Source: Amphibalanus amphitrite
Taxonomy: Eukaryota; Arthropoda; Thecostraca; Balanomorpha; Balanidae
NCBI RefSeq assembly: GCF_019059575.1
Contig: NW_024882772.1
Location: 1 to 64,000 of the forward strand
Direction: 5' to 3'
DNA: 64,000 bases
Shown: one piece after another, positions 1 through 64,000 of the stretch
Layout: each line of letters begins with the position of its first letter
Numbering within the stretch: position 1 is the stretch's first letter
Program-made: the position numbers and the translations under genes
The notes under the pieces: model-generated
The model's input: only the letters and a program-made list of their open reading frames with translations
The model's database searches: none
Told to the model about the DNA's origin: nothing

Positions 1-196
1 GCGTGGTCAACTACAGATTTCCCTCCGACGCGGTGCAACGTAAATGTTTATAAATTATCTAACTGGTCATTGAAGAGCAATCATTTAAATCATTTAATGC
101 GATCAATTTTCACCAAACAGTTGGTTTCAAAGAACGCCGAATTTCTAGTCCGGTTTGCCTTTTTCAATAGTAGGTCTACAGCTAATGAGCTTAATC

Positions 197-1059
197 ACGC
201 GCAGTGGAAGGGGGGGGGGCGGATTCCACCCACCCCTTCTGTTTTTCGCCAATAACTCGCGCCGCAAACATAGTATTAGTGCAATTTTGGCTACCTGTCC
301 AGAATTGAACTGCGGATCTTCTCGTGCAAGAAATAAAAATCGGGTCACAACTTTTCTAGTACTAGCGGTGTAAAGTCAAATCCTGCCGCCGCCGCCGCGG
401 CGCGGCGGCGGCGGCCGCGCAGCCGTTACGCGCCGCCTGAATTGTAGACTGTGCCGGGGCGGGATGGTTCCGTCTTTACATCGCGCTCCTTACCGCTGAT
501 TATATTCGATTCGGTTCAACTTTTTGAGAAGACTAAGAAATGTACAGGCAATCTTATGGTCAAAAAATTTTCAAAATCGGCCGGTAAGAACTTGTGACTT
601 ATGACTTATGAGTGTGTAAACACAAAATTGTGATTGCCGAGTTTCCCACGTCGGCCGATTCCGCTTCAGACGTCGACATCGTACCCTTAGCAGGCTTCTA
701 GCTGCCATATTTATTGTTGTATTAACTAGAAATTCACCATACATACTTACAAATGTATATTCTTTCGTATAGTGAAGGAAAAAAGAAAATCGGCCGGTAA
801 CTTTTTGAGTTATCGGCGTGTAAACGCAAAAAAAGTCGCTCATATGGCAGATTTGACCGCATTTGACCTCATTTGACCTTGAAGATGTTGACCTAGGGTC
901 ATGAAATTCACACACAACAGAGTTCCTCAGGGCTTTCACCTACTCTCCAAATTTCGTCTTTCTAGCTCCAGTGGAAGCTGAGATCTTAGGGGGGGGGGGG
1001 CGACATCCGCCCCCCCCCCCTCCACTGGGCGTATTACTCGCAACCCTTCCACTGCGCGT
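197..1059. mobile_element. MITE-like element with 14-bp terminal inverted repeats
   Basis: The ends are inverted copies of ACGCGCAGTGGAAG (197-210 and 1046-1059). Just inside each end lies a G/C homopolymer hairpin, and the interior (840-905) has clustered TGACCT half-sites. The interior also contains two related blocks starting AATCGGCCGGTAA at about 575 and 787, each followed by a GTGTAAAC-type motif. There is no transposase frame. A target duplication was not resolved, so the superfamily is open; the organisation resembles the TTAA elements at 4880 and 7431. Confidence 0.5.
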
Positions 1060-2350
1060 AGCCAGGAGCCTGCCACTAATAGGGTTAAGCTCTGCAATAG
1101 TCTTATAGATTTCATCGATTTATGGAAGTGAGAGCAGTTTGAATTATGATTGTTTCGAGGCCAAGGTCATGCAAGATCAAACGTTAGCAAGGACGTTCTA
1201 TGAATTCCACTAAAATCAGCTTTAACTACCCAGTGTACTTGGACTCGTAGATACTATTAATCTTTGTATCCTTGTAATAAGCAAAATGGACGTCATATTA
1301 AAGAGCATCTTACCTATGAATACAACGTAAGGGCACTATGACTATTTTTAAAATCCCATTATGTCAGTTAAAGTTATGTGAGGTCAGCTTAAGGTATTCC
1401 TTGACTTCTTCCGAACAAAACGAATAAATAGCACTTGACGCGACTCATAAACACAAGCATCTTTTGACTTTATAACGTGTTTATGTGTAACGTTACAGTG
1501 CACCTTTTTGCATTTGAATTCAACCATTCGCCATAACTGTTTGAGGAGCCCTTTCGACAATCCGCATTGAGCACAACTATTCCGGTGTGGTGCGTTTCAT
1601 TTCAGCCATTGAGCAAAACAGATTGAACACTGAAATGAGCGATCTGCAAAACAGTTTAACAGTTCGCCAGACTTCGGCATAGAGGGAGCCAGCTCGGCAT
1701 ATGACGACTACGTTCGACCATTGACGATTTGTTTTGCACAATGTCGAGCCATTCGCTCAATGTCGAGTTGTAGAGGAAGATCGCCGAATAGTTTTGCACA
1801 ATGGTGATTCTTTGTGACCAACCGCCCATTTGTAGCGCCACCTATATGGCGAATGTGTACAAACGTTTTGCCCAATGGTCAAAAGCTAACGCAAAAAGGT
1901 GTAGTGTTTATGGCGGAAAGCTGCTCTTCTGGTAGTTGAGCCGTAAATAGAACTCGACATCTCGCTCACGGGTCATTTCAACCAGAGATCCTTAAATGGA
2001 CGAAGTTATTTGTGCATTGAATATAAACAAAATTTAAACGGAGGCTAAAAAAGTATTTTTCAACGTCAATTTACTTCCTTGTGTAGGTACTTGTATGGTG
2101 TATGAAGTTAGGTCAGATCTAGTTGCATATCCGCACTCATCTTTAGACACGAACACAAACCTGGGGGAAGTGCCTAAAGTGTTTATCTTTGCCAGCGACT
2201 TGCAAGGATCCCCGTTCGGCAGCCATTGTTTGGCAAGAGGATCCCGATCCTTGACAGGCAGCTTGTTTTTAGGGCGTATCTTTACGAAAACACTACCATT
2301 GATAACAACATCAATGACGAATACTGATCACTTGATCAGTATGCACTTAC
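1060..2350. other. No gene recognised
   Basis: AT-rich sequence with many stops in all frames. A loosely repeated GCCATTGAGCAAAAC / TTTTGCACAATG motif recurs between about 1600 and 1880 in both orientations, suggesting a diverged repeat. Nothing else can be supported. Confidence 0.5.
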
Positions 2351-2393
2351 CGATCTCCAGAGCGCGGGAGCAGGCCCGACGGCCAGGCGGCAT
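2351..2393 (-). CDS. Possible first coding exon of a minus-strand gene
   Basis: On the minus strand an ATG at 2393-2391 sits in a very strong Kozak context (GCCGCAGCCATGC) and opens a 14-codon frame (MPPGRRACSRALEI plus one base). The frame runs straight into a consensus donor GTAAGT (complement of 2345-2350). The sequence upstream on this strand (2394-2700) is GC-rich, as a promoter and 5' leader would be. No later exon was recognised between 1 and 2344, so the product is unknown. It could equally be a chance ATG-donor pair. The evidence is only the two signals and the GC-rich flank. Confidence 0.25.
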
Positions 2394-4879
2394 GGCTGCG
2401 GCGGTCACTTCACTGCCGGCACCTTCAGTCCAATGTCCGGCCCGCTGGACAGGGTGTCGGCGACTCGTCACCTAGGCAACCGACCACCACAGTCCCCCCT
2501 CCCCCCTCCCCCACCCACCACCGAATCAATGGGCCCGTGGCCCGGCCCTGCACGGCCCGTGCATCGATGTGTCACTCTAGCCCTACTAGTCGCCGCTCCC
2601 CCAGCCCGCCGACAGGCATGCCAGTTTACACAACACACCTGTCGACTCCCTGGAAGCCACTGCTCACCCCTATGTGACGAACTTTGATGCCAGGGAAATC
2701 CCAACAGAACACCATAAACTGATTAACTCCCGACTTTAAGCCGTGTCGTGGAGGGAAGGTGATCCAGTTAATCCCCCACGTCATTCAACACCTTTAATAT
2801 GTTTCTCGAATTTCGCACATGTCAAAGTTTCACATCTGCCTTGTTTATTTGGCCGAGGTCAGAACGTCTGGTTTCACAGTTTCGAATTGCTACATTTCGT
2901 TTGGTATTGCTTTACTTCCGGAGCCTGCCTACTTAAAACTTAGCCATACAGCGAAAATCCACCGGGCTGTTGTGATTGGGCCTGCATCCGGGCCGGGCCA
3001 GGTTATAAAAAGCTACCGATCGTTCAGTGATGATGAATATTTGCATGAAAGTCCATTCCATATCAAGCTTGCGGTCGAAGCCTATTCGGCAATTCTCCTC
3101 TTCGTTCGATAATTTGCGTCGTTTAATATGAGCAGAGGTGCAAAAACCTCTTCAGCTGTCACATACTTTGCCAGTGGCACACGGACTCTGTCACGCAGCT
3201 TCCATCAACCAGGTGATGTCAGCTGACAGAGTTTACATTGAGATGACTGGATGTTACTTTTCCCTAATCTCTGAAATATTGATCATTTCTTGAATCTTAA
3301 CATATTTAGGACAGGTTCCAATGATAAGCACTCTTATTGAGCACCTTGAGACCTGACATTTATTTCTACTGTTCTTTTCTCAACAATATTCAAACATTAA
3401 AACCCTTAAAACACCTGCCTTCGGACTGAGATTATACAAATGCAATAAGTAGGTGTGCATGAACTAAAGTACTTTTAAAAGGCTAAATTATATGATAATT
3501 CACTTAAGATTAATAAAATTAAGTTGGTTTAGAGGCAGAAATGACACACAGCCTGGTACACGGCACCCTACACAATGGAAAGCATGAAAATGGGTAAGTG
3601 CCTATATGCCGCAAACCAAAAACATTGTCAAGTTTCTAACTAGATGTCAGGTATGGTCAAAGCTATGGCCTAGTTTAAAGAAGGTAAGTACCTACATTTT
3701 TGATAGGTACTGAGAATTATTAGAAAAACTTGGATTATGTAAAACATGTAGGCTCTAGCACAAACAAAAACAGGTTATTATGCAAATATAGCCTGAAGGT
3801 TGACGGAGGGGCAGCATTCGAGCTGCCCAACATTTTATTAATTTTCCCCCCAAGGTTTTGCACATAAAAATGTGATGCCAACCTTAATCTAAAATATTTC
3901 ATTGATATGATTCAAATAAAAATGTGAATGCATCCTAAATACATTTTTATCTATTTCAATTTTGACAGCAGGGTAGACAGCCAAAATTGGATTCTCATCT
4001 TCACTTATGCCAAATTTTCTGACTGAGTTTTTGTATGCTGACAGTTTTAGCTGAATCTCACCTCAAGGCTCTGTTATTTGCTATTGCTCGTCTTACATCA
4101 TGCCATCCTGGTCCACATGCTTCAAGACTGATTGAACTATAAATATCACTATCCACAGCATACATCTTGTGCTCGGGGCATACAAACAGCCCGCACATCT
4201 TGCCCGCGCAGCCGTAGTAATGCTGTTGGATCCCATACTGCCTCACCTCACCTCCCCAGCCCGGCTAAGACACTCAAAACACACTGTCACAAACTGTCAC
4301 AGCCGGCGTGACAATCCGCCAGCCCCTCGCCAACTCCACGGCCAGGCAATGGGGATTTACAATGGAGACAGCCATATAGGTATATAGGGCAGGTATATAG
4401 GGCCTTGGAGACAGCCGCCGTGTGACAGAATCCGCCGGCTTTTTGCAGCCCCCCGTAAATGCGTCCAGTTATGACGCAGCCGTTACGATTATAATCCACA
4501 GCTAATTTACTGCAAAAAGTAAACTTACTGCAAAATAACAAATGAATAAAAGTGGAGCCCCGTAGTAGCTACCTATCTTACTATTCGCAGTTTATATGGA
4601 ATATAGAACCTGACACTCTAATTGGTGTCTACTTGACTGCAATCTGTCACGTTTCATGGGCTAAAAGTGCTATCTCTGGCACATACTCTGGTTGGCGAGT
4701 TGGCAGGTTTTTGCACCTCTGAATATGAGTGCCATGCGTACAGAGGAATCCCGTCATTGCTTTAAGCAGGGCAGTTGTAAGCTTGGTATGAAACTGACTA
4801 TAGGTGCTTACTTAAGACGACGTCTCAAGAAACCGAGGGCAAGAAGGTGATAAAAACGTACAATGTTAACATATTTGCA
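2394..4879. other. No gene recognised
   Basis: 2394-2700 is GC-rich and could hold the promoter of the doubtful minus-strand exon. 2700-4879 is AT-rich, with short frames only and no recognisable protein or RNA. Confidence 0.5.
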
Positions 4880-6076
4880 TTAACCCGCGCCCTGCTGGGG
4901 GTCCTGGATTTCCACGCCCTGCTGGGGGGGGGGTGTTTGAACACCCCCCCTTGTAACTCGGCTCCTGGGCCACGTAGCGATACGCGGAAGGCGGCGTTCG
5001 AAAGAGCGTAAAAAATAATGACGAAATCACTTCGGTCAATTTTTTGGTCAGGTCAAAGGTCAGGTCACCAGAGGTCATTGAAGGCAAAATTTCGCCAATT
5101 TCCAGGTCGAATGTCGAAAATTTCCAAGAAGCCAACGCATAACTCGGGAACCAATAGAGCTACAGCGCCGCGAAAAAGCGCATTCGATAGCCCTATTAAC
5201 GCACTTTCTGAGTAATTCTCTCAGATTTGACCTAACGTCAACGGTTTTGCCTGCAGGGGGCAAAAACTGCAAAAATAGCCGATTTTTTCTAAAACAGTTT
5301 TTCTGCAATAACTTTTGACCCAAGCCTTGTACGAGCTTACTTTTACCGTCATCGTGTTCCTCTCGTCAAGACGCATCGAATGAACTATAACTTGACCTTG
5401 AAAGGTCAACTTGAAAATTTGACCTCAGGTCAAGGTCATGACCTGACCGGAAAGGGTCATGTTGCATATCAGTCGATCCGTATCGTCGAGCTGAACACAT
5501 CTAAGGCGTTTTCATCGCTCTAGCATGCCTCTATCAAAAGTTATTTGCGAAAAACTGTTAGATACCATTCGTGACCTAAGATGACCTCAGGGCATAAACA
5601 AGGGTCACGGACACCATTTTCAAGTTCAGTTGTCTAAACCACTTGTAATTCGGTGTTTGGGATTGTTTATAATGTCTTTCATCCAAAAGAGGCGCATTTC
5701 AATTTTCTCCCATTGACTTATAATGGGGAGGTCGCAAAATTGACCTGACCTTAGGTCATCGATATCAAAATTCTGAGATATACATTTTGTACATGCTATT
5801 GCTCTTAGCAATCGCTGAAAGTTTCAAAGCGATCGGTCACTCGGTGTAGCTATGACAGACATTGAAAGTTTTTATGAGGTGAGGTCACTTCAAGTGACCT
5901 GGTGACCTGACCTTGAATGACCTTGGTCTGAAATTTTAACAACATGTGTAGAATTGATGTATGATAAGGTGTACCAAAAACGGCGGCGCTCCGCGCCGCC
6001 GTTTTTGAGATATTCGCGAAAAACCACAAGGGGGGGGGTGTTCAAACACCCCCCCCCCCAGCAGGGCGCGGGTTAA
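4880..6076. mobile_element. TTAA-flanked (piggyBac-type) non-autonomous element, copy 1
   Basis: It begins TTAACCCGCGCCCTGCTGG and ends with the inverted complement CAGCAGGGCGCGGGTTAA, so TTAA borders both sides as in piggyBac insertions. Inside each end is a G-run hairpin (GGGGTGTTTGAACACCCC). The interior is rich in AGGTCA/TGACCT: a direct repeat with 1-bp spacing (5050-5062), an everted pair (5420-5432) and an inverted pair (5433-5444). A perfect 13-bp stem with a 5-nt loop lies at 5976-6006. There is no transposase. A second copy at 7431-8623 matches almost base for base. The TTAA-CCC end is typical of piggyBac; the family assignment is inference. Confidence 0.75.
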
Positions 6077-7430
6077 CAATACAAGCGAGATATGACCAAC
6101 AAGACTTTTGATTAATTCAATTACAATTACAAATAAAGGATTAACATCTGGAATGTTATGCAGAAATCAGTCAGTCGCTCCTGTAAACGCTGTCCAGCGA
6201 CAACTCTACTTTTCGCCGATAGATGTCAGCACCAGTCGCGCCTGTCTGGGTAGTCTGTTCCGCGGTACTCCTGGCCTTTCCGGTGCAGTATCAACGGACG
6301 ACAGGCCGACAGGGCCTCGCGGGAGTTCTATTATAGCCTTGGGCTCGCGACAAGACGGCCAAATGGACTGTGTTATCGCTATACATTCATTTGATGAGTT
6401 TGATGGGATCGCGGGTGAGCGGGGAAAGCAGTGAGCGGCACGGGGTCTTCTCAGTGCTTACTGCTCACCAGTCAGCGGTTCCAGGCCCAGAGCTCCTAAG
6501 GTTGTATTCAGAATCCGCTCGTCTCGCACCTGACTTCAGGCAGACACGCCAAAGGAGAACTATGAGGTGCTCCACTGTTATAAGTGCTTTCGAAACATTG
6601 TTTGCTCATACGCTTTGATGACCCTACAGAAAACGACAGTGATAGCGTCAATGGGATAAGGAGCAGCGTGAAACAGGTTGTTTTGAATGTGTTTCGGCCT
6701 TATAAACTGTCATATAAGTGCCTCAATCATGCTGACCCCTTTGATCCGGCGCCCCGGTGCCTTATGAGACGGTAATTAACGAAACTGGGTCACGAGGACT
6801 ATCGACTGCTATCGGCTTACCCCAGTGGGGGGATGGGGGAGGGGGCTGATCGCAGGCAGGAGCTAGACGATAACGACGGCTATCAGAAGCGTGCAGACAC
6901 TTAGCACTTAGCAGTAAGAACAAGTGATTGATCGCGCAGTGGCAGAGAGTCGCTAGCCAGAAGTAAGGAGGCATGAAGTTGACAGGATCCATAAGATATT
7001 CGTAATAAGCCTATACCAATTAAGATTGCCAATCCGGAATTACCATAGCACTTATGGGGGGCCGGACGGACCCCCCCCCCCGATTTTCGCGAATAAGCCG
7101 CGCAAAAAGTGGTTGATCGCAACATATTTTTTTTTGTTACTTCGAGATGATTATTTTTACACCTACGCTGAAATTTCATGACCCTGACCTAAATGACCTT
7201 TGTTTTGTGACCTGTTTCTCGAGAACATGTTTGGTCGGAATCGCGATTTGGCATAGGTATGTCAGCTCACATTATCCGCGCGTCACTAGCCTTTTTGTAA
7301 ATGTAAACGTTGAAGCCTTTGAAATGATGTTTGAACATGTATTATGGCGGATGTCAAGGTCACGTGAAGGTCAGGTCAATGCCCTTGGACCTTGGTCTGA
7401 TTTTTCGAGTCTTACATGCTTACAGCGTTC
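6077..7430. other. Non-coding; TGACCT-rich remnant at 7020-7430
   Basis: 6077-7020 shows no gene. From about 7050 there is a G/C-run hairpin (GGGGGGCCGGACGGACCCCCC type) followed by TGACCT/AGGTCA motifs at 7180-7400, the same layout as the neighbouring TTAA elements. It is probably a truncated relative into whose end copy 2 inserted. Confidence 0.4.
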
Positions 7431-8623
7431 TTAACCCGCGCCCGGCTGGTGGTCCTGGATTTCCACGCCCTGCTGGGGGGGGGGTGTTTGAACACCCCCT
7501 TGTAACTCGGCTCCTGGGCCACGTAGCGATACGCGGAAGGCGGCGTTCGAAAGAGCGTCAAAAATAATGACGAAATCACTTCGGTCAATTTTTTGGTCAG
7601 GTCAAAGATCAGGTCGCCAGAGGTCATTGAAGGCAAAATTTCGCCGATTTCCAGGTCGAATGTCGAAAGTTTCCAAGAACCCAACGCATAACTCGGGAAC
7701 CAATAGAGCTACAGCGCCGCGGAAAAGCGCATTCGATAGCCCTATTAACGCCCTTTCTGAATAATCCTCTCAAATTTGACCTAACGTCAACCGTTTTGCC
7801 TGCAGGGGGCAAAAACTGCAAAAATAGCCGATTTTTTTTCGGAAACAGTTTTTCTGCAATAACTTTTGACCCAAGCCTTGTTCGAGCTTACTTTTACCGG
7901 CATCGTGTTTCTCTCGTCAAGACGCATCGAATGAACTATAACTTGACCTTGAAAGGTCAACTTGAAAATTTGACCTCAGGTCAAGGTCATTACCTGACCG
8001 GAAAGGGTCATGTTGCATATCAGTCGATCCGTATCGTCGAGCTGAACACATCTAAGGCGTTTTCATCGCTCTAGCATGCCTCTATCACAAGTTATTTGCG
8101 AAAAACTGTTAGATACCATTCGTGACCTAAGATGACCTCAGGGCATAAAAAAGGGTCACGGACACCATTTTCATGTTCTGTGTGTCTAAACCACTTGTAA
8201 TTCGGTGTTTGGAAGTGTTTATAATGTCTTTCGTCCAAAAGAGGCGCATTTCAATTTTCTCCCATTGACTTATAATGGGGAGGTCGCAAAATTGACCTGA
8301 CCTTAGGTCATCGATATCAAAATTCTGAGATATACATTTTGTACATGCTATTGCTCTTAGCAATCGCTGAAAGTTTCAAAGCAATCGGTCACTCGGTGTA
8401 GCTATGACAGACATTGAAACTTTTTATGAGGTGAGGTCACTTCAAGTGACCTGGTGACCTGACCTTGAATGACCTTGGTCCGAAATTTTCACAACATGTG
8501 TAGAATTGATGTATGATAAGGTGTACCAAAAACGGCGGCGCTCCGCGCCGCCGTTTTTGAGATATTCGCGAAAAACCACAAGGGGGTGTTCAAACACCCC
8601 CCCTCCAGCAGGGCGCGGGTTAA
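7431..8623. mobile_element. TTAA-flanked (piggyBac-type) non-autonomous element, copy 2
   Basis: Same structure and orientation as the copy at 4880-6076: TTAACCCGCGCCC at the left, GGGCGCGGGTTAA at the right, the same interior order and the same 13-bp hairpin (8528-8558). By eye the two copies differ at only a few percent of positions plus homopolymer length. The 1-bp-spaced AGGTCA direct repeat of copy 1 has one substituted half here (AGATCA). Both copies lie within 1.4 kb of each other in the 5' flank of brp. Confidence 0.75.
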
Positions 8624-10049
8624 AATGAGTTCGAGTTAAGCACCCATTTGAACATGCCTAAAACAAAAAGAGACGATCTTAGCAAACCAGAGCTGCAGTC
8701 CATTGGTGGTTAGTATGAATCATATTTTCGCTCAAAGCCAACATCACACGCAATGTATGATTTGGTAGCTATGAGTTTCCTTCCTGGCGGCTGGCAGAAG
8801 ACAAGGCAGAACGAAGCTATCAAAGGCGGTTGGTGGGACAACCAATAGTGTCTGGTACAACCGTGAGGTGGCTCTGTCGTTCTGCAACGGAGGGTGGGCG
8901 AAGCAGCTCAGAAATGACTATGAGCCTGCCGAGTGCCATGGGAATGGGAACGGACCAATATACGCTGCGCAGCGGTTGTTTCTCATCTTCTTCCACCACG
9001 GTGTCGAAACGATTTACGATTAGGTACGAATGTCTTTTCGTTCAATGCAGAGGTGAGATGGAAGTCTCCATGACCTCGCAATGTGCCCTTGAGTTCGAGT
9101 GATGTCATCAAAAAGTTCAACTACCCGCACCTATAGGTCGCGCAATCCCATCACTTCGTATATAATAGTTTCTATCAGTTTTGTAGTCCACATATAAATT
9201 TGTAATTACTCTGATCACAAATATTGTTTGAGGTTTCGGGTGAGTAGCAAAAAGCTACCTACAAATATTGGATGTTCCCATTTGGCAGGTTCTATCAAAG
9301 ATGATGCTGGTTCTATGATACACGTTTACGCATATGATTTTACAGATTCCAGTTTCAATGAACAGGGGACGCGTTGAAAAATACATATTTGGCTGTAGGA
9401 CTGTAGGTATTTTGGATATAGGTAGTTAAATACCAGCAATACCTAAATTACAGTTTAGAGGTGTCACCTGATTTCGATGTCACTTTTGACAGGCGACCGC
9501 CCTCCATCACAGATGTCAAGGTCGGGGTCACTAGGTGACAGAATGACAGGGCCAGATAAAAAGGTCAGGAACCGTCACTGAGGAGAGTCAATCATGAGAT
9601 TCAAGAGCAAAGCCCGGGCTAGAAGCTTGTGTCCCGTCTTGTGCAAAATCATTTACTCGACATAATTAATTATATGTTGCAGGGTAAGGAGATATCCTTG
9701 AACGATCTAGTGGGCCAATGCTAATGAATCTGAGTAATTTTGTTGAAATGACCGTGAATTGTGATTGACATCATTATGCATCGACGTCACAAAGGCTCAC
9801 ATGGAGCGTAAACACGCTAAATTACATTCTTTTAACGAGAGTTAAAGGGTAATGTAATCAGGACGAGGGATTGTTAATGTGATGCCCATTGTCTACATAG
9901 GTGTAATGAAAATCAGCAGCATAGAAACAAGATCTAGATGTCTGCTCATCTCATTCCTCGTGGTGTAACATTTGTCCTGCGCCAGGCGCACTGCCGTCGT
10001 CTACGACACCCTCCCCCTCTACTCCCCTCCCCCTCCGCCACGCCCACCG
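8624..10049. other. 5' flank of brp; no gene recognised
   Basis: AT-rich, with only short frames. A few TGACCT/GGTCA motifs occur near 9515-9570. I could not identify a TATA box, initiator or upstream non-coding exon with confidence. Confidence 0.4.
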
Positions 10050-10110
10050 CAGAGGGCGGGGAGGGGCGGGGGTCCACGCACCGCTGGCATCCGTCGGGGT
10101 CAGCGGGACT
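10050..10110. promoter_or_regulatory. GC-box cluster upstream of the brp start codon
   Basis: A GGGCGGGGAGGGGCGGGGG tract lies about 200 bp before the start codon, within a GC-rich block that continues through exon A. This suits a TATA-less promoter or a 5' leader. An alternative is that the sequence just before it (CCACCGCAG) is a splice acceptor of an exon beginning here. Confidence 0.3.
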
Positions 10111-10266
10111 CCCAGGGTCGCTGGCTGTCGGCGCGTCGGCTACCGACGCCAACATAAGACGCCGCCGAGTTGCGCGTCGGTGGCCGATTGATCGTCGACG
10201 CCGCTCGGGTCGGCAGTGGTTGCCGTCGGCGCGGCCGGGCGCGCACCGGACCGCCGACGGCAGGGC

Positions 10267-10890
10267 ATGTCCGGTGAGCTGTACAGTGCACGCGAGACGA
10301 GCAGCGTCGGCGACGCGGCGGGCAGTCGCGCCAGCCCGCGGCCGCGTCGTGCGCCGCCGCCCTACCAGCAGCCGGCACCCATGGACGCGGCCGAGAGGAG
10401 TGAGCGCGGCACGCCGCGCCGGTCGCGGCCGGCCTCCCGCGGCGCCGGCGGCCGCGACACCCGCGGCCTGGACTCGGTGGATGGCGAGTACGCGCCCGTG
10501 CGCGACCCTGGTCCGTCCGAGCCGTCGGCACGTCTGGACCGACCGCTGATGGAGGACGGGCCATACGGGCCCCCGCCGCCGCCGGCCGGCCTGCCGCTAC
10601 ACCCCAGTCCCGGGGCTCCGCACCACTCGCCAGACTTCACCATGAAGCACGGCCTGACGCGAGACACCTACATCCTCGAGCTGCAGGCGCAGAACGGTGA
10701 CTTCCAGCGCGAGCTGAGCAACCTCAAACGCGAGCTGGAGCTCACGGGACAGAAGCTGGGCTCCAGCATGCACAGCATCAAGACGTTCTGGTCTCCTGAG
10801 CTGAAAAAGGAGCGTCAGATGCGCAAGGAGGAGTCGGCCAAGTACGCCATGATGGGGGAGCAGATCCAGCTACTCAACACTGAAACTCAG
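10267..10890 (+). CDS. brp: brp exon A: start codon, proline/arginine-rich N terminus, first conserved block
   Basis: The ATG at 10267 is the first after an in-frame TGA at 10189, so it fixes the start. Residues 1-130 are rich in Pro, Arg and Ser and contain the acidic patch RPLMEDGPYG, which aligns with the insect BRP N terminus. From about residue 140 comes the family's most conserved segment: THD-like TRDTYILELQAQN, then LGSSMHSIKTFWSPELKKER and the first coiled coil to LLNTETQ. This SIKTFWSPELKKER block is diagnostic for BRP/ERC. The exon is 208 codons, ends in phase 0 and is followed by GTGAGT. Overlapping long frames in other registers here are GC-rich shadows. Confidence 0.93.
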
Positions 10891-11298
10891 GTGAGTCCGG
10901 CGGCCGCCCTGCTAAGGGAACGAGGCCGAGGGTTAGATTCGGGAGTATATTGTCCGACATCTTCACAATTTTGTCGTCATTGGAAACCAGATACATGGGT
11001 AATGACCAGGGTAATGACAGTCAGATCATGTGGGCATAACTGCTTTCGGTCTTAGTATTTTTGTGTTGTTTCACGCCGTGTAGGTAGCCAACCTTATAAG
11101 TTCCGCTCGCTCTCCTCTGCTTTTCTTCATGAGAATTCTCCATTTATTTATGCAAAATGACTTTTTTGAATGTGAAGATTATTTCGCTATTTCTGGAAAA
11201 TCTCCCGTATTAGAAGCACTCACTTCAGCATCCAATTTTCGTTATCAAGCACTCCAACGCCTTCTGCTGTATTCATAAATGAATAGGTAAATACGTGC
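10891..11298. other. Start of intron A-B
   Basis: Donor GTGAGT at 10891 followed by AT-rich sequence. CGTGC at 11294-11298 is the left copy of the target duplication of the retrotransposon that follows. No gene. Confidence 0.7.
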
Positions 11299-11525
11299 TG
11301 TTATGATTCAAACATTAAAAAAGCCAAAATTCATTTATCTCATGTCTTATATTGCCTTTACTTGCAAATAACTACTCATATGCTAGATTCTACATGATTC
11401 TATTCAAAGTTCCGAATCCACCTCCCAAAATTCTCCTTTTTCACTTGCTTCGACAAAAATACACAAATCACGAGAATGCAAATCCTCGCGCTTATTCCGG
11501 CAGGGAGCTGTCGTTCGCAACGACA
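11299..11525 (-). repeat. 3' LTR of the BEL/Pao element
   Basis: 227 bp, TG...CA, identical by eye to 17115-17341. It contains the short frame that begins MPLLANNYSY, which is repeated in both LTRs and is not a gene. Confidence 0.95.
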
Positions 11526-11538
11526 TCCTCCCCCTCCC
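11526..11538 (-). promoter_or_regulatory. Polypurine tract
   Basis: Read on the minus strand this is GGGAGGGGGAGGA, directly abutting the 3' LTR. It is the expected primer for plus-strand DNA synthesis of the element. Confidence 0.8.
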
Positions 11539-11575
11539 AAGGGCTGACGACACGAGGAACGAGGTGGCAGCTCCC

Positions 11576-12470
11576 TCAGACAGTGTCCTCCTCCAGCACA
11601 CAGATCCGTCGCACCGGGCGGTGCACTTCACCGCCGTGAACCCGCACGCGGGCAGAGCGCACACGACCGTCCGGACCTGGCATCACCTCCACCACGCGAC
11701 CGAGTGGCCACCGACCGCGTGGCATGTTCTCCTCCACCAGTAGGACCAGGTCTCCACGGGCCAGATTTCTTGTCTCACGAGTCCACTTCTGGCGGCAGAT
11801 CAGACTGGGTACATACTCTCTCAACCAGCGGGCCCAGAACTGATCCGCCAGCGCCTGTGTCTGACGCCAGAGCCGCCGGCTGGACGTGTCTCTGTCGCTG
11901 AAGACACCCGGTGGAAGACAGACGGTCCGGTATCCCAGCAGCAGGTGGTTGGGTGTGAGCGCCTCCAGGCCATCATCCTCAGAGGACACGTAGGTCAGCG
12001 GTCGGCTGTTCACCACGGCTTCAGCCTCCGTGATGACAGTGTGTAGGACTTCGTCAGTGACAATCAGCTTTCCGAGAACGGTGCGGAGTGCCCTCTTCAC
12101 CGTTCCTATCATCCTCTCCCAGATGCCGCCCATGTCCGCTGCCCCCGGCGGATTGAAGCGCCAGATGATGTCAGCCTGAGACAGTTGGTCGCTGATGTCT
12201 TGTTGGTTCCACTCGTGGATCAGCCGGCGGAGCTCTCTCTCGCCAGCTCGCAGATTCGTGCCGTTGTCGCTGTAGATCACTTCAGGCTTGCCTCTCCTCG
12301 CGATGAACCTCCGAAGTGCCATGAGGAAGCTGTCCGTAGATAGAGACTCTGCTACTTCGAGATGGACGGCTCGGGTAGTTAGACATGTTATCAGCAGACA
12401 GTATCTCTTCTGCTGCATGCTGCGCCGACTCGACCTGGTGACCACTGACCAGAGGCCCGAAGAAGTCAAT
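11576..12470 (-). pseudogene. BEL/Pao pol, segment 3: integrase core and C-terminal domain
   Basis: The frame holds the integrase catalytic core: it resumes just after the first Asp region, with a Asp in IYSDNGTN and a Glu in GGIWERMIGTVKRAL. It then carries a DUF5641-like tail (LVLLVEENMPRGRWPLGRV...). It ends with a stop at 11576, 50 bp before the LTR. It is separated from the preceding frame by a +1 shift at a 7-bp duplication (12438-12451). The enzyme would insert the DNA copy into the host genome; in this copy it cannot be read continuously with the upstream domains. Confidence 0.9.
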
Positions 12471-14307
12471 CCCAACTGAGCTGAAACTGCGACGGGTGTC
12501 AAATCTCGAGTCCGGGAGATCGGCCATGAGCGGCTGGCATGGCTTGGCCCGTCGACGGCGACAGACTACGCAGGCGCGCACGACCTTCTTCACTGTTTGT
12601 CTTGCTCTCGGGATCCAGTATTGCTGACGGAGCTCGTTCAGGACGTGATCTGTCCCGGCGTGCATCAGCCGCTCTTGAGTGGCTGCGATCAGCAGTGACG
12701 TCACACCGGCTTCTCTTGGTAAGATGAGTGGATGGCACGCCGTCTCTGATAGCGGAGCACGGTCCAGGCGGCCTCCGACACGTAGCAGGCCATCTTGACC
12801 CAGCTGCGGAGACAGAGGCAGTAGGCTACTGCTGCTGTCTATGGGAGCTCCTCTTCTCAGCGCAGCCAACTCCCGACCAAATTCCTTGCGTTGCAGCAGG
12901 CGAATGATAGCGGCATCTGCTTCTCGGAGCTCAGGTGTCGACAGGGGGCCGGAGCCGCGCCTACCAGTCGTGCGTGCGGCCGCCAGATTCTTGCAGAATC
13001 GGAGCATCCAACCCACCGTGCGCCGGTACCGGTTCCAACTAGAGAAGCGGCTGGGGTCCGGTAACACTTCAGACGTTGTCTCGCTCCCATAACTCACGCT
13101 CAGAACCGTCTTCACCTCAGGATCTTCTTCTGCGACTGACCGTGGTAGAGGATCCTCCGGCCACATCTTCTCAGGCTGCCATAGGAAGTCAGGCCCACGG
13201 ATCCAGCGGCAGTCTTCAGTCATCTCGGATGCCACCAGTCCACGAGTGCAGTCATCGGCTGGGTTTTCTTCTCCGGGTACGAATCGCCACTGGGACGGTT
13301 CGGAAACACTCCGGATCTCTGCGACACGATTCGCAATAAATGTGTGGAATCGCCGGCTGGTGTTGAAAATGTAGCCAAGCACGACTCGGCTATCGCTCCA
13401 GTAAATTGTCTCGTGGATGTCCAGTGTGAGCTCTTGTCTCACACAGCAGGCCAGTCGTACAGCCATGACAGCCGCCTGTGTCTCCAGTCTCACAATGGAG
13501 AGTTTCTTCAGGGGGGCGACCCGGCATCTGCTCATAACCAAGGAGCAGTGCACCAGTCCATCTGGGTACACTGTTCGAAGGAATGCTACCGCACCAAATG
13601 CCCTTTCCGAGGCATCACCGAACACGTGGAGCTGTGTCTGACGTGGCCTTTCTTCTAGTCTTCCGTACCATCTTGGCACCGTGACCGCTGAGACTCGTGA
13701 CAGTTCGGTGAGCCATGCAGTCCATCGTCGATATTCATCTGCGTCGAGCTGCTCGTCCCAGTCACGCTGAACAGACCAGAGGTCTTGAAGGAGCAGCTTC
13801 GCCAGCAGCGTGAATGGAGAGAGCAGGCCAATGGGATCATAGATCGAAGCCACCACACGTAAAACTGAGCGTTTTGTCTCTGCATCTTCAGTAACTATTG
13901 GCGGCTGGCTTACAGACAGCTTGTCTCGCTCTGCGTCCCACATGACGCCCAGCACCTTCTCCATCGGCAGCGGCCCTCGCAAGTCAGTCGCACTTGACAC
14001 CCGGTCGTCCGTCGGGATCCCGGCCAGCACCTCTCTGCTGTTACTCAGCCACTTCCGGAGGCAGAATCCGCCTTTAGAGACCAGCGCTGATACTTCAGAA
14101 ACCATTGCCTTCGCTGCCCAGATGTCCTTCTCTGACGTCGCCAGATCATCCATGTAGAAGTTGTCCCGGACGGTGGCCGCTGCGGCTAGGCCTGCCGCTG
14201 ATTCAGAACACTTCTCCTCTGCTGTCTTGTTCAGCACATAGCTGGCTGAGGCTGGAGACGAGCGCGCACCAAAAATCACCCGATCCATCTGATAAATGTC
14301 TGGGGGG
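12445..14307 (-). pseudogene. BEL/Pao pol, segment 2: RT catalytic part, RNase H region, integrase zinc domain
   Basis: It contains the reverse-transcriptase active site YMDDLATS, the thumb, an RNase H/A17-associated region (HVFGDASERAFGAVAFL), and the integrase HHCC zinc-binding motif (HAGTDHVLNELRQQYW... CVVCRR), ending in the first integrase Asp region (GIDFFGP). It lies in a different frame from segment 1; the shift maps to a run of six C (minus strand, 14302-14307) where five would keep the frame. The stop of this frame beyond the second break is at 12282. Confidence 0.92.
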
Positions 14308-16542
14308 TCGGTGCACCTCCAGACCTCGCCAGAGGAACCTCAGCGCCGGCTGGTCCTCTGCCCTCACTGCCACTTGTAGGAACATCTTCTCGATATCTGC
14401 ATTCAAGGCCACTGGTTCCTGTCGGAATCTCATGAGTACCCCTGGGATGGTTAGCAGGTAGTCTGGCCCTGTGAGCAGGTTTTCGTTCAGAGAGGTGCCA
14501 CCGTACTTAGCCGCGGCATCGAAGACGACTCTGATCTTCCCTGGTTTGTTCTGGCTCGTGACGGCATGGTGAGGGAGATGCCAGCATCGATCGTGAGACT
14601 GACGCCGCTCCTCTTCAGACAGTTTCCGCGCGTAGCCCTTTTCTATGTACTCCTGCATGACCTTCTGATAGGCGTCAGCCTTTTCTGGCGCTCTCTTCAG
14701 TCCTCTCTCTGTGTTCTCTAGCCGACGCAGTGCCATTCCATAGTTATCTGGCAAGATGATACCGTCAGAGCGCCACAGCAGCCCGGTCTCATAACGGTCA
14801 CCTCTCCATCGGGTCGTTCCTTCCAGTATCCGTTCAGCCTCCAGATCATCGGCCGAACGGGGAGCCTTGAAGTCAAATCTAGTCCCGTATGCTTCAGTTG
14901 ACCACCAGTCTTCCATCATCTCTGACAGCGAGTCCCGATCTGAACGCTCGGTCCGAATGTGGAGAACCTCTCGAGCACCGACCGGTAGCAGCTGCTGCAC
15001 ATTTCCCGTCAAACACCAGCCAAGGTGCGTTCTTATGGCCGTCGGCTGGCCTGGAGGGCCGACACGCACCTCCTTCTGCAGCATGGCCTCCAACACATTC
15101 GCACCGAGCAACAGCTCCACGGGCCGGCCATTTGTGTCCGGGATCGAGATCCCTGCCAGATGCTTCCAGTTGTGTTTTTCCCTCCAGTCGATCCTCTGCG
15201 GACGCAAGTTGAGTTTCTTGACGGAAAAAACTTCTGGCACCGTCAGGCGCTCTTCTCCGTCAGCCGCAGCAACTGGTGAAACCGTGAGTGTGGTCCGAAC
15301 AGACATCCGTTTCTCGCCAGTTTCTTCCACATTGTTGAGACGCAGCTCTTCTGGCTCACCGGTAATCCCCAATCGCCGCAGCACGTCTTCTGTGCAGAGA
15401 GAGGTGTCGGCGCCGGAGTCCAAGAGAGCGCATGTGTCAACATACGCGCCATCATCTCCATGCACCCGTACCGGCACGACCTGAAGCAGTGTTGACACGC
15501 GGCTGCTCACAGGCGCTGAATTGGTAGCGAGCACCCTGCGCGGGTCTTCCACGTCCACTTCTTCCAGCTCGCTCACCGCCGATGCCGGTGAATGGAGCAG
15601 ACTGTGATGCCGCCCGCGGCAGCCATCCTTCCCGCACAGCGACTTCTTGCGACATTGGTGAGCCCAGTGACCCTCGCCGAGGCATCTGAAACAGCGCTTG
15701 CTGGCACGAACCACCTGAAATCTCTCGTCCGCCGTCATGGCTCGAAACTGTTCACACTCGTCCAGTCGATGTGCCCCTCTCTGGCAGATTACGCACACTG
15801 CTGCAGGTGTGGCTGCGTCCTGAGTAGCCAGCGTAGTTCGCTGAAGCCCACCGCTGCTCACTGCCGGGGGGCGTCGAGTCGTCCGTGCTGATCCTCCCGT
15901 CTCCCTTCCTTGACTGGGTCTCCGGTAGTAGCGCGCGGCGCTCAGCTCTGGGAGGGCGCGCCGACCCGCGAGCACTACTCCTCGCAACCACTCATCCAGA
16001 TCTGACAGGGTCGACACGCTGTGACCAAGTTCCAGTTCTGCTTGTCCCCACTGCCACGCCAGATTCATTGGCAGTTTTGCTACCACTTGGCGCAGGTTGG
16101 TCGTGGCCGCGAGATCAGCGTCGAAGCGGTAGGTGGTCAGGGTGCAAACAGCCGCGTGAAGCGAACGGGAGAGCTGAGTGAGCCCCGCAAGGTCATTGGG
16201 TCTCACGGGAGGGGATTGCAGTACACTCCCCAGAGTCTGCTGCACTACCGCTGCTGGGTCTCCAAATTGTTGTTCCAGCTCTCGGAGCGCCTCTTCATAG
16301 AGTGCACCATCGCACAGCAGCCCCCTCACTGCCTCTCTTGCCTCTCCAGTGAGGCAAGATTGCAAGTGCGTTAGACGCTCCGTATCGGTCAGAGTACCGT
16401 TGTCGTGTACCAGTGCCTTAAAAAGACCACTCCATCTAGGCCAGTCTAGCGGAGAGCCGTCAAATTTCTCCAGAGATATCCTAGGCCCTAGGGAGTGCTG
16501 CTGTTGTTTCTCGGTGTTCGACCCGTCCGCCGGGAAGGGCCG
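14302..16542 (-). pseudogene. BEL/Pao gag-pol, segment 1: DUF1759 gag, zinc knuckles, protease, start of RT
   Basis: The frame opens after a stop near 16543. It begins with the DUF1759 gag domain (FDGSPLDWPRW), then zinc knuckles (CFRCLGEGHWAHQC and CGKDGCRGRHH), then the aspartic protease active site CALLDSGADTS, then the N-terminal RT fingers and palm (IRVVFDAAAKYGGTSLNENL, NADIEKMFLQV). It runs out of frame at the C run 14302-14307 within RT, with a stop at 14203. This belongs with the neighbouring segments as one gag-pol frame in intact BEL elements. Confidence 0.92.
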
Positions 16543-17050
16543 TTATCCAGCTCCGGGTGCGATTCTGTGGGTCTTCGGAGACTCGTCGGAGCCTCGCAGC
16601 AGGCTCCCTGCGCGGCGAGTCACCGCCGGCAGGTTCCCGCTTCTCCACAGCTGGAGCCACAAGACCGCTCCCGGTGCCATTGCCGTCCCGGAAGTCCTCC
16701 ACATCCTCTCTTGTCCCTTGAGAAATTGCATCGTCATCCTCCACGAGCTGCAACTCTATGGCATCCACCTCAGCTGCGTCAGCAGCTTGACGTGCATTTG
16801 CTCGTGCTTGCTCTAATGTTGACTGGATTTGGGCTTCTTCCGCAGCGGCTGCTGCTGCCGCCGCTGCTGCCGCTGCTGCCGACGCGGCCTGTCGGGCCGC
16901 AGCAGCCCGCTCCACATCTTCCAGAGCCCGTTGGGCTTGAGCGGCCTTCACTTGTGAAACCTGTGCTCTTCTACGCACAGAACTCTGAGTCGATGTGCCC
17001 GACCCTGCTACACTTCTCGTTTTCAAACTGGTTTGTGATTTGGACGACAT
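16481..17050 (-). pseudogene. BEL/Pao gag, N-terminal part
   Basis: 189 codons starting from an ATG at 17050, 42 bp after the primer site. It is Ala/Arg-rich with a 13-residue poly-Ala stretch inside a predicted coiled coil (AQRALEDVERAAAARQAA) and an acidic C part. It stops at 16481, inside a 13-bp near-palindromic tandem duplication (16480-16492) that shifts the frame by +1 relative to the DUF1759 segment. Confidence 0.85.
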
Positions 17051-17091
17051 GTTACGTTACGTTAGTGATAATCAAGTTTACTTTACTGGCC

Positions 17092-17111
17092 TAATCCGGC
17101 CCGGAGGACCA
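17092..17111 (-). promoter_or_regulatory. Primer-binding site
   Basis: Starts TGGTCCTCCGGGCCGGA on the minus strand, three bases inside the 5' LTR. It resembles the complement of an animal tRNA-Tyr 3' end (TGGTCCTTCGAGCCGGA) with two differences in that stretch; the tRNA-Tyr assignment is from memory of the family and is tentative. Confidence 0.6.
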
Positions 17112-17114
17112 AAA

Positions 17115-17341
17115 TGTTATGATTCAAACATTAAAAAAGCCAAAATTCATTTATCTCATGTCTTATATTGCCTTTACTTGCAAATAACTACTCATATGCT
17201 AGATTCTACATGATTCTATTCAAAGTTCCGAATCCACCTCCCAAAATTCTCCTTTTTCACTTGCTTCGACAAAAATACACAAATCACGAGAATGCAAATC
17301 CTCGCGCTTATTCCGGCAGGGAGCTGTCGTTCGCAACGACA
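17115..17341 (-). repeat. 5' LTR of the BEL/Pao element
   Basis: 227 bp, identical by eye to the other LTR at 11299-11525. The right target duplication CGTGC follows at 17342-17346. Confidence 0.95.
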
Positions 17342-17373
17342 CGTGCCTACATAGTACATACCTATGCCTAGTT

Positions 17374-18037
17374 ACGGAGCGAGCGAAGCGAGCGTAGTCT
17401 TTCCTTAGATTAACGGAAATTTCTGAGTATGAGCGGCCGGCCGGCCGGCCGGCCGGCCGTGGTCACGCTTTTGCGAGGCTTATATCTCAGCAACCACTTG
17501 ACCGATTTACATGCGGTAATTTTTGTAGGGTAGCTTCATTCCTTCTACCAAGTATTGCACTATTCCCGATGCATGTGGGTGACCCCTTATGCACGTGCCA
17601 CGTGCAAAACCAAGAGGTGTCACTTTTGTAATTGTTGCAATATCTCGGTAACTACTGGGCCGATTGCGCTGAGAGTTGGCATGTAGGTAGGCACCCACTA
17701 GGCACTGCATATCCATGTGCCAGAGTTGGGGTGCTGCTGCACGTGCGCACGTGCAGGGGTCGTTTCCAGATCTCGGGAACGGCTCGACCGATTGCGCTCA
17801 AATTTGGTACACAGTTAGGGACCGGTTAGTAGGGTGCCGTGCACAAGTCAGTTGGGACCCATTTTGCACGTGCGCACGTGCAGGGTGCCGCTTCCAGATC
17901 TCGAGAACGGCTGGGCCGATTGTGCCCAAATTTGGCACATCGCTAGAGACCGGTTAGTAGGGTGCCGTGCACAAGTCAGTTGGAGGTACTCCCTCGCAAT
18001 TTCGCACGTGCAAGGCCCACCCTCTCGCTCGCTCCGT
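17374..18037. mobile_element. Element with 13-bp TIRs and four tandem CACGTG-bearing units
   Basis: ACGGAGCGAGCGA (17374-17386) is inverted at 18025-18037. A (GGCC)n tract follows the left end (17433-17458). The interior is four imperfect tandem units of about 125-155 bp. Each opens with a motif like ATATCTCGGTAAC...GGGCCGATT and closes with GCACGTG; units 2 and 3 end in the perfect palindrome GCACGTGCGCACGTGC (around 17740 and 17867). No protein frame is convincing; the small frames are periodic because the DNA is. Confidence 0.65.
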
Positions 18038-18349
18038 TAGTCGCCCCAAAAGGCGTTATACTGGTGATATCAGCAAATGCCAATGGGACATTGTTTGCAA
18101 ATAGCATTACATTCTTCTCTCCCAACATTTTTCAACCGCAGCATTGTTCACTATAACTGCACTTCATTAAACGAATTATGCGTACAAACAAGCATTGAAA
18201 GAGGCTGAAATCCACGGTAGGTAAAGCGCACTCATCAGGAAGGTAATTTCGTTCAGACATATAATTATCTCGTGAGGATGTGTGATGCGCCAGTAAATAC
18301 CATCAAGTTCATAAGTTCCATGTTTTTATGCTCAATGTAGTCCCTGTTT

Positions 18350-18409
18350 CACGGACGTATAAATAAACGTCCGTGAAAATGGGCACGGACGTTTATTTAT
18401 ACGTCTGTG
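18350..18409. repeat. 26-bp inverted repeat with 8-nt loop
   Basis: CACGGACGTATAAATAAACG... at 18350-18375 is repeated inverted at 18384-18409 with one mismatch. It would form a long hairpin. It contains TATAAATA on one arm. It may be the core of a small foldback element. Confidence 0.7.
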
Positions 18410-19594
18410 CCCTGTTTACAGTTAATAACCCGTTGCCTTTTTCTTCCAAATTGACTGTCTTATTAAATGAGCAAAAAATCAACTCGGCTATCTAATCGTC
18501 CACTTATTTGCCTAAATTATCCAAGGGAAATATCCGAACAAACACGTTGAAAAGTTTACAAGCAGTGAGACACATCATGACCTCTGACCAATGATAAGCG
18601 ACTGGTTTAAGCCCCTCCGCTGCGAATCCGAAGTTGTTTCATCCATACATTTGGGAAGTAAGTAGTACAGGTAAAGCAAAAATAGATCCCACTGAAGTTG
18701 TGAATAACGCTGTACCATAGAGACTCTCACCGCATCAGTGCTGTACCCACCTATCTTGCTGGGTCGTAGTTTCTGCTAGCGTAGTTACAAGCGATGGCAA
18801 TGTTTTTATATGGCCTGCTTGTATTCTCTTGTCAGAACAACACGATCCGCGTGAGATTGGACCGAGTGTTTGTGTTGGCGCCATGTCAGGGTGTCATTAT
18901 TATCCATTCATGGCCGTGGTTCCGGCGGGAGACAGGCGTGATGAGTTCCCCACGCCATGTCACGCGCCGCTGTTGGCGGTACACCGTGCTACCGCCTCTG
19001 CCTGCAGAGGGGGGGGGGGGGCTGGAATGAGACATGACGATGGACTGGAAAATTACTGACGGTAAACGCTCATCATATTGTAGTTATTAACACTATGTAC
19101 ATATTTTCTAAAAAGACACATTTCTGTTTCAATATTATCTATTGTATTAGTATATGGGCTCTCTCTCTCTCTCTCTTCCCTCCCTCCCTCTCCCTTCCCT
19201 GTCCCATGCACCAGCCCCTCAGACGGACATCTGGAGCTCGCTGCTCGTGTAGACTGTCCGTAGGCGTGGTGCTGCACCGCTGCCCTGCAGACGTTCTCCC
19301 CCCCCCCACCCACCCCTCCCCTCCCCCTCTCCCCTCCTTACCCCCTCTGTGAGGCGCAGCAGACGCCGGCCCGCCGACAACCAGCGGCGGCCACACCACA
19401 CCACTCATATCCCAGTCAGATCCGGCCGCTGCAATGATAGCTAGCCGCAGGAAATTGGACGGAAATGATATAGAGGATTGTAGTGCCTTTATGAGGATCT
19501 TTTTGCTCTTCCGAGTAGCATTTTATTTTATTCTTTTTCATTTACCAGCTCTCATTTTGTAAATTATATTTCCATTGTCCATATTACCTGTCAT
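18410..19594. other. Intron A-B, no gene
   Basis: Unique-looking sequence with short CT runs (19158-19190) and G/C homopolymers. No coding exon or RNA recognised. Confidence 0.5.
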
Positions 19595-19649
19595 AAGCGG
19601 ACAGTGAGCACAACTCATGACTCATCAGTTGTGCTTACAGTGTCCGCTT
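19595..19649. repeat. Short hairpin in brp intron
   Basis: AAGCGGACAGTGAGCACAACT pairs with the downstream AGTTGTGCTTACAGTGTCCG... across an 11-nt loop, with a 2-nt bulge. It is of pre-miRNA length, but it has no other support. Confidence 0.5.
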
Positions 19650-19973
19650 CATTAGTCCATTTCTATTTTCTATCACATGTTGTTAATGAAGTGGGGTGCA
19701 ATGGTAGAGAACAACGTTTAAAGTTTATTTCGAAATGCAATGCCAAGTCAATGCCATTAGAATCAACACAAGGGAGCTGCGCTGAACCATGAGCTTGAAC
19801 GCCGTTAAACAGAGCTCCTCTGCATGGACACACAACAGACACAGAAACCAGACGACTCGAATAATTATGAGCTGCGACTGTCTTCCACCGTTGCCTCCGC
19901 CTCTCTGCCCTTCCCACCGCCACGCCGCCATCGCAGCTCAGCAGCTCGGAGCCTCAGCAGTGTGTTTAACGCT

Positions 19974-20060
19974 GGTGACGTCACCACAGCGGCTCGCCCG
20001 CCCGGTTCAGAGGCCAACCTGCGGGCACTCTGCCAGCGGAACGGCCGCCAATGACGTCAC
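19974..20060. promoter_or_regulatory. Two CRE palindromes
   Basis: GGTGACGTCACC (19974-19985) and ATGACGTCAC (20051-20060) each contain a full TGACGTCA, the CREB/ATF site, in a GC-rich intronic stretch. The second is followed by AAGGGGC, as is the CRE at 27319 in the candidate internal promoter. Function is inference. Confidence 0.4.
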
Positions 20061-20440
20061 AAGGGGCACAGGCGGGCTGACACTGAACGACCGCGGGCAG
20101 GGCTGTCCCAAATCCAGGGCGACACATCGCTATTTTTTGTGGACAACTGCGACCGTTTCCGCTTATATGACATATTATTGTATCTTAAATCTCGACGTCC
20201 CTCGTCAGGAATTGGTCTGGGAGCGCATTTTATGTGTAGCTCTGTATTTTTGACTGGGGATGCGGATGCCTCGGGGACAGACTGCGGAGGTGGCTCCGAT
20301 GCGCACTCCGCAGCTTTGGGCTTGAAAATGGGAGACGAACCATGCCGTTCAGTGCTTCTTCTTCTTCTCAGCGCAGTCGCAGGCCGCGCCCTGGGCGCTC
20401 TGGGCGCGGCTCGCGACCGTTCAGTGCCCTCTCTCCCTCC

Positions 20441-20443
<3 letters not shown>

Positions 20444-20532
<89 letters not shown>

Positions 20533-20585
20533 ACTCACTCACTCACTCACTTTCTCACTCACTCACTCACTCACTCACTCAACTC
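20444..20585 (+). repeat. (CT)n then (CACT)n microsatellite
   Basis: About 44 CT repeats (20444-20531) followed by about 13 CACT repeats. It lies 270 bp upstream of exon B on the transcribed strand, so the transcript carries a long pyrimidine tract there. Long Ser-Leu frames predicted across it are artefacts. Confidence 0.95.
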
Positions 20586-20856
20586 ATGCGAGAGGAACAG
20601 GAAATAAATGCAAATGCTGCGATAACACCGCAGTTCATTGTTTTACCACGCGAGCAGTGTGCACCTGTCGCCCAGTGATACTGCACCGGATAGCCCAGAA
20701 GCGCTGCGGAACAGACTACCCAGACAGGCGCGACTGGTGCTGACATCTACCGGCAAAAAGTAGAACTGTGGTCGGACAGCATTACTGAGAGTTACGCGTT
20801 TAGCGAGGAAGCTGAGGACTGTGTGAATGACGTACACGACTGCGTTACGTTTTCAG

Positions 20857-21021
20857 AAGCAGGCCGGGCTGATAAGACAGCTGGAGGAGGAGCTGCGCTC
20901 GCGCGGCGGAGGGGGCGGTAAGAACCCGGCCGTGGTGGAGCTACAGCAGCAGCTGGATCAGTTCTATGTCGAGAACGACCACCTCACCCGAGAAAACACA
21001 ATGCTCAAGGAGACGGTCAAG
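20857..21021 (+). CDS. brp: brp exon B: coiled coil
   Basis: Acceptor TTTTCAG before 20857, 55 codons, donor GTGCGT, phase 0 at both ends. It continues directly from exon A: KQAGLIRQLEEELRSR, a Gly-rich insert (GGGGGK), then LDQFYVENDHLTRENTMLKE. The KQA.LIRQLEEELR and EN.HL.RE blocks match insect BRP. The Gly insert is longer than I would expect for the family. Confidence 0.9.
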
Positions 21022-23064
21022 GTGCGTACCGGGGCATCGAGTGACCGGTGTCTGGGAATATTATTATTTTCATTATTTTTTTAATGATATGATTCTGTGT
21101 GTTAATGATTGATTTTTTAATGATACGAAATAATGATAAGTATTCTTTACTGAGCGAACCGAATATAAAAGAATATAAAAGAACAAATCTCCATATAAAG
21201 GAACAAATTGTCCCACGTTAGCTCGCTCTCGGTGGGCTCGTTCTGAACATATGCATTATTCATATCGCAATATATTTTTCTTTTCCGCATCACAGCCTTG
21301 ATGGGGCCAGTCCAGTGGCCATTTGTTTTTGAAAGGCCGCTTTAGTGGTGTGCTTTAGTTCCGAGTGTGCCAGTTGGACAGCAAAAACACCACCTGGGAG
21401 CCGCTGGTGCCAGGCGAAAGGTGCGTGTTGTGGACTGTATGTGATCGACACGCAACGCTGAGAACTGAGGAGCGTCGCTGAGCCGTCGGACGCGCTGCTC
21501 CCCCCCCCCCCGCCCTGTTGTACTGGACGGGTAGATACGGAGACTTTGAGGCTAATCACGCGATACCTGTCATTTTGGCAGTCGTGATTCTGTAGTTGGA
21601 CCTCGGTGAAATATATAAGCTGTCGATGAAGGCACCGAAGGATAGTTTTTCTGCTCTCACATTCAGGGCTGGTAAAAATGGTTTTGGTGGCTCTGACCAA
21701 ATTTTCGGCCATGAAAAGTGGCTCCTAACACTCGTAACAGAAAAGGCTTGAAAGTGCAGTGAACAACGTCCTTTTTCAGGAACACCTTAAACATCATCAG
21801 TAACTATTTTAGTTTTACTTATAACTCACTGATGTATCCTGATTTTGGGACATTGGCTGGTGTCGAACACAGCAAAAGAATGTAGGAATATAATTTCTTC
21901 TACTTTTGTTTAAGCTGGTTGGTGACAGAAATGTAAGGCATATGCATGTAAGGCAATGAATGTTGTTTGACAAAAAATATAATACTGACTCACCAACAGA
22001 GGAAATTTCATCATCTCGCCCACCAGCATAGATCTTCCGCAGACTGGTCAGTGGTCATTGTCTGCGTCATCTGAGATACACATGATTGATGATGTCCTAA
22101 GCTGAGAACTGAAACACAAAGGCAATATAACTCTAATATTAATTTTAGTTACAAAATGCCTGAAATATAAATCAGGATTGCTTAAATAAGCATATTTTGA
22201 GTATGACGTACCAAAGAAAATGAAAAACATGCAGAAGAGGAACATATCTTGATATTCAAAATTTAATTTAATTTAGTAACAAATATGCTAAGTGCTAACC
22301 ATACTGGGTTGGTTGGCAAATAAATGCGAGTATCGTTAGCCACTTGAGTTAGGTATCCGTATGCACCTTCAAAATAAAAACAAGTGCCATGTCTAGCTCC
22401 ACAGCTTAAAATATTGAGGTAGGTGGTCTATGATATTGCTATGAGATGTACTATACAGAAGAGGGGCAACTTCAAATCCAACCGAACAACAACCAACATA
22501 CCATGAAATGTACACAGTTTGCCTGTGCCGCAACCCTGCACGAGACTTGACATTTGAATATCATTATTTGTGTTCTAAACTAGTCGGTAATACAGTGAAC
22601 CACCAATGGTAGAAGGCTCCGTAGCTCCCCGTTCCCTCAACACTAGGTCCTCATCAACTGATAAAAGTTACGGAGCCCTATTCTCCGTAGTGTTAAAGCT
22701 GGAAATCGACTGATGGCTCTTCGACTGATGAATGCTGACGCTGTTCGCGGTAAACATTTACAGCTATTCTGAATAGGCTACCAGCTTTGTACTTTGTAGA
22801 CAAACATTGCGCATAAGACCTCATTGGGAAATTGAATGCTGCTACTAATTTAATATTTGTGCTCAGGCATCTTGTATTTTGAGGTTTGTCGTAGAAATAA
22901 AATGAAAATATGAAACAAAACTTTGCAGTTATCCTGCACATGCATACTTGCGTTGAAACGCTTATTTCTGGCTCCCTAAATCGCTTGTACAGGTATTTTT
23001 CTGGCTCCGATATTATCAGCGAATCGGCGCTTTTTACCAGCCCTGCTCACATTTTTAGTTCTGC
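21022..23064. other. Intron B-C, no gene
   Basis: AT-rich, with short frames on both strands and no recognisable exon, RNA or complete mobile element. A partial inverted motif (GGCTCCGTAG / TTACGGAGCC) is seen near 22613-22680. Confidence 0.5.
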
Positions 23065-23569
23065 TTAAAGGGACTATCCCACCTTCTAAAACGTTGTTAA
23101 AACCAGTTAAATTGTGCCCGACTTTATAGATTGGATGACCAGGAACACGGTTCTGGCATTTATTTTTCATTAAACATCTTAGGCTTCCCATATTCCAAAC
23201 ACAAACTTTCAAATATGTGACGTCACAGCCCAAAATTACCTCCTTCCCCAGGCCACATTACTGTCATAAAGCTGATTCTTTTTACTCTGTAGGCACCACA
23301 ACAAAGTTCAGACCAAGTTTTAAGCGATTTTTCAACGAACAAACCCATTTAAATCAGAATGACTAAACGAGGTGACGTCACACTAACGGTCGGGCCATGT
23401 TGAAGATAGGGCCTTGTACAAGGCCCATTTTCAAATGAAGGGAACGAATTTCTTCAACACCAAGAGGCCGCGGGGGTTGCAACCTAGATAGATAGTGGTT
23501 TCTGAACCTCGCCGCAAACTTGGCTATCTCAACTCAAACCCCATGTTAAAGGTGGGATAGTCCCTTTAA
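23065..23569. mobile_element. TTAA-flanked MITE carrying two CREs
   Basis: TTAAAGGGACTATCCCACC at the left is inverted at the right, ending CCCTTTAA. The TIRs are 21 bp including the TTAA, which suits a piggyBac-type insertion. It has no coding capacity. Two perfect TGACGTCA palindromes lie inside (23218-23225 and 23373-23380). A degraded copy of its right end is at 57057-57112. Confidence 0.75.
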
Positions 23570-23733
23570 TTGGTAATCGCATGGCCTACGCGATGCAATG
23601 TAACGGTAGTGATGCATAAAATTTATGAACAAGCTGAAGCTATTGATATAAGAAAAATCACTTGATCATATAAGTCATCGATCCTATTCACGTATCAGTG
23701 GTTCAGGGCCAGCATTGCTTTGCTGTTTCGCAG

Positions 23734-23830
23734 GAGCTCGAGCTGCGCATTGAGGCTCAGAAGCAGACTCTTCTCTCCAGGGACGAGAGTATAAAGAAGC
23801 TCCTGGAGATGCTGCAGCACAAAGGTCTCG
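23734..23830 (+). CDS. brp: brp exon C: conserved coiled coil before the splice choice
   Basis: Acceptor TTTCGCAG; 32 codons plus one base; donor GTGAGT at 23831. It encodes ELELRIEAQKQTLLSRDESI then KKLLEMLQHKGL, nearly identical to insect BRP and vertebrate ERC over KQTL..RDESIKKLLEMLQ. The last base is the first base of a Gly codon. Both exon D and exon E begin with two bases that complete Gly, so this exon is the shared donor. Confidence 0.92.
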
Positions 23831-24285
23831 GTGAGTCACGTATAGGGTATTGGTCGGCATATTGGCCACGTAAGGATGAAATGACTTTGATGAAAGGTCT
23901 GGGGCTGAAAATCTCATCTTGCTATCTTTTTCACGCATTTCCAATCACCTTTAATTGCAGACAGACACCGAATAGGAAAACCGATAATTTACATATTCCG
24001 TAGGTATTCCGCAGTCGACTAATCACGTAAAGATGCTGTGCACTGGAATGTACGGAACTACTCAGCTAATTACGAAATGTAGCACGAGGTTGACGAGAAC
24101 TTCTTCTGCTACCTGTACTTATTTCGCTAGGTAGGCTCATTGAATTGCTTTTAGGTTCTTGTGCCGTTTTGTATTTACAAGCAAGCCCATTTGATTACTC
24201 GCCTATTAACGTTGCATTTATTTTCTAGTTTATCGCTACGCTCGAGTTTAATACATCGCGCAAAACTAACGCTAATAGTAGTGTC

Positions 24286-24576
24286 ACTGACGCCCATTTT
24301 TTAACAAGTATGAGGCTAAATGGGACATCACTGACGTTGACAGTGGTATAGGTACTGACACTGAAGTCAACCATTACTGCACTGATGGACTCACGTTGAC
24401 GTGGCATCACTGACACTGATGGTGCCTCACTGACGTTGATCCGGCTGACACTGATGGCGTACGCAACACTGACGCTGACGTGACTGACGCCAACACTGAC
24501 GTGGCTGACGGTGCCGCTGACGGTGAGCCGGCTGAAGCCGAGCGGCACTGACGGCTGAAGTCCAGCGGACCTGACG
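24286..24576 (+). promoter_or_regulatory. Array of about 14 CTGAC motifs upstream of exon D
   Basis: CTGAC, the core of the animal branch-point consensus, occurs about 14 times in 290 bases on the transcribed strand, often as CACTGACG. The last copy (24571-24575) places its A 24 bases before the exon D acceptor AG, an ideal branch-point distance. It may be a simple-sequence expansion of a real branch point. A regulatory role in choosing exon D is inference. Confidence 0.5.
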
Positions 24577-24598
24577 GCTACAGTCGTCTGTCCTGCAG

Positions 24599-24657
24599 GC
24601 CAACAGGAGGAGGTGCTTCTGGCGCAGCAGCAGGCGCAGACGGCCGCTCACAAGCAG
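24599..24657 (+). CDS. brp: brp exon D: BRP-type short cassette
   Basis: Acceptor TCCTGCAG. With the base from exon C it encodes GQQEEVLLAQQQAQTAAHKQ, a Gln-rich helix that corresponds to the short Glu/Gln-rich segment at this point in insect BRP. It starts in phase 1 and ends in phase 0 at a weak donor (CAG|GTGCTG), so it joins exon G in frame but cannot join exon E in frame. The 3' border is the least certain part. Confidence 0.7.
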
Positions 24658-25606
24658 GTGCTGCCGCTCACCAGTGCTGGTGTCCTGTGTAGTAGTGGTG
24701 CAGTAGTGCCGCCTGCCTGCCTGTCTGTCTGCGAGACTTCCCCTCCCCGCCCGTCCAGCCCCGCCCCACCCGCCCCAACGGCCGAATGGAGACTTATCTA
24801 TATTAGCTAGCCCGCGACTGACCACAGGTAGCCAGTTCGCTGGGAGCCCCCTGACTGAGTGGCTCGTAATTGCAGAGTTATGTCAAGCGCAGCTCTGGTT
24901 TGTGACCGCTGGGAGGCAGGTAAGCGGTCATCGCAAACATCTCCACAACAGTGCAGTGCACTTATGCAGGCGGCAAACTGCCTCTTAACCCCGGCACCTG
25001 GCCACATGTAGCGCCTGTGCTTGCTTTCGATGAATTTCCGCGCAGTGTCACGCTGGCCGCCCGGAGAAGCGTTCACTTATGGTACGCCAATTTCCGCCCC
25101 CGGCACCGGCCGCACCCGACGGTGGGAGCGGCCGGCAGTCCCACCGGGACCGTGGCCGCTGTCTCTAGCGACGGAGAGCTGAAGGAGGCGTCGGGCTCCC
25201 CTGGCGCAGAGCTTACCTGCGGCTCCCGTTCCGCACGCAATCGCTGATTGAAGCTAGTGAATCATGGTACAAATTTTCCTCGTAAATCAGAGTTGCTGCT
25301 GTATTCGCTAGCAAAGATCATCTCTGGGCCTAAAATTAATGAAAAATGATGCTGGATAATTCAAGGGAAAGCGGGTCCAGCGCTTTGAGCTATGTCACAC
25401 AGGGTGCGGACGGGGCTGATGTCGCACTGCTTGTTCAACATCCAACTATAACTACCTTTCCTCCCACTAACTCTACATGTTTGCACCGCTCGGGGCGCGT
25501 CACGCCGGCCCGCTAACACCCCGGCACCGGCTCTGGTGCGTCGGACACCGCCGACCCTGCAGGGGCCACCCGGCTGACCCGGCCTGCGCATGCCTGCCCG
25601 TTTTAG
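24658..25606. other. Intron between exons D and E
   Basis: GC-rich around 25080-25240 and 25480-25600. No further exon can be supported; long frames here have no family match and no splice borders. Confidence 0.5.
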
Positions 25607-25740
25607 GTGGTAAAGCGTTGCCCCAGGAGTGTCTGGCCAACATGCGCACCCAGTCGGATCTGGCCGAGGCCGAGGCACGCATCGCTCACCTCGTCTCCGT
25701 GCTCGGCGAGCGAGACATTGAGCTAGACAATGCGCGACAA
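25607..25740 (+). CDS. brp: brp exon E: ERC-type cassette, part 1
   Basis: Acceptor CCCGTTTTAG, donor GTAAGT. The first two bases complete the Gly codon begun in exon C. It encodes GKALPQECLANMRTQSDLAE then AEARIAHLVSVLGERDIELD, ending NARQ, phase 0. This corresponds in position and pattern to the vertebrate ERC segment with AEAE..L.HLE..L..KE, which insect BRP lacks. It begins in phase 1 and therefore cannot follow exon D. Confidence 0.85.
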
Positions 25741-26330
25741 GTAAGTGGCGACTGGAGCGCCCGCGACGGCCCGGCATGCGCGCCCCGCTCGGCCCGTAGT
25801 GTCCCGAGGTCGGGAGGGAGGAGGCAACTCTCTCGGTGGTGAAATCAGAGCCAGTAGCCCGCCTGTGTTGGTTGGTAGATAAGACGAAATTGGGTAGCTG
25901 AGATGATGAATGTGGAATGCATCAAGTAATCGGGACAGGTCCAGTAGATCCCAAGGCGTTATGGTCAGGTCGCGGCCGCAAATGAGTTTATGTTTTGTTT
26001 ATTTCTTATTGTTGTTAAAAGTGTCAAGTTATTAAAACTAAATATGTATCTGGTTTCTTGTGTTCCCACGAGATTTGTTTAATTACTTAGAATTTGTGTT
26101 GCTTTTATCTGTCGGGAAATACCGTTGCATTATGTTCCCTTCACTTATCAATTTCAATCGTAAGAAACGTAGCGTACTATGTATTCAAACAAATAAGGTC
26201 AAAGATCCTGGACGCACATCTTCGGATATGTTCCTTTTGTTGACTGTGTTTCTTCTGTACATACACTGCACCGTTTCGCCGTAAAGTCGGGCGGCCCACG
26301 GCGTTTGACCGCGTCGCGTGGCCCCTATAG

Positions 26331-26600
26331 GAGCTGGACAACTACATAGACCAGTACCGCCGACTTCAGGCGGAAATACAGCAGAAGCTCAGCCAAAACC
26401 CCACCACGCTGACTGGTATCCTGGAGGTCAAAGACAGACGCATTGAGAGTCTCGAGCAGGAGGTAGCGCGCCTGGACTCGGAGCTGGGAAGGGCTCAGGA
26501 GGAGCAGCTGAGTGGACGCGACTCGCGCGCGCCCACCGGCTCGCCCAGAGCCCCCGGGGCCGGCGGCCTCGAGCACGAAAAGAAACTGCTCAAGGATAAA
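26331..26600 (+). CDS. brp: brp exon F: ERC-type cassette, part 2
   Basis: Acceptor CCCCTATAG, donor GTAAGT, 90 codons, phase 0 at both ends. It opens ELDNYIDQYRRLQAEIQQKL, has the block LEVKDRRIESLEQEVARLD (like ERC EMKD.KI.SLER), a Ser/Pro-rich linker (SRAPTGSPRAPGAGG), then HEKKLLKDK leading into exon G. The frame has no suitable Met and is easily overlooked. With E it forms a 135-codon alternative to the 20-codon exon D. Confidence 0.85.
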
Positions 26601-27264
26601 GTAAGTGCGCCGGAAGTGAGCGGGCTGTGCAGAAACCGCTAACCGCCACTGCACGGCCAGTGGAAACGCTTCTGTCCGCCGGATCGGCGGCAGGCGGCTT
26701 TTTGCCCGGGTGCTTATTTTTCTGTCGCTGATGTGTAAATACAGAATGGAGTGTGTTACGAATGAATGACGTGCTGGTGTAGCACGCTACATCTTGAACA
26801 TTTAACGTAGTATCTTTTCGGCACGGCTCGGTCCGGCAGTCCCTCTCCCTCGCAGTCCGGCCACACGCCTAGCCTCGCTTTCCCACACCCAATTCCCCCC
26901 CCCCCCCCCCAGTTCCCCTAATCTATCACTGTCCGCACAGAATGGGCAGCCGTTAAACTCCCATTAAGACGCGCGCTTTTGGAGACAGCTACCGCAGGAT
27001 GAACGATTCGAACCCCAACAAGTAACAGCTGGATCAGTAACATTGTCAACAGCTCATGGACCCACGCCGAGGACAGATAACGGCTGGGAGCGCTGGATCA
27101 GTAAGATATGTCAACAGATCATGGAGCAGTGTCAAGGATGGATGCCGGCTGGAGCACACAGCCTCCTTTGTCGGGTACAGCAGCCCAGGGTGAAAGACCC
27201 TGGCAAAACAACCGGGTGACCGACCTCACAATGGCCTCATGAGGTAGTTCCAGAGATCTCCGCA
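26601..27264. other. Intron F-G, first part
   Basis: Pyrimidine-rich stretch with a C homopolymer (26895-26912). Two imperfect repeats of AGCTGGATCAGTAA...GTCAACAG(A/C)TCATGGA occur at 27026-27060 and 27090-27124. No exon. Confidence 0.5.
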
Positions 27265-27660
27265 GAGGAAGAAGGCGCTGACTTACGGCCACACCCGGGC
27301 CAGTGGGCGGAGCAAGAGTGACGTCACAAGGGGCGTTGCCGGCAGACGAAACGGAAGGAAACAAAAGTTTGAATAAAATGAAATTGAAGAACCAAAATTA
27401 AAACTCGAAAATCACAAACCTTTCGGGGATTGTTTTATGCCAGCGATTACTAAAATGATAAAGCACTCAACACGAAGACGATTCGACGGCCAAAAATTGC
27501 AGGCACAGAGGAGCAAGGTGACTAAACAGGACAGAGGGCGCCATCTTACGGCCCCACCCACCAGAAGAAGGCAGAGGAAGATGACGTCGCAAGGGCGTGG
27601 CAGTCACCCCTCCCCCCCCCAACTATAAAAGGGTGCGCCACCCAACCAGAGAGAGAATCA
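27265..27660 (+). promoter_or_regulatory. Candidate internal promoter with CREs and TATA box
   Basis: A diverged module occurs twice: CTTACGGCC.CACCC...GAG..TGACGTC.CAAGGG..G at about 27280-27345 and 27545-27605. The first holds a perfect CRE (27319-27326) and the second a near CRE (27582-27589). TATAAAAG follows at 27624-27631, and a plausible start (ATCACAGTCG) is about 30-36 bp further. It lies on the brp strand, upstream of exon G. It could instead be a solo promoter of an unrecognised element. Confidence 0.45.
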
Positions 27661-27836
27661 CAGTCGAGCAGCCGAGAGTCACAGTCCACAGCTGGAGCCG
27701 GAGACGCCATCTGGAGGCCGCCGTCAGTCCGGGGTCACCCGCGAGAAGCCTCTTCAGTTCGAGTGATCAGAACCGAGGACAGTAGCCGACGCTTGTGACC
27801 ACACTGAGAAGCGGAAGCGCAGAGAAACTCCAGAAT
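27660..27836 (+). other. brp: Candidate alternative 5' leader exon of brp
   Basis: From the predicted start to a GTGAGT donor at 27837 there is not a single ATG in 177 bases, as a 5' leader should be. Joined to exon G, the first in-frame Met is at 32623 (DIMALTAKLK). That would give a protein lacking the N-terminal blocks, comparable in principle to the short insect BRP isoform. Only sequence signals support this. Confidence 0.4.
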
Positions 27837-30800
27837 GTGAGTGTTGTTGAAAAGTCTGCTCAATCCCAATCCTTGACCCCCCCCCCCTCTGCCCGGTTGC
27901 CGTGCCGTGACGACTGCCAAACATTTTCGGTTGCCATAAAATGCACTCTCAATTGGAATTGGAAAACTTAAATTACTTTGAGCTTATTGGTCCAGACACC
28001 CTAGTAGCATATTAGGATCTGAATTTCGAAGTCATGTCAGAGTCGCCAGCAAACCGTTATTGTCAGTTGGAGTTCACGATTAGGCCCAGAGCGAGAGGCT
28101 AAAATTTGAATAAGCAGCTCATGGTCACGAACGTTGAGATTGATGACTGGATGTGTGACAGCGTTGAAATGTCTTTGTCTTCGGTCAAGCTGGTTCGTTC
28201 GATTTATTATGGGCGATGGCCAGGTGCGTTTTGAGGTTGGAACGTTTGTGAAATTAAGGGTTTAGATTCGTGCTGTACTCACTAAAAGTTGCATTGCGAA
28301 ATCATTGGTAATATTGCTGTAGGAATTAATTGCGAAGTCGAAATCAATTATAGAACAGGTAAATACGGTTGAAAGGGAATGTAATGTTTTAAGGTGGCGA
28401 CTGATTCATGCGATCGATCTATGAATATGGCTATGAGTTATGGTTTCCGACAGATACGAATGCTTGAGCTTACGGCGGAATTTCTTCTGTTACTTAGGTG
28501 CAGAGTTGCGAGCAGTGGTTTGAGGTTGACGGTTTGACACTTAGCGACTTTAGATGGTCACTTTGCGTCATTGAAATTGCGAAATGTCGAGTAACAGGTA
28601 GATGTAGAATTGTTTGTGGTTAGAACTAATATGCGACTAATATAGGTGCCGATCGTTGTGCTTTTGTAGAATAAATACTAGAAAGGACCACCTTTGTTGG
28701 GGAACGATTAAATGGGACAGGAATTTAATTTAAAAAAAAACTTACGTTGAATGGAGCTGATGAGATGTCGAACAGGGAGATATTGCAGCGATATTTTACC
28801 AAATTCACACTCACTGACACATCCGGTGAATCCACCCGGCCAGAAGAGACAACACGCACGAGCATTGCACCGCGAGTGATGACGCGCCCATCGCGGCGTG
28901 GCCTTGACTGACTGTCGACGCGACGCCAGCCGGCGGCCAGTATCGTCGCTCTCGACGCGGGCGTTGAGCCGCCAGAGGGCGTAAAAAGCAGCCACAACAG
29001 GGGCAGTGGGTTAGCCGTAATTGGGGCGCGGGCGGTAGGTGAAGGTCATTGTATATAGGAGCATGGTTAGTTGTGGAAAGTTGCAACGGGGTAAGAACGT
29101 AAACAGTTAATGCATAATTTTAAATATGACATGCTATTTGATATTTAGGACTGCACTTCGTTTGATGCGCATTGTTTACTGCTAATAGGATGATTTAAAA
29201 TAGATTCCCTATGAAAGGCTAGGGACCCTATGACAATATTCTGGCACTCTATAAAGATAATTTGTTTAGGTAACTAGTAGCCCATCAGAAGCTATCGAAC
29301 GAGTTTCAAGGAGTCATTTCCGTTTGAGCATTCAGCAATTCACTATGATACGGTGGAACACAACCAGACGACAGATCGGTGCGTACTAATTGGTTCTAGA
29401 TCATCTGATGAAATCAAGAGCGGTTCAAGGTCTGCTAGGATTGTATACGAGAACTGATGATTAGGTTCACGCGTGCAGCAGCAATTAGGACTTGAGATTA
29501 CGATTAGATGCGTTTCTGTTATTCGCGTTCTTGAGAGTTAGCGCCAATAATTACTCCACCAATATTGGCACAGGGCATTGTGAGGCACAGACGGCTTGTT
29601 TGCCCGCCTCCTATGGCGTAACGTTTACCAGCATGACTGTATGAGACACAGATGCACTTCTCTAAACCCAAGTCCAGACCGGAATAATAAGAGGGACACA
29701 CCGTCACGTACGCAGGGCATATGCACGTTTTCCGCCAGTGGTACCGGCCACTGTTAGTTTTCCCGCTTAGGTAACACTGGGTGAGAAGGCAGTGAGAGGT
29801 TTCTACGGCAGGGGGAAGGGGAAGATTGGCACAGTGTGCAGTGGAGAGTAAGTTATGCCAAAGGCAAGAAGCCGAGGGTCAGGGGTGAGTCACCCAAAAG
29901 TGCGGATAAGGCGAGCCGTAGTGTCCCGAATAAGTCCTCATACTTAGTTTGTAAAGGTACCTTAATCGGTACTGGACAGCCTCAGGGGAGGGAAGAATGT
30001 ACTCCAGGACACGTAAGGCCTTGAAGAGTAAATCCCATGGTTTAAGGAGAGTTCCTGAGGAGAGTTCCAGGATATGAACGGTGGTCCCTGGGTCGTGAAC
30101 GGGAATGTTACACGCGGACCGGAAGAGGGCATAGGTAATCTCTCCCGGATAGAGAGATAAGTCGGATATAAATCGTGTATGTGTGTACTATAAGTCTATC
30201 GGACGTGTAGTGAATCCCATAAATTAGTAGGGTGGATATTGGTGCAATTATTCTGGACGGCCCTGCGATAAGTATCTTTGTCGCCGGTTAGCGGAGCATG
30301 CACTGGATTTCGGAAAGAGACATTTATCTCGCCGGGGAGACCATGGTTTGTAAGACGCCTAACACTATCGGAGGGAATTTCGGGGGCTACCAATTAAATT
30401 TGGGTGAATACATGAAATGTGAACGTAATGCGAGCAAGGGTGTGAGAATGATGACGCATGAATCTTAGAGTAAGGCCGATAGGAATTTGGTAGAGTTCGG
30501 TTACGGCAGTCGAACAAATGATTCTTGAGGGCAACTTAAAACTAGCAACGCTAATACGAACTAAGTGGGCAATTTTCGTAATGGGGAGGCCAGTGATATA
30601 GGGATGGGTGACTGGACGAATGATCACATTCAATTAATCAATGTAATTACCACCCATAAGTTTGGCAGTGGTCATCGGGACTTCGAATGCCCTGTCCTTC
30701 ACCTGCCCATCTGTGCCGCAAACCCAGCTGATCGGATCCCGTTATCCCTAATCCGAGCAGCGAAGAAGCATCTCGTGCATCATGGTCTATACAATGAACA

Positions 30801-30866
30801 GAATCATCAAGCCTCTAAATTAAAAAGCATCTTCCATCAGATGCATTTGTACGCAAGGTGGATACT
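27837..30866. other. Long intron upstream of exon G, no gene
   Basis: Moderately AT-rich single-copy-looking DNA. Short frames on both strands (for example near 28710-29086 and 30196-30633) match nothing I recognise and lack splice or start context. Confidence 0.5.
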
Positions 30867-30955
30867 TACATCTCTATCCGGTGGATCTCATCTATCTCAG
30901 GATCTCATCACTATCTGGATCTCTCACTAGATCTATCTCGGGATCTCTTCAACGA
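30867..30955. repeat. Degenerate GGATCTC-type short tandem repeat
   Basis: ATCTCxxTATCTCxGGATCTC motifs recur about seven times in 90 bases. A small cryptic repeat. Confidence 0.5.
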
Positions 30956-32577
30956 CTCTCAAGCTCCCCTGTTCTACCAGCTCTACTATCGAGTTCCTTC
31001 CAGCAGCGAATCTCTTTTCTGCTACACCGCCGAACAGCAGTGGACCGCGCTGTTTGATGAACCTCAAGATGCAGCTCTTTTTATTTCTGTACTTTTCCTT
31101 CCCTTCATTCCCTTGCTACACTGGCCAGCTGCAATCGCGTCTTCGAATGTGTGGCCACACGTTCCTTCTATTTAGAATAATATAGGTAGATTTATGCTTC
31201 AAAAATAACTAACCCTCATCAGAACCAGAACAAGGAACATGTCGCATGTTTCTTCGATTCAGGATATAGTATATCGTAGCCCCATGCAGTTGAAATCACT
31301 AACCCGCATCGGAATAAGACAAGTTTAGCGACTCCCACCTACCTTCTGTCGAAAGTCATTGTCTTTTAGCCCTTTGATCCAAACAATACCTAGTTGCCTT
31401 CATTTAATATTTCTAGGTAATAAATTCAGTAAATTCATCATATATCTTAGTTACATCGTCCGCCGATATATCTCCCCACCAGCGATAATGCGTGGTATAA
31501 CTGCGCCTGCAGCGCTAATGGTTTACAGTAATGGACGGTAACTCGATAAATGGGCAACTGATTTTACCCGTTGGTAGACAGGACTAATTCCAGCACAACA
31601 ATGTGAAGTGTCTACTATTGAAAGGCGACCTGCGTCTATTTAGTTTACAATGGGCCATCGATAATAATTTAGTGCTGAGTGAGCACTAAGCAACTACATA
31701 CATATGGTATGAAAAGGTGGATCATTTACGGTTAATTCGCCTACAGTTCCAAAAAGCATACCTTTTTGTCGGGCCATTTACGAGACAAACGTGCAGTATT
31801 CGAGACGTGGGGTTGTGTTCCGCCGAATGTCTACCTCCGAGACACGTTTAGCTGGAAGTGGTAAACGGTGTCTAATTCCTCAAAATGATGTTGAACACTT
31901 ATCTAGTGTAGCATGTTTGCAAGTGTCATTGACGAGGTTGGCACGAATGACACAACGTTGTAAAAAGCATGCTTACCTTAGCTTGCATGGCCTTTGATGC
32001 TCACATATAATATCTGACAGGAGCATATCCTTGCATCAATCCTGCTTTTTGTGTTTGGTGTTCTCTTGTAAGATTCATAGAATGTGCTTGCAATCATTCA
32101 CTGGGTGATCGTTGATGAGCGCGAAGAAATGGAAGTGATCAGATAAGTAGGCGACTGTTGACTTAAGCTAGCTTGACGGCTGCACTTTGAAAAAAGGTTT
32201 GTCCTCGTATGTTATTTAATGTAACACAAGTTATCAATGTATCATACTGCGGGACATAAAGCTGTGTAAATACATATCATTCCACTGGTATGTCACTTCC
32301 TTCTCATCTGATCTTTATGAAAATCCCAAATAACATTGGTTGTGACAAATTTTAGCGTAGGCACTAGCCTGCTTTCGAGTGGGTCACCTCTCACAACTCA
32401 GGATCTTCATCAGCAAGTCGCAGACGGAAACAGATCAATAAACAAATTCACGAGCATTAGCTGCAGCTCTGTGCCCGGGATCACCGACCCGGGGCTGCCA
32501 CTGTCCCCTGGGGTCCCTCCCTTACCGCCAGCACTCCAGTCCTGCAGGGACCGGTCATAACCAGCGTCTCGTTGCAG
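30956..32577. other. Intron before exon G, no gene
   Basis: No exon, RNA or mobile element recognised; AT-rich. Confidence 0.5.
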
Positions 32578-32745
32578 TACGACGAGGCTCGTGCCGAACT
32601 GCAGCGCCGCGATCAGGACATCATGGCGCTGACGGCCAAGCTGAAGACGCAGGAGGAGCAGCAGCACGATTACCAGCGCCACATCGCCGTCCTCAAGGAG
32701 TCCCTCTGCGCCAAGGAGGAGCACTACAACATGCTCCAGGCTGAT
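32578..32745 (+). CDS. brp: brp exon G: highly conserved coiled coil
   Basis: Acceptor TCGTTGCAG, donor GTGAGT, 56 codons, phase 0. It encodes YDEARAELQRRDQDIMALTA then DYQRHIAVLKESLCAKEEHY and NMLQAD. The HI.VLKESL.AKE block is shared by all BRP and ERC proteins and anchors the alignment. Both internal cassettes (D or E+F) must splice here. Confidence 0.95.
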
Positions 32746-32874
32746 GTGAGTTACCTGGTTACGCTTCTCTGCAGACGTGACCGATTAGACACAAATTTCA
32801 TTACAGTTTAAAAAGTGCTTATTGCTCCTGTAGGTCCCTATCACGACTGATGGTCCTGCCGTCTCCTCCCTTAG

Positions 32875-33042
32875 GTTGAGGAGCTTCGACAGCGCCTGGA
32901 GGAAAAGAATCGCACAATCGACAAGAAGACGCAGTCAGCTCTTCAAGCTTCACAGGAGCGCAACAGGCTCAGCGGCGAGCTGAACGAAGTGCGCGACCAT
33001 CTCGACATCAAGGAGCGGAAAATTAACGTCCTGCAGCGAAAG
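32875..33042 (+). CDS. brp: brp exon H: coiled coil
   Basis: Acceptor CTCCCTTAG, donor GTAAGC, 56 codons, phase 0. It encodes VEELRQRLEEKNRTIDKKTQ, then ERNRLSGELNEVRDHLDIKE, then RKINVLQRK. The D(I/V)KERKINVLQ.K motif is conserved between ERC and BRP. Confidence 0.95.
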
Positions 33043-33531
33043 GTAAGCGGGCGTATTCGATACTAACTATGATACCGCCATCCTTGAACCACTTATCTTT
33101 CCCTGTGAAGTAAAGAATAAAAACTCCATCCTAAGATCCTCCGCCACTCGCGGCACTCGTGGTTCAACTACCCCAATATACAAGGAAACGTGACCTATCG
33201 CGACATCACAACTCTGTATGGACCGAACGAGTCTGGTGAAGGGTGAAGACATTCATTGCATCCCAGCTTCAACTTGGCCTGACTCTTTTTTATCTTGAAA
33301 CTAACAGCAGTTTCCTTGTGCAAGTTATTACTAACTGACTAACAAATCTAATATTAGGTATCATATATCAGCTCTCTTGCATCTCTTCTAACATTAACCT
33401 CTGCAAGTAAACCTCCGTCTTGTGAATTTCCCTCTGATCGGACCAATCACACTTACCACACTTTCCGTCTCTTATCTTCTCTGTTCTAACACGTGTGCCC
33501 ACCTCGTCCTTCTCTAACGCTGCTTGGGAAG
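33043..33531. other. Intron H-I
   Basis: No gene; ends in a pyrimidine-rich tract and a weak acceptor (GCTTGGGAAG). Confidence 0.6.
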
Positions 33532-34593
33532 GTGGAGAACCTGGAGGAGCTGCTCAGGGAAAAGGACAGCCAGGTGGACCTGGCTCGTTCGCGGCTCACT
33601 GCCGTCCAGGCGCACCATTCCTCCTCAGAGGGAACTCTTACCTCGCTCGAGGAGGCCGTCGGAGACCGAGAGCGGCAGATCACGCAGCTGCGCGAACAGC
33701 GGGATCGTGCTGAGAAGGAGCGCGCACAGGAACGAGAGCAGAGCGAACGAGAACAGGCAGACCTCAAAATGAAACTTCACGCCCACGAGTCTGAGCTGGA
33801 GAAGCTGCGTGTGCGTCTGGAGCGTGCTCAGGCAGAGAAGACTCGGCTGGAGAGTCGTCTGGAGGGCTCGCAGGCAGAGTTGGGGAAGGTTTCGGCGGAG
33901 CTGGACCGGTTACAGGGAGACGCCGGCAGCCGTAGCTCCGAGATCGAGACGGCACGTCAGAGGGCCACTAAGCTGGATCTCGAGGTGGATCGACTGCACG
34001 CTGAAAACGAGAGACTTCGCTTCGAGATGGAGCGTGATCGCGAGCGCGTCAATCGAGAGCGTGAGCGCGAGCGTGAGGCGCGCGATTGGGAGCGTTCAAC
34101 CACCCCAGTGTACACACCACAGCGAGAACGCCACCTCAGCGGGAGTCTGGCCGCCTCCCTGGAGATCGAACGCCTTCAGGAGCGGCTGGACAAAGCGCAG
34201 ACGGACCTGCGCCGTGCGCAGACAGAATCGCGTCTCCACCAGGGCGACAACGAGAGGGCGCAGGTGGAAGTAGAACAGCTGCAGGAGAAACTCGAGAAAT
34301 CCTCCGGCGAAGTGTTCCGTCTGAAGACTCGTCTGGAGAGTGCGCAGACTGAGAGGGAACAGCTTCAGGAGGAGCACGACCGCACTCAGATGGCTCTGAC
34401 CCGGTGTATGACCGAGAAGGATCGGCTGCAGGCGGAGGTGTCTCACCTGCGGGACGAGGTGGAGCACACGCAGCAGAGCGTCGGGCGCGCTCAGCTGCAG
34501 CACGACAAGGCGCAGGGAGAGCTCAGCAAGACGCAGCTGGAGCTCTCTCAGCTGCAGGACAAGCTGGACAGGACCACCGGCGAACTCCGGCGG
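33532..34593 (+). CDS. brp: brp exon I: end of ERC homology and start of the BRP long coil
   Basis: 354 codons, donor GTGAGT, phase 0. Residues 1-80 continue the shared block (VENLEELLREKDSQVDLARS, VQAHHSSSEGTLTSLEEAVG, IT.LREQRDRAEKER). The rest is Glu/Arg/Gln-rich heptad coiled coil of the BRP type, with a short break (WERSTTPVYTPQRERHLSGS) that interrupts the coil around residue 190. The acceptor lacks the usual pyrimidine before AG, but the protein alignment fixes it. Confidence 0.93.
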
Positions 34594-34626
34594 GTGAGTG
34601 GACACGATCGGGTGTAAACGTAAAAA

Positions 34627-34776
34627 GATGGGCTGCTGCCGAGCTATGAGTGGGCTGCTATCCAGCCATGGGTGGGCTGCTGCCGAACTATGGGTGGGCT
34701 GTTATCTAGCCATGGATGGGATACTATCCAGCCCATGGATGGGCTTTTTAGAGCCGAAGATGGGCTGATATACAGG
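34627..34776. repeat. Minisatellite, seven 22-bp units
   Basis: Units begin GATGGGCTGCT or GGTGGGCTG and alternate between CTGCCGAACTAT and TATCCAGCCAT endings, giving a 44-bp higher-order period. It lies directly after exon I inside the intron. Confidence 0.85.
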
Positions 34777-35028
34777 GCTCTGAATGAGCAGCTCCCAAGC
34801 TGTCGGCTCGCTCCGGGGCGCACAGTCTCCGAAAGAGTCTCAATTGGGTTCCGATATGTAAGCTAATGGAGACATTCTTCTTCGATCTGTCGTCTCTAAT
34901 GCAGCCATCATTTATATATGATCAATGGACTCTAATGCATGCATTTTATACCTCGTTCCGCTGAGCAGAGTTCGTCTTCCTTAGACAGCGATGATAGGTT
35001 GTTTACATGGAACTTGATCGGTTTTCAG

Positions 35029-35181
35029 ATACAAATGGACAAAGAAAAGGCAGTTTATGAATTAGATTCACTGCAAGTTCAAGTTGACAAGGCACTGGGG
35101 CAGTGTTCAAGAGTACAAAAAGAAAAGGAGGTGGTTCAGACTGAGCTTCAGAAGCTGAAGGACAAACAGGACAAGACGCAG
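35029..35181 (+). CDS. brp: brp exon J: coiled coil
   Basis: Acceptor GGTTTTCAG, donor GTATGT, 51 codons, phase 0. It encodes IQMDKEKAVYELDSLQVQVD then KALGQCSRVQKEKEVVQTEL and QKLKDKQDKTQ. The codons are AT-richer than those of the neighbouring exons, which is unusual in this GC3-rich gene. It is part of the BRP-type coil. Confidence 0.88.
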
Positions 35182-36834
35182 GTATGTTTAACAGCTTTTT
35201 ACTTATAGAGCACTTCTAAAAAGACGTTGTTACATTGTGATTACAGAAATGCTTACATCGTTCAATACTGTTCGAATAGTCAAACCAGGACCCCTTCGAT
35301 TCTCTGCAATCACTGAACCGTTGAAGGCATGTCTACAGAACAACGTCTAGTCAACAGTTCTCCCTCGGTAACAGGTCGCCGTCGATAATCCCCCCCCCCA
35401 GCCCCCCTCCCAATCCGATGACAATGTTAAGCCAGACACGCTGCAATCAAAGCCCGCGTGCAATCATGTCCCAATCCGCCGCGACCGTTCCGAACAGGTC
35501 ACTCAATTAATCGTCCCGTGTGCCCGGCGACGGGCACTGGCACCGTGGCGGCGCCGCTCGGGCCCTGTCGCCGCTCAGCGGCATTGCTCAGGGGCCAACG
35601 GCGTGTGACCACCCAGACTTATACCGTGTCTTGGTCCGCGGTAGTTGGTTGGAAACGTGGCGAATAATTCGCTAAAGCCCATGTAAGAAAAGATCAAATT
35701 AGAAAACAGATTGGTATTCAATTATAACTGGATTTGCGATATCATAGCATCTTATTAATATTGTGTTTTAGGTATTCTGCGCATGCTGTAAAAACAAACA
35801 ATGATGATAAAATAAAATTTATTTGAGGGAAACGGCGCACAAATACAATAAATATTTCGGGTTGGTGTCTTTCCCTACCGGAGTGGCTATGAACTAAGCC
35901 AGGGTGTAAAACCTCCACCACCATATCACTATCATCGTCGTTTCAAAAGGCTTTTGCCGAGAGATTTCACTTCTCGCGGCCTCAATCTCCACGGGCGACT
36001 TCCCATCGCGGCTCACTGGAGCTCAACTTCTTTCATTTGATGGCCATCGAGCTGGCGCGTTCACGGAGAGGAGACACTGACGGTGTGCCCTCCATTTCTC
36101 CAGTCAATCGGAAGGGCTCTCCGGGGTTTAGTAGAGTATGAGACCGTCAGTCTCCTCCGGGCTCTGTCTAGCGTAGCGTCAGACGCTGCGTCTGCGATCA
36201 GTGGTAGCGGTGGTGACGCTGGTGATAGCCGATAGTTGCACCAACTCTGACAGAGACTACTCAGTATTGAGTGTCTTCTTACCAAATATTAATCAAGTGC
36301 TGCAATATTTGGCGAGTCGGTTCGCGAAGGGTCTTGTCTTCGGAGGGAAGGAAAAAGCCGAGAAATGGAGCGTCTTTTGAACGTCTTTTGAACGTCTGCG
36401 ACACTTCATTTATTCAGTCGCTATCTTGAAGGAATATGCGTCGGTTCGAAAATGGCATTTCAGCGAGTCGGCCGAGTCTCGTAGTCTTGCATACTATCTT
36501 CTATTCATGAGATTCGCATTTTGCTGGTGTGGCTAAATCCAATGTATCTATCGTATATCAGCAAGCGACCATGCCTAATTTACCGTCCCAGCAAAGCGGA
36601 AGAGCCGTTTTTCCTGTCGTCACGCTCAGTTGTCCGAATCTGGGGCCGCTCTGGCTGCGTCCCCTGAGGGCGGTCTCAGGTGGTGCCGTCGACCGTTCAC
36701 GGTCACTGCTGCTCCCTGCTGACAGGGGCAGGCCGCGCGGCAATGTCCCGGGGCAGGCCGGCTATATCGACCGGCAGCGGCAGCCACCGCGACTGCTGAC
36801 CGGCCGGGCTGCGGCCCAGAGCGCGCCTGGTGCT
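35182..36834. other. Intron J-K, first part
   Basis: No exon recognised. Contains C-rich and AT-rich patches without further structure. Confidence 0.5.
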
Positions 36835-37085
36835 CCCCAGATGCTGACGCCCCAGCTACCGTCACCGACTGCCACTCTTCAGATACTGTCCCCCCGGATA
36901 CTGCTGCTGTCCAGATGCCACTGCTGCTCCTGAGATACTTCCGCACCTCAGATTCCTACTGCCACTCAGATACCACTGCTTCCAAGGTACTGCCATTTCC
37001 TAGATACATACCATCCCAGGCTGTCGCTTCCCAGATACTGCCGTATTTCAGATGCTTTATCAAGGGCGGATACTGTCAGCGGGCT
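36835..37085. repeat. Degenerate minisatellite, CAGATACTGCC-type
   Basis: Variants of CAGAT(A/G)C(T/C)(G/A)C followed by CTGCTGTC or CCACTG recur about every 25-35 bases across 250 bp. Diverged tandem repeat; no coding value. Confidence 0.5.
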
Positions 37086-38144
37086 TGGACTGCCACCGGA
37101 CGCCCGTATTCCATTTACTGTTACTGATTGCTGCACTCCAACAAATATACCGCTATCCGCTACCGAATGCCGCTCTACGGCTGCCACTCCTCACTTGTCC
37201 AGTATCGGTTTGATCTATCCAGTGCCCTGTCCTGACCTCCTGTCTTGCCAGCGCGGCAGTGTACGGCCGGTGATAATCTTAGGCTGGTATCTCGTTTCGC
37301 ATCCCCAGCCCTCAGTCAGATCAGCAGGGCTCCCGACGTTGACCCCGCGGGATTCTGCACAACTTTGGCAAACTTGGCAGGATGACCGGACCGGGCCGGC
37401 AATGTAAACGTCGCATTTATGCTCCCGGATGCCTATGATTGGTGCCCGGGCTCGGCGGCCGCTGAGTGTCCCGGTTCGCAGAATCTGCTGAGGCCCAGGG
37501 CACGATAACAAACGGTCAGGAATATTCAGTGGCCAAGTAGTTCAAAAGGATTCTCCGTTATTGCATATGCATGCAGCGGAATGTTATCAAGGGCCGGCAT
37601 TTGACTCCGTGACCGCCAATGGAATTGATGGGGGCTAGTGAGCTGCTTTTACCAAAATTTTAAACTGTAGTGATGGCTAGATTAAGAACAGGATGCAGGC
37701 TGAAGACGGCGACATATTGGCGCCGACTGCACTGTTTTAAACATTTGTTATATTTCATTCTAGTAATAACTTTCACGTTCAGTTATCACAATTGAGTTCC
37801 AAGGCCGTGCAAAAATAATGTCAGCCGCTTAAGAAATTCCTGACGTAGATTGGGACAAAAGGTCAGCTATTGCACACAAACGAGGAGACGTCAACAGTCA
37901 CAAAGTGTTCGTCAGCGGCTACTTCAATGAAATAAGCGAAACAACGGAATACATAAAATGAATTAACACATTTCGATGAGGGGCCCACACTGAGACAGCA
38001 CACATGGATATACCCTGGCACACATCCCCTACCCCACCTGGCTGAGTGACGAACCTCTGACCCTGCTCGCCTCAGAGTTACAGATAATGCCCGTCTGTCG
38101 GTTGACGGTTATATGGCCTTGACTTCTATCATCATCTTCCGCAG
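37086..38144. other. Intron J-K, last part
   Basis: No exon, RNA or mobile element recognised. Confidence 0.5.
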
Positions 38145-38333
38145 GGCCAGCTGACCCGCGTGACGAAGGAGAAGGAGTCCTCCGATGCGGAGAGGTCGCG
38201 TCTGACGGAGAAGCTGGACGTGCTACAGAGCCAGCTAACCAAGGCGCTCCGTGACCGGGACGCGGCGCATACCGAGCTCGATCTCCTCAAGGAAAAGGTC
38301 GATAAGAACGCCGCCATGATTCAGAAGCTGCAG
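38145..38333 (+). CDS. brp: brp exon K: coiled coil
   Basis: Acceptor ATCTTCCGCAG, donor GTCAGT, 63 codons, phase 0. It opens GQLTRVTKEKESSDAERSRL and ends AAMIQKLQ. Heptad coiled coil. Confidence 0.9.
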
Positions 38334-38507
38334 GTCAGTCAGCTATTGCAGGCATTGCTTAGCATTTTTCCTGTCATCTGGCTTATCTGCCTCCAACGGA
38401 GGGCTGTTTGGTCGTGTCTGGTAATGTTGCATATCAGTTCATCCATTTGAAGACCTATAATTTTTATCGGAAACATGTTACTATCTTTTACGTTATCTTC
38501 CCTTCAG

Positions 38508-38647
38508 CTTGAAAAAGAAGATAAAAACGCGGAGATAGATCATCTGAAGGACAAGCTCGATAAGAATGATCTGCTGGTTTGTCGACTCCAAGAAGAGAAG
38601 GAAACGTTGCAGCGCGATCACGAACGATTGGTAGAAAAGTATGAAAG
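38508..38647 (+). CDS. brp: brp exon L: coiled coil
   Basis: Acceptor TTCCCTTCAG, donor GTACAG, 46 codons plus two bases (phase 2), matched by exon M. It encodes LEKEDKNAEIDHLKDKLDKN then ETLQRDHERLVEKYER. The repeated DKLDKN resembles the KVDKN of exon K, suggesting internal duplication of a coil module. Confidence 0.9.
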
Positions 38648-39134
38648 GTACAGATTGAACCTCGACGGGAGATGTATTTCTTAAATCCCCTCTAATGTAA
38701 TTGCTTTTACAAACATGCTCACGAAATACACGAGCATGTACGTGATGTCATGCTACCTTGAGAAGTGTTCGTCTACGCTAAGTCTGGTTTCAAATAGGTA
38801 TGCAAACCATGCAACAAGTGATACACGTTTATGGGGTATCGAGTCCCTGAATCTCAAGTCAGAACATATGATAATCCTCTTCGTGAGTGATCCCCAATTC
38901 AGGAAAAACGACGCTGTAGAATCCAACGCACCTACCGATTGGTTTGATCGTTATGATACCTGTTATTTTGCACGAAAACGTACAAGCGGTGTCCAATTTG
39001 GACGTTGTAAGTGACTCTGTTGACGTCAAGTATGCTGGACTTCAACAAAGGACCTTCGGTTGACCATCGCCTTGACCATTACCGATGTGTACGTTTACGA
39101 ACTGACGTTCATGTGTGTGTCGCTTGCCCGCCAG

Positions 39135-41403
39135 GTCGCAGGGGGAGGTGCAGCGCCTTCAGGCCCGGCTTGAGACGGCCCAGTCGGACCAGGACCGGCT
39201 GCAAGCTGACGGCGAGAAGGCCCACCTGCTGCTCAACAAGACCCGTGACGAGCAGCGGCGCGGTCAGGAGGAGCTCGAGAAGCTGCAGGAGCTCTACGAC
39301 CGCAGCGCAGTCCAGTTCATGCGGATGAAGGACAGCGAGGCGCGCTGCCGTGAGGAGACTGAGCGCATCACTGTCGAGCTGGAACACCTCCAGGAGAAGT
39401 ACGAGCGAACGCAGATGGAGGCCAAGAAGCTGGCCAACGAGCGGGAACAGCTGAAGGAAGAGGTCGAGAAGCTGACGTTTGATGTGGAGCGTGCCAAGGC
39501 GCAGTATCAGAAACTTCAGAGTAACCAGGAACGTAGCAACGAGGAGACGGCGCGACTTCAGGTAGAACTGGACAAGGCCCAGGAGAAGCTGGAGCGGAAT
39601 CAGTCGGAGCTGAAGAAGGCTCAGACTGAGCGCGACAAAGCCCTGGCGGAGACAGACACCGGCCAGGCAGAGATAGAGCGGTACCTGGTGCGGATCGGGA
39701 AGTACCAGGACACACAGGAGCGAGGTCGGGAGGAGCAGGAGCGGCTCAAGTTTGAGGTTGAGCGTCTCCGGGAGCGCCTGGAGAAGGCACAAATGGAACT
39801 AGAGACTGAGCATCTAATGAAGGAACGCTTTGAACAGGATGCTTCAAAGCTTCGCCTCGAGCTAGATCGTCTGCAGAGCAGCCAGGAGCCTGGTCTGGCG
39901 ATGAGTGACGATGGCAAGTCGAGGATCCAGGCCGAAGTACTCCAGGGAGAACTGGATCGTATGCGCGATAAGTACGACTCGGCACAAATGGAGATACGCA
40001 AACTCCGAATACAGCTAGAAAAGCGGCACGAGGAGATTCTGATTCTGCAAAAGGAGCTAGACAAATACGAAAATTGCTCAATGAAGCTGAGTTCCGAAAA
40101 GGAACAGCAGCAGAGCGAGCTGGAACGCATCAAGTCTGAGCTGGGCCGCATTCGCTCTCGGTACGAGGCGGCGCAGACGGAGGTAACGCGTCTGGAGCAG
40201 CGGACCGCGCACCTGGAGTCGGAGAACGTGCGTCTGCGCGGCGAGCTGCAGCAGGCGCAGTCGGAGATCGAGCGGCGCCGACACACGCCCGACGAGTCCA
40301 AAGGTGAGGCCGAGCGGCTGCGCGGTAAGCTGGAGAGGGCGCAGGCTGAACTGCAGAAAGCCACCGAGCAGCGGCGGGCGGTGGAAGCGGAGGCGGCCAG
40401 GCTCGCTCGCGACCTGGAGCACGCCCAGCAGCGGCTGGCGCGCTTCAGGGACAGCACCGAGGCGGCCAAAGTCGAGTTCGAGAAGATGGCTGCCGAGATC
40501 GAGTCGCTGCACAGTCGGCTGGAGCAGACGGCCGCGGAGCTGCGCACCGCCGAGGCTGCCCGCAGGGATCTGCAGGAGCGCCTCGACCAGCTGGGCTCCA
40601 GTGGGGAGCAGGCGGAGCAGCGGGTAGCCGTGTTCCAGGAGCAGTTGGCCACCGCCTGCGGGGAGCTGGAGCGGGTCCAGTTGGAGAGACGCGCCGCTGA
40701 GGACCGCGCCAAGAAGACTGAGGCGGAGATGGCCGGGGCGGCGCGGCGCGCCACCGAGCTGGAGTCGCGCCTCTCCCAGCTGACTGCCGAGCGCGACCAG
40801 CTGACCGCGCGGCTGGAGGAGCTGCGCCGTCAGCTGGTCGCGCAGCAGGCGCTCAGCGAGGAGGAGCGCGAGGAGGAGGAGCGCACCTCTCGGGAGCTGC
40901 GCTCGGAGCTGGAGCGCGTGCGCCGGGACGCAGAAGAGGCCCGCACGCGTCACGAGGAGGCGCTGGCCGCGGCCGGTAACGACACGGAGCTGCTCCGTCT
41001 GGCCCAGCAGGCGGCCGACCAGGAGCGGCGACGTGCCGAGGCGGCCGAGGGCAGCACCAAGGAGCAGCGAGCGGAGCTGGAGCGGCTCCGGCAGCTGCTG
41101 GAGACCTCCCAGACCGAGCGGCGGGAGTCGGGAGACGTTCTGCAGCGGCAGCTGGAGCAGCAGCGTCTGCAGCTCGAACAGCAGCGCCAGCAGCTGGAAC
41201 AGCAGCAGGTGGTGATCCAGCAACAACAGCAGCAGTTGGCGGCGGCGCAGGCAGAGGAGCCGCCGGCCGGCGACTCGATGGAGGTACAAAAGCTGCTCGC
41301 GGAGCTGGAGCGTTCCAAGAGCGACATGCAGAACGCGCGAACAGAGCGAGAGCGGCTGCAGTCGCAGCTGGAGATCCTGGTGCAGGAGCTGCAGAAGACC
41401 CAG
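39135..41403 (+). CDS. brp: brp exon M: giant BRP-type coiled-coil exon
   Basis: One exon of 756 codons, phase 2 in and phase 0 out, donor GTCAGC. It is an almost uninterrupted heptad coil, very rich in Glu, Gln, Arg and Leu, with no Pro over long stretches. Short repeated modules (LE.AQ...DRLQ, ERAQ.EL.K) suggest growth by internal duplication. It ends in a Gln-rich part (LEQQRLQLEQQRQQLEQQQ). In insects the equivalent region forms the filament of the T-bar that extends into the cytoplasm. Long frames on the other strand are shadows of this biased composition. Confidence 0.95.
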
Positions 41404-42875
41404 GTCAGCGGACGGCCGTCCGCGTCCGGCTGCTGCCTTGAGCCGAATGCGCCGTGTCTGTGTCGTGGCTCGCTCTGGCTGTCTCTCTCCTCTGTTTTCT
41501 CACTGCGCTTGGGTGTGCCGTGGCCGCCACCGCTGCCGCCGCCGCCGCACGACTCGCACCTGCGTGGTATCTAGCCGTTCGTGTTCACTCTCTCTTTCTC
41601 TCGTTGTTCAGCCTCCGCAATCTTACAGCAATGCCTGGACGTATATGGTCGATTCTAAACGTGGCCTGTCATTGGTAAGCATATTTGAACACACTCGTTA
41701 GTTTGAAATGTCTCCGCACAACACGCTTCTGTATGTCGTAGTACCGGCGAATCCAGACGTAAGAATAGCATGTTATACTCGGCAGATAATTTTATTAACA
41801 TTAAATGCAACCCGTTTTAGTACAAATAGCCTTCAACCCTGGATGATTGAGACAATCAAGTGCTGGATTCGCCAATCGCTGTACAGTTAATGTGGAACTC
41901 AGTGTTAGTCTCCTGAGATTGCTGGCTCATTTTTTTATGTATACCTACGGCTAACACCTACATGCTTCACGTTGGACCTTTATCTACACATTACGTTCAG
42001 CTGCATTTAAGTGTGGCTACATGAGGACAATTTTATTAGTTTTATGCTTTCTGTTTCGTGCTCCATTCAATTCCACACATTTCAGCAGCCTTTTGTATTT
42101 TCATTGTTCTGATTGATTTTTGGTAACTCAATTCAACCAGACATGCTGAAACTGATGAGTGGGATAAATAGTACGGATAACATAAAGTTCATATAAATAT
42201 ACGTCAACGTAGCCATTACTTTATAGGTCTTGCGAGCCACTGATTTATGTTGGTATACAGATATTGCTTTGTGTTAGAGCCTAGACTGATCTATGAATTA
42301 CGACAGTACCGTCCTGAATGGCGATGACACCTTCCGTTTGTTTTAAAATTGTGTGATACCTACGATATGTTAATTGTTCTCTCTTATATGTACTCTTTCG
42401 ATGCGAGCTCTTTGTACATATACATGTATACCTACTATTATGTTCAAAACATCTGAGTTAGCACCTACTAACTAGACATGTAGGTGAAGCCCCTTATAAA
42501 TGTGCAAGTTCGACTGAAACCCCGTCAACCTGTCCACAGTTAATTCATTAATCCGTTGTTCCGTTGCTTATCGTGCATTGGTACAAGCAGTTCCTTCTAT
42601 AGTGAAAAGCTGAGAATGTTTTATCAAGCTAAGTCGTACGCATGAAAGTCGATCTTTTCTTCGTTTTCTTGAACTGTGAAATACCTAATTGAAAGTGTAA
42701 ACGTAAAATAAGTGACACCTTCCGACGGTTCTTAATTTTATCTTAAAAAGTTTACCGAAGAGAAGTGATTTCATTTTTTCCAATATTCTGATAGCATGAT
42801 CGACCCTATTCCTCGTCTCATTCACTCGGCGTAGCTGACCGAACCCCCATCCCCCGCGGCATGCAAACGTTTCAG
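41404..42875. other. Intron M-N
   Basis: AT-rich; no exon or RNA recognised. Confidence 0.6.
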
Positions 42876-43097
42876 CTGGATCTCCGGGAAGCCCAACAGA
42901 GGCTATCGACTGGTCACGCCGACGGCGACACGGAGCTGCAGCAGAGGCTAGAGGAGCAGCGGCAGCTGGCGCAGCAGCGCGACCAGCAGCTGCAGAAGCA
43001 GGCCCGACAGCTGGCCGACTCAAATAGGCAGCTGGAGGACTCGCGGCAGCAGCTGCAGCAGCTGCAGTCGCGGCTGCACCAGCTGGAGGCGGCGCAG
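42876..43097 (+). CDS. brp: brp exon N: Gln-rich coiled coil
   Basis: Acceptor ACGTTTCAG, donor GTGAGC, 74 codons, phase 0. It encodes LDLREAQQRLSTGHADGDTE, then RQLAQQRDQQLQKQARQLAD and SRQQLQQLQSRLHQLEAAQ. Insect BRP is also Gln-rich near its C terminus. Confidence 0.9.
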
Positions 43098-43440
43098 GTG
43101 AGCGGCCGCAGCCGAGGAGGGAAGTGGATTGGACCATCTCGACTCAGACAGAGTCGAAATATCTATATCGGTCGAAACAATGTTATTATAACTAGTACGA
43201 ACTATTTTTGGAGCTTGCATTAACCACTGCTCTTTATTAAATGATGTTGATGATTCTCCCGACACCAAAACATAAAAGGTGCTTTAGACGTTCATTAGAT
43301 GGCCGTCACAATTGTAGCAATGATTAAATTTTCCCGGACATCGTTGTTAGTGTTACGACGGTGGCAGCGCTGCCAGTCTCAGGTATCTTACGACAGAACA
43401 GTGGTCTTGCCGTTGATCTGACGCCTGTGTTGCGCCCCAG

Positions 43441-43625
43441 CCCTCAGCGGAGGGCGACCGGTCGGAGCCGGCGGCGGCGCAGCTGGCGGAGCTGCAGGCC
43501 GAGCTGGCGCAGCTGCGAGAGGAGCAGAGTCGCGCGCAGAGCCAGTCCGAGCGGCTGCTCCACCTGATGCAGATGTCGCAGGAGGAGCAGCTGGCCAAGG
43601 ACCGGCAGATCAAGGAGCTGCAAGA
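43441..43625 (+). CDS. brp: brp exon O: coiled coil
   Basis: Acceptor TGCGCCCCAG, 61 codons plus two bases, donor GTGAGT at 43626. It encodes PSAEGDRSEPAAAQLAELQA then SERLLHLMQMSQEEQLAKDR and QIKELQ. The split codon GA+T joins exon P as Asp. Reading through the donor meets TGA at once, which supports the border. Confidence 0.88.
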
Positions 43626-43862
43626 GTGAGTAGGAACTCCAGGGCGCGATGGCACTGCCGGGTAGACGGGTAGAAAGTGGAGGTTGAGACGTACTCTAGG
43701 GATAGAGTTACTGCCGTGGGGACGGCTTTGAGAGTGCGTCTACACTTCAAAGAACCGTATAAAGGCATTCTCAGTGATCTCGTTTGCCTATAACGTTCGC
43801 ACGTCACCGTGTGCCTCACGTGTCTGGCTCCTTTGACGCCATTATTTGTTTGTGTTTGCCAG

Positions 43863-43956
43863 TGCGCTGAAGAAGACTCGCGGGCCGCCCGCAACAGCAC
43901 CCCCTTCGACGGCAGCCTCGCGAGCCACCACCCCCGCCGGCGGCTCAGCGCCCAAG
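43863..43956 (+). CDS. brp: brp exon P: low-complexity linker before the C-terminal choice
   Basis: Acceptor GTTTGCCAG, donor GTAGGT, phase 2 in and phase 0 out. After DALKKTRGPP it is Ala/Thr/Pro-rich (ATAPPSTAASRATTPAGGSA). Both exon Q and exon R start in phase 0, so either can follow. Confidence 0.85.
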
Positions 43957-44452
43957 GTAGGTCTCCCTCCGGCGGCCGAGGCGCCTCCGGTCCGCTAGGT
44001 GACAGTCATCGTGTCCTCCGAGCATGCACTTCAGACATTTAGAACGGTGTTCAGAAGGCTTCTGCCGGCTGCTTTCTCGCTGTCGTACTAAACTGAATGT
44101 GCGCCTAATACCGATGTGCTGGGAAACGGTCCGGTTTCGACTGGATCGCCTAATAGCGCAATGTTCAACTAACACCGCCAACACCAGACTAGCGGTAGAC
44201 AGTTAACTGTCGCTGTCTCGATGTCCTGATGCTTGAGAAAGATGAGTATGTTCTCGGCTAACACGACACCGTACTAACACAGCTTCTCTCTCCTGGCTCC
44301 CTGGCTGTCGCTGTCGCTCTTCTCTGGCTCAACGTGGTCATCGTTCGGTGTACCCTGCGGCTTTCTGTTGTTCCGTTACCATCACCGTGGTTTGGTTGTT
44401 TCCCGTTTCGCTGGTGTTTCCTGTGTGTTTGTGTGTGCGTTTCGCGGGCCAG

Positions 44453-44584
44453 CTGCTCTCCCTGTCGCTGCCAGACTCGGCCGGAAGCGCTGCCAGTGCC
44501 GCCGCCAGCGCCGCCGGAAACGTGGCCGGAAACGCCGCCAATGCTTCCAAGGCCATGGGCGGCTTCCTCAAGAGCCTTTTCTAG
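44453..44584 (+). CDS. brp: brp exon Q: BRP-type C terminus with stop
   Basis: Acceptor TTTCGCGGGCCAG, 43 codons then TAG at 44582-44584. Small-residue-rich (SAASAAASAAGNVAGNAANA), ending in the hydrophobic/basic tail KAMGGFLKSLF. In insects the last ~17 residues of BRP are needed to tether synaptic vesicles (the brp-nude allele), so this tail is a good candidate for the same role. No AATAAA was seen within 250 bp downstream. Confidence 0.8.
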   Translation: MLSLSLPDSAGSAASAAASAAGNVAGNAANASKAMGGFLKSLF

Positions 44585-44843
44585 AAAAGTGAATGACACT
44601 GCCGACGTCGTAAATTGTTCTATTGTATCGTGATCTGTGAAATCGTGTGGAATCAGGCGGACTCACCGCGTCTGCCGGCGCTACTGGGGCGTTAAGATGT
44701 CGGGAGTGGGAGGCCATTTCGTTGATGGGCGGAAGTGCTCGTCGGCTTCCGCTGGGTCTTTCGTTTTTGTTTGGTTCTCGCCGCGCGTTTGGTGTGCGCG
44801 AGTGTGGGTGGCGGCAGCGCTGACCGTCTGGCCGGCGACCCAG

Positions 44844-45137
44844 GCTGACCAGGACGAGGCGGCGCGGCTGCACCGCGAGCTGCGCCACCGTGACGCCGAG
44901 CTGGAGCGGCGCGGCGCGCGCGTCTCCGAGCTGGAGGCCGAGGTGACGGCGCTGGAGGCCGAGCTGGCGCAGGCCGGACGGCTGCCAGAGCTCGCCCAGA
45001 TGGTGGCGCTGGTCAAACAGAAGGCGACCCGCTGCCAGGAGCTGGAGGGCGCGCTGCGAGAGGCGGCGCGCCAGACTGAGGACCGCGAGGCCGCTCTGCA
45101 CGACGAGGCGGAGAAGCACGCAGAGCTGACACAAAAG
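44844..45137 (+). CDS. brp: brp exon R: ERC-type C-terminal coil
   Basis: Acceptor GGCGACCCAG, donor GTAGGT, 98 codons, phase 0. It encodes ADQDEAARLHRELRHRDAEL, then VALVKQKATRCQELEGALRE, ending DEAEKHAELTQK. The ELE.ALRE pattern matches the vertebrate ERC C-terminal coil, not insect BRP. It lies after the stop of exon Q, so Q must be skipped to use it. Confidence 0.85.
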
Positions 45138-45387
45138 GTAGGTCGTCAGGACTTCGTTAACCCCGGCTGTGATGATGTTTGAATTGGAAGGATGCAAAGA
45201 TGTGAAAGGAAACTGAAACTGACTTTTGCAGGCTATTCAAATGTTATATGACGGAAATAAACGGTGCACGCTCCTAGCGCAATGTTATATGTGCACCGCA
45301 ACCTTGCTTGTGAGAAGTCAAAACGCTGTGTGCGGCTTATGTCGTATGAAGGTGACGCCCCTGACAGTCCGGCTATGCACTGCGCAG

Positions 45388-45548
45388 ATGCAGGAGCTGG
45401 AGGGTCGTCTGGGGGCCATGCAGCAGGCGGCTGACGCTAGCTGCAGCAGCTGCACGCCGCTGCGGAAACGGCTGCGGACCGTGCAGCTGCAGCTGCAGCA
45501 GCTCCACTCGGAGAGACGCCGCCAGCTGGAGGAACTCTTTGACCTCAA
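45388..45548 (+). CDS. brp: brp exon S: ERC-type C-terminal coil
   Basis: Acceptor CACTGCGCAG, donor GTAAGC, 53 codons plus two bases. It encodes MQELEGRLGAMQQAADASCS, then LQLQQLHSERRRQLEELFDL. The ERR.(Q/H)LEE...(M/L)K block is a clear ERC signature. Two Cys pairs (CSSC) replace the usual polar residues. It could encode an internal Met start, but it has an acceptor at its border. Confidence 0.87.
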
Positions 45549-45790
45549 GTAAGCAGCGGATGACAGCGTCATTGTGCTTGTAACGGTGCAGTACACGGAT
45601 AGGGCAGTACACGGATACCTACAGGATTTCCTTTTTTTGCTCCGCCAGCCTAAAGCCAGTCTGGAGCAGGGTTCAGGATTTCCAAAGCTGCAATTTCCAT
45701 GCTGAGCATCTTCTTCGGGTACCCTCGGCCTCTTTTCTTTTCGCCGCCTCTGCCGGTGACCTGAGACACCACTGCTTCGCGTTTCGGCAG

Positions 45791-45938
45791 GCAGGAGGCG
45801 CTGGCGTCGGCGGTGAGTGAGAAGGACGCCCACCTGGCGCTGCTGGAGGTCTCGGGGATCCGGGACGCGCGCACTGCGGAGCAGGCAGACAGCCTCGCCA
45901 GCCAAAAGCAGAAGCTCGTCGAGAGGATGCGCCATGAG
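45791..45938 (+). CDS. brp: brp exon T: ERC-type signature segment
   Basis: Acceptor CGTTTCGGCAG, donor GTCAGT. The codon AA+G joins it to exon S. It encodes KQEALASAVSEKDAHLALLE, then SLASQKQKLVERMRHE. QEAL..A.SEKDA.(I/L)ALLE is one of the best-conserved motifs of vertebrate ERC proteins, so this identification is strong. Confidence 0.92.
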
Positions 45939-46166
45939 GTCAGTCACAAACCTGAGGGCACCGGGCACTGGGCAGGGTGGAAGAGTCTACTGACAAATCA
46001 GTCCTCAGTCACGGCGCTTAAAAATAAGTCCTCAGTCACCGGGGCTTGGCCATTTTTGTGTGTTGTAGAGACCAGAGAGAGACGTCCTAAGACGCCGGTG
46101 CTAGGAAGGGTGACTTAGTTATTGTACCATTTTGTTACACGTGATTTTTTTCACTTTGTCCGCCAG

Positions 46167-46271
46167 AACGAGTGCCGGGTGCGGCTACTGAGTGAGTGCG
46201 AGGCTGTGGATGTCTCCAGTCTTCCGTCGAGCGATGACTCGTCCCCGCGCCTTTCACCAGTCTCATCGTAG
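46167..46271 (+). CDS. brp: brp exon U: ERC-type end, stop or further splice
   Basis: Acceptor TTTGTCCGCCAG; 34 codons to TAG at 46269-46271. It encodes NECRVRLLSECEAVDVSSLP then SSDDSSPRLSPVSS. The Ser/Asp/Pro-rich end parallels the region just before the vertebrate ERC C terminus. However, the PDZ ligand (IWA) that binds RIM in vertebrate ERC is absent, and a good donor (GTAGGT at 46268) overlaps the stop. A further exon may therefore complete the protein. Confidence 0.7.
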   Translation, partial: NECRVRLLSECEAVDVSSLPSSDDSSPRLSPVSS

Positions 46272-46528
46272 GTTAGTGCGAACTACACTGCTAGATGGTG
46301 CCGGCTGCACTGCTTAGTCGTGCCCGTATGTGCTGGATGATGGAACAACTCGTGGAAACGTCGCAAAGCACAACTTGTCGTTCCTACAAATGTTTAAGCC
46401 GTCTAGCTCTTCTTCCACTTGTCATGACTCACATATCGCTACATAACATTGCTACGTGAACTCGATCATTCTAAACGATCTTTTACCGCATCAAAACGTC
46501 TGAGATCCTATATTTTAACATGTTCCAG

Positions 46529-46601
46529 ATGCCGAGCTGTGGCCGCCGCCACGGCCGACTGGGACCGTCCGCCACCGAGCTTCCGCCGCCTGTCCGCAGC
46601 A
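46529..46601 (+). CDS. Possible extra 3' exon of brp
   Basis: If exon U splices at 46268 (phase 2), the acceptor ATGTTCCAG before 46529 continues in frame as CRAVAAATADWDRPPPSFRR LSAA before a GTGTGT repeat. Its GC3-rich codons resemble the other exons. There is no family match and no clear donor, so this is weak. Confidence 0.25.
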
Positions 46602-46640
46602 GTGTGTGTGTCTGTCTGTCTGTGTGTATGTATGTGTGTA
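46602..46640. repeat. GT/CTGT microsatellite
   Basis: Runs of GTGTGT, CTGTCTGT and GTATGTATGT. Confidence 0.85.
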
Positions 46641-49442
46641 GAGGTGCGTGAGTGGCACTACAAAGAACTGATCGGTAGCCCCGGACCTGGTGACGAGACT
46701 CACTCAGACCAGGTCTCAGGCGGTAGCGTGAGATGGACATAAGACGAGACATCGATAGATATGGATAGGTTGTTGAGTCGACGGTTATTTATGGATACAG
46801 TTCTTGACGAATGAGTACCAGTTCAACGTAATTATGTCGCAATTGAAAGTCCTCAAAATAAGGGATTTTAGAAGACATTCAGTGGAGATGCGGCAAAGTA
46901 TAGATAAAACGTATCACATATACCGTTGACCAGACGCTTTAATATGATATCATACGCACCTAAGAAAGGTTCATAAGTACGATTGCCTTGTTGAACATGT
47001 TGGCAGCATGTGGTGTCATGGTTTGGCAGCACTGCCTGCTATTGTCACCCACCGCAAGCCCGCCGGCTAGCTGCAGTGGTTTATGGGGGACGCGAGCGTC
47101 ACACCGGGCCGTGATGCTTATGATGTACCCTGAGTCACGCCGCCGAGAAGGTACCGGCGTGCTGTCATGTTGTCAGTTGTGATGCTGGTTGTAATGGTGT
47201 GACGTCGGACGAGACAAGGAGGATCGTTCTGGAGCAAAAGGCAAATGATTGTGCCCCGTCTCCACTGCCCGACATGTGCCATATTCTATGAAACTGATGT
47301 TCGGCGTATCTGTAAGAACCTTAGTTCACACCTTGTTGCGTAGTTTTGGTGATTTCGGCCCGCTGAAGCCGTTTTGCCAGCGTAGGTTTTGTGACAAAGG
47401 CCGAGCCCCGCTGCAGCTCGCTACTGTGATGACCGATAGACTTCTCAGCATTCAGACCCTCTTATCAGCCCCACCTAGTGTTGTCTCCGTGTGTAGTGTG
47501 ACTGTTTCCAGGCACCCCTCGTGTTTCCATTCTTCGTAGTCCGCTGACCGGACCCTAGTCACAGGCGCTGCAGCTGCACTGTTTGGTGGCACTTCCCGCC
47601 TGGATAGACGGGCCATGTAATGCACAATGTCGTCTTTATCGCACTCTTTGCAGCATTGTGCACACCCGCTCTGTTTTGTGCTGCTGCACCAATACGTATG
47701 CGGTCTGTACCCTTTGCGCCAAGAACTGAGCATCAACTCTGAGTTCTCTAGCGGGCTCAATGAACGCTGTTATTGGAAGAGGTGTTTTGCTAGGTATTTA
47801 ATATCTATGTAGAAAGACGCTGATAATAATATCACTGAGCATAATTGGACTGGTTTCGTGTTAATTACGCAGAATAAGTCATGAGTGCTGGTGCTATGAC
47901 TCGTTATATTTTTCTGTTGACACACGTTTATTGAAGCAGCAGGCGTGTGTTCATAGAAAGACTGACATGCTGTAGTGAGGAGAACAAGCCACCTATCTCG
48001 AAGGCGGTCATTCTCACTCTGTCGGCATATCTGCCTGGATATTGGACCGCTCATTTATGTAGAATACATGCTGAGTGGGATCCGGCCAAGTGTTTCAATG
48101 GGCGTTATACCGGACTCCTCTGAAGTCCATATGCAGATTGATCTAGCTATGCAAGAAACAGGAACTTCCCTGGCTTAAAACGCAATAGGTTTTCAAAGGC
48201 AGCGATGAGTGTGCAGTTCGATTTGTTTGAGAGCTGCGCGGGAAACTGTTTGGATGTAGATATACAGTGGCTGAATTTTGTCCAGTGCTTACTGGGCTTA
48301 CTCCTAGCTCTTCCGCAGTAGATTAGGGGGAAATCGGCAGCAACTACCCACGCCCTCTGTGAGGCGGACGGTGGCAGTGGGCCCCTGTCCGCGCCGACCA
48401 CTGGGATACAGGTGGCGCTGCCACTGCTCTATTCGGAGAGTCCCATACCACCGGTATTGTTCGTGGCAATGCCCGGTGCTCATGGGCGATTATCCAACAT
48501 GCACTGTTCACTTACGCCCACTCTCTGATGGCTGGTGACGAGGAGTGACGACTGCGAGGCGGGGTGAGGGGACAAACGGCCTCCAGCGCGGTGGTCCCCC
48601 ATATACCAGCCGATAGTCTCAAAGCATGCGGAGGTCGTGAGAGGCGACTAAGGCACCGGGATACAAAGTCAGATCGACTCGAGCATTCGGTTTGCTGTGT
48701 CCGTCATTCTTCGGTTCAAAGCCGTTTGAATGAGCTGAAATTGGGTCTCAAGGACCCCGAAATGTAACAGCGCTGGACAGAGCGAACAGGCTTCTCAGCT
48801 CGAAAAGCATCCCACCATCCTACAATCTACTAGGAATCCAACTTCTTACATGGCCTTTGGATATACCGCCACAAGAGCCACAGCGATATTCGGTAGCGGG
48901 CTCAACTGCCTTATCGGTCCATTTCAAACAAGTCGGGACGCTGCGCCATTGGAGGCGCAGCACATATATGCCGCCGAGATGACGCATTTGTCTAAGAATA
49001 AGAATCAATCGAATAGACTGCAGAATGCACATACATCAATGAACACTCCAAATGGGCCAATTAACTTCTCGATGTGTATTATTTGCATCAATGCTGCAAT
49101 TATTTTCATCCGAATCCTAGGTCTCCAGACCATGGACTCGACCGACCGTCAACCGGTCAGTGCTCTCGGTTTCCGTATAATTCAAAGCAATAAATCAAGC
49201 ATTCCAAGCTCAAATGCTCATTCATTGCGCTTCTAATTCGATATACATCAGCACATCTCGGGGCGAAGGGGAGGCAACAAATTGGCAGTAATTTATTGAT
49301 ATCATGTAATCAGACGAGTTTTGTTACACGCGAGCATGGATGGGAACAGCGTGTTGGCGAAACTACAGAGGCACTTCTAGTAGCTCCTTATCAATTGTAT
49401 TTCTAATAGGTAAGTACTTATAGACCACGTTTCCATGGGCAT
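46641..49442. other. Region 3' of brp, no gene recognised
   Basis: Short frames only. GGTCGTGAGAGGCGACTAAG near 48633 resembles a motif common in LINE 3' tails, but no LINE protein is adjacent. Confidence 0.45.
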
Positions 49443-49542
49443 CACTGATCCGGATCAGTGAAAATGGATTAGCTAATCCAGTATAGACAATAGGTATGTG
49501 AAAATGAAAATAAGGGATTAACTGGTTATATAAGCCTAATCC
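49443..49542. promoter_or_regulatory. Palindromes and four K50-homeodomain sites
   Basis: CACTGATCCGGATCAGTG (49443-49460) is a perfect 18-bp palindrome. TGGATTAGCTAATCCA (49465-49480) is a perfect 16-bp palindrome made of two TAATCC sites, and further sites are at 49515-49520 and 49537-49542. TAATCC is the Otx/Pitx/Bicoid-type site. A regulatory role is inference. Confidence 0.4.
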
Positions 49543-50740
49543 ACTTTGAATTATATCGTGTAACGAAGAGTTCGAGAAATAATATACGATTTAATAAACG
49601 GCTCCGTTGGAAAGAAAAACAGATATTGCTGAATGGCGAATGCAATGTCCGTCTGGAATTTCCGAAATTGAGCAATTGGTGTCCAAGACCTATTATTGTC
49701 TATGCTTTCTTTACATTAGGCTTACCTCAGGCAAAGCTGACTGTATAGGTAGGTACGATTATTTGCTTGACAAATTTGATGACTAAGCCCATTGCCGTTA
49801 GTTGGCTTATCTTACATACAAATAAGCAAACTTGTGCAGAAGTATAGATCAGCCCAATTGACCATGGCTGGGTGATTTGCCAATCCGTTGTATACAATTG
49901 CCATCTGATAAAGTGTTGAACAAACACTCCCCGTCGGTCGTCGGGCTATTAGCGGCTGCTCCAGTTTAAATTGCGCCCGTGCCGTTCGAGCCGTAACTGT
50001 GCACTGTCGTTCTGAGGCCGGTGGTCACCGGCAGCCCCTCTGGGCACCTCATTGGAGCGCGGCCGTATGCGCTCGTGCCCTGCCCGGCTTGTATCGGCTG
50101 AACGAACATGGCACGCCTGTCAATCGGCATCTCCATTCTGTGCGGCCTGGGCCGGGCGGCCGGCGACCGATGGCCGCGATACTGGGCCTGCCATCCATCA
50201 ACGGACGACCGCTCAAGTCCGTATCAATTTCGCCGTACAACCGGCCACGAGACGGGAGGCACTTCCGCGAGCCGCCGCCGCGCGCGGACCGGCCCGGCGC
50301 CAGAGGAGCCCCAGGTACCGGCGCAATGGGAATCGCATTCAGAGCGGACCAAACACGGCAGGCTAGGGAATGCCTGATGCGAGATTCAGTTCCTGTTCAA
50401 CAGCGACCGACACAAATCATCGCCGGCTGACGTTGACCAATTACCACTCAAATGTGATGCAACACGGGACGAATCTGCTTTTGCAGGGCAACGCTGACCA
50501 TGTCCCTGTCTTCTCGCTGAGGGCATTGGGAATGATGCAACACAGGTTGCTTACTTTATGAAAAGTGAGATTTCACGACAGGGATGGGGCAAACTGGCCA
50601 CGAGAGTGAAGGATCGCCTCGGAAATTAAAACAATCGTGAGAAGTACCTACAATATTGCAAAATTTTCAATATCCAATCATGATGAATTTACCTGAAAGA
50701 AACACCATAGTAGGTAATAAGTTTCATTACTGTCTTTGAT
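49543..50740. other. Intergenic; GC-rich island at 49970-50420
   Basis: The GC-rich block has overlapping frames in all three plus registers, as expected from composition, and none resembles a known family. It could be a CpG-rich regulatory island. The last 8 bases (TCTTTGAT) are the left target duplication of the next element. Confidence 0.45.
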
Positions 50741-50894
50741 CATAGGCGGCGGGACGGGGAGGGCACCAGGTCACCGTGACCCCCTTTGATTTTGGCACTT
50801 TAACGTTAGCCCTATCCTATGGGCGTTGCATGGAAAGAATGGGACCAAAAGTCGGCAGTGCCCCCCGTTAATTGAAGGTGTTCCGCCGCTACTG
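50741..50894. mobile_element. hAT-type MITE, copy 1
   Basis: 154 bp with imperfect TIRs (CATAGGCGGCGGGAC and, inverted, CAGTAGCGGCGGAAC) and an 8-bp target duplication TCTTTGAT (50733-50740 and 50895-50902). The 8-bp duplication and CA(G)-type ends fit hAT. A second copy is at 61096-61243 in the opposite orientation. Confidence 0.75.
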
Positions 50895-51240
50895 TCTTTG
50901 ATGTTCGTTTCCAGTTGGTATCTATTCGCTCAGTATTTTAGAAGCTGTCTGCAAAGATGGCTGAAGGTGGAATGACCTACGAGCATTGTGGATGACTAAA
51001 CGAGTGCGTGGATTGCAATCGTTTCCGGCATCTATCTCTTCATCTCCCATTCAGGAATTCAGACTCACATGCCTCTAACGATTTCCACTCAGTACCTAGC
51101 TCTTGCGAGCCCATTCCCAAACGATACGATTATGACCTCTGCACTGAGCAGACGAGCACGGCCTTAGCCTGAACATCCAATTACGATCACCAATTAGCTT
51201 GCCGTTCGGGAAAGGTAGCACGCTCCCGTTACTACCGAAA
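50895..51240. other. Intergenic, no gene
   Basis: Nothing recognised beyond the right target duplication of the preceding element. Confidence 0.5.
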
Positions 51241-51360
51241 CTCTCCGACCAATCAGAGTGCGTTCTCCGCCTGCCGTCAGCCAATGAGCGTGCGCGACAG
51301 CGGCCGGTCGGAGCGGCGCGCTGTTCCCATGTCTAGCGCCGTGCTCTGCAGCAGTATACA
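51241..51360 (+). promoter_or_regulatory. Paired CCAAT promoter
   Basis: ACCAATCAG (CCAAT at 51249-51253) and GCCAATGAG (CCAAT at 51281-51285) lie in the same orientation 32 bp apart, the spacing typical of NF-Y promoters. They are followed by a GC-rich block. No TATA box. The start site is probably within about 100 bp, giving a leader of 500-600 bp before the ATG at 51955. Confidence 0.45.
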
Positions 51361-51954
51361 GCGGTGATCGTACGGGAGGTCTGCAGTTGGTACGGCCGCG
51401 GGCGCTGGTCCACGCTGGTTCAGCTGTGCACGCTGACGGGGACTGGAGCTGACAGTGGACGGCGGACTGACAAGAGATCTGTAGAGACCCGGGAGCTTGA
51501 TGTGGCTGGTTTGTGAGGTACCTACTGTCAACCAGCTGGCTGACCGTCTTATCGTGATAATTAGGGAACGTGAACGATGATGACCATACGGTGAAGTGCC
51601 AAAGGCCTGGACGGTGACAGGGAAAGAAAGTGAACTTACAGAAAGAGGATTTGAAACGGCCGAGGAATGCCACCCCTCTAAAGTTTCCACCAGGGAGGGA
51701 TCTGCGTCAGCAAAGCGTACGGGGTTGCCGAAAGGACCCAGTGTCCGAGACGGCAGGGTGGCTGTGCCTATCCTTTCCGCTGAAGTCGACTGTTTGCTGT
51801 CGTCTGACAGGACAGGAGACTGCCATCTGAACAAAGATAACAGATTTTGCCTCTGCATGAGTGGTCAGAGTGAGCCGCTGTGAGTGACGGAGCTCGCCGC
51901 TGTGAGTGCCGAGTGGACCCGTCGGACCCGGGTGCCGCCGCCCCTCAGCACAGG

Positions 51955-52046
51955 ATGCCACCACGGCTCGCCGGCTGCCTACTGCTGCTGGAGCTGCTGC
52001 TGCTGGCGGTGGCCAGCTCAGTCGCCGCCAGAACGGGCTCCTGGAT
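51955..52046 (+). CDS. Signal-peptide first exon, possibly Wnt16-like
   Basis: ATG in a fair context (ACAGGATGC), then 30 codons plus two bases to a consensus donor GTAAGT at 52047. The product MPPRLAGCLLLLELLLLAVA followed by SSVAARTGSW is a textbook signal peptide with a cleavage site near VAA-RT. The exon ends in TGG AT|, so the next residue is Ile or Met. Wnt16 proteins start their mature chain with a short segment ending NWMWLG, so GSW(M) at an exon end is suggestive. No second exon was found in the remaining 12 kb; many other secreted proteins would also fit. Confidence 0.5.
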
Positions 52047-57056
<5,010 letters not shown>

Positions 57057-57112
57057 GGTCCCCAATTTGGCTATCTCAACTCAAAACTAATGTTGAGGTG
57101 GGATGGTCACTT
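57057..57112. repeat. Degraded right end of the CRE-bearing MITE family
   Basis: CCAATTTGGCTATCTCAACT...TGTTGAGGTGGGATGGTC...TTTGAT matches the right 55 bp of the element at 23065-23569 with several substitutions. The left end is missing. Confidence 0.6.
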
Positions 57113-57145
57113 TGATAGGTACAAAGGACAGCTAGAGGATACATG

Positions 57146-57411
57146 CATTGGCGTAGGAACCTCACGCAAAGTGTGAGGGGGGACGATAGCGAAACTTCCA
57201 TGTCACTTTGTGGAAGCCCCAATACCCCTATGAACAAATTATTTGCAGTTTTGTGCTCATCCCACCTTGCTCAACCATTTCCTGCTCTTAGTTTTGTGTT
57301 TAAATCAAAAATAAAGATTTTACTTAAAAATGGCTGAAAAGTGCAGAGCATGGCCTCCCCTCCCCCCCCCCCCCACACACACACATGCACACACCCGTTC
57401 CTACGCCTATG
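57146..57411. mobile_element. Small hAT-type MITE
   Basis: TIRs CATTGGCGTAGGAAC and, inverted, CATAGGCGTAGGAAC. Flanking octamers GATACATG and GATATACG agree at 6 of 8 bases, as an old 8-bp duplication would. Non-coding, 266 bp, with a C run and CA repeat inside. Confidence 0.6.
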
Positions 57412-59340
57412 GATATACGTCAACTCGCGAGGAGATTATGTCACAACTTAAACGTATGTACAAAACTAAGTTAAAACCCGTCTTCGTCGAGGTTAAAAAC
57501 CAGTTCATTTGTCCTCACCTAAAATTTCAACGTGCGCATTTACGAATTTCCATTGCAAAGCCGTTGCAAATTCCTCGCCTCACCAACGAGTTCCTTGAAC
57601 CTCCTCGTGACTGTCCGTGCTCGGTATAGAGAGTAAGAACTACCTCGTCTTATTTCTGAGAAAAGACCAGATGGAATGGTTCCCAGTTATTGACTCTCAC
57701 TATCACGTTGCAGTGATTGGTGTGACACTTTCTCCGGTTTCCATTCACTCAAAATCTAACCTAGTTTCATGGCACGCTTGGTGTTATTTCTCCTGAGGGC
57801 GATATTAAATGGGCGCTCCATCGACGATAGCTGTGAAGTGGTTTGGTAACGGCCACTAACGACGAACACTCGATAAGGGAGTATCAGTTAGCCGCAATTA
57901 CGAGGTGTGAACAAGACAGTAGTGTGGTGTAAATGGCGCAGTTACATGCGTGCTTAGAGCGAGGCAATTCATGTTCAGGTACTTGCTCTGGCCCAACATG
58001 CACTAAATGCTTGTACTGATTAGCCCAGATGTCTGGGTTTGGGTGCGTCTTCTCGGGCTTCGAGGAGTGTTATTGGTCTGTCGATCACTGACCAACTTTT
58101 CAACCTGAACAAGCCAGCGAATGGAATAGAATAGTAAGTACGGTAAGTACCTAGAGAATGGGGCTCATGTCCGCCTACAGTGCCCTGCCGACCGTAATCT
58201 TCTAAGACGAGAAATATAAAATGATTTCAGTTGGAATAAGACAATACAAAACATACCAACATTAATGCTTCCAGTTCTTTTTAATCAGTCATAAATAAAA
58301 ACAATTTATTGCCATTGCTGTTGATGTTGTGACTCTCCGATCACTTACAGCAGACATGTCAAATTGAATCGTGTTTTCGTCGGCATTTTACCCTTTTCGA
58401 TGAACGATAGGCGATTATGCGTGGGGATATGAAGGTGTGTTTTAGTTAATAACACGTTAAAATTTGTTATGCTAGAAAATGTTTAAGCGTTTTAACTAGT
58501 TTTTCTCGTTTTTGCGCGGTCGATACTGTTCAGCATTGAGTGTTGAGCCGTATTTCCATGTGCCCCATCCTTTGAGAGCATGACGAGTTCTACTTGTTTG
58601 TGACCCGGACCCCACTGTCCGGTGTCGCTCCCCGCACCGCCCGGCCGCTGACACAGATGAGACCTTTTAAACTCGCATTAGTCGTCACAGTGCCTGAGCT
58701 GACACCCGGTGACTGTCATTAGTGACGGACTCCCCCGCGTCCAGTCACGGACCGATTGAGCCCCGGTCCAGTCATAGGCTGGGTGAGCCCCGGCCCATAT
58801 TCGAACAATGGAAGATGGGACTGGGTAGGGAACTCGCTCCAGTCACCGACAGACGAATGGTTGGTAGTTGGCATCTGGAGGATTGCATATGTTTTATTGC
58901 AGTTACAGACGTGGATTGTGGACGCAAATCAAAATTTTAAATTAGTCCAACAAACTAAGAGTTTTGGGGATGAAAAAGGTTGTTTTATTCTCACTGTTTT
59001 CACTCAAAATCACCTATCAGATAAATAGATACTTCATGAACGGAATGATGAAGGTCCCCTTGTCCCCTTTTCACAGAAATACCGAATAACATAAAAGCTC
59101 AGCCCCAAGAAACGAGTTTGAACCAATTTCGCTCGCCTTGATCGTTCAACGTCAAATGGTCAAGTACCTATATGTTGTTAAATAACACTCCATCACTGGT
59201 GAATACTCAGAACAAAACTCGGTTCTCCTTTTTGGTGATGATAACCGTTGTTTCTCTCCCATACATTTTCGAGAGGTAGTATTTGCTCCGTGCACAAGTA
59301 CCGAGTTTCAGTAACTAAACCTATAGTGATCCAGCCATTT
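57412..59340. other. No gene recognised
   Basis: AT-rich, short frames only. Confidence 0.5.
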
Positions 59341-59349
59341 GTCATTCGC

Positions 59350-59452
59350 CCCTAGTAACTACGGGCTCAGAACCACCCACGTTTACTCGGTAACCAGTTG
59401 AGTGGAACTCGACCTCGTTATGTAAACCAACTGCGCCACCTGAGGTGCCGAC
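59350..59452 (-). repeat. tRNA-derived (SINE-like) fragment
   Basis: On the minus strand, TGGCGCAGTTGG (59439-59428) is a perfect Pol III A box, and about 55 bases on GGTTCTGAGCCC (59374-59363) approximates a B box. The fold is not a functional tRNA. A SINE head is the best reading. Confidence 0.4.
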
Positions 59453-59520
59453 ACCGTACGGATGCGGATGACCACCGGACCGGCAATCAGTCGCTAACGA
59501 CTTCTGCCGCCCGCCCCCTT

Positions 59521-59594
59521 CCCGTCCCGTCCCGTCCCGTCCCGTCCCGTCCCGTCCCGTCCCGTCCCGTCCCGTCCCGTCCCGTCCCGTCCCG
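59521..59594. repeat. (CCCGT)n microsatellite, about 14 units
   Basis: Perfect pentamer repeat, adjacent to the SINE-like fragment. Confidence 0.97.
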
Positions 59595-60138
59595 CCTTTG
59601 CCACAGAACCGCCGCGGGAAGTGCTTCAGGGCATTAGTTACATACATATTTGGTCGTTGTGGGGAACACTGTGGCGTTGAGGCGGTAGCCCCGAAAAGCT
59701 AATGTAGGCATCATAGGAAATAAGTCCTGAACCCTTTTTAATTCCTTCTGGCCGTCAGGTTCCAGCTTTCAGACCTGGCACCGAACAATTGGGAGGATGG
59801 TATGGGCGCGACGCCCATGCCCATTAGGGTGTGTCGACAGAGGGGTTTTTCTCACAGATTCGCGTTAGACAAAGATATAAAGTGGCGGGAGCATGCCAAA
59901 ACACTAGCCGTGCAGTTGGTTTTGCGTAAAAATGCGATTTGACGAGGCTCGGGCAGGTCGAAGTTACAGCGAAAAAGTCGCAGTCGACGGTGCTGCCACC
60001 TACATTGCCAATAACGGGCACTATCATATCGTTATAATTGGGGTAGTTTCAAATGAGAAATGACTTCTATTTTTGTTCAAACTGCTTAAGAAGAAATAAA
60101 ACAATTCGGAAACATACATTTTTCCCAAATTTCGCGTT

Positions 60139-60738
60139 CCATTTTTTCCTGTTGAGTTGTTAGGAAAGTGGTAAATTTCAAGGTTGACGGCTAAAAAACG
60201 AAACAGGAGGAACAGAGCAGGAATCACCAAGACGTGCGCCGCGCCGATGCTGTAGCCTGTAGATAAGGGGTGAGCAACAGAACCAGCATACATAACGATT
60301 TTGATTAGTGATAGATATTTTTCTCTAAATGGAAGACTATTAGTAACTCAGGCAAGCCTTCTAATAGGTATAGGTATCGACAGGGTTGCGGTAAAAGGTA
60401 CAATCGATGGCACATTACAATTATTCTGAGTCGGGTAACAACACTCTTCAGATACCTACCATCAACAACCTCACTATCTCCTATATGGGAGCTATTTCAT
60501 CTGATTCCAGCGCCCTGAAAACAAACAGGTTATCATCAAAAATCTCTGTATTAGCGCCTACCGACATATGCTGAATGACGCTATCAATACCCGACATTTG
60601 TAAAAGGTGATTCGCCACACAGCCCGCCGGCGTCGGAGGGGTTGAATCAGTGAGCCAGATTGCCAGCGACTCACCGCTGAACTACCGGGCGTAACAAAAC
60701 GGACGATGCGACATGACTCAGAGATCATCACAGACGCG
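60139..60738. repeat. Left arm of a large inverted repeat
   Basis: About 600 bp that reappear inverted at 62487-64000 with roughly 96% identity by eye over the parts compared. This arm is uninterrupted; the right arm contains a 915-bp MITE. The left arm may start earlier than 60139, because the right arm is cut by the window end. Confidence 0.85.
60621..60690 (-). repeat. tRNA-like Pol III promoter motif in left arm
   Basis: On the minus strand GCCCGGTAGTTCAGCGGTGAG contains an A-box-like TAGTTCAGCGGT, followed at tRNA-like distance by the B-box-like GATTCAACCCC. Probably the head of a tRNA-derived repeat; not a functional tRNA gene. Confidence 0.4.
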
Positions 60739-61095
60739 ACGGTAAGCCGCCAACAGCTCCTCTGATGTAGGTATGCTTTAAAAATGTTGGCCAAAATTTA
60801 AGATCTATGTTATCTAGTGCTAATATTTGGGTTTTCGGTTTTTCTAATCCCCTCTATTTCACGTATTTCTTGAAAAAAGCTAGAGGGTTTCTTTTTACCG
60901 ATGTCAATTGATTTTAGTTCAAAAGATTGGTGGTGCTGCTACTGGCAACACTATTGGCGCAATATAACCGTGCTTTAGTCACCATGTCAATAATGTTGAC
61001 ACAGTCAATGACCACCGACTCTCACTGAATGTGTCTTCCTGTTCCGCAGGAAGCTGAGCTGTGACTGACTGGCCATTGCGTGTCATCAGTTCGGC

Positions 61096-61243
61096 CAGTA
61101 GCGGCGGAATACCTTCAATTAAGGGGGGCACTGCCGACTTTTGGTCCCATTCATTCCATGCAATGCCCATAGGGCTAATGTTAAAATGCCAAAATCTAAG
61201 GGGGGCACGGTGCCGCGGTGCCCTCCCCGTTCCGCCGCCTATG
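61096..61243. mobile_element. hAT-type MITE, copy 2
   Basis: 148 bp, the reverse complement of the element at 50741-50894 with few differences. 8-bp target duplication AGTTCGGC at 61088-61095 and 61244-61251. It lies in the spacer of the inverted repeat. Confidence 0.8.
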
Positions 61244-61325
61244 AGTTCGGCTTGACAAGGGAACCGAGAGGTGGCAGATAGCGATATTACGTATCTGAAC
61301 GAGGGTTACGCACGAGCTCAGATGG

Positions 61326-62381
61326 GGCGGGGTGGGGCACGACACCTGGCGGGCTGCTGGGATCGTGCTGCCGATCGAGCCCCTGTTGCCCGCCCGCGCG
61401 CCGCCGTGGGAGGTGGCCGCCTGCCCACACGTCACATTCTCCCTGGACATCGGAGCGCTGCGGCGGGACGCCCCACCTGACGAACTGCACCAGGCGGCGC
61501 AGAGACACCTAGCGTCCCTCCCCCAGCAAGCCATCTGGGTTTGGACGGATGGGTCGGCGGATGCGGGAGTCCGCAGCGGAGGAGCAGGAGCCATTGTGGA
61601 GTGGCCGGACGGTGCAACCGACGAGCTACGCGTCCCGGCCGGTCAACTCTGCTCGAGCTTCAGGGCGGAGATGGTCACACTCCGCGCGGCCCTGAACCAC
61701 CTGCGCGACCACCCGCACCAGCCGAGCGCGCCGATCACCATCTGCTCGGATTCGCAGTCGGCCCTCGCGACGCTGAGAGAGGGCCCGGCGTCCCAGAAGA
61801 CCCTGCTAGGAGCCGCCATCTGGACCGAACTAGCGGCCCTGGCCGGTCCGTCCCGCCGGATCCACCTACAGTGGGTGCCGTCCCATTGCGGCGTCGACGG
61901 AAACGAGCGCGCCGACCAGATCGCCAAGGAGGCGGCCGCGCTCCCCCAGGCGGCGGTCCCGGTGGACGTCGCTACCGCCCACCGCGCGGCCGCCAGACTG
62001 GCCCGCGACCGCACCATCGCCGCCTGGCCGGAGGGCTGGTACCGGACCCTGATGGAGAACCGGCTGCCGCCGCCGGCCGCGACGGGGGACAGATCGTCGG
62101 CCGTCGACGTCCACCAGCTCCGCGCGAGCCACTGGTCAGGATCCCGCCAATACCTTCACCGGATTGGACGGAACCCTTCCGATGATTGCCGCCAGTGCCC
62201 TGACACCGACTGTGCGGCGGGCCGGTGCACCGTGTGCCGGGAGGAGGCCGACACGCCCCGGCACTTCTTCTTCCGGTGCCCGGCCCTCATGGGCTGGCGT
62301 CTCCGGAGGTACGGGACGATTTTCCCGAACCCGAAGACGTCCGCGACGACGGAGAGGTGGCGGCCCTGGCGGCCGCCGTGA
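61326..62381 (+). pseudogene. LINE ORF2 C terminus: RNase H and zinc finger
   Basis: An open frame of about 350 codons without a native start. RNase H motifs are complete: VWTDGSADAG (Asp), SFRAEMVTLRAAL (Glu), TICSDSQSALATL (Asp), WVPSHCGVDGNERAD (His and Asp). They are followed by a gag-like knuckle CTVC-X8-H-X4-C (CREEADTPRHFFFRC). RT and endonuclease are missing by 5' truncation, so it cannot move by itself. The frame is otherwise intact, so the insertion is young. Confidence 0.92.
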
Positions 62382-62457
62382 GGGACCTCCAGAGCCGCAC
62401 GGCTACACCGCGGTGACGCGGCTGGAGGGAACACACAACAACAACAACAACAACAAC
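61326..62457 (+). mobile_element. 5'-truncated LINE with (CAA)n tail
   Basis: Flanked by an 11-bp target duplication AGCTCAGATGG (61315-61325 and 62458-62468), and ends in a (CAA)n tail, the hallmarks of target-primed reverse transcription. Only the 3' part is present: the linker after reverse transcriptase, RNase H and the C-terminal zinc finger. An RNase H in a LINE points to an I/R1/LOA-type clade. Confidence 0.88.
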
Positions 62458-62536
62458 AGCTCAGATGGCCTTCGGTTACATTTTTCGTTGCGTCTGTGAT
62501 GATCTCTGAGTTATGTCGCATCGTCCGTTTTGTTAT

Positions 62537-62606
62537 GCCCGGTAGTTCAGCGGTGAGTCGCTGGCAATCTGGCTCACTGATTCAACCCCTCAGACGCCGG
62601 CGGGCT
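62537..62606 (+). repeat. tRNA-like Pol III promoter motif in right arm
   Basis: Same motif as at 60621-60690, here on the plus strand: A-box-like TAGTTCAGCGGT and B-box-like GATTCAACCCC. Transcription from either arm would run outward, away from the centre of the palindrome. Confidence 0.4.
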
Positions 62607-62882
62607 GTGTGGCGAATCACCTTTTACAAATGTCGGGTATTGATAGCGTCATTCAGCGTATGTCGGTAGGCGCTAATATAGAGATTTTTGGTAATAACCT
62701 GTTTGTTTTCAGGGCGCTGGAATCAGATGATATAGCTCCCATATAGGAGATAGTGAGGTTGTTGATGGTAGGTATCTGAAGAGTGTTGTTACCCGACTCA
62801 GAATAATTGTAATGTGCCATCGATTGTACCTTTTACCGCAACCCTGTCCCTGTCGATACCTATATTAGAAGGCTTGCCTGAG

Positions 62883-63797
62883 TTAACCCTCGCCCGCACA
62901 TGCCATTTTCCCATCCTAGAACGCACATGGGGGGGGGGGTGGTTGCCACCCCCCCGCGCCATTTCGTTCCTGTTGGAGATAGAGCTTAGCAGTAAAGACC
63001 AAAAAGATTCTTTGGGAAGAGACGAATCCAATGATACCCAGTTTTACCTTCTCAGGTCAGTCATTGACCTTCCAGGTCAGGTCAAACTCAAAAATGTTGC
63101 TGTTTTGGGTCACCGTTGGATATCAAGTGTGCTGCTTATCAAATACCGATGACGATGCTGTTTTCTGGTGCCAAGCCAGCTAGAACCTCTTTGTCACACT
63201 ACCCGACCAGAACTTTGCTGCTGAGGTCATTTCAGGTCAAGTTAGGTCAAGGTCAATTATATGTGTTTGTATGTCTGTGTGTGTCTGTGTGTATACTGAT
63301 GTGTGCACCGATTGTTTTTGGGTCCATATTACATGAAATCATGATCTGAGAAGCTTTTACCAAAAATGCAGTCAAAAAACTTCAAAAAAATTAAATTCAG
63401 CTTGCCTAAAACGCGATTATCTTAGGTGACCTAGGTTGACCTTGACCCTGACCTTGACCCCTGTACATCGTCAAACAGCATGTTCCATGATAGGTAGGAG
63501 GTAAGACTGGCAAAAAAGGCCGAAATCAGGGTGTCAAAAGCTCATAAGGCCCATGGCAAACGCAAGATGTTGAGAATTGGACATTTGGGTCATGACATGA
63601 CCTGAAAAACAAGGTCATATCTCCGAAACCAAAAATCACAGAAACTTGAAATTTTCAGTGGACATCAAGAAAGGATAGGGGAGCAGCTATACGAAAAATC
63701 AGCCTTCTAGCTCTAAAAATGTTGAGTGCAGAGTAGAAAGACTACCTGGGGGGGGGTGGCAACCACCCCCCCCCCCCCATGTGCGGGCGAGGGTTAA
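62883..63797. mobile_element. TTAA-flanked MITE inserted in the right arm
   Basis: Starts TTAACCCTCGCCCGCACATG and ends CATGTGCGGGCGAGGGTTAA, with G/C-run hairpins inside each end and many AGGTCA/TGACCT motifs (63050-63460). Same design as the elements at 4880 and 7431, but a different sequence family. The left arm has the uninterrupted site GAGTTACTAATAG (read in the same sense), confirming the insertion boundaries. Confidence 0.85.
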
Positions 63798-64000
63798 TAA
63801 TAGTCTTCCATTTAGAGAAAAATAACTATCAGTCATCAAAATCGTTAGGTATGCTGGTTCTGTTGCTCACCCCTTATCTACAGGCTACAGCATCGGCGCG
63901 GCGCACGTCTTGGTGATTCCTGCTCTGTTCCTCCTGTTTCGTTTTTTAGCCGTCAACCTTGAAATTTACCACTTTCCTAACAACTCAACAGGAAAAAATG

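Follow-up and report, generated by a model that had tools for sequence, protein, structure and literature searches.

Exon phase in a crustacean bruchpilot/ERC gene points to an either-or choice between BRP-type and ERC-type internal exons

The window analyzed here, a stretch of 64,000 nucleotides from Amphibalanus amphitrite (contig NW_024882772.1, positions 1 to 64,000), carries a bruchpilot/ERC (ELKS/CAST) gene that we modelled from splice sites and reading frame and, later, from fetched relatives (Table 1). The model may lack additional exons between J and K, between M and N, and between O and P. In its D form it stays open from exon A to exon O for 1833 residues, including a long coil-like body, and two C-terminal endings, one BRP-type and one ERC-type, lie within positions 44453-46271. 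Exons A to H matched the Pfam Cast family (PF10174; cut-off 29.1 bits) in both internal forms described below, at 266.2 bits in one stretch covering profile positions 1-402 for the E-F form and at 223.5 bits in two stretches for the D form; that is, inclusion of E-F makes the match continuous.

Table 1. Modelled exons of the bruchpilot/ERC gene and other features of the window
Feature	Positions	Strand	Length or copies	Borders and remarks
Bruchpilot/ERC (ELKS/CAST) gene, modelled	10267-46271	+		
Exon A	10267-10890	+		
Exon B	20857-21021	+		
Exon C	23734-23830	+	97 nt	ends in phase 1 (G of a Gly codon); donor gtgagt
Exon D, BRP-type alternative	24599-24657	+	59 nt	cag/GC...CAG/gtgctg; ends in phase 0
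Exon E, ERC-type alternative to D	25607-25740	+	134 nt	tag/GT...CAA/gtaagt; phase 1 to 0
Exon F, ERC-type	26331-26600	+	270 nt, 90 codons	phase 0 to 0
Exon G, common downstream exon	32578-32745	+	168 nt	phase 0; conserved in arthropod and other bilaterian rows
Exon H	32875-33042	+		
Exon I	33532-34593	+		
Exon J	35029-35181	+		
Exon K	38145-38333	+		
Exon L	38508-38647	+		
Exon M	39135-41403	+		
Exon N	42876-43097	+		
Exon O	43441-43625	+		phase 2
Exon P, BRP-type end	44453-44584	+		reads ...MGGFLKSLF, then a stop
ERC-type tail, exon t1	44844-45137	+		
ERC-type tail, exon t2	45388-45548	+		
ERC-type tail, exon t3	45791-45938	+		
ERC-type tail, exon t4	46167-46271	+		
Tandem repeat	17738-17983		1.9 copies	128-bp unit
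Tandem repeat	54885-55098		107 copies	TC unit
Tandem repeat	59516-59594		15.8 copies	CCCGT unit
Open frame	61299-62378		360 codons	resembles the RNase H end of a retrotransposon, by eye

Exon C holds a conserved coil ending DESIKKLLEMLQHKGL, followed by the single base of a Gly codon, and its match to the solved ERC2 chain 8whm_A reaches KGL. Exons D and E each supply the two bases that finish this codon, as the initial annotation had read, and the coordinates, phases and codon counts it had given for exons C to G were borne out base for base. Together with the carried Gly, exon D encodes the 20-codon peptide (G)QQEEVLLAQQQAQTAAHKQ, exon E amounts to 45 codons and E plus F to 135 codons; F has a Gly/Pro-rich loop close to its end, and a possible alternative acceptor of E lies 9 nt downstream (25616), in frame. 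When all eight include/skip combinations of D, E and F were spliced between C and G at the modelled borders, the four that remained open into exon I (C-D-G, C-E-G, C-D-F-G and C-E-F-G) were exactly those with one of D and E. Joining D to E, with or without F, led to a stop at 25724 inside E, which agrees with the earlier reading of this join as out of frame; F alone between C and G led to a stop at 26444 in F, and skipping all three to a stop at 32742 in G. Exon F is symmetric and hence frame-neutral and exon E also ends in phase 0, so that both C-E-G and C-D-F-G are in frame. The initial annotation had proposed two either-or cassettes, a BRP-type D against an ERC-type pair E plus F. The exclusion of D and E by frame stands, but E plus F as one unit is ruled out because F is frame-neutral and arthropod proteins show both E without F and D with F.

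Across the eight combinations enumerated, having both or neither of D and E always breaks the frame, and we found no mechanism barring double inclusion in the form of a short intron, docking stems or duplicated exons. The introns of the C-to-G region measure 768, 949, 590 and 5977 nt and would pose no steric block to joining D with E, no inverted repeats of at least 20 nt with both arms between C and F were found and thus no docking stem, and D and E differ in length and have no evident mutual similarity as judged by eye. Steric or stem-based exclusion was rejected on these intron lengths and on the lack of such a repeat. Mutual exclusivity therefore describes what holds at the reading frame and, as shown next, in the proteins of relatives, and a mechanism beyond the frame may act in addition. 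A different 3' border of D that restores the frame with E, which the initial annotation had named as grounds for giving up exclusivity, is not impossible since open GT donors leaving the E-compatible phase exist at 24673, 24679, 24688, 24691, 24694 and 24697. These are weaker, matching the consensus at 3-5 of 9 positions (hand count) vs. 6 of 9 for D's own donor, which ties with that of exon L as the lowest among the modelled donors; they would append residues unlike D, nothing corresponding to them appeared among the relatives seen, and we rejected them on these grounds.

With the D form as query, 27 rows among the 120 matches listed (lengths about 430-1367) were taken as arthropod, 13 by name and 14 by their place in the tree; isoforms and close species are among them, i.e., the rows are not independent. 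Twelve had D only, one (Leptidea) D and F, seven E without F, four E and F, and the other three comprised fragments from Daphnia and Scylla, in which F is present but the D/E site cannot be read, and a beetle model (P0179) with F, neither D nor E, and junk-like sequence between. At the D/E site itself 25 rows were readable, with D in 13, E in 11, neither in one (the beetle model) and both in none; five of the calls were made by eye where the text pattern had failed, three for E (P0165, P0173 and P0175) and two for F (P0156 and P0178). All four in-frame combinations occur across the arthropod proteins listed, with F seen after E, after D (in the Leptidea protein, D runs directly into the start of exon F) and omitted after E. 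The E-F form as query (lengths 1071-3409) returned no arthropod among its best 120 rows; five-letter words in common with the query numbered 47 for the fly sequence and 17-24 for the six other rows compared. Two fly rows deserve separate mention. P0158 (Drosophila yakuba isoform H) has an extra in-frame insert of 18 residues, LDLEREIKKFAQEEQGVR, separating D from G, so spacer length may differ among fly forms too, and P0173, a row labelled Rhagoletis zephyria, has E and is placed by the tree beyond the insects and crustaceans, perhaps reflecting mite contamination of that assembly.

A tree built on 111 residues places the window sequence next to crabs with moderate support (87/86). The E rows, except that of Eriocheir, join the spider Argiope and lie beyond the clade that unites insects and crustaceans (90/85, with the deep forks left open), and among the rows examined D was seen solely within that pancrustacean clade. 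E is most simply ancestral for this reason. Outside arthropods, E-F aligned to a same-place segment in 16/16 aligned ERC rows, which cover vertebrates (2 rows from rat), amphioxus (5 rows, all Branchiostoma), molluscs, a brachiopod and a nemertean. Beyond this set, a hemichordate row and chelicerate-like rows have the segment as well. Hence, while the likenesses behind the earlier labels of an insect BRP form (D) and a vertebrate ERC form (E-F) hold, the latter is better named the ancestral bilaterian ERC form. Read from these sequences, the simplest history has E-F as the segment of ancestral bilaterians, to which D was apparently added as an alternative in Pancrustacea.

Most pancrustacean rows listed have D. 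All 4 of 4 Drosophila yakuba rows seen have D only and, outside the window, E was seen in a single annotated pancrustacean protein (P0175) among the matches listed. These last two points would fit E, and perhaps F, being a relic that is still open but no longer spliced, with the species making the BRP form only. We consider this unlikely, as E and F are stop-free, have gtaagt donors that match the consensus at 8 of 9 positions vs. 6 of 9 for D, and are similar to the proteins of relatives, and the crabs, which the tree puts closest to the window, have an E-F isoform. That isoform is P0175 itself, Eriocheir sinensis X17 (automatically named), and it can be set beside P0168, a D-form protein of 973 aa that appears cDNA-like because its contig measures 3244 nt. 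Starting at the exon G join, the two differ only in an 8-residue insert and two Gly until close to the end, where the last residues diverge, and were taken as one gene because of this near-identity. It looks, judging by sequence identity, which also assigns P0168 to its organism, as though a crab relative makes both D and E-F from one gene. Two Scylla rows under one locus tag (O3P69_001991) show a similar picture, P0183 with D and P0178 with F, and their 98.4% identity over 625 residues leaves some doubt as to one gene in one animal.

The C-terminal part of the gene offers a second choice. The tail exons t1-t4 scored 262 against zebrafish ERC1 (shuffle maximum 108) and 430 against P0168 (maximum 96; 100 shuffles each), and no GIWA end was seen, by eye, in the modelled tail. 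The tail motif QEALxxAxSEKDAxxALLE probably lies within the Rab6-binding region of ELKS, and the FLKSLF end of exon P may correspond to the fly BRP end. The ERC-type tail probably includes a counterpart of the Rab6-binding region, which PMC10267580 gives as ELKS residues 849-922; exons G-H were dropped as a candidate for this part, since the domain is near the C-terminus. Joining exon H (33042) straight to N (42876), which omits the long BRP coil of exons I-M, is in frame and matches short crab and Leptidea forms (INVLQRK into LDLHEAN or LDLREAN). Because the window gene has both endings and both internal forms, the two choices could be tied, D going with the long BRP coil and the BRP end and E-F with the ERC tail. 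This, too, has a low probability in our view: the crab proteins P0168 (D) and P0175 (E-F) both omit the long coil and have a short body and an ERC-type tail in common, which makes the D/E choice in crabs separable from that of body and tail.

Scores against chance segments bear on whether D, E and F are exons at all. Among phase-matched, stop-free AG..GT segments of 47-71 nt drawn from five introns plus the 3' flank, six stretches in all, exon D was the best of 607 against the D peptides of relatives with a score of 34; the runner-up scored 14, and the best of 1022 antisense segments 16. On the gap between 34 and 14 we rejected D as a chance open segment. Exon E scored 67.5, compared to 21 for the top same-strand scorer lying outside E and F (584 segments), 35 for a segment inside F, and 44.5 for an antisense low-complexity ERER repeat, the best of 1168 antisense segments. 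Exon F scored 90.5 at its exact borders and 91.0 and 91.5 in two overlapping variants with a later acceptor, compared to 17 for the best segment outside F (among 285) and 28 for the best of 1091 antisense segments. That D is nonetheless an unused, decayed or chance exon and only the ERC form is made is highly improbable: its weak donor, its 8-9 of 20 positions matching relatives and its one residue of extra length (20 vs. 19 in the fetched relatives) would fit this, but it leads the segments by that margin, retains the Gly, EE, QQ and terminal KQ, and is of the form common in pancrustacean rows.

Taken together, it is very probable that one crustacean bruchpilot/ERC gene keeps E-F and a short D at the same junction, where the frame demands D or E and leaves F optional. 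Under this model, the spliceosome would join either D or E after exon C, with F as a separate, frame-neutral exon that may follow either, and transcripts with both or neither of D and E would run into the stops in E, F or G and yield truncated RNA that is probably degraded. The splicing of D and E in A. amphitrite, the decay of the other forms, the regulation and the function are what we infer. The choice would set the spacer between the exon C coil, ending at KGL, and the G-H coil, which measures 20 residues with D, 45 with E, 110 with D-F and 135 with E-F. In the structure model of a D-form protein from a beetle, D continues, after a break of four residues, into the G-H helix, and in that of crab X17 the E-F part forms two helices, 148-205 and 223-257, which are separated and followed by loops (low to moderate confidence in both; mean pLDDT 65.6 and 66.9). 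The D spacer would accordingly be 20 residues that lengthen the G-H helix, and the E-F spacer 135 residues that add a pair of short helices along with flexible loops, and the longer, looser spacer may alter the reach and partners of the scaffold. Spacer choice may tune the geometry, flexibility and partners of the presynaptic scaffold. A further route to variation may lie within the F-G intron, where a TATAAAAG box precedes a GTGAGT donor by about 210 nt (27624-27840). The only two ATGs of exon G (32623 and 32731) are both in frame, so that a transcript starting at this box could yield an N-terminally short protein that bypasses D/E; start-site variants of BRP and ELKS are known (PMC5830537).

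The initial annotation knew of no description of this switch, and none was found in the open-access literature searched, but E-F is already on public record in the crab isoform X17. Comparisons of BRP with ELKS usually treat the fly protein as simply lacking parts of ELKS. In the window gene, the ELKS internal part absent from the fly can share a locus with the fly-type part as its alternative, so the effect of this part on active-zone structure becomes testable within one animal. It is tempting to speculate, although we give this rather low odds, that two separable switches, D/E(+F) and the BRP or ERC end, let one gene yield both a BRP of insect type and the ancestral ERC/ELKS scaffold. T-bar-like and ELKS-like scaffolds would then be built by different neurons or at different active zones, flies having kept one side of each switch. 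The D/E choice itself looks like a real yet fairly ordinary splicing choice.

Several known systems provide points of comparison. Drosophila cacophony (PMC11828482) likewise has either-or internal exons in an active-zone gene, but D and E of the window have no evident similarity by eye and exclude each other by frame, with no docking stem. ERC/ELKS/CAST proteins (vertebrate ERC1/ERC2, amphioxus, molluscs, Lingula and Lineus) share with the window gene E-F after KGL, the G-H coils and the QEALxxAxSEKDAxxALLE tail, but have the D alternative in 0 of the 16 aligned rows. Internal exons of mammalian ERCs are called potentially alternatively spliced, of unknown relevance, in PMC5830537. A figure legend in that review pairs mouse residues that end at 320 and resume at 436 with fly residues that end at 264 and resume at 280; this gap fits the difference between E-F and D, and the parts of that review on this alignment make no mention of a switch within one gene. 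Insect bruchpilot (Drosophila brp) has the same N-terminal exons, D segment, G-I coils, long coil and RLLxLMQMSQEEQ-like stretch, and differs in that the four Drosophila yakuba rows have D only, whereas the window gene adds E, F and the ERC-type tail. Finally, the decapod ERC isoforms (P0175, P0168 and Scylla O3P69_001991), known here as database entries alone and with a D of 19 rather than 20 residues, have the same either-or at the same Gly (KGIG-KEEE... vs. KGIG-DKNID...), a counterpart of exon F, and the same exon G join as the window gene.
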